Source of the DNA: Hericium rajendrae
Taxonomy: Eukaryota > Basidiomycota > Agaricomycetes > Russulales > Hericiaceae
Direction: 5' to 3'
NCBI GenBank assembly: GCA_033439255.1
Contig: CM065889.1
Span: 2,108,001 to 2,172,000 of the forward strand
Length of the DNA stretch: 64,000 bases
In this document: one piece after another, positions 1 through 64,000 of the stretch
Numbering within the stretch: position 1 is the first letter of the stretch
How the letters are laid out: each line of letters begins with the position of its first letter
The notes under the pieces: model-generated
The model's input: the letters and a program-made list of their open reading frames with translations, nothing else
What the model was told of the DNA's origin: nothing
The model's database searches: none
Program-made: the position numbers and the translations under genes

Positions 1-413
1 ACGCTGGGGCGGACGTGTTCGCGCCGTCCGGGCATGCGAGAGTGTGCGCCCGCATGGGAAACGGCTGGAGAGGCCGTCCGCGGCGTGCACGCACAGCTCA
101 GACCTCGCGCGGGCTTGCGACCTTGCGTAGCCGTGTGCGCACAGCCAGATGTCGCGGCCGCGAGCGCATTGTCGACAGCGAGGTGGTTGTATGACCCGCA
201 CGAACCTGTTGAGGACGTGCGGGTGTCGTTGAGGGTGAGCGCGGGAGTCCGAGCGACGTGTCGTGCCCCGTTGCCACGGCAACGAGGCACGACAACGCGG
301 ACGTGGACGGTGTTGTTGTTGGGGGATGGGGCTGCTGCGAGCTCGTGGACATGGACCGCGGGGTTGTCGAAGGCGATGGGGGCGTGGTGCGCGTGGTTGC
401 AAGAACGAAAGCA

Positions 414-489
414 CGAGTATCGCTCGGTGAACGAGCGATACTCGCTGTGTTAGTACAAGAAACAAATGAAAGAGAGTTTTTAAACATAC
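414..489 (-). other. Mini-intron followed by 13-bp hairpin in A1
   Basis: On the minus strand an AG/GTATGT donor (489) leads through a TACTAAC branch-point sequence to a CACAG acceptor (445), giving a 45-nt intron. The first transcribed bases after it form a perfect 13-bp hairpin: arms 432-444 and 414-426, loop of 5. The same arrangement occurs in A2 and A3 with paired base changes. Confidence 0.6.
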
Positions 490-837
490 CTATTAGCCCC
501 TCAAGCCGTCTACTAAGTCCTCCCGAGTCTTGAAGACGCCGTGCGTATGGAGAGAGAGAGGCAGACGAAGGGGGAGATGGAGGGAGTGTTGCATAGATAC
601 AAGTCGCGCGACGACTTACAGCCACAGCAGCATTCAACTCGCGCGTTCAGCGGTTTCGACTCTAACAAATCGAATAAAATCCGTTTAATTCACGAAAAAA
701 GTGAGAAGATATAGCACACCGGTATAAATACAATGAATGAGCCATCTATGTAATTACTTTACGACACGCTCGCAGGTATCAAAATCCACTTAATAGAATC
801 TAACGGCCAGCCTCTGGCACGATGCCCGGCTATGCCC

Positions 838-990
838 GGCCCGGTCTCGGCAAGCTACATTTGACGCTCCGATTGCCACGTCTATATAAGACATGCACGA
901 CGCGCTGTCTCTCTCTCTTCCCTACCACTACCATCCCTCGTCTTTCGTCGCTCTCTCTTCTTCTGCTTCAACTTTCTAATGTTCGGTAAG
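838..990 (+). promoter_or_regulatory. TATA-type promoter and CT-rich start region of A1
   Basis: A CTATATAAG box near 887-895 is followed by a CTCTCTCTCTTCC tract and a CAAC-containing leader, typical of a fungal pol II start region. The block is conserved in A2 (6530-6690, plus) and A3 (8340-8460, minus), from the GGCCCGGTCTCGGC motif to an ATGTTCG just before a splice donor. Conservation of promoter and donor, with drift between them, suggests the block was used. Confidence 0.6.
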
Positions 991-1170
991 TTGTTATATT
1001 GTTGCTATATTATTCTATTGTTTACTAACCCTACTGTTCTTTGTAGACTTTTATATCTTTGCTTTATTATCTTAAGTAAGTCTTATGTTTTTCTATATCT
1101 GTATCTTTGTATACTAATTTGTTGACTTTGCCTTTAGATTATTTTCGCTTTTTCTTATCTGTAGAGTAAG
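986..1170 (+). other. Two introns with micro-exons of 29 and 28 nt (A1)
   Basis: A donor at 986 (TTCG/GTAAGT), branch TTTACTAAC and acceptor TTTGTAG give intron 986-1046. Exon 1047-1075 is 29 nt. Intron 1076-1137 has branch ATACTAAT. Exon 1138-1165 is 28 nt and is followed by another GTAAGT. A2 has the same pattern at 6693-6753, 6754-6782 (29 nt), 6783-6846 and 6847-6874 (28 nt). Reading from the ATG at 979 gives only a short peptide, so the transcript may be non-coding. Confidence 0.5.
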
Positions 1171-1489
1171 TCTTATCTTATCTTTTTTGTCTATGTTTTA
1201 TCTTTAAGTTCTATCTTATCTTATCTTTGTATCTTATCTCATCTTATCTTTGTATGTTTTGTTATCTTATCTTGAAGTGTTGATCTTTACAGTGTATCAT
1301 AGATGTGTAGTTGTAGCTTTGTGCTAAATGTGTTGTAATTTAATATTGTTTGAAATATAATGCTTTTAAATTTTTGATGTTTTAAATGTTATAGATGCAA
1401 CAAGATTCAAATATATTATATATGTATATTTAAATATATTTTTAGCACTCTTAAGCAGCATACAAGACATAGGTGATATAGAGTAGATA

Positions 1490-1735
1490 GCAGCCTTACT
1501 AGCTAGACATGATATGATAACAGAGATATACCACATAGCTGACATAGCTATGATAGCCATCATATGTTATAGCAGCTATGAGAGCTATGATAGCTTATAG
1601 TCTATGCTATGATAGCTATGATAGCTATGATAGCTCTATATAGATTACTTCACTACTATGGAGTAGCTATGTAGAAAAGAGGACTCCTATGGCCCTATCA
1701 GAGCTATGTAGACTATATAGTGCCATATACCACTG
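1490..1735. repeat. ATAGCTATG subterminal array, right side of A1
   Basis: Degenerate tandem and interspersed copies of ATAGCTATG / AGCTATGAT. The core ATAGCTAT is its own reverse complement, so neighbouring units can pair. It ends about 10 bp before the terminal TTTCTCAGATG. Confidence 0.8.
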
Positions 1736-1751
1736 GTCCTTTTCTCAGATG

Positions 1752-2816
1752 ACTGAGGACTGGTGGACGAGGGGCTGATTGGCGGCATTCAGTGCGAGTG
1801 GACAGGTTCTTGACCGGGGGTTTATTCAGAGTGCAAGAGGAAGGGCAGCGAGTCATGTCGACATGACGAGAGACCCAATCGATTTCAGGGTTGTGCTCCT
1901 GTAACCAATCGGTCCCAAGGATGATGTCGTAGTCACCAATGTCAACGAGATAGAACTCAGCTGTCTCCTCATGGAAGGACGTCGAGTCCTTGGCATAAAT
2001 GCGGATGTTCTGGTTGACTGAATAGCGAACCCAGCCCATGATGTTTTCGGAGTTGTCCACATTGCGAACGGGAAAGGGTTTAGGGAGTTTCTTGAGGGGG
2101 AACTGGTGTTTCTTGGCAAACTCGGGGTGCATAATGATGCCTTCTGCACCACTATCGAGAAGTGCCTCAGCGTCGATTTGTTTCTTGATCGGGGCAGTGA
2201 TAATCTTGGCCTGGAGCATAATGGATGGTGTCTGATGGTTGGACGTGATAGCGGACATGCGCAAAGACGATGGATACGATTGCTCACAGGGGTCGGATAG
2301 TACAGAGAAGCGATTCAACAGATCAAAGAAATGTTTCTTGCCACCCATGGATGACATGACCGGGGGGCACTTTAAAAACCCTCAACCATATCCTTTAATG
2401 CAGCCTTTGCCTCTTCCCTCTCTTCCTCACTCAAGTCCTTCAACTGTGACAATAAGTCGATGATGGACCTGTTGATGGCGGGGACAGCGAGAGTGGCAGC
2501 TGCATCTTCTGGAGCTACTCCCGGGGCAGAGCCAGTTTCTAGCGCTCAGACACGAGGGATTGGGGCATGGGGGTTGGAGTCAGCATTGAGGGGACAGTCG
2601 TGGAAGCCATGGCCCTTCTGGCGGCAGCGGAAGCAACCGCCCTCATGCCTGAGATGCTCAGGGTCAGGCTCCGAGAGTTTGGGCAGTGGGGCACCTGTAG
2701 CAGCAACTGTGCGGGATCGGCCAGTAGATGTGGACTGAGGGGAGCGAGTGCTCACCAGGGTGCGCCCAGTTGTAGGGCGGGGACTCTGGAACCGGGTGCG
2801 CATGAGGTAGGCAGCA
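1752..2816 (-). pseudogene. Ty3/Gypsy Gag C-terminal zinc knuckle and aspartic protease relic
   Basis: Minus strand, read from right to left. A frame at 2803-2546 holds a CCHC zinc knuckle (CFRCRQKGHGFHDC), after which an in-frame TGA at 2546-2548 interrupts Gag; the same frame continues with a helical, charged tail (SEEEREEAKAALKDM) to a natural-looking TAA near 2376. The next frame (2357-1713) contains a retropepsin-like motif LLDSGAEG and the later IILGTDWL block, as in Ty3 Pol proteins. Coding similarity stops at 1752, where element A1 begins; the last 13 residues of the open frame are A1 sequence. Reverse transcriptase and integrase are absent here and, if they survive, should lie to the left of A1. 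This is the 3'-most piece of the Gag-Pol relic also seen at 7499-7670 and 10656-11950. Confidence 0.85.
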
Positions 2817-2859
2817 CATCTGAGAAATGTGTTTTTTATATAGCAGCAAGTCCTATTAT

Positions 2860-3060
2860 GGGCCCTATCAGAGAGCTATGGGAGCTATGAACTTAGACTA
2901 TTCAGCTATGTGGAGCTATGGGGCCTATGATAGCCTCTATAGCATGAGGTGTTGAATACATAGGATGCCATAGCCTCTATAGCCAGGGGTGTTATGTACA
3001 TAGGACTATGATACTTACCAAGGGGAACTATGGCTACTATGGCTACTACAGGCCTTATGG
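2860..3060. repeat. AGCTATG-type array, left side of A2
   Basis: Degenerate units (GAGCTATGG, CTATGATAGC) continue from the left end of A2, mirroring the array beside the right end. Confidence 0.7.
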
Positions 3061-3219
3061 TAAGTCACCTAGGCAATAAAGACATGAGGTCAACATTTTC
3101 TGATATTCAATTGTAGACTACTACAGGCACTACAAAATCTAACACCAAACTACTTTGTAAATAAAAGCCCTGAACAAGCTCGCATCCCGCACAGCAACGA
3201 TGTGACAACAGCACAGCGG

Positions 3220-4592
3220 AGGCGTGCGGTGGTCAGCGCGGGGGCCATTTCGAGACGTGCGCAGTGCGGACAGCCGGTATAGGCAGTCAGGGGGCGCGCG
3301 GGCCATGCGGGCACTGTGGGAGGCTGCGGGCAGGCCCGCACCGTCCAGGGCACATGATGGAGTGCGAGGGCAGGCCCGCGCTCTCATAGCTGTGCGTGGG
3401 CGAGGGCATGCTGTTGAGCGTGCAACGGCGTGCGACGGCAGGCACGCATTGGCGTTGCCGTGTGCATGCCGTCCGGGACATGCATGCCGCCATGCGCCTA
3501 TGCGCGCATCGTCGGACATGCGAGGGATGGTGAGTACTTGCGCACGCCGTGCCTGGGTTGCCCCACGGCTGTGTGGGCCGTGCGTGGCCGTGCGCAAGCT
3601 CGCAGGGCGGTGCGTGGTCGCACGCAGTCGGGGTTGGGTTTCGCCCCGTGGGTGACCGTGCCCATGCTCGTGTGGGACCGCGTGGTCGCGGCGGGTGCTA
3701 GCGTGGGCGGGCGAACGCAGTCAGAAGGTCGGTCCTCGCGCGCGCCGTGCATGGGCATGCGCGCGTGAGCGGGGCCGAGCACGGTCGTGCACTCGCGTGC
3801 GGGAGTGCGTGCACACGCTGGATAGGACGTGTGCGCGCGATCAGGGCACTGCGCGGACTTGCGTTCGTGCATGGCCTTCGCGTTCTTGCGTGGACGTGGG
3901 TGGTGAGGGTGTGCACATGCTTGGAGGGCCGCTCGCGGGCGTACGTGGCCGTACGTGCACAGCCACGTGTCGCGGCCGCCAGCACGTTACGGACGCGGCG
4001 GGGGTGCTGCGGCACGGCCCTGGTGAGATGGTGGATCCGCTTCGACCTATTGGGGGCGTGCGGGGGCGTTTGAGTGGATGCAAGGGCTGCGGGAGGCCGG
4101 GCGAGCAAGTCAGCAACGTAGTCGCGCCTCGTTGCCACGGCAACGGGACACGACGACGCGGATGCGGACGGCATTGTCGGGGGGGATGGGGGCATGGCGG
4201 GCTCGTGGAAATCGACGCGGGGTGTCGAAGGCGATAGAGGTGCGCTGCGCGGTTGCGAGAAAGCAAGCGCGCGATACTCGATGTATTAGTACGACAAGAC
4301 AATAAATGAAAGATTTTTTTTACTTACCTGTCGGCCCTCGTAACATCTGCGCGGACGCCATCGTCAGCGTCGGCGGATGGGGTAATGGGAGGCTGTGGGT
4401 GTGGACGTGGGCGTGGGCGTGGGCGCGTGCATGGGGGCTCGACGGGCGAGCTGTCAACCTCGCGCGCACGCGGCCGGGTCTGCGCGTAGCGTTGGTGACG
4501 TGCAGCGGGTCGGAGCTGCCTGCGGCATGTTCGAGAAGGGGGCAGGGTGCTGGCGACGTGGCGAAGAGAAGGCGAGGCGGGAGAGGATGTCG
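3220..4592. repeat. GC-rich body with decayed intron and hairpin (left half of A2)
   Basis: The stretch 3940-4330 matches 110-500 of A1 over the whole length, including the short block CGTTGCCACGGCAACG. The donor AG/GTAAGT (minus, 4327) and branch TACTAAT are kept, but the acceptor AG has become AT and only one hairpin arm remains. Long frames on both strands (for example 3224-3655 and 3698-4195) reflect lack of stop codons in GC-rich repeat DNA and show no recognisable domain. Confidence 0.65.
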
Positions 4593-6074
4593 CACTGGAG
4601 AAACTCAGAAATATCTTCCGCTGTTATTCGGCGGAAACGAGTCGTTTCAGCTCAATTTCGGCGAGATATCCACAAAATCGCCGCCAGCGGTTATTTGGCC
4701 GTTAGTAATCCTTTTGGCTTCATAACAGCCACCTTTTCGCTCGATTTCCACAGCGAAACCGCCAGCACCATTAGAGATCCACATTTCCCCCTTCCCCTCG
4801 GGCCACTGTACTTGTCCAAAATCCATTTGTATACCCATTCATTTCGCTTGAACGTAGACCTATTATACATCCACTGTGTGCTACAACCGTAATACGGTAT
4901 CTATCTATCCCTGAGCCATTATTCGAGCCCCCAACCCAACCCTGGTCTCGAGCAAGCCAATCGGGATACTGGCCGCTCGTATTCAAGCCAGCATTCATCC
5001 GAAATGACTATGCTGGACTACCGCGGGACCATGGCTCAAAAGCGCTTACCGATATCTCACGTCCCGCTGTACACCATAACGGGCAGATATTTTGGACCCA
5101 CTCGCCCTCGTCTCACTGAGTCTTGCAGAACTTCCACGACGGCGCAACGACGGCATAGCTAAGCAATTATCATGAGCACCATGGAGTGGGTGCGTAAGAG
5201 ACTCGACTCACTCAATAATTAGCATGTGGACGTTTGAACTCCCAGACATTAGATTATCGTGCCGCGCTTGTGCGCTCACCATTCTACAAAGTCGAGGACA
5301 TACCTCTGTATTTGTGAGTGATCAAATCAGTACAATATCATCACTCGTACCTGTTGCGCAGAGGGAGGCATTGCAATGCAGGGCAGAAAACATATAGACC
5401 TGGCTATATGCGCATATATGCACTGCGAAGGGCAGTAAGCATGAGAAACGACATGAAGGTCACATAGGACAATGAGGTTGGATTAAAAAAGGTCGCAACA
5501 CGCTTAAAAGGCCATGCGAAACTCACCGGAACCACAAATCCTCACAGCTTGCACAATCCAGAACTCAACCACGACTGCTAATATCCGAGCTCTTCGCAAA
5601 GTCAAGGGTGCAATATCTTCATTGAGGTCTTCCAAGCAGCTGAAGACGGTGAATTATAGTCAGATCCAGTTAAATATGAGAGCGAGACTGACGGACAGTC
5701 TACGTAAACGACAAACATCCTATGATACGGGCGCAATGGCCAATGGCGGCGAGAAGGTGAGTCAATCCTGGGAATTTATGAAGGGAACAGTAGAGAGCTG
5801 TCGGTACACGAGGGAAAGCGGGAGGCAGCGCACTCGACGTCGAGCGACATCGTGGTAAGAGGGAGAAGTACGACTTGGAAAGAAATCGGAGAACAAGACA
5901 AAAACAAGACGCGACGCGGACGCGCGTCGCGACTTGATAATTTGCATCACGCGTAAGCTGAAATCTGGCGAAAAGGGCGCCGATACGGAGGTGGAAGGAA
6001 ATTGGCGGATATCGCGCCGAAAGGACTCGTTTCTACCAAATAATGGCGGCGGCTATTTTTGGGTTTCTCCAGTG
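4593..6074. mobile_element. DNA element with CACTGGAGAAAC inverted ends
   Basis: Left end CACTGGAGAAACTC at 4593 and right end, read in reverse, CACTGGAGAAACCC at 6074. Similarity between the ends continues inward for about 90 bp (shared GAAACGAGTC and GATATCC blocks). CACTG/CACTA termini are typical of the CMC (En/Spm) superfamily, but no clear 3-bp target duplication is seen (TCG left, GAC right). The interior has only short frames and no recognisable transposase, so it is probably non-autonomous. It sits between the duplicated halves of A2. Confidence 0.55.
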
Positions 6075-6420
6075 GACGTCGGGGATGGGGTGCGTCGCCG
6101 GTGTCGGAAAACGAGAGTATCGCTCGACAACGAGCGATACTCTCTTTATTAGTACGAACAGTATCAATAAAGAGTTTTTTTTTACTTACCTTGCACCCTC
6201 TACACCTCATCGAGACCCTCCCGCATTCGATCGGACGAGATATAGAGGAGAGGGAGGGATAAGGGACGAGGAGAGGAGGGTGGTGGTAAGCATATGATGA
6301 TGAGTCGAACTTCGACGCGCCTTCGGTGCTTCAACTACCGAACGCGCGCGAGTTCGAACATCTCGAGTTTATTAAATCAAATAAAATCCGTTAAACTCCA
6401 AGAAAAAGATTACAGCCAGC
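6075..6420 (-). repeat. Second GC tail, hairpin, intron and exon block of A2
   Basis: Minus-strand donor AG/GTAAGT (6189), branch TACTAAT, acceptor AAAG (6144): a 46-nt intron. The hairpin arms are 6131-6144 and 6113-6126 (14 bp, loop ACAA). The outermost pair of the shared 13-bp stem is A-T here and C-G in A1, a paired change. The exon side (6190-6400) shares the AAATCRAATAAAATCCGTT block with A1 (about 665-690) and A3. Confidence 0.6.
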
Positions 6421-6529
6421 TCTCATTTATTCAATCGGATCGTATGAGACGACTATCTAACTAAGCTACTATAAGTTACGGGGCAGCGAAGTGAAGTTAG
6501 GGACATCTGGCACTTAGCCTCTGACGCGA

Positions 6530-7010
6530 GTGCTCGGCACTGCCCGGCCCGGTCTCGGCAGTCACGTTTGGCGCTCCGCTCGCCACGTCTATATAAAGCG
6601 ACCGCGATGCGCTGTCTCTCTCTCTTCCGTACCACTACCATCTCTCGTCTTTCGGCAGTGTCTCCTCTTTTGCTTCAACTTTGTTATGTTCGGTATGTTG
6701 TTATGTTGTTCTTATGATGTTTTATTGTTCATCAATCCTAATGTTATTTGTAGACTTCAAATTTTCGCTTTTATTTCCTTCAGTAAGTCTTATGTTTTCA
6801 TATATATCTTTATCTTGTGTACTAATTTGTTGACTTTGTCTTGTAGATTATTTTCGCTTTTTCTTATCTTTGAAGTAAGTCTCTTGTCTTTGAAAGGATT
6901 ATCTTATCTCTTATCTTTTAGCATCATCTTATCTTATATCATTTTAGTGTTACCTTATCTTATCTTATCTCTTATCTTTAGTATTATCTTATCTTTGAGT
7001 CTTATTCTAT
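6530..7010 (+). promoter_or_regulatory. TATA promoter and micro-exon leader of A2
   Basis: CTATATAAAG near 6588 is followed by CTCTCTCTCTTCC, ATGTTCG and a splice donor at 6693. Introns 6693-6753 and 6783-6846 flank 29-nt and 28-nt micro-exons. Downstream is a long TATCTT-rich tract. An open frame (6530-7030) crosses this region but breaks the conserved splice signals and has no domain. Confidence 0.55.
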
Positions 7011-7194
7011 TTTGTAGTATCATATTGTAGTAATGTTTGTAGTAATATGCTTGATGTGTTGTAATTGAAATATTGCTTGAATTATAATGCTTTTAAAATT
7101 TTGATATTTTGAATGTCTCAAATATATTATAAACTATTTTTTTATTAGATAAATTTATAATACTTTATAATCAACATTGTTGTCAGAGATGACA

Positions 7195-7487
7195 TAAAAT
7201 AGATAGCAGTCTTACTAGCTAGACATGATATAATATACTACATAGCTAACATAGCTATGATAGCTGTTATATGCTATAATAGCTATGATAGCTATGATAG
7301 CTATGATAGCTTATACTCTATACTACGATAGCTATAATAGCTACTGCCTTATACTATGGTAGCTATGATAGCTATGATAGCTCTTTATAGATTACTTCAC
7401 TACTATGGAGGAGCTATGTAGAAAAGAGGACTCCTATGGCCCTATCAGAGCTATGTAGGATATATAGTGCCACATATCACTGGTCCT
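7195..7487. repeat. ATAGCTATG array, right side of A2
   Basis: Several near-perfect consecutive ATAGCTATG units around 7270-7300 and 7350-7380, then the 80-bp right end shared with A1. Confidence 0.8.
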
Positions 7488-7498
7488 TTTCTCAGATG

Positions 7499-7670
7499 CC
7501 ATTCCTGTCACGGGCCCTCGCCTTCCACTCAGCCAGGGTGGTGGGCGTGGGGTAGCTGCACTGGCAATCATCCCGCAGGGCACTGTTGAGGCCATGCAGG
7601 AACCAATCAATCAGGGCCACATCGTTGTAGCCGGTGCGAGGAGCGAAGGACTCGAACTCAGTGATGTAAT
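7499..7670 (-). pseudogene. Ty3/Gypsy Gag middle fragment
   Basis: The minus strand reads as an uninterrupted Gag segment with the motifs YITEFES, ALIDWFLHGLN and LAEWKARA, matching the retrotransposon gag domain of Ty3 elements. It is bounded on the right by A3 (left end at 7671) and on the left by A2 (right end at 7498). It continues the N-terminal piece at 10656: removing A3 and one 2-bp AT duplicate restores the order VDYITEF in frame. It continues into the zinc-knuckle piece across A2. Confidence 0.85.
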
Positions 7671-7689
7671 CATCAGAAAAATTTGCAGG

Positions 7690-7990
7690 TCCTACATAGT
7701 TCTACATATCTTATATAGAAGTCATAGGCCCATAGCACCTCCCTTTACTACATAGCTCTCATAGCCTAAAGGGAGAGCTATGAAGTGCTATGAGATGCTA
7801 TAGAGCTGAAGAGTGTGCTATGATCTGCTATCATAGCTATCATAGCTAATTATGAAGCTATTATAGGATGCCTAGCTATTACATCTATCAGAGCTATAAA
7901 ATCTATATGTACTATGTTGGATAGGTAGGCTTGCCACATCTATACAATCAACAGAGCCTATCAAAGCTATTCAAGTTATAGCTTGACTGA
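7690..7990. repeat. AGCTATG-type array, left side of A3
   Basis: Degenerate CTATCATAGCTATCATAGC and related units follow the left end of A3. Confidence 0.75.
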
Positions 7991-8239
7991 ATATAATATA
8001 TATATTTTAAATAAAATGAATAATCACACAAATAACAATATCGAGAGAACTGAGCAAATCAAATTATATTTATCATTCTAGCCTATTACAAAATCTTATG
8101 ACTAAGTACAAACATATATATACTACTAACACTAGAAAGATAACTAAGTCAATACAAAGACTACAAAAAGCGGAAATAGAACCAACAATCAGTAAAAGAG
8201 TAAGACTCACTTAGACTATATAACAAAAGATAACAAAAG

Positions 8240-8465
8240 CGTAACCTATATAACAGAACAAAGGAACAAAGACATAAGACAAGCATATGTTAGCAAATAT
8301 AAAGGATAAAAACTTACCGAACACTGAGAAAAGAAGTACAAGTTAAGAGCAAGCCCGGAGTGAAGGGGGAAGGTAGTAGTTGAAGAGAGAAAGACGACAC
8401 ATGTTGTGCGAGGTTTATATAGCTGAGCACGGACGTGCCCGGTCGGAGCCACAAATGTGGCTGCC
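8240..8465 (-). promoter_or_regulatory. Leftward promoter and first intron of A3
   Basis: Reading the minus strand, a CTATATAAACC box near 8420 is followed by a CT-rich start region and TTCG/GTAAGT (donor 8317) with a TATATAG acceptor near 8246. This is the A1/A2 promoter block in reverse, so the A2 and A3 promoters point at each other across the Gag fragment at 7499-7670. Confidence 0.5.
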
Positions 8466-8820
8466 GCACGCGGCCGTGTGTCGCAAGAAAGGCTACGAAG
8501 CTAGACTTTACTAACTTACATTGCCTATCCGTAGGTGCATTGTACAGTACATACTTATGTAGCTCATTAGTTGTTATTGTATAAACTGTCTACGCTCGCT
8601 GCGCTTTTTCTAAATTTAATGCGATTTTGTATGATTTGCTGAGTGTCGGAAGCCGTAGACTCGCCCGTTCGGTGGCTGAAGCAGTGAATGTGCGTCAACT
8701 CGTACGAATGTCTTTAACTTTGCTCAATCTTCCACTAGCCTCGTCGCTCCTCTCTCACTTCGTCCCTTCCTCGACAACTCAACTATCGGTGGGATGCGGC
8801 TGTGAGAAAACGGGCTACAG

Positions 8821-8896
8821 GTAAGTAAAAAACAGTTCTATTATCTCCCCACCGTACTAATACAGGGAGTATCGCCCGTAAAACAGGCGATACACC
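8821..8896 (+). other. Mini-intron and hairpin of A3
   Basis: CTACAG/GTAAGT at 8821, branch TACTAAT and TACAG acceptor at 8865 give a 45-nt intron with textbook signals. The exon then folds: GTATCGCC (8869-8876) pairs with GGCGATAC (8886-8893), extended after one A-A mismatch by GG/CC. Relative to A1, a T-A pair has become C-G. Confidence 0.6.
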
Positions 8897-9369
8897 CGTT
8901 CTTCATCACTCCACACCCCGGCCTCCATGTCCCACCCCCGCACGACTTCCACAACCTCCCCGTACACATACGTTCCAACCTCACCTGTGCCTGCGCTTGT
9001 CCCAACAACGCGCACACGTCCTGCCAATGCACACACGCCCGCCAACACACATACACCCCGCGAGCGTACACGTCTGCGCACGGGCCCGCCAACGCACCTG
9101 CGCACGGCCTCGCACACCGGCGACTACGTACGGCCAGCCTCGCGTGCTGGCGACAGCTTGAGCATGGCCTCATTGGCTTATGCATGCTGTACGGTCCCGC
9201 CTGCGACCATCTGTGTGCCTGCCTGCCCCCGCCTGTGCGTGCATGGCCCCACCCGCGCACAATGCAGAACGTCATGCGGGCAGCTGCGACGTGAGGTGCA
9301 CTGCGCGGGCACCTCGAGCATGATGTCGGCCGCACGCATTGGCCACGTCATTGAGTGCAGCCCCGACAC

Positions 9370-9860
9370 TGCATGCCCTTCTCGCTGCGTCCGTGTCCTT
9401 CCCGCCTTGTCCATGCCCTCCCCGCCATGTGCACACCCTCACTGCCATGTCCACGCCCTCTCTGCCTCATCCGTGCCCTCTCCACCACGTCGCCGTCCTC
9501 TCTGCTGCATCGCCGTCCTCTCCGCCGTGTCAACGCCCTCCCCGCCGCGTCAACGCCCCTGCTGCATCCGTGCCCTCTCCGCCGCGTCGCTGCCCTCTCC
9601 GCCGCATCACCGTCGTCTCCGCCGCGTCGCTGTCATCTCCGCCACATCGCCGTCGTCTCCGCCACATTGCCATCCTCCCCGCCATGTCAATGCCCTCCCC
9701 TCCGCGTCAACGCCCTCCCTGCCACGTGAACGCCCTCTGCGCCGCGTCGACACCCTCTATGCCGCGTCGACGCCCTCTGTGCCGCATCGACGCCCTCTGC
9801 ACCGCGTCGACACCCTCCGCGCCGCGTCGATGCCCTCCCTGCTGCCTTCGCACCCTCCCC
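9370..9860. repeat. 20-bp GC-rich minisatellite
   Basis: Imperfect units such as GCCGCGTCGACGCCCTCTGT repeat with a 20-bp period, clearest at 9735-9840. Because 20 is not a multiple of 3 and the unit lacks stop codons, frames stay open in all three phases, which explains the long overlapping frames here. GC-rich degenerate sequence continues to about 10260. Confidence 0.75.
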
Positions 9861-10429
9861 GCCACCTCTACGCATTCGGCGCTGCCTTTCACGCTATCTG
9901 CGCTGCCTCCGCGCTATCCACCCTGTCTCCACGCTATCCGCGCTGCGTCCGCACCGTGTCCACGCCGTCCGCACCGTATCCATGCCATCCGCGCCATGTC
10001 TGCGCCGTCCGTGCTGTCCGTGCTGTCTGTGCCGCCTCTCCGCCCTCTGCCGCACCTTGCGTGCATCGTCAACACATGCGTGTGACCAGAACGCCATGCG
10101 CACGGACCGCAGCAGCCACCTTAAGGCAGCACAGCAGACAGTGGCCCCCGCGCGACACCCTGCTGTCGTATACAGGGTGCCAATGCCTTGTGCGCGATGT
10201 CAGCGGGCTGCAGGCGACATCAGCAGCCCGCGTGCGACTGCTACGTGATGTGTGCATGGCCGTGATCTACTACATGCACACAGTTATATTCTTAATTACA
10301 ACTAGTTTCTGTAGCTGTAATTAAGTTCTTGTAACTGTGTTCCTTATACCAGTAAACCAATTTTGAAAATGGAAGTCCCTCGTTTCATAAAATTGAAATT
10401 TTGACTTGTGATTATGGAGTCTACCATAT

Positions 10430-10640
10430 CTGACATAGGGCTGATAGAGTCCATAGCAAGGCTATGATGATACATAGCACTGATAGTAATGGCTTACAGC
10501 TACATAGGCCTATATATCTTCTGCCTGCTGCTATGAAGGCTATCATAATGTGCATAGCTCTACATAGGTGCAAGGGTGGCTATATAGATTCCATAGCACT
10601 ATGCTAGGACACATACTTTAGTACTGAGCTATATAAATTT
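10430..10640. repeat. AGCTATG-type array, right side of A3
   Basis: Degenerate CTATGATGATACATAGC and related units run up to the right end of A3. Confidence 0.65.
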
Positions 10641-10655
10641 CTAATTTTTCAGATG

Positions 10656-11950
10656 ATCGACTACCGGGCACATACCCATCTGGAGGGTCTGGATGGCATG
10701 GGAGGCGTCCTTGGAGTCGTCAAGGGGGGAAAAGTCCAAATTGAAGCGAGTTCGAAGGGCAGCGAGGTTGGCGTAGCGAGGGACATGAGCTGGAGATGTG
10801 TTTGCAGCCACGAGATCGTCATCCTCAAGGATCTCCTCGACACGCTGGGTGGCCCACTGGCTGGCAATAGGGCCCTGGCAGAGGTCGAGGAAGAGGGAGA
10901 TCTGGGCGGTATCATCTTTATACCGGACAGAGTTGGCACGAAGGAATAAGCGAATACGCAACTGGAACTCCTTGGACTTGGAACGATCTCCCTCAAAGGG
11001 AGCAGGTTTGACACCGATCTCGGGGTTGGACATGTCGTTGGGCGGCTGAACAGGGGGAGCTGGGGCGATGATTGGTTTGACGTTGACGGTGGATGTGGAT
11101 GTAACAGTGGTGACAGGTGGAGTGGGTGAGGGGACTGGTATCGGGGTTGGGATGCGAGGGGGTAGTGGTGAACGGAGGACTGCGAGCCAGGCAACTCGCT
11201 CTTGCTCGCGTGCTTCTAGGACTTGGTGAGAGAGAGCGAGTTCAGGTTCAGTGATGAAAACACTACTGGCCTGCCAAAACCACTGATCTCTTCCTTCTAC
11301 TAGGTTTGGTCTCCAGCCAACGACTAGGCGTCGAGAGTTGGAACAGTATGCGTAGTACTTCCTGGTAACGGCGTTGAAGATGATACCTGTTGGTACAAAG
11401 AGGGGTTCGGTGCATGCAGGAGGGGAGTCGATACTAGGAGGGGCAACGGTGGGGAGCGGTGGAGTGGCTGGGTGTAGGCGGTGGTGTTCTTCTCTGGCAA
11501 CGTTGAAGTCAACGAGTTCGAGGTAGGGGAAGTCTTCGTGCTCAGCAAAGTACCACTGGCGGGTGGCAGGGTCTTGGTGAGAAAAGTGGATCTGAGTGAT
11601 GCCAGCAAGGGTGTAAACGTGGTAGTCCCCAAGGGACTCGAAGATCCCGAGTGGGAAGGGTGCAGTGGTCTGGAAGCGGGGGTCGGTGGAATCAATGGTG
11701 ACAACCTACAGGAAGTCTGCTGCAACTGGACGACGTCCAAGGGCACGAGGGTACAAGGTGGTGGAGTACGGGGTTCTGAGGAATCAGTGGCCAAGGCGTT
11801 CTCTGGCCCACACAGGCTCAGGCGAGGGTTCTGGGGTGAAGAAACCTAGTGTGCAAAAGGGGAATGAGGTCGATGGCAGGATGCTCACAGGGGATCCTTG
11901 GTTGGGTTGGCGACAGTGGTAGGCGATGTCCGAGGCACCAAATGTGAATT
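10656..11950 (-). pseudogene. Ty3/Gypsy Gag N-terminal relic with two nonsense codons
   Basis: The minus strand carries one reading frame from about 11950 to 10656, including the blocks YYAYCSNSRRLVVGW, FEGDRSKSKEF, FLDLCQGP and FSPLDDSKDASHAIQTL, the last two being typical of fungal Ty3 Gag. The frame is broken by TGA at 11784-11786 and TAG at 11706-11708. Both could arise by a single C-to-T change on one strand (TGG to TGA, CAG to TAG). The only ATG-initiated open part is 11033-10641. It is followed leftwards by element A3. The start of Gag is not defined. Confidence 0.8.
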
Positions 11951-12258
11951 CTTGCAAGTCGACGTCAAAAGCAACTCGAATTCAAACATATAAGGCAATG
12001 GAGATAGCACCTGCATGTGGTTTCCACGATCTCAATTGAAACCAAACTCCTTCGGCTTCCCAACGCTTCACAGCACAATAGCGGAGGAGGGGAATGAGTG
12101 CACTGCCCTCAATGGTGTTGGCGATGGGGAAGGGGAGATGAGGTTGATGGAATGGATGTCGAGATACGGTGAAGATGTCGGTGGTGAAGGGTTCAAAGAA
12201 GAGAGGTATGATGGGCGATAGTAGGGAGGTGAGGCGGGTGTATGAGAGATTGTCCAGG

Positions 12259-12755
12259 TGTCAAGACTCGGTCGTAGACAGCAGAGAACCACCCAAGTCA
12301 CCAGCGATGATGAGAGTGAGAGAGCAGAGAGCGACTAGCAGCGCAGTGACCTGTATTGGAGGTACAGTACGGTACAGACGAAATGGACAATCTAGGGAAA
12401 TAGGCGAGAGACAGGGAGCCTATAAGTACTGGGACGACAATGGGAAAAGAACAATGGACACCATAACAGGTCGAACAATAGAGTGAGAACAATGGTGGCC
12501 AAAAGGAGAACAATGGGAGGGAGAACAATAGGATGTCCCAAAGGGGAACAAGGGCATGGGTGAAGGATAGCCCCAGGTCATGTGAGGAAGTGAACATGTG
12601 ATGGGGCTGCTGGAGCACATGACCGACGTGATGCCTTGATGGCAGAGAAGAAGGCGGAGAGAAATGGAGCGATCCGTGACATACTGGAGCATATGACTGA
12701 CATGATGTCTTGATGGCAGAAAAAAAGACGAAGAGAATTGGAGTGATCTGTAACA
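12259..12755 (-). repeat. Candidate 5' LTR of the Ty3/Gypsy element
   Basis: On the minus strand the block starts TGTTACAGATCAC (12755) and ends CTTGACA (12259), the TG..CA form of LTRs, upstream of Gag and in its orientation; a TTATAGG motif lies inside. About 300 bp of leader separate it from Gag. It contains a tandem duplication of about 74 bp (12612-12685 and 12686-12757). No second LTR is visible in the window, so the boundaries rest on this one copy. Confidence 0.5.
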
Positions 12756-12759
12756 CTTG

Positions 12760-13960
12760 ATACATGCTTGCCTATTATGCACTTGTACTCTCTGGTGAGA
12801 AAGAAGGTGAGCACTAGCTTATGGCCTTCTCATGAGTCCTTTTCTATTCACAATTTTTATTGCTATAGTATCATATCCAATAAAAGTGTTTTCAAGTCAG
12901 TACATTTCTTCTTTTAACATTGAGTGATAACATGCAAGGTCAGTACAGTGCAGTACATATAGCCTCTTAAAATGGATCATGCATCAATAGCTCACATTTT
13001 AAACTTGTTCTTTGGCTTGAAGGAGAAATTATGAGCATTTTAGTGTGCTAGCAATGATGAGAATGAGAAGCAAGAGCAGGCTAGGACCAGAGATGTGCTG
13101 TGGTATTCAAATAGAAGCATCACTCATTATATATTTTTCTCAATATCTGAAAAGATGTGATGAGAGACTTGAAAGGTCTGACAGTGAACTTGCTTGCATC
13201 TAAAAAGGTTGCCAGAAAAAGCTATCTATAAGGCTTAGGAAAGCTAAATAAATGGAAGATTGAAGCACTTTTAGGATGCAAGAAGGCAAGTTGACAGGAG
13301 TCCTAAAAGCATCCAAGAAGCATAACTTTGGAGCCTTTGAGAATCAGAATTTGTGAAGGGTTTTGCAGTGATATATGAGCCATGATCAAACTACAATTAG
13401 GCATAGCTCGGAGGTCACTGTGATCTATATAACCTGAGCCTACAATTGAAATGGTACAGTAGGTTTTTCCTTAATATCCTTATTGCTCTTTGCAAAAGTA
13501 TTTGCCACAGCCACACTGCATCAAAAATATCTACACTTATCCTGTTCAGAAACAATTCTGTGCAGCTAGAACTGCATAGTGCAAATACAAACTAAAAATA
13601 GATTGCAGACATTTTGAAGTCTCCCTTTGCTGATAGCTATGTTATTCACTGAGATATTGCCTATTTTCCTCCTGAGCACTTGAAATACAATGGGCAGTCC
13701 AAATGATTTACAAAAGGCATCAACAGAATGTAAATAATTTTCTGAGCATGAATCTGTTGTTAGTTTGTGTCTGCACTGTGTAGTTCTAGCTGTATAGGGT
13801 TGTTTCTGTATGGGCCAGGTGTGGACACTTTTGACATAGCACAGCTGTGGCAAACACTTTTGTATAACAGCAATAATTGGTCTGCAGAACATTTTTGAGA
13901 TCAGACTCAGAGAGACAATCCAGTTGTTTTCTTCTGCTCAGATATAGTATTGCAGAGCTT
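12760..13960. other. AT-rich gap without recognisable gene
   Basis: Only short frames, no shared repeat with the rest of the window and no domain-like translation. It separates the transposon nest from the conserved gene core. Confidence 0.6.
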
Positions 13961-13963
13961 CTG

Positions 13964-16894
13964 TTATTCTACTTTTTCCAGTCCTGCAATGTCAATAAAT
14001 CTTGTAACCCTCTTTGTTGCCCATGTATCTCCTACCCCTTTGCCTTGATTTTCAGGCATGGTCAAACTATCCTCCAAGCTAACTACACAATGCATGTGCT
14101 GTTCGCAGAGCATGCACCCATCAACCTCCCAATACTCAACCAACCTCTTTGTGCACTGAATACTCCCCATGCGATAAGGTTTACCCGGACTCACTCCTGC
14201 ATCAACTCCATGACAATATCCCCCTAGTTCTTTCTCGACAATGCTATCCTCTCGAAACTCGCACGTTAGATGTTCCGGATGGTATCGGCTGCCAGTGTGA
14301 GATACCGCACAAGGCCCCTCAATCGGCATACCACACGAAGCCGCGGCACACAGCGAGTTGTTTGCCTCATGATAATGATATGCGCAATACGGTCTTCCGT
14401 CCCAAACATAAAATGTTTTGTCCGGGAATGCTGTCTGATGTGTGCATCAGTTCGCTGCCATGACGGGAAACATTATACGAACCTGACATGTATGGCAATT
14501 GAAACAGTGACGATGGTATTTGCCTTTCAGCTGTCCGTCTGATGAGGACACCGCCTGCTTCTCTATTGGCTGGTTACATCGTCGACACTATACAACGAAA
14601 CCAATCGTCAGTGGCTTCGTAAATATAGCACATATAACAATCACAAGACTGCCAAAACCATTGTACTCTGCTGCTGAAGAGCGAAAGTTCAAGCAGACAA
14701 ACGCACCTTCGGCAGATACATTTCCTTCCAGCAACTGTCGCATAGAACGCCATTTCCACTCTCAACTCGAATCCATCGCCCATCCTCGATCTTTGTCATG
14801 CATTTGACACAAATCCGTTCTTTCTGTCGTCTCCCATTCATTTTAGGTGCTGCGCTTCCGTCTCGATCCCTAATCCCTGCACCTTCCCATTCTCTCTCGC
14901 CGTTGCTCAAGCCCGGCAATGCACCGGAAATCGTGCCACCGCGCCGCGTGCTCACTCCAAAGCAGCCTGAGCCAACACGTGCCGACTCGCGCTGCGTTGG
15001 AGTAGTACGCGCACGAGTCGGCAGCTTCACTGGCTTGATAGAAGAAGGCTTCGTTCCATCATCGCCATCTGACAGGACATCAATAGAACCATTCGTCGGC
15101 GAGCGCAAGAGCATCTGTATTCCCATGTCGAGCCCTGCGGCATCGCCTCCACCCGACTTACGAGTGTCCATCCACGGGGATCTAGACGGCTCGTCCCTCG
15201 AGTCAAGATTCTCTTCATCGGCAGCATCTGTGTCAGCATAGGCGAGTCCATAGTCCGACTCGCTCGCCGGGCTCATCTGGAACTTCTCTTCGCCTAAATC
15301 CAAACTTGTATCCGCACCCGCGACCTTCTTCTGGTATTTCTCGAAAAACGGCATAGTCGGCGTTGTTGGTGTCTTTGGTTCCCCGGGGACCATGAACGGA
15401 GGCGACGGTCCGGTAGGGAAAGGTATTGAATTTGGGATTCGGGGACTAGGAAGCGAGTATGTCGGAGAGACGGGGGAGAGTGGGGACCCATTGATGTCAG
15501 CATCGATATCACTAGAAGAATGTACGGCGGGAGATGGCAACGCCACGTCATCATTATCACCCCTAGGTGAGGGCGAGCTGAATGGGTGGGGCGCAGGTAG
15601 TGAAGGGGATAGAGGATGTGCAGATGGTGATGGAAGGTTTTTCGATGCTATAAGGAAGTGTTGTTGAGGACCAGATTAGTATATGCCTATAATGCATTCA
15701 AACGCAGAATGAAGTGTACTGATAGCCACATGGTAGCACCATCGGAATCCAGCAAGGAGAGATCATCACATAGGAGAATACAAACTTACTGCATCCAGCC
15801 TCTAGCCATCCCCTGGTCATCGACGTTTGCCCGTCATACCTTGTCTCCCTCATTGCACCAGCGCTCCATTGTTCGGGGGAAACTGCACCTGTAGTCGCAA
15901 ACATCGCTGCCCGCGCAACAGCCGCAAACCCCCTCCTTCCAACCCCCGCCATTCCTGCCTCGCCCCCACTCTTGGTGTCAATGTCAAGGTGCGGTGTAAC
16001 TTGTTGGGTATAATGGGGATATGCTTGTGCGGACGATGAAGTGGCCTGGCCTAGGCGGTGACCTGCACGTTCGGAGGTGTTGGAGGGGCGATAATATGAT
16101 GGAGGGCTGTGTTGAGGCTCGCGAAGTACTTTGCTGTGATCAGTGCTCACGCTGTCAAGGCGCGGTTGGTTTGAGGATACACCATCTGGTGTACGGGCAT
16201 GGGTTTCGGAAATAATAGAACCAAGGCTTGGACCTTCGGACTTGACGGATCCTGTGCGAGTACGATCGAGAGGCAGCGTGTCGCGCGAGGATCTAGAGCT
16301 AGCATTGGATGGTGCACGTAGTATGCGTGACATGTCGGGGGCTGGCCCTTGTGCGAGTAGCGCAGATGAGTGGTTTGATGTACTGTGAGCGGAACCAGAA
16401 ACGAAATGAGGATGACTCGAATATGCACTACTCTTACGGGAGCGCGGAGAGGTCGTTGAAGGGCTTGGAGAGGTCCTGCGCGAGGGAGGAAAGTGGATGG
16501 TGTTGATTGAAGACAAGGTTGACCTATTGTCACGTACGGTAGTGGGCAATAGCGGCAAGTGCAAAACAGGGCTCTGCGGGGATGAGTCGCTCTGAAGAGA
16601 ACTATAAGATGAATGGGTATCGCGGGAGGCAGTGGATATTCGAGAGCGGCGGGCGGTAACACCCTGAGCGGGGGTATACTCGTATTTGGAACCGACATGA
16701 GATACGGCATTCTGAGATCCAGGGAAAAGAGAGATGGCGGGAGAGTTTAAAGGGGAGTGAACTGCTGAGCAGACGTGATCACCGAGCTGGTCAAGAGGGA
16801 CTGGCTGGTTACAGGTCGAGCACTTGACAGTTGGTAAAAGCTGGGAAATTCGGCCAGACGGTGAGGGGTCAGAGACCTTGAGCAGCTGCGCCAT
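13964..16894 (-). CDS. LIM-domain protein (paxillin-like fungal family)
   Basis: Probably a scaffold of polarity or Rho signalling; LIM domains bind zinc and mediate protein contacts. Start at 16894 (MAQLLKVSDPSPSGRISQ), followed directly by a small zinc-finger-like motif CSTCNQPVPLDQLGDHVC. The next several hundred residues are low-complexity Ser/Pro. LIM cysteines are split by introns: CVKCMTKIEDGRW and LCDSCWKEMYLPK in exon 2, CRRC, HRHCFNCHTC in exon 3, then CAYHYHEA, CGMPIEG and EYWEVDGCMLCEQH. The C-terminus RVTRFIDIAGL is typical of basidiomycete members. Exons I can place: 16894-15790, 15647-14707, 14587-14483, then 14440 downward with one more intron of uncertain borders. Acceptor before exon 2 has a clear ATACTAAT branch point. 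LIM domains at the C-terminal end and a long disordered N-terminus match the family. Confidence 0.85.
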
Positions 16895-17282
16895 GGTGAT
16901 TGACAGAAGGAGCGACGGAGACGAGAAGGGGAATATGATGTATAAGTTATACAATAAACATGGACGTCGGCTGCTGCTGCACGCAGCTGCTGTCCATGGG
17001 ACTCCACCAACTCAGTAACCATCCAAGCACCGGATCACGAAGCTTCCACATCACGAAGCCCTCCATCTCACATGATTCCAGAACAAATGATACCGATTAC
17101 TTGACAAATACATAAATTAAATATCTACTTCCAAACTGTCTCAGCAATACTACAGCTCGGTACCATCGCCCCTCGGAGTAACCTGCTCGTGGTCCCACAA
17201 AAAGCCACACTATACCCAGCGCTTTGAGCACCTGTGCGCTACCAAGGCCATCCACCATACGCCCGTAAATCACACTTCCTCG

Positions 17283-20200
17283 TTAGCTGGCACCCGCCGT
17301 CCCAGCATAAGCAAAGGAGCTCGATGTGCGTCTCGGCTGGTCTTCTGTCTGAGGCGGCTGCTCTTGCTCATGCTGCTGCGATTGGACATGTTGCAGCGGG
17401 AGCCCTGTCTCGCCGGTCGCCCCAGGTACGCCACCTCCAAGACGAGAAAAGAACTCGTCCCATTGTCCTGACAAAGGGAACAGATATCAATATCAGCTTT
17501 CAAGATGGCCTTGAGGTAAAGCAAGCCGACAGATCTGCGTTCGCCCATGAGCCATGAGGTAATTAAGGAAGACTGCAGCCCAGTCTTCCTCAATGTTGAA
17601 TACCATGGCCGAAGGTGTCGAAACCAGGCTCCCATAGATAAACTTTCACTCACCCCAATCGAACATGCCCCCTGGAATGCCATCCAACCAGCTGTTCTCT
17701 GCCATCGCGTACTGCTCCAATGCGCCTCCACCTGCCCCCGCGCCCGTTCCGTCCAGCAAATTCATCACGTGCACGCTGGTTTGTATGCCTGTCGACTCAT
17801 TCAGTGCTGGGTTCACGTTAGAATTGCCAGCTCCAGGAACAGCAGATGATCCTAGAGGGGTATAGTTAACGATAGTGTTTACGGGTGCAGAAGCCGTTGC
17901 GAGGACAGCTGCAGGTGCAGACGATGAGGAAACATCTTCACGTGGCAGCGCTGTACCTTGCGGGACAATAGAATATAGTCAGTACTAGACCGTGCAAGGC
18001 AAGTCGAATACACACCTTCCGCCTCCTCGTCCGAATCACTACCGTCAATAACCGTTTCATCTCCTAATTCCATATACGCGCCCTTCGCCTGCTTGCCATG
18101 AGCCACGAAGATTCCCCCGCCCGGCCGGCTCGGATCCTTCTCGTACTGCAATCCACCGAGTGGTGGAGGCAGCTTGCCTTTAACGCCACCTGTGGGATTC
18201 AATGCCGGCGTCTCGATGGGCGGCGGAGGCCCTTGGGTCGCCTCATAGAGCAGAGCAATGATCTCCGCGGTCTGTGGAATGAAGGCAAATTGATGTGTCA
18301 AATGCGATGCAAAACGGAAGTGAACCTACCTTGCGTCGCGCGGACATGTGGTCTGGTGACAGTGATTTCTCCCAGCGCCGGATGCAGTCTCGCAGTTTTT
18401 TCAACTTCAATGCGGCCTCCTGGTCCTGTCGACGTGCCCAAGTATGATACTGGAAGACAGATCAGACCAGCTTCCATCATATATAGCCGTACTGACGGAC
18501 CTGCACCAGTGCACACGAAGTTGCAGCATATGCGACCATTAACCACACATCGTACATGTGATCATGTCTGTCCAGCCAGTCGATGGCATCGCCCGTGATT
18601 TTCACAAGCGCAGACCATTGTTCAACGGTCAGACCAAATTTGAGATGAACAGGGCAGGAATAAGAGATCCGCATAAAAACGCGCCAGAAGATCATGGAAA
18701 CACATGAATACATTAGGAAAAGTAAACCTGCGAATGGGGAACAGCTATCAACCAAGAGCATTGAGGATATGTGCGATGCGCAACGTACCTGCATTCCCTG
18801 GAGTATCTGGCCCTTTGAATTGAAGGCTCTCCGGTAAATTCTTTCGCCAATCTTCGATATCCGTTAAAAGCGATTGCAGCTGCTCGTCGTTGGTGAACGT
18901 CAGGCCCGATGGGCTAAACACCCAGTATAAGCAACTGTTTGCGGCCACGATAATTATGACTCACCTGTATATTGTCTTTAAGACTCGGCCCAGGATGATA
19001 CTAAGCCGGACCAGTTCGTCCACATACACATCATTGGGGTCACCGGACGAAGGCAAACGTGCATCACAGTCGTTAACATCTATCATATACGGATGACCGT
19101 ATGATAAGCTCAACCTGAAAAAGGTAATTAGCATGAGAATCATCAAATGGAGCCGATGAAGGACGACAGAAGTGCAAAAGAATCATAAGACCGAAAGACC
19201 AGACACAGGACCAGATGAAAGAGAATTACCATCGATCGCTGATGACACAAGCGCCCCATAGCCTGCGACGTAACTCGATATTCTGTTTGACAGCTTCGAC
19301 TCTGTGCAATCCCAAGTCCTGCGCCTGAGAAGAAAAATTTGAATAAACATGAGCGACCTGATAGCATGACGTTCGTTCGACACGAAGAAAAACGCACCAT
19401 GCGGATAGCAGTCCCCAATCGAATCCACATCGCAGACAAAGCATTTGGCACAAATTGAGAGTGGCAATCGCCAACCATGCACAAGATCAAGAGGCTTTGT
19501 ACATTGACAATTGATGCTGTTGACAGCACGTCTTCTGCCTTAATCACGGTGTTCACAGCGTAGCGAATCGAGTCGAACACGCTCTGGGGCACTTCTCTCC
19601 TTGCTGCTGCGACAAGACAAATTGAATACAACAAGATAGGCGGGGGAGAAGGACTGGCAAGGAATTCGGCCTGAGTCACCACGGGCAACACCGGCGCGAT
19701 CTCGGTGAAGTATGCGTTGACAAGTTTCTCGATGACATCGCGCTCGATGCGCATGTCGACAGGTTTTGGCAGTGCGAGCTGAACGTCATCCGCTTGCGGT
19801 TCTGTGACTTGAATCAGGCCATCGCCACTCTGCGTCACTTCCCATGTGTGATGATGCCGAAGATCGTAGTTCTCATACAAACGTGAAGGTATCGTTGCAC
19901 TGGAATGCAATAAGTGTGCTTCAGAAGTGGGACCTAGTTGCGGGGCAAGTGTAAGCGAACTGGGCAAATGACGATCGGTCTTCCACACACCACAAACCCT
20001 TGCGTCCGCCTGGCGCGATTCGCCATGAGGAGTCGATGATGTGCGCCTGTCTAAGGCTTCTAATCGTGTTCTCTCTGCGGCAGCTTCTTCTTCCATTTTC
20101 TTCTTTTTGAACCGCGTTTCGGCAATAGGAAGGAAGAAGGTGCAGTCGAAGCCATATTGCTTGCAATGCTGACAGACAGGAGGGTCAGCGTCGACAAGGA

Positions 20201-20795
20201 TGTCGCACCTGTTCGAGAAAATGGGATTAGTGAACATCGTCATGCATGCAGGGTGCAGCCAGCATGAGGCTGGAGACAGAGGGGGATGCGAAGAGCGCAC
20301 GAACCTGATCTTTCGACTACGACAACTGTCGCAAGCCCTCTGAGTCTTTGTCCGCTTCCTGATGTCGGGAAGGACGGAACTGCTGCTGTTCTGACCTGCG
20401 CTGGGACGGTTGACGTCGCTGCCAGAACCACCCGCCTCGCCGTCCGATCGGTCGGGGTCGGGGCCCTCTGGGACGGACTTGCGTTTGCGTTTGCCTGTGG
20501 CAGGATGGGTGGCGGAAGCTGGAGAGGAGATTGTGGGGGTCAAAGGGGCGGCGGGGGTGGTCGGGTCTGGCTGAGCGGCGGGACGGGAAGGGCCGTAGAC
20601 CATCATCTGGGGGGCATACTGAGTGGCGTAGGCAGAGTAAGGGTGGGTTGCGGGATACGAGCTGGGGTAAGGCGGGTAGTGAGACTGGGGCGGAGGATGG
20701 CCGGATATGCCGGGGCCGACGGTGGGACTGTTGCCGTTGGTGGAAGAGTTGTATGGGAAGGGGGAGGCGGTGGAGGGATAGGAAGAGGGACTCAT
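17283..20795 (-). CDS. Zn2Cys6 transcription factor with fungal-specific middle domain
   Basis: A nuclear DNA-binding regulator. The Ser/Pro/Tyr-rich N-terminus precedes a binuclear zinc cluster spanning intron 1: RACDSCRSRKIRCD, then CQHCKQYGFDC. A linker rich in Lys and Glu (FKKKKMEEEAAAE) follows, then the Fungal_trans region (AYFTEIAPVLPVV, LWGACVISDR, ELVRLSIILGRVLKTIY, WKKNLPESLQF-like). The C-terminus carries acidic GSDSDEEAEG and ends near 17283 after WDEFFSRLGGG. Exon 1 20795-20305 and the start of exon 2 at 20208 are clear; at least eight exons in total, others approximate. The start at 20795 (MSPSSYPS) is a choice; an in-frame ATG exists at 20948. The overall arrangement resembles XlnR/Xyr1-class regulators, but I cannot assign a target. 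Confidence 0.8.
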
Positions 20796-21135
20796 GATGT
20801 GGTAGGACGGATAGGGTTGGATGTTTGGGGGACGGGAGGCTGAGGAAAGGTCAGAGACGGGAGGCGGAAGAGAGGATGAGCGTGCACGGACCGGACTCCT
20901 TCGTCTTGGGAGCGCGCTTCGAGCTCGTACTGGCTTTCGCAAGAGCACTCGTCTTTGCTTTCTTCGCCGAGCCGTCCATCATCGTCCGAGCGCATGAATC
21001 CATCCATTTCTCAATCTCCCCATCCCGCTCACCCCGTTTCAATCTCCGACTCAATTTTCTTTCCGCGACCCGCTCAACGTCATCCAGGCCTCATGCTACA
21101 TAAGTTACAAGTACTAGTGAGAGCGCTACTACCTG

Positions 21136-23629
21136 CTAGCGGCCGGCCTCCAAATCAACCTCCTCCGTCCCTCGCCCCCACCCATTTCCCTCCCCTTCAT
21201 ACCGTCCTTCCCCATCGTCTTCCAGCATCCCCGGGTTGATCTCTCGCTTGTCCTCCGTTGCAACCGCGTGTGGCTCCACCCACGAGTATCCCGCAGGCCG
21301 GCATAGCACATCCGCAAGGTTTCGACGCCAGCTCCCGTGTCCGAACGGGTTTGGCGGCGCAGGGCCGGGCACCAACGACTTGTGCGCTTGGTTTCGAATC
21401 TGCAATCACAAGATGTACTCCATCAGCAACACGAAACAGACATCAACTATGCGCGAGCCAACGTGACGAGCATAAGAATTGCTCCGGGACAAGCCTCACG
21501 ACCAGACAGGGAATCCTAACAGCCAACCCACCTGTTCGATCGTCGTAACATTGAGAATTAGTAACTGCAAAAACCAATCAGCAAGCAACCACAGTATACA
21601 CAATAGAGCAACTAACCCGCATGTGATAGGATAACAGAGCGGCAACAGGCCAAACGACGACAATCGACAAGCTGAACACAACTGCACTCCCTGCAGCCTC
21701 GTTCAGTGCATGGCTAAAGTCGACATGGTCCCGGCGGGTCACGAGATAGATATGCAAGGCGGATGTGACAATAACTAGACATAACGTTAGAGTCTGCACA
21801 CCGATCCGCGCGTCAGATGAGCGACGTCTCGCGAAGAATAACGGAGGTACACACCGCGGAAGTAATAAATGCAAAAAAATAGGTATAGTTGCGTCGTCCA
21901 ACACAATTGTTTACCCACTGGCAATGGTGATCACATCCGTCCACACAATTATCGCACTGAAATGACCGCATGAGCTGCATTCCGAAGATGACTAATTAAA
22001 AGTCTCACCATCTTACAATGGCTAGAACGCGGGGGTCGGTACGTTTGACATGTTGGGCAATATTTGACGCGCACACTTCGAAATTCGACCGATGAATAGG
22101 AGTAAGGGTTGCAAATATTGATACTCACACGCCAGCGCGCACTTTGAGATCCCGGGGTAACGGAGCACGAGTACCCCCGTCCGAAGGCGAAGTAGATGGG
22201 TAAGGTGGATCAAGATCAAGATTCCGAGGAAGGATCCCTGGATCTCGAAAAGCCTGTCAGAGACAATCTCGTCAGCAGTCAAGCCACACCAAACTAATCC
22301 TGTACGTACCGTCGTAAGCATTGTCGAAACCGTAAGGAGACACATGTAAGCGCCGACAATCGCGACGGCTGGGCTCTCGTGATGCCACCACCACACGCAA
22401 GTCGTCCCAAACCACGTCCCAGCAATGCCGAACACGACGATAAGCGACCCTATGAAGGCCCATGGGCTATCGCCACCGGTAAGAAACCGCCCTCGACAGA
22501 GAAAGCGGTTACGCGACGGATGCTCCTCGTAGTTCCGAATAGCGCGTCTTTTCTTCGGATCGGCGCGCGGCACTGCTGAAAGAGAACCATCTTCTGGTGG
22601 GCGTGAGATGAAATTGGTTGAAGGCGACCGTCGCAAGTGCAGAGGCGGTGACGAGGACGACTTGTAACGCGACGTCAAATCGTCGTCAAAATGTTTCGTC
22701 TCAAACGTCGGACGCCCATTACTTTGCGAAATAGGCGACAACGCGCCGTCTGCGCCCCGAGGGTTCGGCGAGGTGCTCGGGCTGCCCATGGAGAGGGAGC
22801 GCCGCACGGACTCAAGGCTGATTCCGAGCTTGAATTTCTCCACGCTATTGCGCACCAGCGCGCCGGCAGATACGGTTCCTTGGCTGGATTTCGCTCCGCT
22901 CCGCTCCGACATATTCCTTGTAACAGAAGGCTTCGAGTTGGATGTGGTCGTGGATGCCGCACGCGCACGCCCTCCGCCAATGGGGAGCAGAGGCTCGCGG
23001 CTGTACTTGGTATGCTTCGTCGACAGTTGGCGCGGCATGTCCTCAGCGGTGGATGTGCGGGATATGCGCCCGGTGGCAGAGAACGCGTGTTCAGATGGTA
23101 AATGGGGCATACTTCCCGACGCATCAGAATCGTAGATGACATCCTGAGTCAACGGGTGCAGCTGGAAAGAGAAGCTCTGGTCGATGGGCGAATGTGGTCC
23201 TCCGGAAGATGCGGCAGAATGGGGACGTGGTGGGACAGAATATGGACCCGGTGAGGGCTGATTGGGGCGTGAGGGACGGAAGAAGGATGCAGAGGGGAGA
23301 ATACCCCCGGCATGCGTTGAGCTGCCCGCCGGTGCAGAAATGGGGGGAGCGAAACTTCTTTTAGTTGGCGATTGGGGGGACTGAGGATCGGTGAGGAGAG
23401 GGAGAGAAGGACGGGGCTTGGACGTAGTGGAAAAGTTGGAGCCAGTGCGCGCATGCGAGTGCAGCTTCGAGGTGCTGTTGCTGCCACTACGAAGACGACC
23501 GGGACCTGTAACGCTTTCAAATCTGGTAGAGATTCCGACAGAAGAAAGGGTCGAGGGGAGTTGTGAGGGTCGGTGGGCGGGGTTAACGGTGGGCACGGAG
23601 GCGGAGTAGGGTAAAGAGTGTGAGGCCAT
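21136..23629 (-). CDS. ERF2: DHHC palmitoyltransferase, Erf2-like
   Basis: Transfers palmitate to protein cysteines (Ras in yeast) at endomembranes. Start at 23629 (MASHSLPY). About 350 disordered residues precede a membrane pair ([20 protein letters not shown] and [18 protein letters not shown]). The catalytic cysteine-rich domain is encoded by later exons: [18 protein letters not shown] at about 21925, containing the DHHC motif, followed by two more membrane segments ([11 protein letters not shown] and [20 protein letters not shown]) and the family-typical [12 protein letters not shown] block. The C-terminus is acidic and Gly-rich. Several introns in 21400-22400; precise borders not all resolved. 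Fungal Erf2 proteins share this long N-terminus and four-helix layout. Confidence 0.85.
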
Positions 23630-23914
23630 GTCGACCTAGAAAATCACTTTACAAGAAGCAGTTAAACCGATATCAAGAAGCAATAAGAAAAGTGGAACAC
23701 AGAAAGAGGCGGGTGGTGCTGTGGGGGTATCACGGTAAGGGGAGGTAGCGGTGTAGACTCAACGAGTCGTTCACTGCCTTACAAGCAAGCATGGCGCCGC
23801 AAGCGCGCCTCGGTACATAGCGCTTTGGCTTTATTTACTCAACTCCCCATTCTCGACAACGAATCACCGAGACATACAGTACACAAGTTTACGACCATTA
23901 CTCTCGCTTCCTCT

Positions 23915-25234
23915 TTACTCCCCCCCAGTCACACCTTTGTCTTTATTGCGCTGATGCCTCACAATCCACTCCCTGATAAACGTGCTGCTCATCTTCGTCT
24001 GCCGCATTAGCTCCAAGTCCTCCTCGTCAAGCCGTGCAGAATTATGCGAGATCACGTCGATGACAAATGTCTGCAGGGGTGGTAGCGACTTCTCCATGCG
24101 ATGCCGATCTACTGTGAGAGTCGAACCAGGGTAAATACATGACATTGAGATGGCATGCTCAGTCCACATACTCGCTTCACCGCCAGAAAGGGTCTCCCGG
24201 CTCACCACCAGAGCTTGAATATTGGGATCCCAGCCAGTTGGCCCATATACATCGTTTATAGGCACGATGTCGTAGATGAGGCCGGGCTTGAACAGCTCTA
24301 AGAATTGTCGAACCCGTTGCATTCGTGTCTCAAGCGATTCCAATATGTGCTTGTTCGCCTTCTTTTGGAGGAGCGATTCATCTAGATATTCATGATGTAT
24401 CTAGTGGCACATGACAATGGAGATATTTGACAAACCTGTTACGCCAACAATAAGCTTCTCCTCGGCAATCCAGGCAGCCATGCTGAGGAGTATCTTATGC
24501 CCGGCATGAAGGTGATCAAACGTCCCGCCTACGGCAACCACGGGGAATGCGGATGGTTCCTCATCAAATGTGGGTGAAAGGGTAGGCGAAAGAGGTGCAT
24601 GCTGAGGAGTCTCTGATGTCTGTTCTCCGGGAATGTGCCATGATGTTCGCAGAGAGGCTATGGACTGAGGCAGCGGTGCAGGGATACAGTCTGATGAAGC
24701 TCTATGCCTGAGGTATTAGATGCGGACGAGAACATAGCACGTACCTCCCTCTATTCGGAATACCATCTCCACTCCCTTTGCAACGTCCTCTTCGAGATCG
24801 TCGTCCGTGCCTCTTAGGAGCACATCGACATCCAGAAGCACCTTGTCCATGTCCTGCGCAACCTTGGTTGCCTGCACGTAGACATATGTCAATAGCCTCT
24901 GCACCTCATCCCATTTCGTTGTATGCGAGATGCCCGAGCTAGACCTGTTAGTCCCTGTTGAGTCGGTGCTATTTCTTCTGGCTGCAGTAGGACTGGGTGA
25001 CTTTCGCGGCGCATTAAACAAGCGGGAGAACAGGACTATTATAAGGCGATCGCGAGTTGCCCTAGTTGCGCTAGTGATCACTGGTGCAAGGAAATGAGGG
25101 ATCTGGAGGTCAGTGATAGTTGCGAGAAGAGCGGCGCAGCCAACAGCCGAGTTCGGGATGGGCATGTTGACATTATGTTCAGCATGGGCTGTACATAGCG
25201 GCGATGGAAGAAAAAGACGAGCTGGCCGCTCCAT
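23915..25234 (-). CDS. CAB4: Phosphopantetheine adenylyltransferase (CoA synthesis)
   Basis: Catalyses ATP + 4'-phosphopantetheine to dephospho-CoA, the fourth CoA step. The nucleotidyltransferase signature is seen as [15 protein letters not shown] (about 24540-24490), with the T/HxxH element DHLHAGH. It is followed by [22 protein letters not shown] across an intron (24436 to 24381) and by the [19 protein letters not shown] and [12 protein letters not shown] blocks. The last exon ends with SSTFIREWI and a stop at 23915. Start at 25234 (MERPARLF) rather than the upstream 25297. The N-terminal half is a fungal extension of unknown role. Only the intron near 24720 is unresolved: the visible donor and acceptor do not keep frame. 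Confidence 0.85.
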
Positions 25235-25561
25235 GGTCAAATGCTGGCCGAGGCATAACCAGGAGTTAGGGGAGGCGTTCGACCGAAGTGCAGTCACTGC
25301 AGTGCTAGAAGGGCGTAGACCGTCTCGGACTACTACGATCGCCCCGGGTAAGTGCCATCATGGGATCTGTCACAGCGTCCGCATAATACAGTACAGTATT
25401 GCGCTTGTTCCATGGACCGGCGTCATCAAAAGTCGTCATCATTTCGTAACAAGTCGCCAACAAGCACATATGCAAATACATACACGTCCAGTAAATAAGC
25501 CTAATATAAATCACAGTCCGTGCCTAGAAAATCACAAGTCAACACAATGATCCATCAATCG

Positions 25562-27397
25562 CTATGTTCGCGTGCGGGGAGAAATCCTGCTACAGTGCAG
25601 ATCCTTGACGTCGAAGAATGTACTGAACCCAAAGGAGATAAAAAGGAGGCACGCGCCAGCCGAGGCCACATTGTACATGTTGCACCTGGCAGAGCGATGT
25701 AAGTCCATAAAAATCACTCAAGAGAATCCAAATATTTACCAGCCCTTGAACCCTCCAACTGGACACTTCTCCTCGATAAGAATCCACCCAAACTCCACAG
25801 CCCATGCAATCAGGGCTGTGATGTCGAAGAATAAAACCCATTTCAGTTCCTTTCGTGCCCGCTTCCACTGCTCCTCTAGTGCCAGCGCTTGAAACACATT
25901 TCGCCGCTTCGGCCGCCGCCCAATCTGGCCAGAAGACACGGCCGAGGAATATTCATCGCCATTCCCGGCCAACTCTCCGTCGTCCTGGTCCACGCCATGG
26001 CTGCCCTGGTTAAACATAGTCGGATCGATGATGAGATTGACCTGTACAGGTTCTGCCTGGCCAACAGTCTTATTTTTCCTCCTTTTCTTTTGCTGAGTAC
26101 CTGGAAAAGCTTGAACGGGAAGAACCACGGGACCTAGGCCGTTTATAGAACCATCCGGACTCATTCGTCGTCCTGAGAAACATGGTCGGATACAAAAGAC
26201 GTATGCCAACGCGAGGAACGTAATCGCAGACAGGATATAGAGGGTAAATGTTTGCGGTTTTCCTTGGGGAGGAGGGGGCGTAGGAGGTTTGATTGCCTAT
26301 AAATGCTTCCATGAGCATCTTATGACCTGAATGAAGTCGCAAGAGAACAAATTCACCAAGGCAGCATAGATAGAGGTTACAGCCACTGCAAAAGACATCA
26401 GCCCCTCGAAGAGTCTGACTGCCGTCCTTTTTTGGGGCCCCTGGGTGATCATCCTGCCTTTGAGATCCACGCTTCCGACCAGCTTCTCTTCTTGCTCTTC
26501 CTCGTTTGCCTCTTTAGTCCCAAACTCCTGCTCTAGCATTCGCATCCTTTCCGCTTTCATACCCCCATCAATGGGTGACGCATATGCCGGTGGATCCGTG
26601 TCAGACCACGGGAGAATATCAAAAGATGGATCTGGCATATTGGAATATGGAGAAAAATGGCCAGTAACACCAGGCAATACGTCTGCATTAGCAGTGGCAT
26701 ACGTCGGGTCAAAGAACGCGGGTTGTAACATTTCCATGGATGGGTGTGCCTTGTAGCTTTGCTTCTGCTGTTGCGTATACCAATTGCGCGACCAGGCAGG
26801 GAAGTGCGAGATGTTAATCTCGGAGTGAGCGCCTAGCGCACGCTCCGAGGCCGATTGTACGGCGGTAGGCAGAAGAGGCTGGTAACGAGAGGTCCTCTGT
26901 GACGAAGGATGATGCGAGAGTGGGGAGGGAACAGAAATTGGACGGCGTTCCGGCACTGCATAGGATGCGAAGGATGCATGGGAATGGGAAGCACTGGAGA
27001 GCGTAGGGGATTGGACGAGCGAAGGGGCTTGCAGCGAGTCCTGGCTATTTACAGAAAATGGGCGCATTGGCGGCGGAGATGGTGGATATTCAGGATACGG
27101 ACGGAACGACGCTGGCTGGGCGAGGCTTAATGCCATATCCACTGGAGAGAGAGGATCGCGGAGCATGTCGGCATAGTCTGCTAGGTCAAGCGCTTCCACA
27201 GAGTGATCGCTCGCTTCGTGACGTCGACTCTGGTATTGTGCTGAGGCCCAATGCACATTTGTGATATTGTTGGGTGTCCGCTGGTATCGCAAGGACTGTG
27301 TGGAAGGAAGCGGGTCCTCTGGATCGGGAGACCATGGGCGAGGCCGGAAATGAGAAGGGGGTGGTGGGGTATCTAATCTGTGCTGTGGGGAATACAT
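25562..27397 (-). CDS. Conserved fungal multi-pass membrane protein, function unknown
   Basis: Three exons: 27397-26357, 26296-25740, 25685-25562; joined frame 573 residues. The N-terminal 300 residues are Pro/Ser-rich and disordered. Four hydrophobic segments follow: GLMSFAVAVTSIYAALV, TLYILSAITFLALAYVFCI, WVLFFDITALIAWAVEFGWI and, in the last exon, a segment from VASAGACLL to FFDV. The last intron has a GGCTG/GTAAAT donor and a CCAG acceptor, giving G-W-C in frame; without splicing the protein would lose its final membrane segment. Its start lies 165 bp from that of ALG3 on the other strand, suggesting a shared promoter. I do not recognise the family. Confidence 0.75.
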
Positions 27398-27561
27398 ACT
27401 ATTATGAAAGTCGTGCGTTCTTTAGAAAGGTCGTGACGGATAGAAGAGTAGGAACAAGTCGCTGGTCAGCTAGAGACCAACTCGAGAAAAGGCACAAGAA
27501 AAGCCTCAGGCTTAGGCTAAGTGCTGTGATCATATCAGGGATCCATAAAAGGAAATGTGGT

Positions 27562-29109
27562 ATGTCGACCAGGTGCTTTCGCAAGAGCTTCGTGTCCGCG
27601 CCGATCATGTCCTTCGCGCTCGCTGTCTCCGCTGCACATGCTTTACGACATCTGCTCACAGACCCTCAGTACTTCTGGACTCTTGCTTGTCTCGTTATCG
27701 TCGGAGATGCTTTGCTCACTCAACTCATCATCCGCTTCGTGCCATGTACGTCTCGATCTCACGAGTGGTGGTTCTCGCTAACTTGCTGCAGACACAGAAA
27801 TCGACTGGAAGACGTACATGTACCACATAACATTGTATCTGAAAGGGGAGCGCAATTATTCCAACATCAGTGGGCCTACGGGTCCGCTTGTGTGAGTCAA
27901 CGAGTTTATTAGTGCCCTGCTGCATAAATTATAATCATTTCACAGGTATCCCGCCGGGCACGTCTACATCCATCAATTATTGTACAATTTAACCCAGTCC
28001 GGAGAAGACCTTCTTTCCGCGCAACAGATATACGCCGTTTTGTATGTGGCGTCTTTGGCTCTTGCGTGCGCCGTATACCGCAGCGCTGGTACCATGCCGA
28101 ATTGGGTGCTGTTGTTACTCCCGCTCAGCAAAAGAGTACATTCTATTTTCGTGCTTCGACTATTCAATGACTGCTGGGCTGTCGTGCTCACTCAACTCTC
28201 TATACTTGCCTACGTGCGAGGACTCGACAGCCTCGCCACTTTGCTGTTCAGGTAAGTACACGTTATTCTATTTCACCGTCAAACATATCATGTCAGCGAC
28301 CTCGTAGTGCAGCATTATCTGTGAAGATGTCCGTCTTCCTATATCTACCAGGAATCCTCGTCGTCCTTTTCAGACGCCGTGGACTGGTTAAAACATTACG
28401 CCTTCTCTTGACAATGGCTTCTGTACAGGCTGTCCTCGCTCTACCTTTCCTGCGCGAACATCCCAGGCCTTATCTGAAGAATGCATTCGACTTGTCTCGC
28501 ATATTTCTTTATAAATGGACCGTCAATTGGAGGTTTTTCTCTGAGGACACATTCCTCAATCCAGTCTTTGCTAGGACTCTATTGCTCGCCCATCTCTCGG
28601 TTTTGATCATATTTGGCTTGACAAGATGGTGTCAGAAGGACGGTGGCGTATTGGCTGTCCTGCTGAGGGGTCTGCGACGTCCTCAACAGCCACCAAGCCT
28701 CTCGCCCTTACTACCGGACGGTGAGTACCCCTCACAATGGGCATCTGTCATCCGAGTACTGATAACATGCACAGAAACGATAACTATCCTCTTCACCTCT
28801 AATCTGATCGGCATCTTATTCGCTCGGTCGCTTCACTACCAATTTTATTCCTGGTATGCTTGGCAGGTCCCTTTCCTTGCATGGAAGACACGCTATCCGA
28901 ACCTCGTGAAGTATGTCGTTCTGAGAGTCGTATTCTTCAGCTTACTAACGGTCGGCCACAGAATCCTGCTTTTGGGAGCCATCGAATACGCGTGGAACGT
29001 ATTTCCGTCGACAACCTTATCCTCTGCAGTATTGTGCTCGGCAAACGCGGTCATTTTGATTGGGGTGTGGTCCGGTGCTTCGACAGAAGAAAAACACAAG
29101 GCGAGCTGA
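27562..29109 (+). CDS. ALG3: Dol-P-Man:Man5GlcNAc2-PP-Dol alpha-1,3-mannosyltransferase
   Basis: ER membrane enzyme adding the first luminal mannose to the N-glycan precursor. Six exons: 27562-27745, 27792-27891, 27946-28251, 28308-28720, 28775-28910, 28962-29109; 428 residues. Family hallmarks: [12 protein letters not shown] across intron 1, [19 protein letters not shown] across intron 2, [24 protein letters not shown], and [16 protein letters not shown] after the last intron (branch CTTACTAAC). Multiple hydrophobic segments fit the GT58 family. Start chosen at 27562; an out-of-frame ATG lies 7 nt upstream at 27555. It converges with TRS130, stops 267 bp apart. Confidence 0.93.
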
Positions 29110-29376
29110 CCTTTCGGTCAGTGACACGCGATGCTGCATCCAGATGCAGACATTTGGCTACATTGGTGACGACTTTATAGCAAATAAACGGTTTTTACTA
29201 TCACGAAGTGCACCATATCATGACTTCCGCTTGTCGTTTGTAGACCAAAATGATGGGCAAGCGCGATACATGGTCGTAAGCCGAACTAAGGAGACTTGCG
29301 TAACACAAGTCAGAAGTCAGCCGGTGCCGAATGATTATGGACAAACGATGGTATAAGTTATCAAGACAACACGGCA

Positions 29377-32300
29377 CTAATCGAGCCCTTCTCCCATGCC
29401 GAGCACAAATGTGCTTCGGCCACCTCTGGGCATGACGAGGACTTTTTCTGCTCCGTGAACTTGATATGTCTCGGCATTTGGCAGAGAGAAGGATCCCATA
29501 GTCATTTCCCCTCCCAGGGGAAGAGCGGCGACGGAGACCTTCGGGAGCGGTAGCTCGCCGTGATGCAGAGCAATCAGAGTGATCGGTGCGGAGTACGTCT
29601 CGCCATCCTATCGCAACCATATTTCAGTCGATAGCACTTGTCCTGTCGAGATTGCCCATACCTTTGCCTCGAAATCACCGCGCTTTCTTCCACTCACCAA
29701 CCAATCCCGAACCATCTCTTCAACATCGAATCTCATTCTGTAGCTCTTCTTGTCGCCATTCGCATGTGGTCCCCAACGGCAAGAAGTTTCAATGGTCAGA
29801 AGGGCGGAGATAGGCTGTCCAGCATACACACGTGGAGACAGACTTGAAGCCTCCGTAGAAAAGGGCATGTGCAAAATTTGGATCCTCGCCGCAGCCAAAA
29901 TCTGGAAATTGGGGTACGTCTGATGCCCGAACCGAAGGAACAGTAAAAGAAACTGACATTCATGAGTGGAACATCAACAGGGATCTTGATCTCCCGCCAA
30001 GCACCACTATCTACATCCGGACGCCGTGTTTGGCCCAGAGTCTGAGTCAACCAGTCAGTCAGTAGCTTTCCTTCACAGTTTACGATTTACTACGGACCTC
30101 CAGCACGGAGCGAAGTGCATCATTCAGTCCTTCGTCCTGAATTGTGTTGGTGTTCGGGACTTGTAATTGCCCGGTAACGCCATAAATCTGCACCCATTTT
30201 ACGTCGCTTTCCAAGGCTTGTACGACGTGGTCGATCAGAGCGCTTCGTTGTGTCTGCAGGCCAGGCAGGTCCGAAAGAACTTTATCAACGGATTCCTCTA
30301 TAATTGATTCAACCTCTGACAATCCCACATGAGCAGGTATCTTATGCTCGGAGCTAGACACTCACCGTCACGCAACATTCGGTATCTGATGCAGAGCCAC
30401 AATGGATCTCGCACTTGAGGATCTATCAGTAAGCATGAAGGAGAGATAGGGCTGAAATATCTACCTTCCCCATGTTTCGACTTAAGCTCAAACAGGAAAT
30501 TTGCTGGCCTCGCCGGTGTCATTGTCTGTTAAGTAGATAAAACATCTCCCGCAAAAGTGAATCCAGACGGGAACCTACAGTTATTCTCCGCTGGTGTGGT
30601 TGTGCTCCCGATATCATGACGTTGTTGGACCCGTCGCCTATGGCTTCCAACCTCGCACCGGCAAGCCGTATATGCTGATAAGACGTGGTCGATATGGTGA
30701 ACCTGGATAATAATCTACAGAGAGTATGTATAGAACTCAGATAGCCGATTATCTGGCTTGCTCACCTGTCCCCGCGGAAAAATCCTGTACATTGACAGCA
30801 ACAGGTAAGGAAGTCGGAACCCTGCTTGTTGTCCATAGCGTCCGAGTGATGGAAGGCTGTGATGATGTATGATACTCCACAGATATATTGACATGCTATT
30901 CGAGCAGTGTTATAAGTCGACTAATAAGACTTAATGATGCGAACTCACTATAGCGTGCAGAGCTGAAGCGTCGCTGTGAGGGATCAGAACTGAAACACTG
31001 GCATCCTCAGGGATGTCTGATAGGACAATGCTGTCGCCTATTGCCTCTAATGACCCTGGACCTATAGATGGTGACTAAGGCGACATGGTCATAATCAGAA
31101 TCACTTACTGCCGGTGTCTATTTCTGCATCTGAAATCCGGAAATCGATCGCGGACGGCGATGTCAATGTAAACTTTGCCTGTGAAATGTGATTTCTTCCA
31201 GTTGACACTGCCATAAGCAAGGTGGGAGGAGTTCCAAGTTTGACTACGTGTGAATTAGCTATACTCATTCTTGGAATGACGGATAGTCTGCACGTACTAG
31301 AGCGGGGTCGGCGTATACGCACGTCAAAAGCGCGCAAATCTCTAGGAAGTCGAACGATAGTGGGCGCCTTCCTCGGGCGTACAGACCTTTTTTTTGATGA
31401 TGGGCTATCACGATGATTCCATTGGAAGTGCAGATGAGACATCCAGGCCTCACTCGAATCCACTAAAAACGTCCCTGATGATGCAGTCTGCTCCAGTTAC
31501 AACGAGCATTTACAGCAAAACATAAAGAAGACATACGGGGCAAAAGAGGATGACTGTTGATGTTCCGGACTTAAGAGTCTCCGTAGTTGAGGAGAACGTC
31601 AACCGCTCTGACTCTCGGCCAGCGAGAAAAAGGCGAATTTGGTTGATCGGTATGTCCTGCTTCTATTTGTGAGTCTGGTATAAGAAGAAACTCGTTAGGT
31701 AACTACTCACGCATGGCAGGCGGTTTTCTGCAGAGATATCAAGATATAATCCATCCTCTGATTCTGCTAGTCGAGCATTAGGGTTTGGGATACGGATCGT
31801 GATTGCAGGATGGTCCGCTTCGGTGAATTCTACGCTCCATGAGTCACTAAGATCGGACGACACAATTGAGAAGGTTGGCTACCTGTATCTATATTCCGAA
31901 CCGCGGCTCGAAGCGACTGCACGATATTTCCGACAAAAACAGTGTTGTCGCCCTCTTGCATAAGCAAATCTTTTCCCAGATCAGTTACATATGACCTGAG
32001 GAAAGACAACGTGACGTTGATCCATTGTTGATCCTTCGCGTTCTCCCCTTGATCATACGTTTGAATGGCCCGTGAAAGCATATACGATTCTAGAGAGCTC
32101 CATTTATATGGCGCATAATGTGCGGGAAGGGACGAATAGGTCTGCAAGGCCTGAGACAACCGGCCTCGATGCCTGGACGAGGTTAGTGCAAGGTCACGGC
32201 ACAACAAGTATAAGTAGACATACACGTCCAATGCTGCAAGGCTGCCATGCAACCTCAGTGCGAACTTCCGCCGGCCTGCCTTAGCATAAGACTCTATAGC

Positions 32301-33926
32301 CCTGTTTGAAAGAGCGATGTAGAGATCATAGAATGCTTCTTTGTCCCCGATAGAGGCCAATATGTCTGCTTTACTGATCTGGCGTGATGAGCGCTTTGAA
32401 GGCTCCTGGCCTTTGGCCGGAAGTGGCATGGAGAACGGCGGCTTTGATGGTAGATGGCCAGCTCCTATACCTATGATGTCGAGCTGTATGTCCATTAATC
32501 AAATAGCAGGCAAAAATCAGGTGACGTAGGTCTGCACCTGATGCCTTGCTAACTCTAGCAATTCGGCCTTTGCTGCACTAAATGACTGTTTACCAGAATT
32601 CTCAAGGGTTACGCCCTGAGCCCATGATTCCGTTTGCTCAACGACGCTCAGCGCAGAGGAATAGATCCATGATTCAATGAAAAATCGTGGTAAGATAACC
32701 TGAGAGTTCAATATCAATGACTATCTCCCGACGTGGACAGATGATCACATACCTCAACATCTCGTAACCTTTTTCCAAATGAGGTCAGGAACGAGGTTGC
32801 GCTATGACAAACCTCAGCTAATCGGCCTAATCTCCAAAGCAGAATGCATTGTCGTGCCAAGAGATAAATCCGAAAGTCGAACACAGTGATGGAATTGGCC
32901 AGAATCAAGTCCCGATATGGTTTCTTGTCTATGGAGAGGAGAGGCAGCGAATCGTCCTGGGGCCCGGCAACTATAAGTGTTCCAAACCAGGACAAGTTCC
33001 TTTCCCGCAAAACGTGGTTGAAAGACAGGTCGAGCTCATCGTATTGCATTAGGGCATCCTCAAACAGAGACATGCCCTCAAATGATGTTGCCAGACTCTC
33101 CTGAAAATAAAATAAAAAGTTAGCCGATAGACATTTAAAGAAATAGAATCTCAGTTGCCTTCAATATAAAAAATGTGCAGAAATTCCAGCCCGGCATTAG
33201 GCGTTGACTCTCGGAACGTTTGACCTCGTCCTCTCTCTGTGAAACGGCAGCATCGAATGCTGTCAAGATGCCGTCCTTAACCTTGGAAATCAGATCAGCC
33301 CATGCAGCTGGGTTATCTTGTCCCGTAGACCATGTAAGCTGGACACATCTGCAGAACGTGTCGCGAATAAGTTAGACAAAATGGGAGTAAAGAGGAAATT
33401 CGAGACCTATCGCGTTTGTCGACGTTGAAGTCAGCTCTGATTTTATCCAGAACTGACCCCTTCATCTGAAAGAATCCGCCTGCTGCCGTCTCTGCGCCGA
33501 CTTTGTTGACCTGCAAGATGATCCACTCTTGATTCTTGCGTTGATTGATAATAGCATGCCAGTCTTTGATCTGCTTTCGAACAGTTGTTCGGTACGCGTC
33601 ACTATCCTGGAGAAAGGCAGGCCTCAGTTACATGAACAATGATGGATGTAAGTATTTACCTCACAATGAACAATGTAGAGGTTCAGGAGAGGCTTCTCCA
33701 GTAGTGTAGAGGGGACCTGAGATGTAAGCTCGTCGCGAATGCTGTCAAAGGGGACCAGTTTCACGTCTAACTCCTGTATGGTCCTCACAGACGGGCGTGA
33801 AAGAGGCTTCCAGTGTATGCTCCGCAGTGGAAAGTGAGAAAGCAGAGCATTTTGAACATGCCTCCATTGGTCGGAGGATAGAAACGACTGGGACGAGGCG
33901 TAGGTGACGAGAACGTGGGACGACAT
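29377..33926 (-). CDS. TRS130: TRAPPII complex subunit Trs130 / TRAPPC10
   Basis: Part of the TRAPPII exchange factor for Ypt31/Rab11 in late-Golgi traffic. Start at 33926 (MSSHVLVTYASSQSFL). N-terminal blocks RSIHWKPLSRPSVRTIQEL, LLNLYIVHCE, QEWIILQVNKVG and GGFFQMKGSVLDKIRADFN match the TRAPPC10 family; DALMQYDELDLSFNHVL and YLLARQCILLWRLGR continue the helical repeat domain; late exons give a beta-rich C-terminus ending STFVLGMGEGLD with stop at 29377-29379. Many short introns; roughly 1,200 residues by span, not counted exactly. Its start lies 257 bp from that of RRP3 on the opposite strand. Confidence 0.88.
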
Positions 33927-34183
33927 TAATGGCCTTTGAGGTCAGGGTGAGACCTGGACAGGGTGAATCAGTGCATTCGATATGGAAGCTCAAGTAGCCT
34001 GGTCGAGTTGGTAGGGGAATACGAGCGTAATAATACTCGTCCTGCTTGCTTGTAGACACCGGCCCGCATCGGCGACGCTTACGTAACTAACTGATCTCTG
34101 CGACAATCTTGCAGGAATTGTCGAATTCTCTTCTGCATTTCACCGCTACCCCGCTACGTTGCAAAGGCCTTTGTTTGCTTGCA

Positions 34184-35756
34184 ATGCCTTCTCCTGAAGA
34201 AGCAACTACTTCAGCCTCACCACCACCCACGTTTAAGTCTTTTGGACTGATTGAACCGCTCCTTGAGGCCCTTGAGCAGCTCAAATTTTCCACGCCCACG
34301 GATATTCAGAGGGAAGCCTTACCGCATGCACTGGCAGGCCGAGATGTTATCGGCGTCGCGTCTACGGGGTCCGGCAAGACCGCTGCTTTTGCTCTTCCTA
34401 TCCTTCAGAAACTATGGGAGGAGCCTAAGGGATTGTTTGCCTGCATCCTAGCGCCGACCCGCGAATTGGCTTATCAAATTTCTCAACAGTTTGAAGCCTT
34501 GGGGGCTCCTATTGGTGTGCGATGCGTGGTACTGGTGGGAGGCATGGATAGGGTTCAGCAGTCCATTGCATTGGCGAAGCGGCCGCATATCATAGTCGCG
34601 ACGCCTGGGCGGCTGAATGACCACCTCGAAAATACGAAGGGATTCAGTCTTCGAGGCCTAAAGTTCTTGGTATGTCATGTGTATGATCCCACTCGTGTCC
34701 TAACGAAGCCATTTGTAGGTCATGGACGAGGCTGATCGTCTACTGGACATGGACTTTGGTCCGGTGATCGACAAGATTCTCAAGGTCATCCCGAAGGAAA
34801 GAACGACATATCTCTTTTCTGCTACCATGACCACAAAAGTGGCCAAGCTTCAGCGTGCCAGTCTTTCAAATCCAGTCCGAGTGGAAGTCTCCACCAAGTA
34901 TGCTTTTTTGCAGGGGTTACAGCACTTGCCGTACTCACTTTCTCCTCCCATGTCCAGGTACTCTACAGTCTCGACATTACTACAATATTACCTTTTTATT
35001 CCATTATCCCAAAAAGACGTGCATCTTATCTATCTAGCCAATTCACTCGCTCAAAACTCAATGATGGTATTCACGAGGACAGTGCACGACGCACAGAGGT
35101 ACGTCGCTTCTCCAAGTCACCAAGCCTAAACACTCAACGGCCTCCGATAGACTATCCATGATTCTACGGACATTAGGTTTCCCAGCCGTGCCGCTTCACG
35201 GTCAACTAAGCCAGAGTCAACGTCTCGGTGCTTTAAGCAAATTCAAGAGCGGCGGTCGCAGCATTTTAGTAGCAACGGACGTTGCCAGCAGGTACGAGTT
35301 CTGCCCCAGCCAACCTCTGTCTAGATCGACGCTGACACACCCGACAGAGGTTTGGATATCCCATCTGTTGATGTGGTTATCAACTTCGATATCCCGACCC
35401 ACTCGAAAGACTACATTCACCGAGTCGGTAGGACAGCCCGCGCAGGTCGTTCAGGGAAATCCATCACCCTTGTCACGCAATATGACGTCGAACTCATCCA
35501 GCGCATTGAGGAGGTGATAGGGAAGCAGATGGAGCTCTGGCCAGCTGATAAAGATGAAGTGGCTCTGTTGCGGGAGCGGGTAGACGAGGCGGGAAGGTTG
35601 GCAGCAACTGAATTGCGGGATAATGGCATAAATGGGGGACATGGGCGTAAACGCAGACGAGAGGAAGGTGGGAACAGGGATGACCGAGACAGGGACGACG
35701 ATATGGTAGAAGCAGGGATGCCCATGTCCAGGAAAAAGGGCAGGAAAAGAACGTGA
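34184..35756 (+). CDS. RRP3: DEAD-box ATP-dependent rRNA helicase Rrp3
   Basis: Nucleolar helicase needed for 18S rRNA maturation (DDX47 orthologue). Five exons: 34184-34669, 34719-34897, 34958-35098, 35151-35291, 35348-35756; 451 residues. Motifs in order: F17 and Q-motif (TPTDIQREA), GSGKT at residues 62-66, PTRELA, GG, TPGRL, DEAD split by intron 1 ([14 protein letters not shown]), SAT, then domain 2 with [19 protein letters not shown] and [10 protein letters not shown]. The block [19 protein letters not shown] and the [12 protein letters not shown] tail separate Rrp3 from related helicases. The C-terminus is Lys/Arg-rich. Introns 49-60 nt. It converges with the oxygenase gene, stops 73 bp apart. 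Confidence 0.93.
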
Positions 35757-35829
35757 ACTTGTAAGATAGCCGAAAGGTGGTAGATATCATATCTGAAGTA
35801 ACTTTGTCGTCGCCTCATTGGAAGTGGCC

Positions 35830-36785
35830 TTAACTGATGAACATCACGTCAGACCGAAGAACGTATTTTGTTCCATTTTGTACTGGGGAACCCTCGTGAA
35901 GGAGACACTCATGTCCATGCCTGTAAAGATGTATGAAACTTCAAGTTATTAGAGCATGCCCATGAAGACGAACCGGTGCAAAAGCGCAGATCCGCGCACC
36001 AGAGGTGCAACCACTGCGCTAGACGACTTGCCCTTGTCATTAGTATAGAAAATTGTCTGCGATGTTGATTTAGCCTGTAAGAAAGACGGATATACGACCT
36101 GCGTCATACAGACATGCGTACCTCACCGCCTTCGACGCCATCTTCTACTCCGGTGAGGTAGATTAGCAGTGTCCACTCGGACACTGCGCCTGTTTCGGTA
36201 TCACGAACCGAGTCATCGTAGTGCTGGCCAAAGTGCTGAGATGGCGTATATCTATACAGACGTATGTTTGAGTTAAATGAATGGGCCGGACGTGCAGTTG
36301 CATTCGTCCTTTTCTTCGAGGCAGGATAAGGAAACAGCGGGAGATGCGGCTGAAGTATAGCGAACAGCCGCTGCGCAAAGGCTGCTGATGTTATAGACAG
36401 CCGATCTGGGCAAAAATCAAGGTGAGTTTGAGTTCCCAATGGTGCGTATCATGAGAAATGAGCATAGTACAATTCAATCTATCTGCTTCTCCCCGTTTTT
36501 TGGGTGGAGTTAGTTCCAGAGGCAGACTGTCAATGAATTTGACATAAAGTCTGCACTCTTCCAGAGATAAAACATTCTGGTGAAACATCCGTTACTGGCC
36601 ACAGCAAAGACGAAAGCAAAACGGACATCCAGGATCACGATCTGGTCCTCCAGGAGCACGTTTCTGGAGAGGTCATCGGCAGGTTTGGGCGAGTGATCAG
36701 GAAATGCGACCTCTCTGGGTGTTGAAGTCGGATTAGGGGTGGCAGGTGCGGCAGGACGAGTACTTGCAGTTTTTTTCTTCGCCAT
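35830..36785 (-). CDS. 2-oxoglutarate/Fe(II) oxygenase, prolyl-4-hydroxylase-like
   Basis: Five exons: 36785-36627, 36576-36471, 36405-36122, 36056-35974, 35920-35830; 240 residues. The N-terminus is Lys/Thr/Pro-rich (MAKKKTASTRPAAP). The double-stranded beta-helix carries the HxD pair in FGQHYDDS, the ILYL-like strand LLIYLTGVEDGVEGGET, the distal His in RHGHECLLHEG and the 2-oxoglutarate-binding basic residue in KYVLRSDV. Frame is kept through all four introns. Substrate unknown; the compact size is like small fungal and plant P4H-type oxygenases. No signal peptide is seen. Confidence 0.85.
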
Positions 36786-36902
36786 ATGGCAAAGGAAGCG
36801 ATAATAAACTTCGAAACGCTGTATCATGTATGCGAGAGCAAATGCAGAGAGTGCTAGCTGAAATTACAACTTTCTAAATTTAAGCTAGGATAGCTAACTA
36901 GA

Positions 36903-36996
36903 GTCACTTTGCCGGAGTGGTTAACGGGATCGCCTGCTATTCCAGCGTGAAAGCGGTTGGGCTTTGCCCGCGAGTGTTCGAATCGCTCAGGTGACG
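36903..36996 (+). tRNA. tRNA-Ser (GCU) with 12-nt intron
   Basis: Acceptor arms GTCACTT and AGGTGAC pair fully with one G-T pair. Box A-like GAGTGGTTAA and T arm GAGTG/TTCGAAT/CGCTC are present. The anticodon stem ATCGC pairs with GCGGT, and the loop CTGCTA is interrupted after position 37 by TTCCAGCGTGAA (36940-36951), the standard site of tRNA introns; anticodon GCT is at 36936-36938. A long variable arm (TGGGCTTTGCCC) fits class II tRNA-Ser. A TTTT terminator follows at 37000. Confidence 0.88.
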
Positions 36997-36999
36997 CAC

Positions 37000-37930
37000 T
37001 TTTATTCCATTTTGTCTCTTAAATTGAGTGAACTATGATAAGCTCATGAATGAAATCTCAAAGTAATTTACTGCTTCTCAATTGCTTTGCCACGGTTAAA
37101 GAATCTGAAGCCAGCGCCGGCCGAATGACTGCATACTAGTATCCCCGAAGTAAGTATGCCTGTTTGCATATACAACAACAATGGCACATCCACGGAAATA
37201 TTACTACAAAAACAAATCTGAAAGCAAATGTCCTCGGGTCCTTGCTGATTGCTGCAAAAACCTCGAGTCGAGCGCAGCGATATGGAAAGTTCTTGCGAGG
37301 GCTACATAGCTAAGGCAAAATACTAGTAGAGTGAGGCAACAGCGCGGCCCGGACTTAGCATCGGCGACGCACTGGGAGAGAATTCCTAATTTCCCACGCT
37401 CCTTCCGTCCTCTTGCCTCGTGCCATCAGTGCACGACAGCTTTTGCGATTTAGCTAGCGCAGTACATAGCTCGCCCGCAGGAGTTTGACAGATAAAAAGG
37501 TAGAAACTGCCCCAGAGAGACTCGAACTCTCGACCAATAAAATAAAAAATTCAGTTCATCCTGTATTTCCGGGATATGACGTAAGTTATGCAACGCTAGT
37601 CCCCGTCGACTTGACCGGCTCATAGCACAGCAATGGTGATTGGGCTTCACCCAACTCCATAAGGTGCGAGATGGACTGCACTAATCGTTTCTGCACACTG
37701 GTGCGGACTGAGCTCAATGGGAAACGACGAGAGGCTGCAGACGAGAGAGCTAGGGAGTCGCGGCCGCCCGCCGCACACTGCGCGGAGTCAGGCTACCCAA
37801 AGACGGCATGTCATTATCCTGCCACTGCGAGGAGAAGATCCCGATAATACATGTGAGAGGTAGTACATTATTTTAGTGAATTATATGGAGAGAGATGACC
37901 AGGATAGAAAGGGTGGGTGGGAGAGGTTCT
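37000..37930. other. Intergenic stretch with one tRNA-like T-arm, no gene
   Basis: No long frame. On the minus strand near 37511-37537 there is GGTCGAGAGTTCGAGTCTC, which resembles a tRNA T arm (box B) followed by TGGGGCA, but no matching 5' acceptor arm was found, so it is at most a tRNA relic or SINE piece. Confidence 0.4.
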
Positions 37931-37937
37931 TGAAAGC

Positions 37938-38497
37938 TATTGCACCTGAAGGTGCGCGACGGTCTTCAGCAGAGGGAGAAACCTCCTGACTCACCGGTAC
38001 CGCACTCTTCAAGCAAAGGCGGAGGCAGACGACCTACTGATGCAAAGGCTCGATGCGGCACGGGTGCTCGCAGAGGCGTGCTCGCACGGGACCGGGTAAC
38101 GGAGAACGGGTCACGTGGAGCGGCTCACGGAGAGCGGGTCATGCGGCGCGGCTCATGAAGAGCGGCCCATGTGGTGCGACTCACGGAGAGCAGAGCTCTG
38201 GCAATCCGGGCATGCCGAACTATTAGCCCAGATTAAAAGATAATTTTAATCACGAATAATCTGGACTAATAGTGTTCATGCCCGGGTTGCTTGAGCTTAT
38301 GCTTCGGTATACGTCGCTACCTGTGCGAGCACGTGCCCATTTGCGCATGCCCCAGGTCGAGCCCATGAGCCGCTACGTAGTCTGTTTGCCTTCTTTCCCC
38401 TGTTTCGCTTGCTTCTGCCCCAGGAATCCTGGAATGCACTGCGCCGGTCATTATGACTTCTTCTCAAAGCCGTCACGCACCTTCAGGTGAGTAATTG
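37938..38497. mobile_element. Foldback-type repeat
   Basis: Outer ends CACCTGAAGGTGCGCGACGG (37945) and the reverse complement CACCTGAAGGTGCGTGACGG (ending at 38490). The centre is a second inverted repeat: arms 38201-38235 and 38257-38290 (GCAAYCCGGGCATG...CTATTAGYCCAGATTA) with a 21-nt loop. The right arm recurs near 55280-55520. No coding region of its own. Confidence 0.6.
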
Positions 38498-38499
38498 AT

Positions 38500-39020
38500 T
38501 CCTCATGCCGCAGGCCGCCTCCTCACGACCGACCCGCGCATTCAGCACGACAATTCTTGACCACCTCTCCCTCTCACCCATTCTGCTGCATTCATCGTTT
38601 CTTATGATTATTATTTGTACCATTATCACATATTTATTATCGTGCGCGATCGCCTTTCGCCGTGGCATGATAATACTATTTGTTGTTCCCCAGGGCGACC
38701 CGCCTCGGTCGCGAATCCCTATCTCTTTCAAGTGCCTCTTTTTTCTCAGCTCTGTCCGTACTTTCGCGCTGCAACAATTCTTCAGAAATAACAAATGCAC
38801 CACGTCGCCTCGATACAGCCCCCGACCGGGTGGTGGGTGATTGACCTGAGTTCACTTTCCCTTGTGAGGCCAGTTCTGCAGCATAACCAGTGTCAATTGC
38901 CAGATCGCGATCAATAGGCATGCGCCAATGCTGCAGCCTATCATTGGTGCATGAGACAAGACAGATACATGCTAGAATAGTACTAGCTAGCGAAAACCCC
39001 ACACTTCGGCAAACAGCTCG
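38500..39020. other. Right flank of foldback repeat, no gene
   Basis: The first 160 bp, down to ATTTATTATCGTG, are shared with 55560-55630. Remaining frames overlap on both strands without domain character. Confidence 0.5.
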
Positions 39021-42000
39021 CTAAGACCCAACAAGATAGGAGAGGTCCAACACATCTAACTCGTCGCATTGATTCCACTTTGCGCCCGCGATCAGGGACA
39101 TCTCGCCAACCTTGTCGGTCAATTCCTGCAAATCCTTCGTCGACATGGTCATTTTTGCCTTCTTCGATCCAAAGATCGCTTTGCTATTGAAGGTGAGGAT
39201 CTCCTGGATAATTCTCCTCGCTTCCTTCCATTCCTCGAGCTCCTCCCATGCAAATTTTGCATACGCCTCCTCGCGATATCTCCTCGACTCATAGAGTTGT
39301 GGGGCCATGATCATATGGGCGAGCGCAAGGAAAGATCGCTTTGGGATGACTACAGGACGTCGATATCATCCACTATGCCAAGATAACACGCTACTCACCC
39401 TTTTTGAACTTTGTGAACGCAAGCACCATGCGAGAAAGCGAATGGCCGATGGTCGTATGTTCGGCATTGGTGAGACTGGATTCAATTGCCCGGTCGACAT
39501 AACGACACCACTGCGTGAGGTGCATGAACTTGTAATTTAGAAAATGCCCTCCGGTGGCGATCGTATTTACGCTGGTGTATACTTCGTGTACCATGCCCGG
39601 AGGCATGAGCCTATGATGTATCAGCTGCGGTACGTTGAGGCTGAATGCAAATACGCACAGGGTCAATTTCTCGTGTAGAAACAAACAGTAACCCTTGTTG
39701 GTCCTGAAACCAATGATCTCTTCCTCTCCGGATGACATTTTGCGGTACAACCTGACAATCTTCTCCTTGGTGCTTAGAGAACCCTCTTTGAATATGCGAA
39801 AACCCCAGAACTTGCCGCCTGACCGGATGTTCATCCACGTTCCGTATCCGTTGGCGTCGTAGTGTGGAAAAGTGTAAAACCCGCCCATCGTGATCAGATC
39901 CCAGTTCCGGAGCGCCAAGCTATCAGCACTGAGTGTCTGTGGGCCGAGAGCATCCATATTATGCCCTATTGTCTTCTTCAACGTCGCGGGCGTGAGCTTG
40001 TTCAGATTGTCGCTATTTTCCAAAGCACGCAGGTTCATCTTTTGCCCTTTGCTCGGGTTCGCTCTTGTCGCATCCCTGCAGACCCGCTTCGCCGCTTCAG
40101 AAAAGCCAATGTCCTTCGTGACTCGCCACGCTATCTGGTCGTCAGATAGCCGACTAAGACAACGTCATGGTGAGTTAGATCCAGGCGATCCTGCGTGCAT
40201 ACACACCTAACGAACCAAGGTACTACGCCATCTATCGCAGGGGAATCCAGGATGTTACCACATTCATCGGGTTCTTTTGCCAGTTTCAGAAACTCTCTGA
40301 GCGAGGTTGATTTATATATGTCGCGCGAGGGGCTTCCGTCGCGTGCGGGGATTTCAACTCGACCTTGCGTTGACGGCCCCTCTTCATCGCTCGAATCTCC
40401 CTGGTCGTCTTCGGCCAGCGGGCGGCCGCCTGTTGCCCTCGCCGCATCCCTTTCGCGAGCACCTACAATGTTATTGCCATAAGATGGCATCCACAAAGTG
40501 AGTGAAGACGACCTACATTGCCATTGATACTTCCCATCCAAATTGGCTTGCAAAGACGTCAAGCCGGCTTCATCGAATTCAATTCGTGGACCGCCTGGCG
40601 TCCAACCACGCAAGAGCGCCGCCTTTCCCAGACTCCACGCGTGTTCTATGCGGTCAAGGACACGCCGCTCCTCCGTTGAAGCCGTCTTGCCATCGGACGT
40701 GAGTCCAGCTATTCCCTTTTCTTCCAAGTCTTCTAATTCTATCAATACGACAGGGCTGTCGTTGTCCTCCACGTTCATCGGGACAGCAGAACTGCGGGCC
40801 ATGTTTTTAACGGCCTCAGAGTCCAAATTAATCTGTGCATGGCATAAGTAACGTGGAGACATCTTCAGTTGGGAACGCTTACGGTTGTCGTGTCACTCTT
40901 CACGAAAGGCAACACTGTGCGCATGCCATTCGGCCAAGTGCACTCCTCCGAACCCGCCGGCCACTCCTTTCCTGGTCGGTCACCGATGCAACAATCCAAC
41001 GGGGGAAGCTGATAGGCCGATGCGCGTTTATCGCTCTCTGCTTTGAAACTTGCGCTCCCGTCCCTGGTTTGAGGTGGTCGAGTGGGAGAAGGTCCGCGAG
41101 AGGGTCCCCTCCCCGGGGCGGATTGGATATCGTCGCACATCTGGAAATTGATGTCCTCCGGATCTGGACCTGGTGACATAACTATGAGATCCTTCTCCAT
41201 CTCCAACAAGAAAAGCGGCGGACCCGGGGAGGAGTCAACCTTGATAGGATTCCCCTTAACACCATGTTTCTTCGGGGAAGGGGTGGCCTCGATGACAAGG
41301 TGCTCCTTGGAAGGAACAGACCGCCGTCCTGACATCGAGCTTGGACCGGGGGTTGTGCCATGAACCTCACGAGAGGGCCGGATAACTTGCGCAGGATCGT
41401 TCTTCATCCGCTTTCGAGCGCTCTCTATCGCCTTACTCCTCTCGTCCTGGCTGCGCTTCCTATTCTTCGTTGCTTGAAGCAGTCCATCCACGGCGGGAAG
41501 GCGCTCCATTCCTACCGTCTCCAGCCAATGTTCCACCGCGTCGACATCTGAACCGAGATTGATTTTGTCAGTGCCAGGCAAAGTATCCCGCCCTTTGTCC
41601 CTCAGCCAGACAGCGAATGCGGTCTGTCCACGGGCTTGACGTGATCGAGTCGATCTCAAATTCTTGTCCCGATCCCACCAGTTCCACGAATTAACGCCGC
41701 CATACCACATCTGCAGACCGGGAAACCAAGGATGTTCCACCTGCTCCGTCGAGTTGTTGCCGGGCCATTGAACGCACTTCCTTTGCCCGTTAATGATCCA
41801 AACGGATTTATCTAGACCTGTATTGACCCATATGTCTCCTGGTTCTCTGTAATCATGCCCTGGGTTCCACGGTGCAAATACGATAGTGCAACAGTAGCTG
41901 TATTCGGAAACATCCTTCGCCTCTTGTTCCTCGCCCTTCGAAGTGCGATGCACGGTTCTCTGCGTGGTGGATATAGTGTATGGGCAATCGGAGTGAATTT

Positions 42001-42139
42001 TTTGTGATTTTATGTCGACGAACGATACCTTCACTACTCGGTCGCGGTCCGAAGGGGACACAGAAGGCGGAATGGGGTCGTGGTCCGGATATGGAGGTCC
42101 CCTGCGGCGCACCTTCTTCATAAATAGTGACGTGTCCAT
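39021..42139 (-). CDS. JmjC/cupin-like protein
   Basis: Four exons: 42139-40883, 40832-40207, 40153-39399, 39349-39021; 988 residues. Residues 1-420 are disordered and basic with an RKRMKND-type patch, suggesting nuclear location. The third exon holds a JmjC-like fold: FYTFPHYDANGYGTWMNI gives a His-x-Asp pair, KFWGF and RTNKGYCLFL follow, and LMPPGMVHEVYTS supplies a distal His. Iron and 2-oxoglutarate binding is therefore possible but not proven. The last exon is helical (WEELEEWKEARRIIQEI). Similar large JmjC-like proteins are multiplied in mushroom genomes (general knowledge, not checked). The start is 158 bp from the divergent gene at 42298. Confidence 0.75.
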
Positions 42140-42297
42140 CTGTTTCTACGACGTGCGCTCAACCGTGCAGTGCTGGTGGATGAAAGCTACTGAGCGAAAG
42201 CTGGGAGTTGATGCGGGGAGATACGCGTCAACAAGGATTGACGCGCAAGCGGCCAACTTACACGGCTCACGAGTGGCGTAAGTTCCCACGCCCCGCC

Positions 42298-43833
42298 ATG
42301 ACTGACTCTCCTGAACTAGGACCTACAATCAACAGCACGGGAATACTACAGGCCATGTATTCCCGTTATTCAAGTGCAATAGAGGGTCTTATGGAAACCA
42401 GAAAGGAACACCCGAGTTCTCTGCACGATATGGATCAGGTGAGTGATGGCCCGGGTCATAAACGCCCTATGATTAACACCTTCGCAGACACGCCCCAGCG
42501 TCCTGGATACTACGACCATGGATTGGGTGAGTCATTCCCCGGTCACATATAATATACCCTGAAAACTTTCATAGATGCGCCTCACCTCTGATATTGGCCA
42601 TATAGAGTTGTTCCGTCAACCCAGCGATCGTCCTTTGGTCAATGACACCCTGGTGAGACAGTTCAGACAGGACATGGGTGCACCACATAAATCGCCCTCG
42701 CCTTCAACCTTCGGCAGCGGAATCACATATCTACAGCGATACTACATCAGTGGCCTGCCCTCCCTCGCAACAGATACACGTTCCATACATGAAGACATGC
42801 ACGAAATCCGGCTATTTTTGGGCGTGTTGTTTGCAAGAGTACGTGGCGCGCCCTCTTCCCGTGATCATTAACTCAATAAACGGCAGCGTAATGAGGAGCG
42901 AGATCAAGCAGATGCAGATGCATTCGGTGCGCAGTTGCACGTCGTTTGTGAAGCCCTGCATCTACTCGAGAAAACCTCGACCACCATTGCTGACGAACTA
43001 TGGAATGACGCGAGAAGGATGACGCATGGCATGTCCCTGCTGGAAAGGGCCTTCTTGGGATGCATGCCTTGGCAGGGTAGTTCCAGAGTGCGTGAGGAGG
43101 TGCCCAATCCGAAGGACCAGAATCCAGCAAGCGACCGAGTTGGCATCCCCGTCAAACCACTTCTCTGCTTGGCTCAGCAGATTCTAGACCAAATTGCTTC
43201 AAGAATTCGCTCTGCCATTCACTCCCTGCAAGGTGGCCTTGGCACTTGGAATTTCTGGTTCATCCATGAGGGCGTCAATCATGAATTGGTACAGTGGTCA
43301 TAGATCGAATTCAGTCGCGTTTATTCACGGGTCTTGCAGGCAGCTGCGTCGTTATTGATCGGTCTAGGACATTTGTCTGGCCACCCGCTTGTTGTAGACG
43401 ATTCTCTGAAGGAGGTCAATGCAGACTTGTTGCAAGCGGCTAGAGTGTTATCTCCGGCAAAGGAAGCAACTTCTTCCTCCAGGAGAGACTCGACGCAGGT
43501 CCTTGATCTTCCTCGATGGTGGGAAGAGCCGCCCTGTGACGGGACCCCACCTCCACACATAATCCACGAAATGATAGTCTGCGTTGGAGAGGAGTTCAAC
43601 AGGGTATTTCTTCATAGTGGTTTTCGGGTTGTTACCCTGCGCTAAGAACATAATAGCACTGGGCGAACGACCCCATGGTTGCGTTCCTTTTCAATGCCCA
43701 ACAAGCCATTGGCGATGCGATGGCACAATGCATCCACGTGAAGAGCCTTACGGACGATGAACAAGTGAGGATAAGCCAGGAGGAGGAAATCTGGGAGAAA
43801 TTGAGAGAGACTGTGGCCCATCACACCGGGTAG
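42298..43833 (+). CDS. Protein of unknown function, six exons
   Basis: Exons 42298-42438, 42488-42526, 42575-42838, 42887-43288, 43340-43603, 43657-43833; 428 residues. Every intron is phase 0, with GTGAGT/GTACGT/GTACAG/GTATTT donors, and one exon is only 39 nt. The translation is mostly helical (MHEIRLFLGVLFAR, AQLHVVCEALHLLEKTST, LAQQILDQIASRIRSAI, NAQQAIGDAMAQCIHV) with no signal peptide or domain I recognise. The divergent JmjC-like gene shares its short upstream region, so co-regulation is plausible. Without the last exon the frame would end earlier at 43645. Confidence 0.65.
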
Positions 43834-44435
43834 TGGCCATGAACCCATGTAGGCGCAGGCGTATCGAATGTCGTGATAAATAATCACTAGGACTGTGCGG
43901 CAGTCCCGCTACCTCGCCCGTTACAGTATACAATCTTGTGTATATTCATTTTCGATATTTAAAGACGGTCTTCGATCACAACAGAGAATAGGAAGGGACC
44001 ATATAAGGTAGAGCAAAGGTAGAGAGGCAGAGCTTGTGGTGTGATAGATGCGGTAACTATCTGATGTACAGTACGTAGTAGCACTCAGGCCAATGAGAAC
44101 TGAATTATAGAGCCGGACTGCTCAGAGAGATACATGGAAAATACAGCACAGTTGGGAAGGTCAAAATGTGAAGGTCAGTAGAGAGCAAGTTGGGGACGAG
44201 CGAGAGACTCAGGGAGAAGGATTCGAAAGGAAAGAGCCGGCCGACGCAGCTGCCGGTAGAGGCGAAGTCACTGCGGCCCCGATGTGGATCTGCGCGCAAA
44301 AGTCGAGCGACAGAAATGAGGTATAAGACCCACTACATAGGTAGCGGGAATTTTACCCTACACGCTCAACACAAACGTTTGCTGCGGCTATACTCAACAA
44401 CGGCCGCATTGCTCATCCTACTTCCCTGCTCATTT
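43834..44435. other. Gap between convergent genes, no gene seen
   Basis: Short overlapping frames only. It lies between the stop of the 42298 gene and the stop of the minus-strand gene at 44436. Confidence 0.5.
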
Positions 44436-45094
44436 TCACCAGCGCTCCCTCCATGTTCTGTATAACATTTCCGCCTTGCGCACCTCTTCCATCGCCGTTT
44501 TGTGTAAAGGTATGAGAGTGTCTATCGCTTTCGCGACCTTCTCACATGCATCCCTTTCGTGTCGCATAATTTCCCAACCCACTCGTAAAGGGATGTTTCC
44601 GTAATCTTCGCCACTTTCTGATGCGGCTGCCTGGACTGCTACGATCTTCGTAAAAGTATGCGTAAATTTAATGTGGTCAAACGCACCTTCTTGTCCTGTA
44701 TTGGCCCGGTCCATGTCAGCCGAAAAGGTATCCGCACTCACAACACGCACCTGAACCGCTACGTGCCATACTCGTCCCCGGTGTCTGGGGCGAGTCTTCC
44801 TCCATCGGCGCATCGTCGCGCGGAAGGCACTCTTCATCCTAGTGTAAGAAGGCGTAGTGAGTACAGTGTACAAATTTCAAACAAAGTAGTAAATATCACT
44901 TCTGCATGTGTAGGCGGGGCCCGGGCGGGAGTACCCACAGCATTCTTGCCCTGCGTGGGATCTCGATGTGCCGTATCGTGAAACGACTGGTCACGACGAC
45001 CGGCTCCTCTGAGGAAGGAATCATTATCCAAACCGGTGAGTTGTGGTGGATCCATGGCGTCGTAAGCGTGAAGCATGCAGCCCCAATCGAGCAT
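44436..45094 (-). CDS. Small protein of unknown function
   Basis: Three exons keep one frame: 45094-44900, 44838-44751, 44695-44436; 180 residues. Splice signals: GCAGAA/GTGATA with TTACACTAG, and TTCAG/GTGCGT with CAATACAG. The middle is acidic (RDDAPMEEDSPQTPG); the C-terminal half is helical and charged (HERDACEKVAKAIDTL, AMEEVRKAEMLYRTWRERW). Start could also be the internal MDPPQLTG. No family recognised; a gene is inferred from frame continuity across two introns. Confidence 0.5.
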
Positions 45095-45539
45095 TGCCCT
45101 GCTTGCCCGTTTCTCACACTAGGCGCCCGCAGACAACAACTGCCGCACCCACGTCGATCTCTCCATCGACTTCGCGCGGATCTCTCTCTGTTTCTTTGTA
45201 TGGGCGACGAGACACCCCTCCGGCTTTTCTGCTGGCGTGCAGCTCGTTTGGAAGCGGCTCTCAAGGTTCTCAAGGCATTGCCTCCTGCTGCAAGGCAGCC
45301 ATGGTTGCCACAACTCTATACGGAATACGTGAGTCGGTTCCGTGGCCTACGTGCATGCTCATAGTATGTGATAGGATGCCGTCTGTTCCTGTGGGAACCG
45401 GTGCATGAACAAGGTCGGGCGGGTGGAACTCCCCCCGCTTGTCCTCAGTACATGGAACCAACTGGCCGAAAGGGACACCGACATCGAACATCTGGACTTC
45501 TCCGGCCTTTCAGAGACAAATGAAAATGGAGACTTTTTC

Positions 45540-47937
45540 CGGACGGAGCTCTCGAATGGCACGACGGGCACGACGAAGATCGATGGTGGACGTTGTTAGA
45601 TGAACGGGCTCCCGGCGTCTCGACTCGTACAGGACCCGAGAACCTCGACGAGGTTGATGGTTCCCTTAATGGGCCCCAAGAAGAGCCATTATCGTCGCTC
45701 AAAGATCCGCCCACAGAGCATGCAGTACAACTCCGTGAACATCTTGAACCCCATCGTCCCACACGTACACCCTCCCCGTTCGACGATCCACCAAGAGAAG
45801 ATGCAGAAGGCCATGCGGAACGTGAATCCACAGATTCCGGTGCCCGCCGCCCAGACATTCAAGACATTCCTTCCCTTGGAAAGGTATTTCCTCTCCCCTC
45901 CATCCGAATTCAGCACGATAATATGGAACCCTAGCGTAAACGAGGACAGGTAGAATCCCCCGTTCGGTCATCAAGTTTTGAACAGGATGCCGCGACAGAC
46001 AAAGATGAAAGCGATGATGATTGCCCGATACGCCAGAAATCTGTTATCCCTATCCAAGTCGAGGCAGGACCGTCCGCTCGAGTCCATCTTGTAGACAGGC
46101 AAGTGACCCAGAGCCCCAATGATCTGGATAAGGACACTTCCAAGGGCCAAAAGGTAGACCCCTTCCCTGCAGTGCTCGTCAACCGTGCTTACATGAGCAA
46201 AGCAGGGCAAAGATCAGGGTAGAGGGGTACAGTCGGATGGAACCAATGACGAACATGAACTAAGCACCTCGGACGTGGCCCGCGAGGAACTCGCTCGGAC
46301 ATGGGAACAACCTGGCACTCATCCCAGTCGCCTCGGCCACCGCCGCAGCCAGTCAACGACCAACTCTGCCAAGGGGGAAAAGGTACATTTCATTCCCTGC
46401 GGTTCTGATTCAGCGTATTCATGTGGCATCGTAGCGCAAACGAGCAGAGTCGGGCAGCGACGAGGCAGGGACCGAGCCTCCGCAGAGTGCCAGCAAGAGA
46501 GGCACGAGTGGGCCCAAAGATTCAAAGGTATATCAGTTGTCTGGCATCGCAGAGCGCATGTGATAACGTTCGCATGTAGCGAACGCGAGGCCAGTCCTCC
46601 GTACTCGATACTAACGAGGACGCTCGTGAACCCCCTATCAAGAGGATAAAACAAACGTCTACTGGGAAACAGGTACGCCTGATTGCATGCACTTTTCTTG
46701 CAGATTCGATCGAACATCCCAGGCTGTCAACGATGTGGGGAGCATGGTTACCCACCAAGATGACAATCAAGCAGTCTTCATCGGGAAGGAACAGGAGGGA
46801 AAAGAAGTAAGTTCGCAGCGCGGTGACAATAATCCCGATCTTAGTCTGCCATTCCAGGTTCTCAGGCTTCCAGTTTATTTGGAATGGGTGGACACGATCA
46901 AGAAAATCAAGGTGCGTGGAGAACTGGTCGCTTCATTCCAAGCTTACCATCTTTCACAGCTTTCCAAGTGCGATTACTGCAACAGAAAAGGTCTCACGTG
47001 TAAAGAGAATCTCGCTTGTCAATCCTGCCCTCCATGTTCACAAGGCAAGAAAACATGTTCGCATCGAGCCAAAGATGCAGGAACCGGGACGAAAAAGGTG
47101 TACCGTCCGCACCAATACATGTCCGTACTCAAGCTCCACGCCGCTGAGCCTTACCCCCCACTCCCGGATATAATTACGGCAGCGGATGCCACGACCAACG
47201 TACATACTCTTCCGGGCCACGCACCGCCGCCGCATCCGGACATCTTGGTGCCCGATCGAGACCACCATCACGTCACGGCATCCTCATTATCCCCAGACAG
47301 TACCTTGAAGCGCACTCGTGCTCAGACACGTAGAGCCCAAGGCCTCGGAGACGTCCACAACGCCAATGGAGAACAGCCCTTTCTCATCCACAAGCAACAG
47401 AAAGTCGCAGGGTCCGCGCTTGGTACCAGCGTCTTTCCTAGCCAGATGGTTCCGAATACGCCTGGCATGCCCGTGCAAGGGGCTGTCGAACGGGCTTCTA
47501 CGACCGAACCCAACCCTTCCAGAGATAAAGGCAAGCAGCGGGCGGTTCGCGTCTCCCCTCCCGTCCCTCGCGTCTCCCCTCCCGTCCCTCGCGTCTCCCC
47601 TCCCTCGCCTCGTGCCTCTTCTCCCAAGGCCGACATTCTCCCTCGGAAACTCAAGGGTAATCAGGACGCTCGTAAGGCATCGCCTTCCGCACATTCATCC
47701 AGTTCCCTAACCACTGTCTCAACCCCAAAACCGGAGACACAGCTTTCCGAAGCAGCATCCTTGCGGGAACATATGAAGACCATCATCACTGACATCAAAC
47801 GTATCGACTCGGACGCGGCGAGTCTGGCAGGTATATGTCAACAAATTCGATCCGGGCAAGAGCAGATGGAAGCGAAGATGGATCGCATTGAAAAGAAACT
47901 GGATCGTCTGCTGGCATTGGAACGTGTCCAGGGATAA
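45540..47937 (+). CDS. Cysteine-rich, multi-exon protein of unknown function
   Basis: The first exon seen ends at 45883 (open from about 45540; its start and any upstream exon are unresolved). Then 45935-46153, 46218-46382, 46435-46527, 46580-46672, 46723-46806, 46858-46911 and 46960-47937, all joined in phase 0. The last exon has a cysteine cluster CDYCNRKGLTC / CQSCPPCSQGKKTC, reminiscent of but not identical to a Zn2Cys6 cluster, then Pro/Ser-rich sequence with a short tandem repeat (VSPPVPR three times, 47550-47600), and a C-terminal coiled coil (MEAKMDRIEKKLDRLLALE). A DNA- or RNA-binding role is possible only by analogy. Confidence 0.6.
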
Positions 47938-48226
47938 ATAACTTTCTTTTTCTGTCGTTGTGGCGGCCGTTAACAATAACTCTTATCTACATATACACCC
48001 ACCCACATTAATCTTCCTTCTATTACTTCGTATCCACAACGTCCTTCCGCAGTTATTGCATGTAGAGTCTCTCTGTTTGGTACTTAGGGAACAATCTAAC
48101 TTACTATACCTGACACTGGACGATTACCACCAGCCTGGTGACCAGGCGGCAGCGGGGTGATGCGGCCGTCGGCTAAAAATGCATGCAGTTGTAAGGTAGG
48201 GCGACACGCGGCTACACGCCGGGGCC
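47938..48226. other. Intergenic, no gene seen
   Basis: Contains polypyrimidine-rich sequence after the stop at 47937 and leads into the 44-bp inverted repeat. Confidence 0.4.
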
Positions 48227-48350
48227 AGGCTCGAACTCGCTCTACACGCTTCCGGTGACAGTTCGAGCCTGGCGGCGGGGAAGATGTGAGAGAAAGTCCC
48301 GCGGCGAGGCTCGAACTGTCACCGGAAGCGTGTAGAGCGAGTTCGAGCCT
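48227..48350. repeat. Perfect 44-bp inverted repeat with 36-nt loop
   Basis: Arms 48227-48270 and 48307-48350 are exact reverse complements, starting AGGCTCGAAC and ending GTTCGAGCCT. Each arm also begins and ends with that same 10-mer inverted, so the structure is nested. The loop is GC-rich. It lies in a gene-poor gap. Confidence 0.9.
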
Positions 48351-51300
48351 CGTGGCGTACAACCCTTTAAACACATAGCTTTATCTTCGCCATGATTGAG
48401 AACATTTTCCTGGAGCCGTTCTGTGACTGCCCCCGTTGGTGACTCTGAATCCTCCAAATACAATATTATGACATGGTATGTCTGTCGATCTATGACTCGA
48501 AGAGTAACGATAATAAATCAGCCGAGATATCGAAGGTACGTATTGAACACCCAGACTTATGTTGACTGGACTGTCTATCTCCATCATTCAATTAAATACA
48601 TAATTGACTTCACAATGCTTTCCGTTTGATTTAATGTCATAAGCTCGATTGTTACACAATTTTCGCAACTCTGATTCTCGAAGCGGCGCCGCGCCGAGTC
48701 TGACTGGGATGGAGGTGTAAACAGCTCTGCGTAGCGGGGCGGGGCACGTAATGCAGCGTAGGGTTCGACTCGGACAACTCTCTCTTGAAGACATCCCACA
48801 ACTTGTTGTCCTCCTTCATGCAGGATCTTAACGAGACAGCACCCTCCTCGTGCGGTACGTTCTTGCGCTTTTGTACCGTTTTCCACGTATCATCTTTCAA
48901 GATCAGGTACTTAATGTGCTCGAGTGAACTTTGGCGTGTCGCGGTCTACGAACCTGTAGATCTATCAGACAATGAATCTAGGACCGAGATGATTGTCTCC
49001 CTTGCACACATCACCTTTCACTGACACCGGACTTGATAATAATATATGTATTGTACCCTGCTACTATCTACATGTGCACATTCTCCGTACTATTTACACA
49101 GCTCCAGATTCAAATGGTTCCAGAACGAACAACAGGCTCTCCCAGCAAGCAAGGGCTCAGCCGACGCGAGGCGGCGCTTCAAGTGTCTCGCACACCCGTA
49201 ATTATTAGCGCCCTAACTCACATCGTCAACAATGACAAACAAAGGCTCGGCGCCTCCACCGATTGTCGACCGACACACTTACTCTTCGTCACAGTCGGCT
49301 CACACTACAGCATTAATGTGCAAGAATGGGCAAGAAATCGAGCACGCTACAGGTGTCTGTTGCTTCTATCAGAGGACTGCGGGTCCTCTAGCGAATCCTC
49401 CGGCGGGAATTGCCGGCCGCGCGAACTCGAAGACCTATTATGGGACCCGGCAATGTATAGGGGTTTAAACTCCGAAGCCGTCCGCGCCACTTCAGGCGTT
49501 TTGCTTGTAGAAGTGGTAGGGACATGCAGAGCATCCCACGAAGCTTCAAATATTAGTGCACCTACACAGTAAATCATGTAAAATCGTATTCAGGAAAACC
49601 GTGGCGGAGGATTTTTTAAAAACCCTCTTTATGACCTTAACATGTCCGATTTTGGCCCTGTTCTATACCTTCTATGAGCTGGGGATGAAAATCTCTGCCA
49701 CCGTCTCCTGGAGCACGATTTTACATTTTTTATGGTGGTTCATCCACAGTTGTGTCGCCACTGGGTGATTTTATCCATTGTCCTTTGTACCGCAGGCCAA
49801 CTGGGCGCGGGCCGTTCGGCAAAAGCCAAAACGCGTCTTATGTAATATGCGTCAGACGCGTCGCCGGGAGGAACGCGTCGCGTTAATACATCGTATACCC
49901 CCGCTCCCAGCTCCTTACACAATCTATCAACCCCTTCAGAACGCCCGAACTACTATGCATATACTTACTCTGTTATATGATCTCTTCGACGACCCTTTTC
50001 TTGTGCCGCCTGCATGTCAAAGCTCTTTCTAAGCAGCAAAGTGGCCGGACATTTTGACGGGCTTGGTCACAGTCTCGGAGGCGCTTGGGCCTTTTAAAAT
50101 ACGAACATAAAAAATGATTTCTATGAGGCGAAATGACCTATATGTCAAATTTTTCCAGATGGGAGGGCTCTTCAGCTTGTCATGAGGAGTGATGGCTTTA
50201 CAGTACGATATCTTTGATCACATCTCGAATCGTACTCTCAGATTCCGCAAGCTGAGGTCGATGGTATACAACAAGCCGCACGATTATTTAGGGGATTTAA
50301 AGGATTTGTTATGCATGTAGACAAACCCGTCTTTCTCTGCGACCACCTTCCGCGCCGGTTCTCTAGCCAAATCCGTCACATGACCCGGACGGTTTCCAAA
50401 CCGCGGTTGCCGGGTACCATGACCTATCGTTCGACTCGGAAGACAACTTGAGCACGAGCCAAGCACAACGAGCGTACAATCCAGCAGCACGCGGGGTACA
50501 GTCAACGGCGCTACAATGCATGTCTTCAAAACCACACTAACCAACTAGTGAGTTTGGGAGTAACGGCTGCTTCAGCCTATGTAGGCAGCAACCTCACGAG
50601 TTACCAAGCAGACCGCAGACCGTGCACCATGCGCGCGCTGCATGGTCTAAGTAACCTGTCCAACCTTGACTTCGTTACACTCCCTAAACTCGTATTTGAG
50701 CTCCCATGGTGCAACATTGCTTAGGCGGAACATGCGCAGGACGATCTGCGGCACGGTCTTGAAGTGCGCTTTCCAGATACGTGTCTGCAGCGTGCAGCGC
50801 TTCTTCTCGGCCTCGAGCATCAGCAACTACCTGGATTACTGGATCAGCATCACAGCCCTATCTGTGGCGACCCATACTGTCACAGCTCCATAGTGAAAAG
50901 CAATCTGGTTGTAAAGTAAGATCAAAAATGCATAGCGTGAATGCACGCAGTCGAGAGGCTCCGACCAAATAAGTCGACAATGCGATATAATTAATTACCT
51001 AGAATTATATAGAAAGCCTATATGGCCCAGTGGTCTTCTTCGTTGTGCAAGTGCGTGTGGATTACGGTTTTAGGGCAAGGGTTCGATTCCCGCTGCAACC
51101 TTTTGCATATCATGATATCTTTTACATTTGCACGTCTCAATCCTGGACCCTGTGTCAGGGTTCTGGCAAACCTCCACCCAAGGTCCTGCCAGCCCTTCGC
51201 CGAAGTTGTTTGTCAATGCTGGTTCGGCCATGAGCGGATTCTCTGGTCGGAAGTACCTGCGGAGTGTGAATAACTGACTGGGTCCTCCCCAAGTTAAGGG

Positions 51301-52140
51301 ATGTCATGATGTCAGCCTTACGGCAGGACCTGCTTCCCAACATGCCATTCCATCCACTGCAACCGTCCGATTACACTCTCAGGAAAATAATCTGCGCAAA
51401 ATTGCATTGTTCGTGCCCATCTGATCCAGGGCCAAGTTATTCTCCCAACCATTTCGAGAGGCTCAACTCCGCCGGTGAGGTCCCATGTTATGTGAAAGGA
51501 GGACCGACTCATCTTCAACTACCCATACATTCGCCAGTGATATGTCTACATCGCTCCCACGTCACTTACAGCAACCATGTTTCCCAGAATCACTCGCCTG
51601 CCACAGAAAATCTTGCGTCTGCCAAAGATACACCGGTACACAAGTATCCACCGCATATACTTGCCTTGTACTCACCCATTCTCCTCTACAGTCTTGCCCT
51701 CATCCAGGTATCATGTAACCCCTCCCCGTGTTCCTGATCCATATTCTCGCTAATTAGCGGCGTCATCTGTGGCTGATGAAGCGGTTTAACGGTGCAGTAG
51801 AGATCACATCCTCTGCACTCACTGCTCGCTTGTGATTCCATTCCCAGGACCCGCCAGTCGCACATGATTATATTTCTCTAGATTGCGCGAGTTGTCTCAC
51901 GGTGGCCCTTCCTACCTACGATGCAGGGTATGTGTCTTCACATTTTCCCGGTCCCAGAGTCTCTGTTTTGTAGACCGCGTTCAAGGCCACGTCATATCAT
52001 ATTTGTAACATCCTTCTACGATGAGAACCAATTCATATAAAAGAAAAGTGGGATTTGTCGTGTAAAGGGGTGCTCTACCATATTATAAAATTATTTCTGG
52101 TTTGTCCTTTGCCTATAGAAATGCTCTAGAAATCCTGGCC
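48351..52140. other. Gene-poor accessory stretch with orphan coding-like pieces
   Basis: No complete gene could be built. Minus-strand frame 48945-48652 reads like protein (DDTWKTVQKRKNVPHEEG, NKLWDVFKRELSESNP) and follows an acceptor-like CGTAG. Minus-strand 50845-50660 reads LQTRIWKAHFKTVPQIVL and LRMFRLSNVAPWELKYEF. They may be exons of decayed genes; no family recognised. The rest holds a SINE candidate at 51010-51290 and nothing else I can support. Confidence 0.35.
51010..51290 (+). repeat. tRNA-like SINE candidate
   Basis: TATGGCCCAGTGG (51021-51033) matches the pol III box A and GGGTTCGATTCCC (51079-51091) matches box B, 46 bp apart, as in a tRNA. No cloverleaf with paired acceptor arms could be drawn, and the sequence continues without a gene, which is the layout of a tRNA-derived SINE. 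A box-A-like TAGGTCTAGTGG occurs near 59495. Confidence 0.4.
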
Positions 52141-52149
52141 ATTACAGAG

Positions 52150-52260
52150 CATGCAGGCGGGCGCTACCCGGCGCTACGTGAGCCGAGCGCTAATTGAGCC
52201 GGGCGCTAAACCGACTATCAAAACCCCCTGGATTCCAGGCGCGCACATAAAGCCATCTTG
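52150..52260 (+). promoter_or_regulatory. GCGCTAA-repeat block upstream of F-box gene
   Basis: Four SGCGCTA-type copies within 60 bp, ending GGGCGCTAAA and ACTATCAAA. The arrangement recurs upstream of the 62184 gene (61750-61810) and near 59600-59650, always followed by an ACYRTCAAA motif. Confidence 0.4.
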
Positions 52261-52595
52261 CCATCCCACCACACATTCCACCAACAACACATTTTTTCTC
52301 CCTCACTCTTTCTCACACATAGATTTTCATTTCCCTCATTGATATAGTGAATAATCCAGTACATAAACGGTGCCACTTTTGATAGCATATATTCGGCTTT
52401 CTCTCACTGACCCCCCGGCAGAACCTTGTTGTCAAAAATCATCGTCAAAGGGTCCATCTTCATTTTTGTGCTCATTTCTGAGGTCAGGTTTGTCCAAGAG
52501 CTACCGTGGTACAGCGTATGGTTAGCATACATAGGCACTGACAAGCGTACAGGGTCTATCATCAACGCATCGTCACTCTTCGACACTAACGAGAC

Positions 52596-54281
52596 ATGTC
52601 CACCCCGGAATCAAACGGTATGTTATTTACAGATTAAATAAAATTCTCTCATTCTGACTTTTCCCTCTGCACCTCTACCATAGGCGTCATTCTTCTTTCC
52701 CAGCAGATCCTCCCCCAGTATATCGTAGGACCGGAGCACAACCTTATAGCGGCTAAGCACGCATACAACTCGACATTGCCAGTATTGAGTCTCCCTGTCG
52801 AAATCATATGCAAGATTACTCGCCAGGTTGCGCAGGAGGTACCGCAGGCATATGATGAGAGACCTTCCAGGAGCTGGCTTTCCGTCACCCATGTCTGCCA
52901 CTTTTGGCGGGAGGTATGCCTCTCCGACGCCCTCCTGTGGGCGCGTGGGATCAACAACCATCTGGGACCTCGTTCCGTCATGACGATGATTGAACGATCA
53001 CGAGGAGTTCCCATGGCCCTTTCGTTGACACGCTGCAATGAGTGTCATTTGGACCTCATCCTCGCCGAGTCCCATCTCAGGGTGACCAAGCACCTCTCTG
53101 TATTCGACCTTCCCCATCGCATAGATCATATCACAAGAGACTTACTCTCCGATGCTCCGATCTTGGAGACTCTAGCGATTCGCACAAGACGGCCCAAACG
53201 TTTTCCCGCTGTGTCTTTCTCCGAGAATCACAGGACGTACAACTTTCCCCAGCTCAAGTCACTCCTTCTCAAACAGGTCTTGCCATCCTGGTCCCTCCCC
53301 TTCCTCGGCGAAAATATGACAAGGTTGGAGATTGCTAACCCTAGACGCATATCTGGCTCATTGGTCCACGAGGACGTTCTCATCCCTGCGCAATGCTATG
53401 CTGAGATGCTCTCGGCCATTCACAGAATGAAAAATCTCACTTCTCTCGTTCTTATGGGCGTGTTTCCGCAAGTTCTCGAAGTCAACGCACAGATTCCCGA
53501 TCGCATCCCGCTACTGTACCTGAAAGACCTAAAATTCCATGCACCTGCACCGCTTGCATCCGATTTCCTCTCCAGAATCCAAGTCCCAAAGTCCTGTACA
53601 GTCAAGGCTTGGTTCTCTTCCACCTGTTCGCCAAGTGACGCTGTCAAGATTGCCTCGTTTCTGACTAAGCTGCATGCCTTTGATCTTCGGGAACCTCTCA
53701 AGATATCTCTCGAGGAAGACTTTGCCAAGGTTAAGCTCACTGTCGCGCTCGCCGAAAATCCTCTCAAAGTTCCGCCTATTCGCCTCACCCTCTGTCGCGA
53801 TGATTCTTTCGAATTCACTTTGGCCTTATTGTCCGCTTTTCCATTGTCCTGCCTGCACACCCTCAGGATCCAGCACGATGACCATCATCCTACACATAAT
53901 TCTCCCGATTACGATGGACATTTGTGGCCTGAGGCTGACTGGATTGCACTGCTGCATTCTTGTCAGAACATTCAGAAACTCATCATTGAAACGGGGGACT
54001 GCTTCTTTTTCAATACATTTACGATGTATTCGGCCCTCCCGACGACCTGCAATATCGCATCTATTGTTCTACAGTTAGGGATGGATTCTACATTTGAACA
54101 AATGGTGGCCTGCACACACTTCCTCGATTATGTCACAAGACGACGTGATAACAATTTTCCCCAACCCCACTACCTAGTGCTCTTCTCAGGACCTCCGTTG
54201 GACCAACCCCAGCCATGGCTCCCTCTTGCCCAAATGATGGCTTCTGTTGACGTGGACCATCTGGCGGAAGATGAACTCTGA
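52596..54281 (+). CDS. F-box protein, paralogue 1a
   Basis: Exons 52596-52617 (MSTPESN) and 52684-54281, joined through a 66-nt intron; 539 residues. F-box-like motif: LPVEIICKITRQVAQEV, WLSVTHVCHFWREVCLSDALLWA; the remainder has irregular leucine-rich strands (LPQLKSLLLKQVLPSW, NLTSLVLMGVFPQVLEV, CLHTLRIQHDD). Such proteins are expected to link Skp1 to a substrate in SCF ubiquitin ligases; substrate unknown. A near-copy lies at 62184-63869. The 22-nt first exon and its intron position are identical in both copies, supporting the model; starting at the second exon would need a non-ATG start. Confidence 0.8.
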
Positions 54282-55270
54282 GGTCGTCTGCCACTCCGTT
54301 TTCCTACACGTCTATGCAGGTTACTGTTTCCAAAGATCGTTTCGCTCGCGAGAAACCTTCTGATACCGGTAGGTGCCCCATGAGATATGCGCCAAACATC
54401 TATTAACACTATCCCATAGATTTTCCCTGTTTCTATGCGGTTTAATTTCTCAGATGTTGTTACGGGATTGAGCCCTCACCGTCTGAGGCAACTTTTCACC
54501 CTCCTCGTTGCACCGAAAGCAAGATTTTCCTCATGCGTTTATTTTTCTCCATTCATTTTCGTCCCACCATTCGTATTCTTGTTCCAAACTTGTTGCAAAG
54601 GTATCGTACAGTCGTGCTGAATGTTTCAATTTTCCCGCCTCTTCACACGGACAGTTCCCTTCTACGTACGCGATTCTGGATTTGTCCGAGCAAAAAATCG
54701 GTTTTATTTGAACATTATACTGGCAGAGGGATTCAATCTCTTATGTAAAGTAGTACATCAAAGCGATTCAGCTTTATTACTACAGATTCGCATGTGCATA
54801 CCGGTTCTCTGTGTTATATCAAGACAATGTCATCTTTGAAACCAAATTTACTGCATCAACCAATGCTAATGAACAAAAGCATAATCACATCTGACCGACC
54901 ATGTTACCCAAAGATAAAAACAGTTCTCCAAACCACACAGACCCTCACTGCGGGCATCATGCTATATAGATCCATCGCACCACTTTCGCTATGCACACTG
55001 GGGCATAAAATCCATGCACGAAGCGCATCGCCACTTTCCCTGCCATACGTGCATTGAGACAACACCGGAGGGGAATGGGTCAGAGTCTGGATGTCTCCGT
55101 TTATAGTTTGATGACGTGCTGCTTGCTGATTCCTGAGATAGTCCATGTCAGGGGGTCGTAACAGGTGCGTCCAGAATGACAATGTCATTTTCCTGGGTGT
55201 GAATCCTCTCGACAGATAAACGTGTCCCAAGATTGAACGTGAGTGCCAGCGTTGGACCGCAGTCCAGATA
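54282..55270. other. Intergenic, no gene seen
   Basis: Only short frames; similarity to the other plus-strand F-box locus fades after the stop codon. Confidence 0.5.
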
Positions 55271-55274
55271 TTTT

Positions 55275-55640
55275 AATCTAGCCTAATGATTGGCATGCCC
55301 GGATTGCTTGGGCTCGTTGCTCTCGATGGGCCGGCTCTTTTCAATGAGCCGCTCTCGATGAGCCGCTCCCTCTGCGAGCATGTCTCCGTGGGCGCATGCC
55401 CCGCGTCTGAGCCTCCTTGCCGACACGTATTTTGTGTCCGTCCATACCCTTTTTCGTCCAATTCGCATCAGTAATCCTGAAGTGCACTGCGCCGGTCATT
55501 CAGGAGGGTTCGCCTTCTGCTCACGACCATTGCACGCCTTCAGCACGACGCATTTTGAGTACCCCTCCTACCCACCCATTGTTCTTTTTTCATTATCTTT
55601 CACATCATAGCTACACATTTATTATCGTGGGGATCGTATT
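55275..55640. repeat. One-armed copy of the foldback repeat
   Basis: From GGCATGCCCGGATTGCTTG (55290) through GTGCACTGCGCCGGTCATT to CACGCCTTCAG and ATTTATTATCGTGG it follows the right arm and flank of the 37938 repeat (38273-38645) with insertions and changes. The matching left arm is missing. Confidence 0.6.
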
Positions 55641-55644
55641 TCTC

Positions 55645-56188
55645 TGTGGCTCTATAATACAATGTCCCGCTTCGGCCAACGTTGGAGCACAGTCCTGGGC
55701 AAGACCGCATCGCCGAACCATGCCTCTCTGATCCTAAACCGGATGGAACCAAGTCTCAAGCTCTCACGTTTCACCGCAGTCTTATGCACGCCCCGCAATA
55801 TTCGGCTTTGTACTTCGCACTCGCCTTCTCTCATAGTCCCGATACAAAGTTCTTCAAATTTACGCAGTCTGACTTGGAAAGACAATCCTCATTCTGAGTC
55901 CTTTTCTTATTGTATGTCGTAGAGGTATCAAGATTTGTAATCGCTGTCAGCTATGGAGCGGCACTCTAATCTACATACAACTTCAGAAAGGCGATAAAGA
56001 AATTATAAAAAGGAGAGACGAGACGACGAGGAGAACAGCTATGCAGACGAGAACGGCGATGCAGAGGAGAATGAAAAGACAAATGATAATGATGACGATA
56101 GCCACAACGACCAGGAAAGCAACAAGGACAGCCTTCAAATGACGAGAAAAAGAACGAGAACAGTATTCCATTTCATCCTATGAACGCG
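55645..56188. other. Intergenic, no gene seen
   Basis: Short frames only, including a GA/CT-rich tract around 55990-56140 that gives hydrophobic minus-strand frames by composition. Confidence 0.4.
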
Positions 56189-57809
56189 CTAACCTTGTTC
56201 ATGTGGAGCATTCTCTTCTTCCCCTAGATGAGCATCAAGGGGCCTGTATTCGTGAACCTGTCCAGAGTCGGTAATGATTGAAGCCTACATAAAATGTAAG
56301 CAAATAATGAAATTATTTTGTCAGTTCTGACACACTCACCGTGATGATGGGAATCTGCGACCCAAAACGTCGAGAGATCAAACTTTGCAGCATATCGCAA
56401 AATATGAATTCAGTTTGAACTCTGTCATCGTTCGTGTGGATGGCCCCCAGATTCACGATCTTCAACCTAGGCAGATCGATCTCGAGATCTCTATTCATCT
56501 CGAGGAATAAGGAGAAGATCCACATGACCTCGTGGTGGAGATGTATTTCCTCCAGTTCTCTGCATCCGGAGATTATGTCCAGCCACAAACACGAAATCCT
56601 GCATGCGAGAGCCGAATAGATGCGGAGAGAACGAAGTTTTGGCAAGGGAAGCAAGCGGTGGATGTCCGGGAGGATACGCCGCCATTCGATGCCCGAGAAG
56701 TGGAGATCAATAATTGCTGGGACGGCACGCCCATCGCAGGGCTTTTCGTACGAGTCTTCCACCTCCGATACTTTAACAGATGTGACATCATCCCCGACTT
56801 CAAGTAAGCTGTGGAGTGATAACAGGTTGGTCGTCCAGGTACGCTCTAGGAATGATCTCAATGTTGAAAGTCGTACGACATCTTCTCGCTCGAAACGTAT
56901 GAAGGAGGCCTCGAAATAGCAGGTCTTTGGAATCGACAGGCAGGTGAAAAGCTCCACGCATATATTCGCTCTTTCGATCTTCAGCTGGGATAGGTGGGGT
57001 AAGACGATGTTTATATCTTGGAACAAGTAGGGAGTCCTTGGAAAGCGTCCTCCGAGGACGAGCACTTCGAGCGACTTCATGTTACCGAGAGCAGCCAACA
57101 TCAGGGGTATATCTTGCGGAAGGTATTGGTCTTGCCAAACAGAGCTCGTGATGGCCAAATGGGTGAGTGCGGTTTGAAGGCCGAGCCTGTCCCAACAGGG
57201 GAGGACGTTATGCAGAACGAAAGTACGAAGAAGAGGGTGGGGGGATTGAAAAACGTCGGTCGGAAGGTTGGCTAGCCTGAAATTGAGGTCTACGTCTTTC
57301 ACCAGGGTAATATCTGTCAAAAGAGGGCCTAGTCCTGTCAAAAAATCAAGTGTGATATCGTGCTTGGGGAGATGCAGATTCAGAGAAGTGATATTGGCGA
57401 TATTATTGACGAGCATGTTTTCAAATGCTTTGGGAATGGTTCTCCGATCAATACTCTCGCGGTCACAGAAGAATGGACCTAGCGAGATGGATAGAGGAAT
57501 AGTTCTTGCACGCTTGATCATTTCGGCCAGTCCTTCAGAGCCCAAGCCCATGCTGATGTTGGACGCCCAGATCCTTGCGTCACCGTTAGCTACTTCCCTC
57601 CACCAGCGACAGACCTGTGTCGCAGCAACCCAGTCTCGTCTTTCTTCCCCAGGATGTTGATTGAATCCATACGGGGAGATGAGGGCAAGATAAAAGATAA
57701 TCCTGGCAAGTAGTTCGGCAGGAAGGCACCGAGCCTGTGTTCCTTTCCGTGGATACACTGCCTCTTCATACTGTGAGTTGCGTCCAGGTTCTATCAGACG
57801 TTGATCCAT
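56189..57809 (-). CDS. F-box protein, paralogue 2a
   Basis: Exons 57809-56340 and 56284-56189; 521 residues. F-box: CLPAELLARIIFYLALISPYG, RRDWVAATQVCRWWREVANGDARIWA. Leucine-rich stretches follow (TSLNLHLPKHDI, MKSLEVLVLGGRFP, PRLKIVNLGAI). The last intron has an ACG/GTGAGT donor and a TATGTAG acceptor; if retained, the protein stops 12 residues later. The exon it adds (SGQVHEYRPLD...) has a counterpart in the paralogue at 59794 (NGRIHESRAS), which supports splicing. ATG at 57809 was chosen. Confidence 0.8.
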
Positions 57810-57819
57810 CACGAGCGGT

Positions 57820-58690
57820 ACCTGCTTCTGTCAGTTACCTAGGTAATCTGCAGCGACCGCACATGCGCATATACTCACTGCTTTGCCTGTGTAACTGTAG
57901 TCACAATTGTATCACAAATTTATAACACTGTTAGAAATTTTTAGATATCAACTCACCTATACTGCCTGTATGCTAGCTCGTGGGTGTATACAGCACGGCG
58001 AGGATTGCCTTGAGAGCGAGGCACGGGACTTCTGAAGCACAAGATCAGTGAATCGTTAATTGCGATATACCGGGATAAAGTTCTCAGTAGAGGATAATAC
58101 ATACGGGTTGAGGAAGAATGCTTCGGTGACTCACTCGAAGGGGACTGCTGAGGGTAGGGATATAGTGAAGGCAGTGAAGGCTCGTTGCGCGTCGCCTGGT
58201 GTGTGGCGTGTTAGGATACTCCCACGACCTCTTCACGATGCGTTCTTCTATCCAGACACCCATCCTAAGGAGTAACATCTCGTGGAAGCCCACGCAACCA
58301 AGGCGCGACTTGCAGAGAAGCGGACTTCAGCGCTCTCATAACCGTCTTCCTCGCCAACCCTCCCCTGGCAGGATGCGACTCCGACGTTGACGTTAAGCCC
58401 GAATTCATCGTTTACAGCAGTAGGGGAGTCCGAGACCCAGTCTAGCATTGGTGAAAAGCGCCCCGCATCTGCCCCCGGTCTCACAGATAATGAATCTGCA
58501 GACATCGTCGAGATCGATGCTTCGACTCCAACGGCTGGTACGTGTTAGGTTAATGCAGCCGGATTTTAGCTTACTTTTTCGTAGGAAGAAAACGGCAGAG
58601 AAAACGGCAGAGAATCTTGGAACCACTTGTCGACGGACATGCCAGAACAGTGGGGATGAACGTATCCAATGCTTGACCGTGCCGAAACGC
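57820..58690. other. Intergenic and degraded sequence before the hAT remnant
   Basis: Plus-strand frames around 58280-58540 read Ser/Pro-rich (TLSPNSSFTAVGESETQS, IGEKRPASAPGLTDNESA) with a stop codon and unclear introns. They may be the N-terminal part of the hAT remnant or of a lost gene. Confidence 0.3.
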
Positions 58691-58699
58691 ATAAGGAGG

Positions 58700-59280
58700 T
58701 ATGATTTCCCGTTCTTCCATCCTTGCGAACGGCTTATCTTGCATGACATATTTCGTCAATCTTCTTGTATACGACATGGGCCATGAGGAGAAGGACATCC
58801 GGAAACGACAGAAAATTGACAAAATAGAGTTTACAGATGACGAATGGACTCGTGCAAAGGTCTTCATAGATTTGCTTGCTGTACGCTTCAACTCTTATAT
58901 CCGTTCATTCAATATTCTCATTTGATTTTCTGCCAGCACGCAGATCGAGCGCAGCAAGCCTGCTTATCAGATAACGAACCGACGTTGCAGATGGCGCTTC
59001 CTGCGTTGGAGGCACTAAAAAAGGCATGGTCTGTTCGTCGCAATGAGTCCAACTACATTCAGTTCAGACCCGCTCTTGACGCCGCAATCAATAAGATCTC
59101 TGAGTACTGTAAACATAGGGATGACTCCGACGCATCCATCATCGCTATGTGTAGGTCCACAATGACCTCCTCTAACTAGCAATGATCCTCATTTCGCAGT
59201 GCTCGATCCAGTAGAGAGAAAAAAACACTTCAAGAATCACTGGTCTGTTGAACGTCAAGAGAAATGGGTGCGCCGCTGGT
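58700..59280 (+). pseudogene. hAT-type transposase remnant
   Basis: Three blocks join in frame through introns with good signals: to 58881 (KIEFTDDEWTRAKVFIDLLA; donor GCT/GTACGC), from about 58937 (HADRAQQACLSDNEPTLQ, ALPALEALKKAW, FRPALDAAINKISEYCKH, DSDASIIAM; donor GTAGGT), and from 59201 (LDPVERKKHFKNHWSVE) to 59280. This order is that of the helical insertion region of fungal hAT transposases. The BED finger, catalytic residues and C-terminal dimerisation region are not found nearby, so it is a fragment. Confidence 0.6.
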
Positions 59281-59793
59281 AAGGTGGGTGGTTGTTACGT
59301 GGTCCTTGTAATGAACCATCCCCACCGTACCCAGTCCGCTTGAGCTGTTCTTCGTTCATGTGCCGTTCAAATACATGTATATCACGTTCTATTACTCCGG
59401 ATTCTTTGTTTTCTTGTCTCTGTGTATCATACTCGTTGCTTTTCATATTAACTTGATTTAACGTCCATGAGAATTCAATATATGGGATACTCCCATAGGT
59501 CTAGTGGTTTACTTCGTCCAGGAGTGAAACCTCAACTGAAGTATACCTTTCTCTTTCCTGATAACATGATCTCGTACCCAATAGAGGAATGAGCCGGTGA
59601 TTGGACGAGCCGGGCGCTGAATCCGTGTCCCATATCAGCCGGGAAATAAAGCAACTGTCAAATGTCTCCTCTCAGCCTTGTCAGATTTATCTTTGTTACG
59701 CAATTTGTTCCAAGAGATACATGGTAACATTCGTTAGCAAAACGTTTAACAGGCCGCAAGCTCCACACTTTTCGACGGTGCCGTTGCTTGTCT

Positions 59794-61477
59794 TCACAAC
59801 TCTGAATCATCATCCATGTCGCCATTGTCACATTGCTCGGAGTCATCTTCCACCAAAGATTCCTGAGACGCTCTCGATTCGTGTATTCGTCCGTTCACAG
59901 AACCCTAGAAACATGTCAGCAAATATTTTAATGAATGTGTTAGAACTGACAATTACCTTGACTATGAGCGCTTTTGAATTGTGGTGTCTATGCAACACCT
60001 GTCCCAGGAGGTCGCACCATTCAAACTGTGGATCTCTCCCTATCGAAATTTCCTTTGCTCTGTATACAGTCCCAAGATCGACAATCTTCAACCTCGGGAG
60101 AGCTTTGCTGATGTCTACGCGTGGATAGTGAGATAAATGCGAGAAGAAGGAGGAATAGGCCGCAAAGCCATGAAGATGGATCTCCTCCAGTTGGCTGCAT
60201 TTCGAGAATATCACCCCCCATCTCTCATCAGGCCAAGCGTCATCCTGTATCCTCAAGCAGAGAGTCCGAAGATTCAGAGATGCAAGCAATCCTAGGATCT
60301 GAGAGAATACATCCGACGCTTTCCATCGGTCGCCACAGAATGCTAGATCGAACAACTCCGGCGGGCGAGATTCATCTGAGAAGTCCGCCCAGCATTCTGG
60401 GTTCACAGATAGTCTGACGGTTGCCATATTATGATCGATTTCAAGGGTTCCGTGAACTTCTGAGAAGCGGGTGATCCATACGCGGTCTAGGAATGACTTC
60501 AGATTGACCAAGTCCTCGGGTGCATGGAAATCAGTGAAGTCCGCCTCGAAATAGCATGTCTTAGGAATCGATAGGCAGTCCAGAAAATCGGCACATATAT
60601 TGCCTCCTTGGACCTCGAGGCTCATAAGACGGGGAAAGACGATGTTGGTATATGCAACAAAGCGGGAATTTTTCGGGAACGGATTCGTGATAACGAGAAC
60701 TTCAAGCAACGGCATGTTACGGAGGGCAGCGATCATCAAGGAGACTCCTCGAAGAATTCGTTCCTGGCGGATATCACGAAGGGACAGAGCAAAATCATTC
60801 GTGATCTCCAGATGTGTGATCGCGGTTTGAAGAGCAAGACTGTCCCAGCGAGGAAGCATATTATGGAGGACAAAAGTGCGAAGAAGGGGCCGGTATGAAT
60901 TGAAAGCATCACCCGGGAGAATACTTGGCTCTTCATCTTCTGAGAGCAGGCTTATTTCCTTGTTCAAGGTAAAATCTGTCAAGAGACCTCCTATTCCTGT
61001 CAGAAAATCGAGCGCGATGTCCCCTTCAGGCAAAAAGAGCTCTAGAGAAGCCACCTGCGCCATGTTCTTTTCTAGAATCTTGGAAAAAGGATCAAAGAGA
61101 GTTCGTGGATCCACCAGTGGGTCTTTAGAGAGGAATGGACCCATAGAGATGCATAGCGGCATGGTTCTTGCACGTGAGATGATCTCGACAAGCCCTTGAG
61201 ACCCCAAGCCCGCAGTGCCATTCGAAGCCCATAGGCTTGAATCCTGAATGACGATGCTCCTGAACCAGCGAGAGACCTGTGAAGCTGCGACCCAGTCTCT
61301 TCGATCCTCCCCAGGCTTAGTTTTGAATCCAAAGGGGGCGAGGATTGATAGGTAGAAGATGATCCGGGTAAACACCTCCACGGGCAGACGTTCCAACGGA
61401 CTGTGTTCACTTGGAGAGAGATTTTGTTCATAGAATGAATCGGGTTCACAGTCAGTCTCGAGATGGACGTTATCCAT
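59794..61477 (-). CDS. F-box protein, paralogue 2b
   Basis: Exons 61477-59957 and 59904-59794; 543 residues. F-box: RLPVEVFTRIIFYLSILAPFG, RRDWVAASQVSRWFRSIVIQDSSLWA. Shared with paralogue 2a: ALDFLTGIGGLLTDFTL, LRTFVLHNMLPRWDSL, LSIPKTCYFEADF and QLEEIHLHG. The last intron (AAG/GTAATT to TTTCTAG) leads to an acidic tail (VEDDSEQCDNGDMDDDSEL). Unspliced, the frame would continue to 59843 with an unrelated tail. It is head-to-head with the 62184 gene, 706 bp between starts. Confidence 0.8.
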
Positions 61478-61739
61478 TGCGTTTTTTTATCTGCTTTTAT
61501 CAATGAGAACGCATAATCCACAGATAGTGCGCCTGCATATACTGACATAGTGATATCGACAACTAGGCAATCACAAGGCGTGTTGTGAGTGTTCTAGATT
61601 GGGTAAAAATACATGGAAAATTTACAGCCTTCTAAAAACATACCTGGATGTACCGCCCGAGGTCTATGGCAATGGGGCACTGAGGCACGATGAGTATTTG
61701 CGGAGTATTCGTGGACGCCTGCACAGGGTGCATGTGACC

Positions 61740-61830
61740 CAAACGTGACCTGCTGGGCGCTAAATGACCCGGGCGCCACATGGGTCGGGAGCTAAATCGA
61801 CCGTCAAACGCCCTGCAATCCGGGGGCCGA
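61740..61830 (+). promoter_or_regulatory. GGGCGCTAAA-containing block between divergent F-box genes
   Basis: GGGCGCTAAA, GGGCGCCACA and GGGAGCTAAA are followed by ACCGTCAAA and CATCCCACTGCACACTCC, parallel to the block at 52150-52290. Confidence 0.4.
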
Positions 61831-62183
61831 CGTGTGCCAGAATCTTACCATCCCACTGCACACTCCATACAGTTTTCAATTCCTCTATATCTCTTACCTC
61901 GAACTTTTATTGCCATTGTTGATACGTGGAAAGACTCCAGTACACTCTCAGTGCGACTTTTGATAGCATATATTCAGCTTTCAACCACTGATCACATGGC
62001 AGACGGCTGCCGTGACAAGTTATCTTCATAGGCGCTGCTGTATCCATTCATTCCAGTATTTTAGGTCAGTAATTATCAAGAATGAACGCAGTCAAACGCG
62101 CGATTAGAATAAGTGTACGCTGACAAGGGTACAGGATCTTACCGGTACCGTCGACGTTTGTCACTCTGGTACTCTGACCAGCC

Positions 62184-63869
62184 ATGTCCCTTCTGGCGTC
62201 AAATGGTATGTTATATAAATAATGAATGAAGTTCGTTTTCACTAAGTTTCCGCTCCGCATCTCAGTCACTGGCAATATTCTTCTGTCTCCGCAGATCCTC
62301 GCCGAGTCTATAGTAGGACCAGAGCACAACCTTATAGCGGCTAAGCGCGCATACAACTCGACATTGCCAGTATTGAGTCTCCCTGTTGAAGTCCTGTGCA
62401 AGATTACTCGCAAGGTTGCGCAGGAGGTACCGCAGGCATATGATGGGAAACCTTCCAGGAGCTGGCTTTCCGTCACCCATGTCTGCCACTTTTGGCGGGA
62501 GGTGTGCCTCTCCGACGCCTTCCTGTGTGCGCGTGGAATCAACAACCATCTGGGACCTCGTTCCGTTCTGGAGATGATTGAACGATCACGAGGAGTTCCC
62601 ATGGCCCTTTCCTTGAAAGGCTCGAAAACGTCTCATTTGGACCTCATCCTCACCGAGTCCCATCTCAAGTTGACCAAGGAACTCTCCATATCTAACAACC
62701 CCCCTCGCATAGAGCATATACTAAGACACCTACTCTCCAATGCTCCGATCTTGGAGACTCTAGCGATTCGCACACCTCGGTTCAAAGGTTCTCCCGCTGT
62801 GTCTTTCTCCGAGAATCACGGGACGTACAACTTTCCCCAGCTCAAGTCACTCCTTCTCAAACAGGTCTTGCCATCCTGGTCCCTCCCCTTCCTTGCCGAA
62901 AATATGACAAGGTTGGAGATTAATAACCCAAGATACGCATATGGCCCATTGGTCCACGACGACGTTCTCATCCCTACGCAACGCTATGCTGAAATGCTCT
63001 CGGCCATTCACAGAATGAAAAATCTCACTTCTCTCGTTCTTATGGGCGTGTTTCCGCAAGTTCTCGAAGTCAATGCACAGATTCCCGATCGCATCCCGCT
63101 ACTGTACCTGAAAGACCTAAAATTCCATGCACCTGCACCGCTTGCATCCGATTTCCTCTCCAGAATCCAAGTCCCAAAGTCCTGTACGGTCAAGGCTTGG
63201 TTCTCTTCCACCTGTTCGCCAAGTGACGCTGTCAAGATTACCTCGTTTCTGACTAAGCTGCATGCCTTTGATCTTCGGGAACCTCTCAAGATATCTCTCG
63301 AGGAAGACTTTGCCAAGGTTATGCTCACTGTCGTGCTCGCCGAAAATCCTCTCAAAGTTCCTCCTATTCGCCTCATCCTCTACTCCCGTGATTCTTTCGA
63401 AGGTATCATGGCATTATTGACCGCTTTTCCATTGTCCTGCCTGCACACCCTCAGGATCCATCACGACAACGTGACTGCTGGAAATGCTTTTGTCGGTTAT
63501 GATGGACATCTGTGGCCCGAGGATGACTGGCTTGCGCTGTTTGATGCTTGCAAAATGGTTCAGAAACTCGTCGTGGAAACTGCCGACTGCGACTTCTTCA
63601 CTAGACTGGCTAAGAATACCTCCATCGCAACGACTTGCAACATTGCGTCCGTCGTTCTATACCTAGGCATGAACTCCCCAGATGAACAAACCCGTGTCTG
63701 GAAACAGCTATTCCTATATGTCAGAAGACGACGTCTTTATCGTCTTCCACAGGCACACTGCCTCGTGCGTTTCTCACATCATCGCATGGCTCAATCTTTG
63801 CTATGGCTTGATCTCGGCAGACAAATAGCTTCCATTGACGTGGAGTATATGGCACGACAAGACCTGTAA
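62184..63869 (+). CDS. F-box protein, paralogue 1b
   Basis: Exons 62184-62205 (MSLLASN) and 62266-63869 with a 60-nt intron; 541 residues. F-box: LPVEVLCKITRKVAQEV, WLSVTHVCHFWREVCLSDAFLCA. It parallels paralogue 1a throughout. The stretch 63003-63340 is almost identical to 53404-53740 at DNA level, while the last 450 bp differ markedly (for example MVQKLVVETADCDFF versus NIQKLIIETGDCFFF). An ATG at 62226 also opens the frame but lies inside the intron. Confidence 0.8.
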
Positions 63870-64000
63870 CGGCATTCTGACGAGCTATTTTCCCATGCTT
63901 CTATTGTGGTAGATTTCGAAACTGGTCTCGCTCCCCAAACGACTGCCCTATGTTCTTTCTCTACCTGTGGTGCGCTCAAGCTTCTCAGATGTTCTTATTC

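Follow-up and report, generated by a model that had tools for sequence, protein, structure and literature searches.

The window analysed here is a 64,000-nt stretch of the Hericium rajendrae genome (contig CM065889.1, positions 2,108,001 to 2,172,000). Its first 10,655 positions hold three copies, A1, A2 and A3, of a mobile element with shared ends. Positions are those of the window unless a contig handle precedes them.

1..1751, minus strand (that of the hairpin and GC-body unit): A1, in-window part; ends read directly
414..489, minus strand: A1 45-nt intron motif (445-489), then hairpin (414-444); sequence and fold
882..890, plus strand: A1 TATA box CTATATAAG, promoter reading toward the right end; direct sequence
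979..1165, plus strand: A1 predicted first 5' splice site (ATGTTCG/GTAAGT) and micro-exons; direct sequence
1450..1751, no strand: A1 right subterminal array, rich in ATAGCTATG; motif density
2817..7498, minus strand: A2, a 3.2-kb family member (2817-4592 plus 6075-7498) split by a nested element
4593..6074, no strand: nested element in A2, CACTGG..CCAGTG, 1482 bp, outside the family; copies at five other places
6113..6189, minus strand: A2 intron motif (6144-6189) and hairpin (6113-6143); direct sequence, identical block in copy L032
6589..6597, plus strand: A2 TATA box CTATATAAA; direct sequence, promoter blocks
7180..7498, no strand: A2 right subterminal array; motif density
7671..10655, plus strand: A3, 2985 bp, with AT duplication at 7669-7670 and 10656-10657; empty site
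7671..8000, no strand: A3 left end and subterminal array; motif density
8414..8422, minus strand: A3 TATA box, promoter reading toward the left end; direct sequence and homology-found block
8821..8896, plus strand: A3 45-nt intron motif (8821-8865) and hairpin (8866-8896); sequence comparison
8927..10290, no strand: A3 GC-rich, CpG-rich body, apparently non-coding; coding tests
10400..10655, no strand: A3 right end and weak subterminal array; motif density

The first-pass annotation, made from the letters alone, had described three copies with shared ends, and the shared ends were borne out with three corrections. A1 begins 916 bases before the window does, its left end being at C12:2107085 and the whole element C12:2107085-2109751 (2667 bp). 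The A2 span 2817-7498 includes the foreign 1.48-kb element at 4593-6074. A copy at C1:5162049-5165232 lacks the nest and matches A2 at 99-100% identity; judged from this identity, the twin at another site is a sign of recent movement. A3 lies in the opposite orientation to A1 and A2, with its promoter on the minus strand, and splits a Ty3 gag in two. When the A3 flanks were joined with one AT, they matched all of the Ty3 copies scored (40 among 146 candidates) over 234/234 bases at 94-97%, and these uninterrupted gag copies support the earlier claim that A3 is bounded by Ty3 Gag with a 2-bp duplication. Ty3 copy L073, the only one read at the A3 site itself, has GT where A3 has AT.

The pattern CATCWGARAAA marks the right end of A1 (1751) and both ends of A2 (2817 and 7498) and A3 (7671 and 10655). 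A search of the genome gave 581 matches to it and none to the reversed pattern, and on C1 and C2 a span of 2.6-3.2 kb was seen for 22 of the 35 pairs of neighbouring ends. The copies read terminate at this pattern, and in the plus-strand flanks and pairs compared, other copies diverge into unrelated sequence beyond the shared terminal bases. The fifth base is A at the left end of A3 (CATCAG) and T at its right end and at both ends of A1 and A2 (CATCTG); among the matches printed with letters, 10/32 were CATCAG and 22/32 CATCTG. An identical 2-bp target duplication (TT, AA, AT, GC, CA, GA, TG or TC) flanked 19 of the 21 copies in which both ends were read, compared with 9.5% for mismatched flanks. 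The exceptions were A1, with 4 bp (ACTG, judged against the uninterrupted Ty3 copy L073), and A2, with an imperfect 3 bp (GCA/CCA). In four other copies the A3 ends were 89-95% identical and its first 100 bases 93-95%; blastn found no match among the GC bodies of A3 and A2 and the in-window part of A1.

Based on the inverted shared ends, the copy number and the span sizes, A1, A2 and A3 are mobile elements belonging to one large family of DNA transposons of about 3 kb, as had been proposed. The family is not one of LTR retrotransposons: its ends are inverted, and the gag and pol pieces are those of the surrounding Ty3 target. Helitrons insert without target duplication and have TC..CTRR ends, unlike this family, in which target duplications, an empty site and inverted CATC..GATG ends are present. 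Preferential insertion into Ty3 was considered and rejected, LTR-element protein similarity being found in the flanks of 1 of 14 other copies, a weak test on flanks of at most 1.5 kb (one side below 200 bases in 10 of the 14, and 3 sides of at most 60 bases dropped).

Just inside the ends, as described earlier, lie arrays in which AGCTAT/ATAGCT reached 43 per kb (A1 right), 63 per kb (A2 right) and 30 per kb (A3 left), while the remaining three termini had 8-14 per kb, against a background of 0.38 per kb over 10700-64000. An Rfam search at E up to 1 returned nine matches, to miRNA families only and all on the palindromic array at 7227-7324; they scored far below the gathering thresholds and were treated as chance.

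Within the elements, the TATA box CTATATAA is conserved at no less than 95% per base, and the first 5' splice site at no less than 80% per base, across 39 promoter blocks from several subfamilies. The A3 promoter region (8380-8480) is 92-94% identical in four other copies (92-95% for the block). The predicted micro-exons could be read directly in A1, at the 29 and 28 nt first given for them (1047-1075 and 1138-1165), each with AG before it and GTAAGT behind. A small peptide encoded by them was rejected, as the A1 frame runs into a stop where exon 2 ends and copy L068 has no ATG there.

The oppositely oriented 45-46 nt intron motif was likewise found with its hairpin in A1, A2 and A3. The hairpin adjoins the motif, divergent from the promoter, and shows some covariation in the aligned copies. 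This alignment began from 53 distinct candidates passing an energy cut-off, of which a motif filter kept 36 and 34 were aligned, the second blocks of L032 and L033 being left out. Without the cut-off, the intron motif was present in 27 of the 37 promoter blocks with enough flank (39 blocks in total), and some of the ten misses are due to the strict pattern, GTGAGT standing in 3 of 5 A3-type copies. Among A3-type copies the hairpin is conserved at 24-27 of 31 bases and the intron at 32-43 of 45, which is below the ends and the promoter, and the hairpin of two of the five has an extra stem base. The conserved promoter, first 5' splice site, intron motif and hairpin agree with the earlier suggestion of two divergent, putative transcripts. 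One unit would run from the TATA promoter through the micro-exons to the nearer end; the other would run the opposite way, from a short intron with the hairpin on its 3' side into the GC-rich body. Most copies read keep these two putative units in place of a gene.

The GC-rich body of A3, which carries 20-bp periodic repeats at about 9370-9882, has an open frame of 379-465 aa in all five A3-type copies, and 465 aa was reached by just 2 of 300 first-order shuffles, which points toward coding. The other tests argue against it. Substitutions in A3-type bodies fell about evenly on codon positions 1, 2 and 3 (423/1656, 376/1662 and 427/1662), 21 of 109 gaps were divisible by three, and A3 and the C1 copy shared 52% amino-acid identity with body DNA 80-91% alike in 200-base windows. 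In ten A1/A2-type copies the longest frames, of 155-340 aa, lay on either strand without a common start. A coding body was therefore rejected, and the body looks non-coding by these sequence comparisons; no transposase was found inside the family elements, and the claim that the family has no protein of its own is supported by the copies read.

A profile search of the genome listed no place for the Plavaka transposase (PF18759) in C12:2107085-2118655. The same genome holds 132 Plavaka matches, compared with none in 14 control genomes. Among 200 family ends listed, one had a Plavaka gene no more than 6 kb inward, and that site carries the repeats of the separate Plavaka element described next, an adjoining Plavaka remnant explaining the gene. 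The Plavaka element that we read has its own ends (CATCAGG..TTACTGATG), a 3-bp AAG duplication and CTGA-rich subterminal repeats; 26 copies of its end were found, of which 11 had a Plavaka gene at most 6 kb inward, each reading toward the end, and none had one in other geometry. The Plavaka genes that could be located thus lie next to ends other than those of the family.

A full-length relative bearing a transposase together with the family's ends and arrays was not found among the long end-pair spans read, a set that excludes C2:2550865-2575881, C2:1706396-1711496 (5.1 kb) and C1:4161752-4167069 (5.3 kb). The span C4:1680460-1698950 (18.5 kb, duplication TT), with a Plavaka gene inside, resembled such a relative but proved to be one element nested in another. 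Separate CATCAGG..TTACTGATG ends and an AAG duplication belong to the insert, C4:1680933-1696786 (15.9 kb), and the sequences on either side of it are contiguous in L022. Other candidates rejected were C6:2861452-2870875, with a copia-like element inside (by eye), C2:4124251-4132304 and C2:2702442-2712079, with LTR-element gag or reverse transcriptase (by eye, 1.5 kb of each), and C4:1609970-1626982, with KDZ-like content (by eye) and a PF18758 match at C4:1614427.

That last span bears on whether the family is a non-autonomous form of a KDZ (Kyakuja-Dileera-Zisupton) transposon. The genome has 172 KDZ matches, and KDZ genes lie within three long listed end pairs (C4:1609970-1626982, C1:345229-354208 and C2:2550865-2575881). 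However, a closer family end at C1 347832 places one KDZ gene outside the element, and of the 130 KDZ places merged from the matches listed, 28 have a listed family end within 15 kb, the nearest end facing away from the gene in 20 and toward it in 8. KDZ duplications are published as 7 bp (Kyakuja) or 8 bp (Zisupton, Dileera), and because this size differs from the 2 bp found here in 19/21 copies, we regard a KDZ origin as very improbable.

Mobilization by an ordinary EnSpm/CACTA transposase (Transposase_21) also seems quite unlikely to us. This enzyme is of the same CMCT superfamily as that favoured below and has 31 matches in the genome, 29 of them over the cut-off. EnSpm/CACTA termini are CACTA or CACTG, and EnSpm elements are described with 5'-CAC..GTG-3' ends and 3-bp duplications, unlike the CATCWGA ends and 2-bp duplications here. 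The element nested in A2, which we infer to belong to Transposase_21, has CACTGG..CCAGTG ends and a 3-bp duplication (5/5 other copies read, by eye), with the ends and empty site visible in L032, and differs from the family in the same way.

Non-autonomous CACTA elements and large MITE-like derivatives share the ends and subterminal repeats of a mobile partner and lack its transposase, as this family does; they are usually internal deletions of an autonomous copy, whereas here a non-coding cassette with conserved signals recurs in the interior and no parent was found. We conclude that this is a cut-and-paste family, non-autonomous in the copies read, for which an enzyme of the PlavakaB branch (CACTA-like CMCT superfamily) probably acts in trans as the transposase. 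The enzyme would bind the ATAGCTATG arrays just inside the ends, cut at CATCWGA and insert with a mostly 2-bp stagger. The PlavakaB signature comprises 2-3 bp duplications and CATCA..TGATG termini (Kojima 2025, PMC12730594, section 3.2.2). The 2-bp duplications fall in this range, the CATC[AT]GA ends share CATC and the following GA with a fifth base of A or T, and the host genome is full of Plavaka transposases. The family had been called unrecognised, without relatives; its resemblance in terminal signature and duplication size to PlavakaB as published there (PMC12730594) argues otherwise, so it is probably mobilized by a known class of enzyme. A literature search with Repbase and supplementary files outside its scope found no description of this combination of features. 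Since no PF18759 gene was found to belong to the family, we filed it as a likely non-autonomous dependant of PlavakaB and not as a full member.

Several differences from PlavakaB were observed. Many ends are CATCT rather than the published CATCA, A1 and A2 have the 4-bp and imperfect duplications, the arrays are of ATAGCTATG where the Plavaka element read is CTGA-rich, and no transposase-bearing copy with the same ends was found. The promoter, micro-exons and hairpin do not figure in the section that describes PlavakaB (PMC12730594). It may be that the autonomous partner has died out or belongs to another group. In Marasmius oreades, transposase-less hAT and Tc1/mariner families are reported to be moved by relatives with matching ends, and the autonomous relatives were identified, for hAT via matching TIRs (PMC9674265); the present family is likewise a mushroom DNA element without transposase, of a different superfamily from those reported there. 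PlavakaB-type transposases are poorly characterised, and the family could serve to assay their activity, as a substrate that is abundant, has moved recently and has defined ends.

Alternatively, the family was left by a lost autonomous relative, possibly outside known families, and the transcription units are relics of its gene. No autonomous copy was found, 22 of the 35 neighbouring end pairs keep the 2.6-3.2 kb span, the subfamilies are widely diverged, and the hairpin and intron drift within A3-type copies. However, the near-identity (99-100%) of A2 and its twin shows recent movement and hence a transposase that still worked not long ago, and a relic promoter would be expected to decay, yet the promoter is as well conserved as the ends. 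We consider this explanation unlikely, and retain trans-mobilization by a PlavakaB-type enzyme.

Non-autonomous transposons normally keep little beyond their ends. Hundreds of copies that, across subfamilies, keep a promoter, splice signals and a hairpin without a protein suggest that transcription or an RNA may aid the element. We tentatively raise the possibility, itself rather doubtful, that a lineage which lost its protein keeps a selected non-coding RNA system of two divergent spliced transcripts. One transcript would place the hairpin right behind the 45-nt intron, and the other would cross the element's own transposase-binding array and continue out of the element. Either the RNA itself or the process of transcribing it would give the family an edge in competing for the borrowed transposase or in evading silencing. 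Such a role would account for the recurrence of the units, alongside a drifting body, in every subfamily read in depth. The lower conservation of the hairpin, compared with the ends and the promoter, counts slightly against it.

A Ty3 element occupies the left 10.7 kb of the window, and its protease, gag and reverse transcriptase sequence parts flank three members of the family that interrupt it:

A1, contig C12 (CM065889.1) position 2107085 to window position 1751, 2667 bp
A2, window 2817-7498, including a separate 1482-bp element at 4593-6074
A3, window 7671-10655, 2985 bp, orientation opposite to A1 and A2

Because the separate element sits inside it, A2 proper measures about 3.2 kb. A fourth family end lies upstream of the window at C12:2105488, and the interval C12:2105488-2118655 (locus L061 plus window 1-10655) reads as one Ty3 element carrying four family ends or members, with A2 and A3 only 172 bases apart. 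Despite this clustering, LTR-element similarity was detected in the flanks of only 1 of 14 other sampled copies, which is a weak test.

The first-pass annotation had placed A3 between Ty3 gag parts with a plausible 2-bp duplication, and this was supported: the joined A3 flanks matched 40 of 40 scored Ty3 copies across 234 of 234 bases, and the repeat is AT, where base-level comparison with an uninterrupted Ty3 copy (L073) shows GT. Against the same copy, the A1 duplication is 4 bp (ACTG) and that of A2 is imperfect (GCA/CCA). Among the loci read, 23 end pairs were formed, two of which (C2:4233237-4236833 and C4:429778-432943) were set aside as chance inner matches; identical 2-bp flanks were found in 19 of the remaining 21, as compared with 48 of 506 mismatched flank pairs in a control that used all 23 rows.

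The genome searched comprises 46.8 Mb in 19 contigs, and the TE families of the window point to a basidiomycete. A3 as query gave at least 73 matches (best 40 of 316 candidates scored) and A2 at least 145 (best 40 of 770), the latter including matches to its nested element. Since the A3 query itself stops at the ends, its matches are not enough to establish the boundaries; these are proven by flanks that differ beyond the same terminal bases, together with the target duplications. The strict left-end pattern (up to 3 mismatches) occurred at 187 places, the right-end pattern at 165, and the general end pattern with zero mismatches at 581, a lower bound for the family because this pattern misses the right-hand end type of A1 and A2; each reversed control gave 0. 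On C1 and C2, 111 ends (100 listed of the 581 matches and 11 found otherwise) formed 35 neighbouring inward-facing pairs, 22 of which span 2.6-3.2 kb and 25 of which span 2.0-4.5 kb (median of those 25, 2724 bp). A2 shares 99-100% identity with C1:5162049-5165232, a copy at another site, indicating that movement was recent. Based on the shared termini, unrelated flanks and target duplications across copies, we conclude that A1-A3 belong to a real mobile family, as first proposed from the window.

The element nested in A2 (ends CACTGG..CCAGTG) is missing from that near-identical C1 copy and has copies elsewhere of up to 100% identity. All five other copies read by eye have 3-bp duplications (ATA, TTG, TAC, ATT and TAC, two after a small shift); the window copy has an imperfect 7-bp repeat, GATGTCG/GACGTCG.

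As to the transposase, the genome contains 132 Plavaka and 172 KDZ matches, and 31 to Transposase_21 (29 above the cut-off). By eye, four Transposase_21 genes (C4:724933, C14:658391, C12:1915761 and C1:4193292) sit beyond a family end, no more than about 3 kb from it. According to Kojima (2025, PMC12730594), PlavakaB families have duplications of 2 or 3 bp and CATCA..TGATG termini, and duplications are 7 bp for Kyakuja and 8 bp for Zisupton. A Plavaka element is nested in the family copy C4:1680460-1698950; it has ends CATCAGG..TTACTGATG and a 3-bp AAG duplication, and encodes a Plavaka protein (E 2.3e-109). It spans C4:1680933-1696786 (15.9 kb; loci L065, L067 and L068), has long CTGA-rich subterminal repeats, and contains open frames of 492 and 453 aa for a Plavaka-type protein (all but about 8.5 kb read). 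PlavakaB-type ends and enzymes are thus present and would fit the ends and duplications of the family.

The end sequence of this Plavaka element has 26 copies matching from base one. When the 132 matches were merged into 79 gene places, 11 of the 26 had a Plavaka gene within 6 kb reading toward the end, none had one in another geometry, and 15 had no Plavaka gene within that distance. In contrast, among 200 listed of at least 581 family ends, a Plavaka gene lay within 6 kb inside in 1, which an adjoining remnant explains, and outside in 3. The family thus cannot be explained simply as a deletion derivative of that Plavaka element. The end at C12:1497300-1498160 (L069) is chimeric, with about 117 bp of family terminus directly abutting Plavaka CTGA-rich repeats and no Plavaka terminus between them; at C3:1368993-1372372, judged by coordinates, a family member seemingly lies within a Plavaka transposase gene.

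Read in the orientation of A3, the left end with its array is followed by a promoter block whose TATA box directs leftward through small predicted exons, and then by a divergent region; next come a rightward intron motif, a hairpin, a GC-rich, CpG-rich body and the right end. Across 39 homologous promoter blocks, CTATATAA is conserved at 95% or more per base and the first predicted splice site (GGTAAGT) at 80% or more; the third is conserved less well, and the TTTTCGCTTTT motif is repeated in the small predicted exons of 34. The body (GC 0.67-0.70; CpG observed/expected 1.13-1.25) looks non-coding, although one open frame speaks the other way. What is surprising about the family is its conserved non-coding cassette.

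The hairpin search began from the promoter block only, with no folding criterion. The flank was long enough for 37 blocks, and in 27 of them the intron motif lay 315-375 away; directly behind it a fold below -19 kcal/mol was present in 24 of 27, versus 28 of 1080 other windows in the same flanks. In an alignment of 34 rows (29 distinct), chosen with an energy cut-off that biases toward pairing, 95.5% of cells pair. Double-sided changes occur in 12 cells (shuffled mean 3.0; 0 of 500 shuffles as high), which are spread over 4 of the 14 pairs (shuffled mean 2.3, a number reached by 59 of 500 shuffles), counts that related copies inflate; slid structures score far below the hairpin. Five A3-type copies retain 24-27 of 31 hairpin bases, 32-43 of 45 intron bases, 69-94% of neighbouring stretches, and 89-95% of the promoter core and of the 100 bases at either end; two carry an extra stem base. 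Selection on the hairpin structure as such may be said to have moderate support. A second, degenerate hairpin region with the palindrome GTTGCCACGGCAAC occurs in A2 (window 4112-4337) and is common to A1 (252-499).

We found no published description of this combination of features in the literature covered, which included portions of PMC9674265, PMC8290104 and PMC8955403, with Repbase outside the scope; according to PMC8290104, its supplementary figure holds the TIR motifs of KDZ and Plavaka elements. Elsewhere in the window, positions 52776-63869 contain four long open frames that by eye resemble two related pairs of F-box-type proteins.
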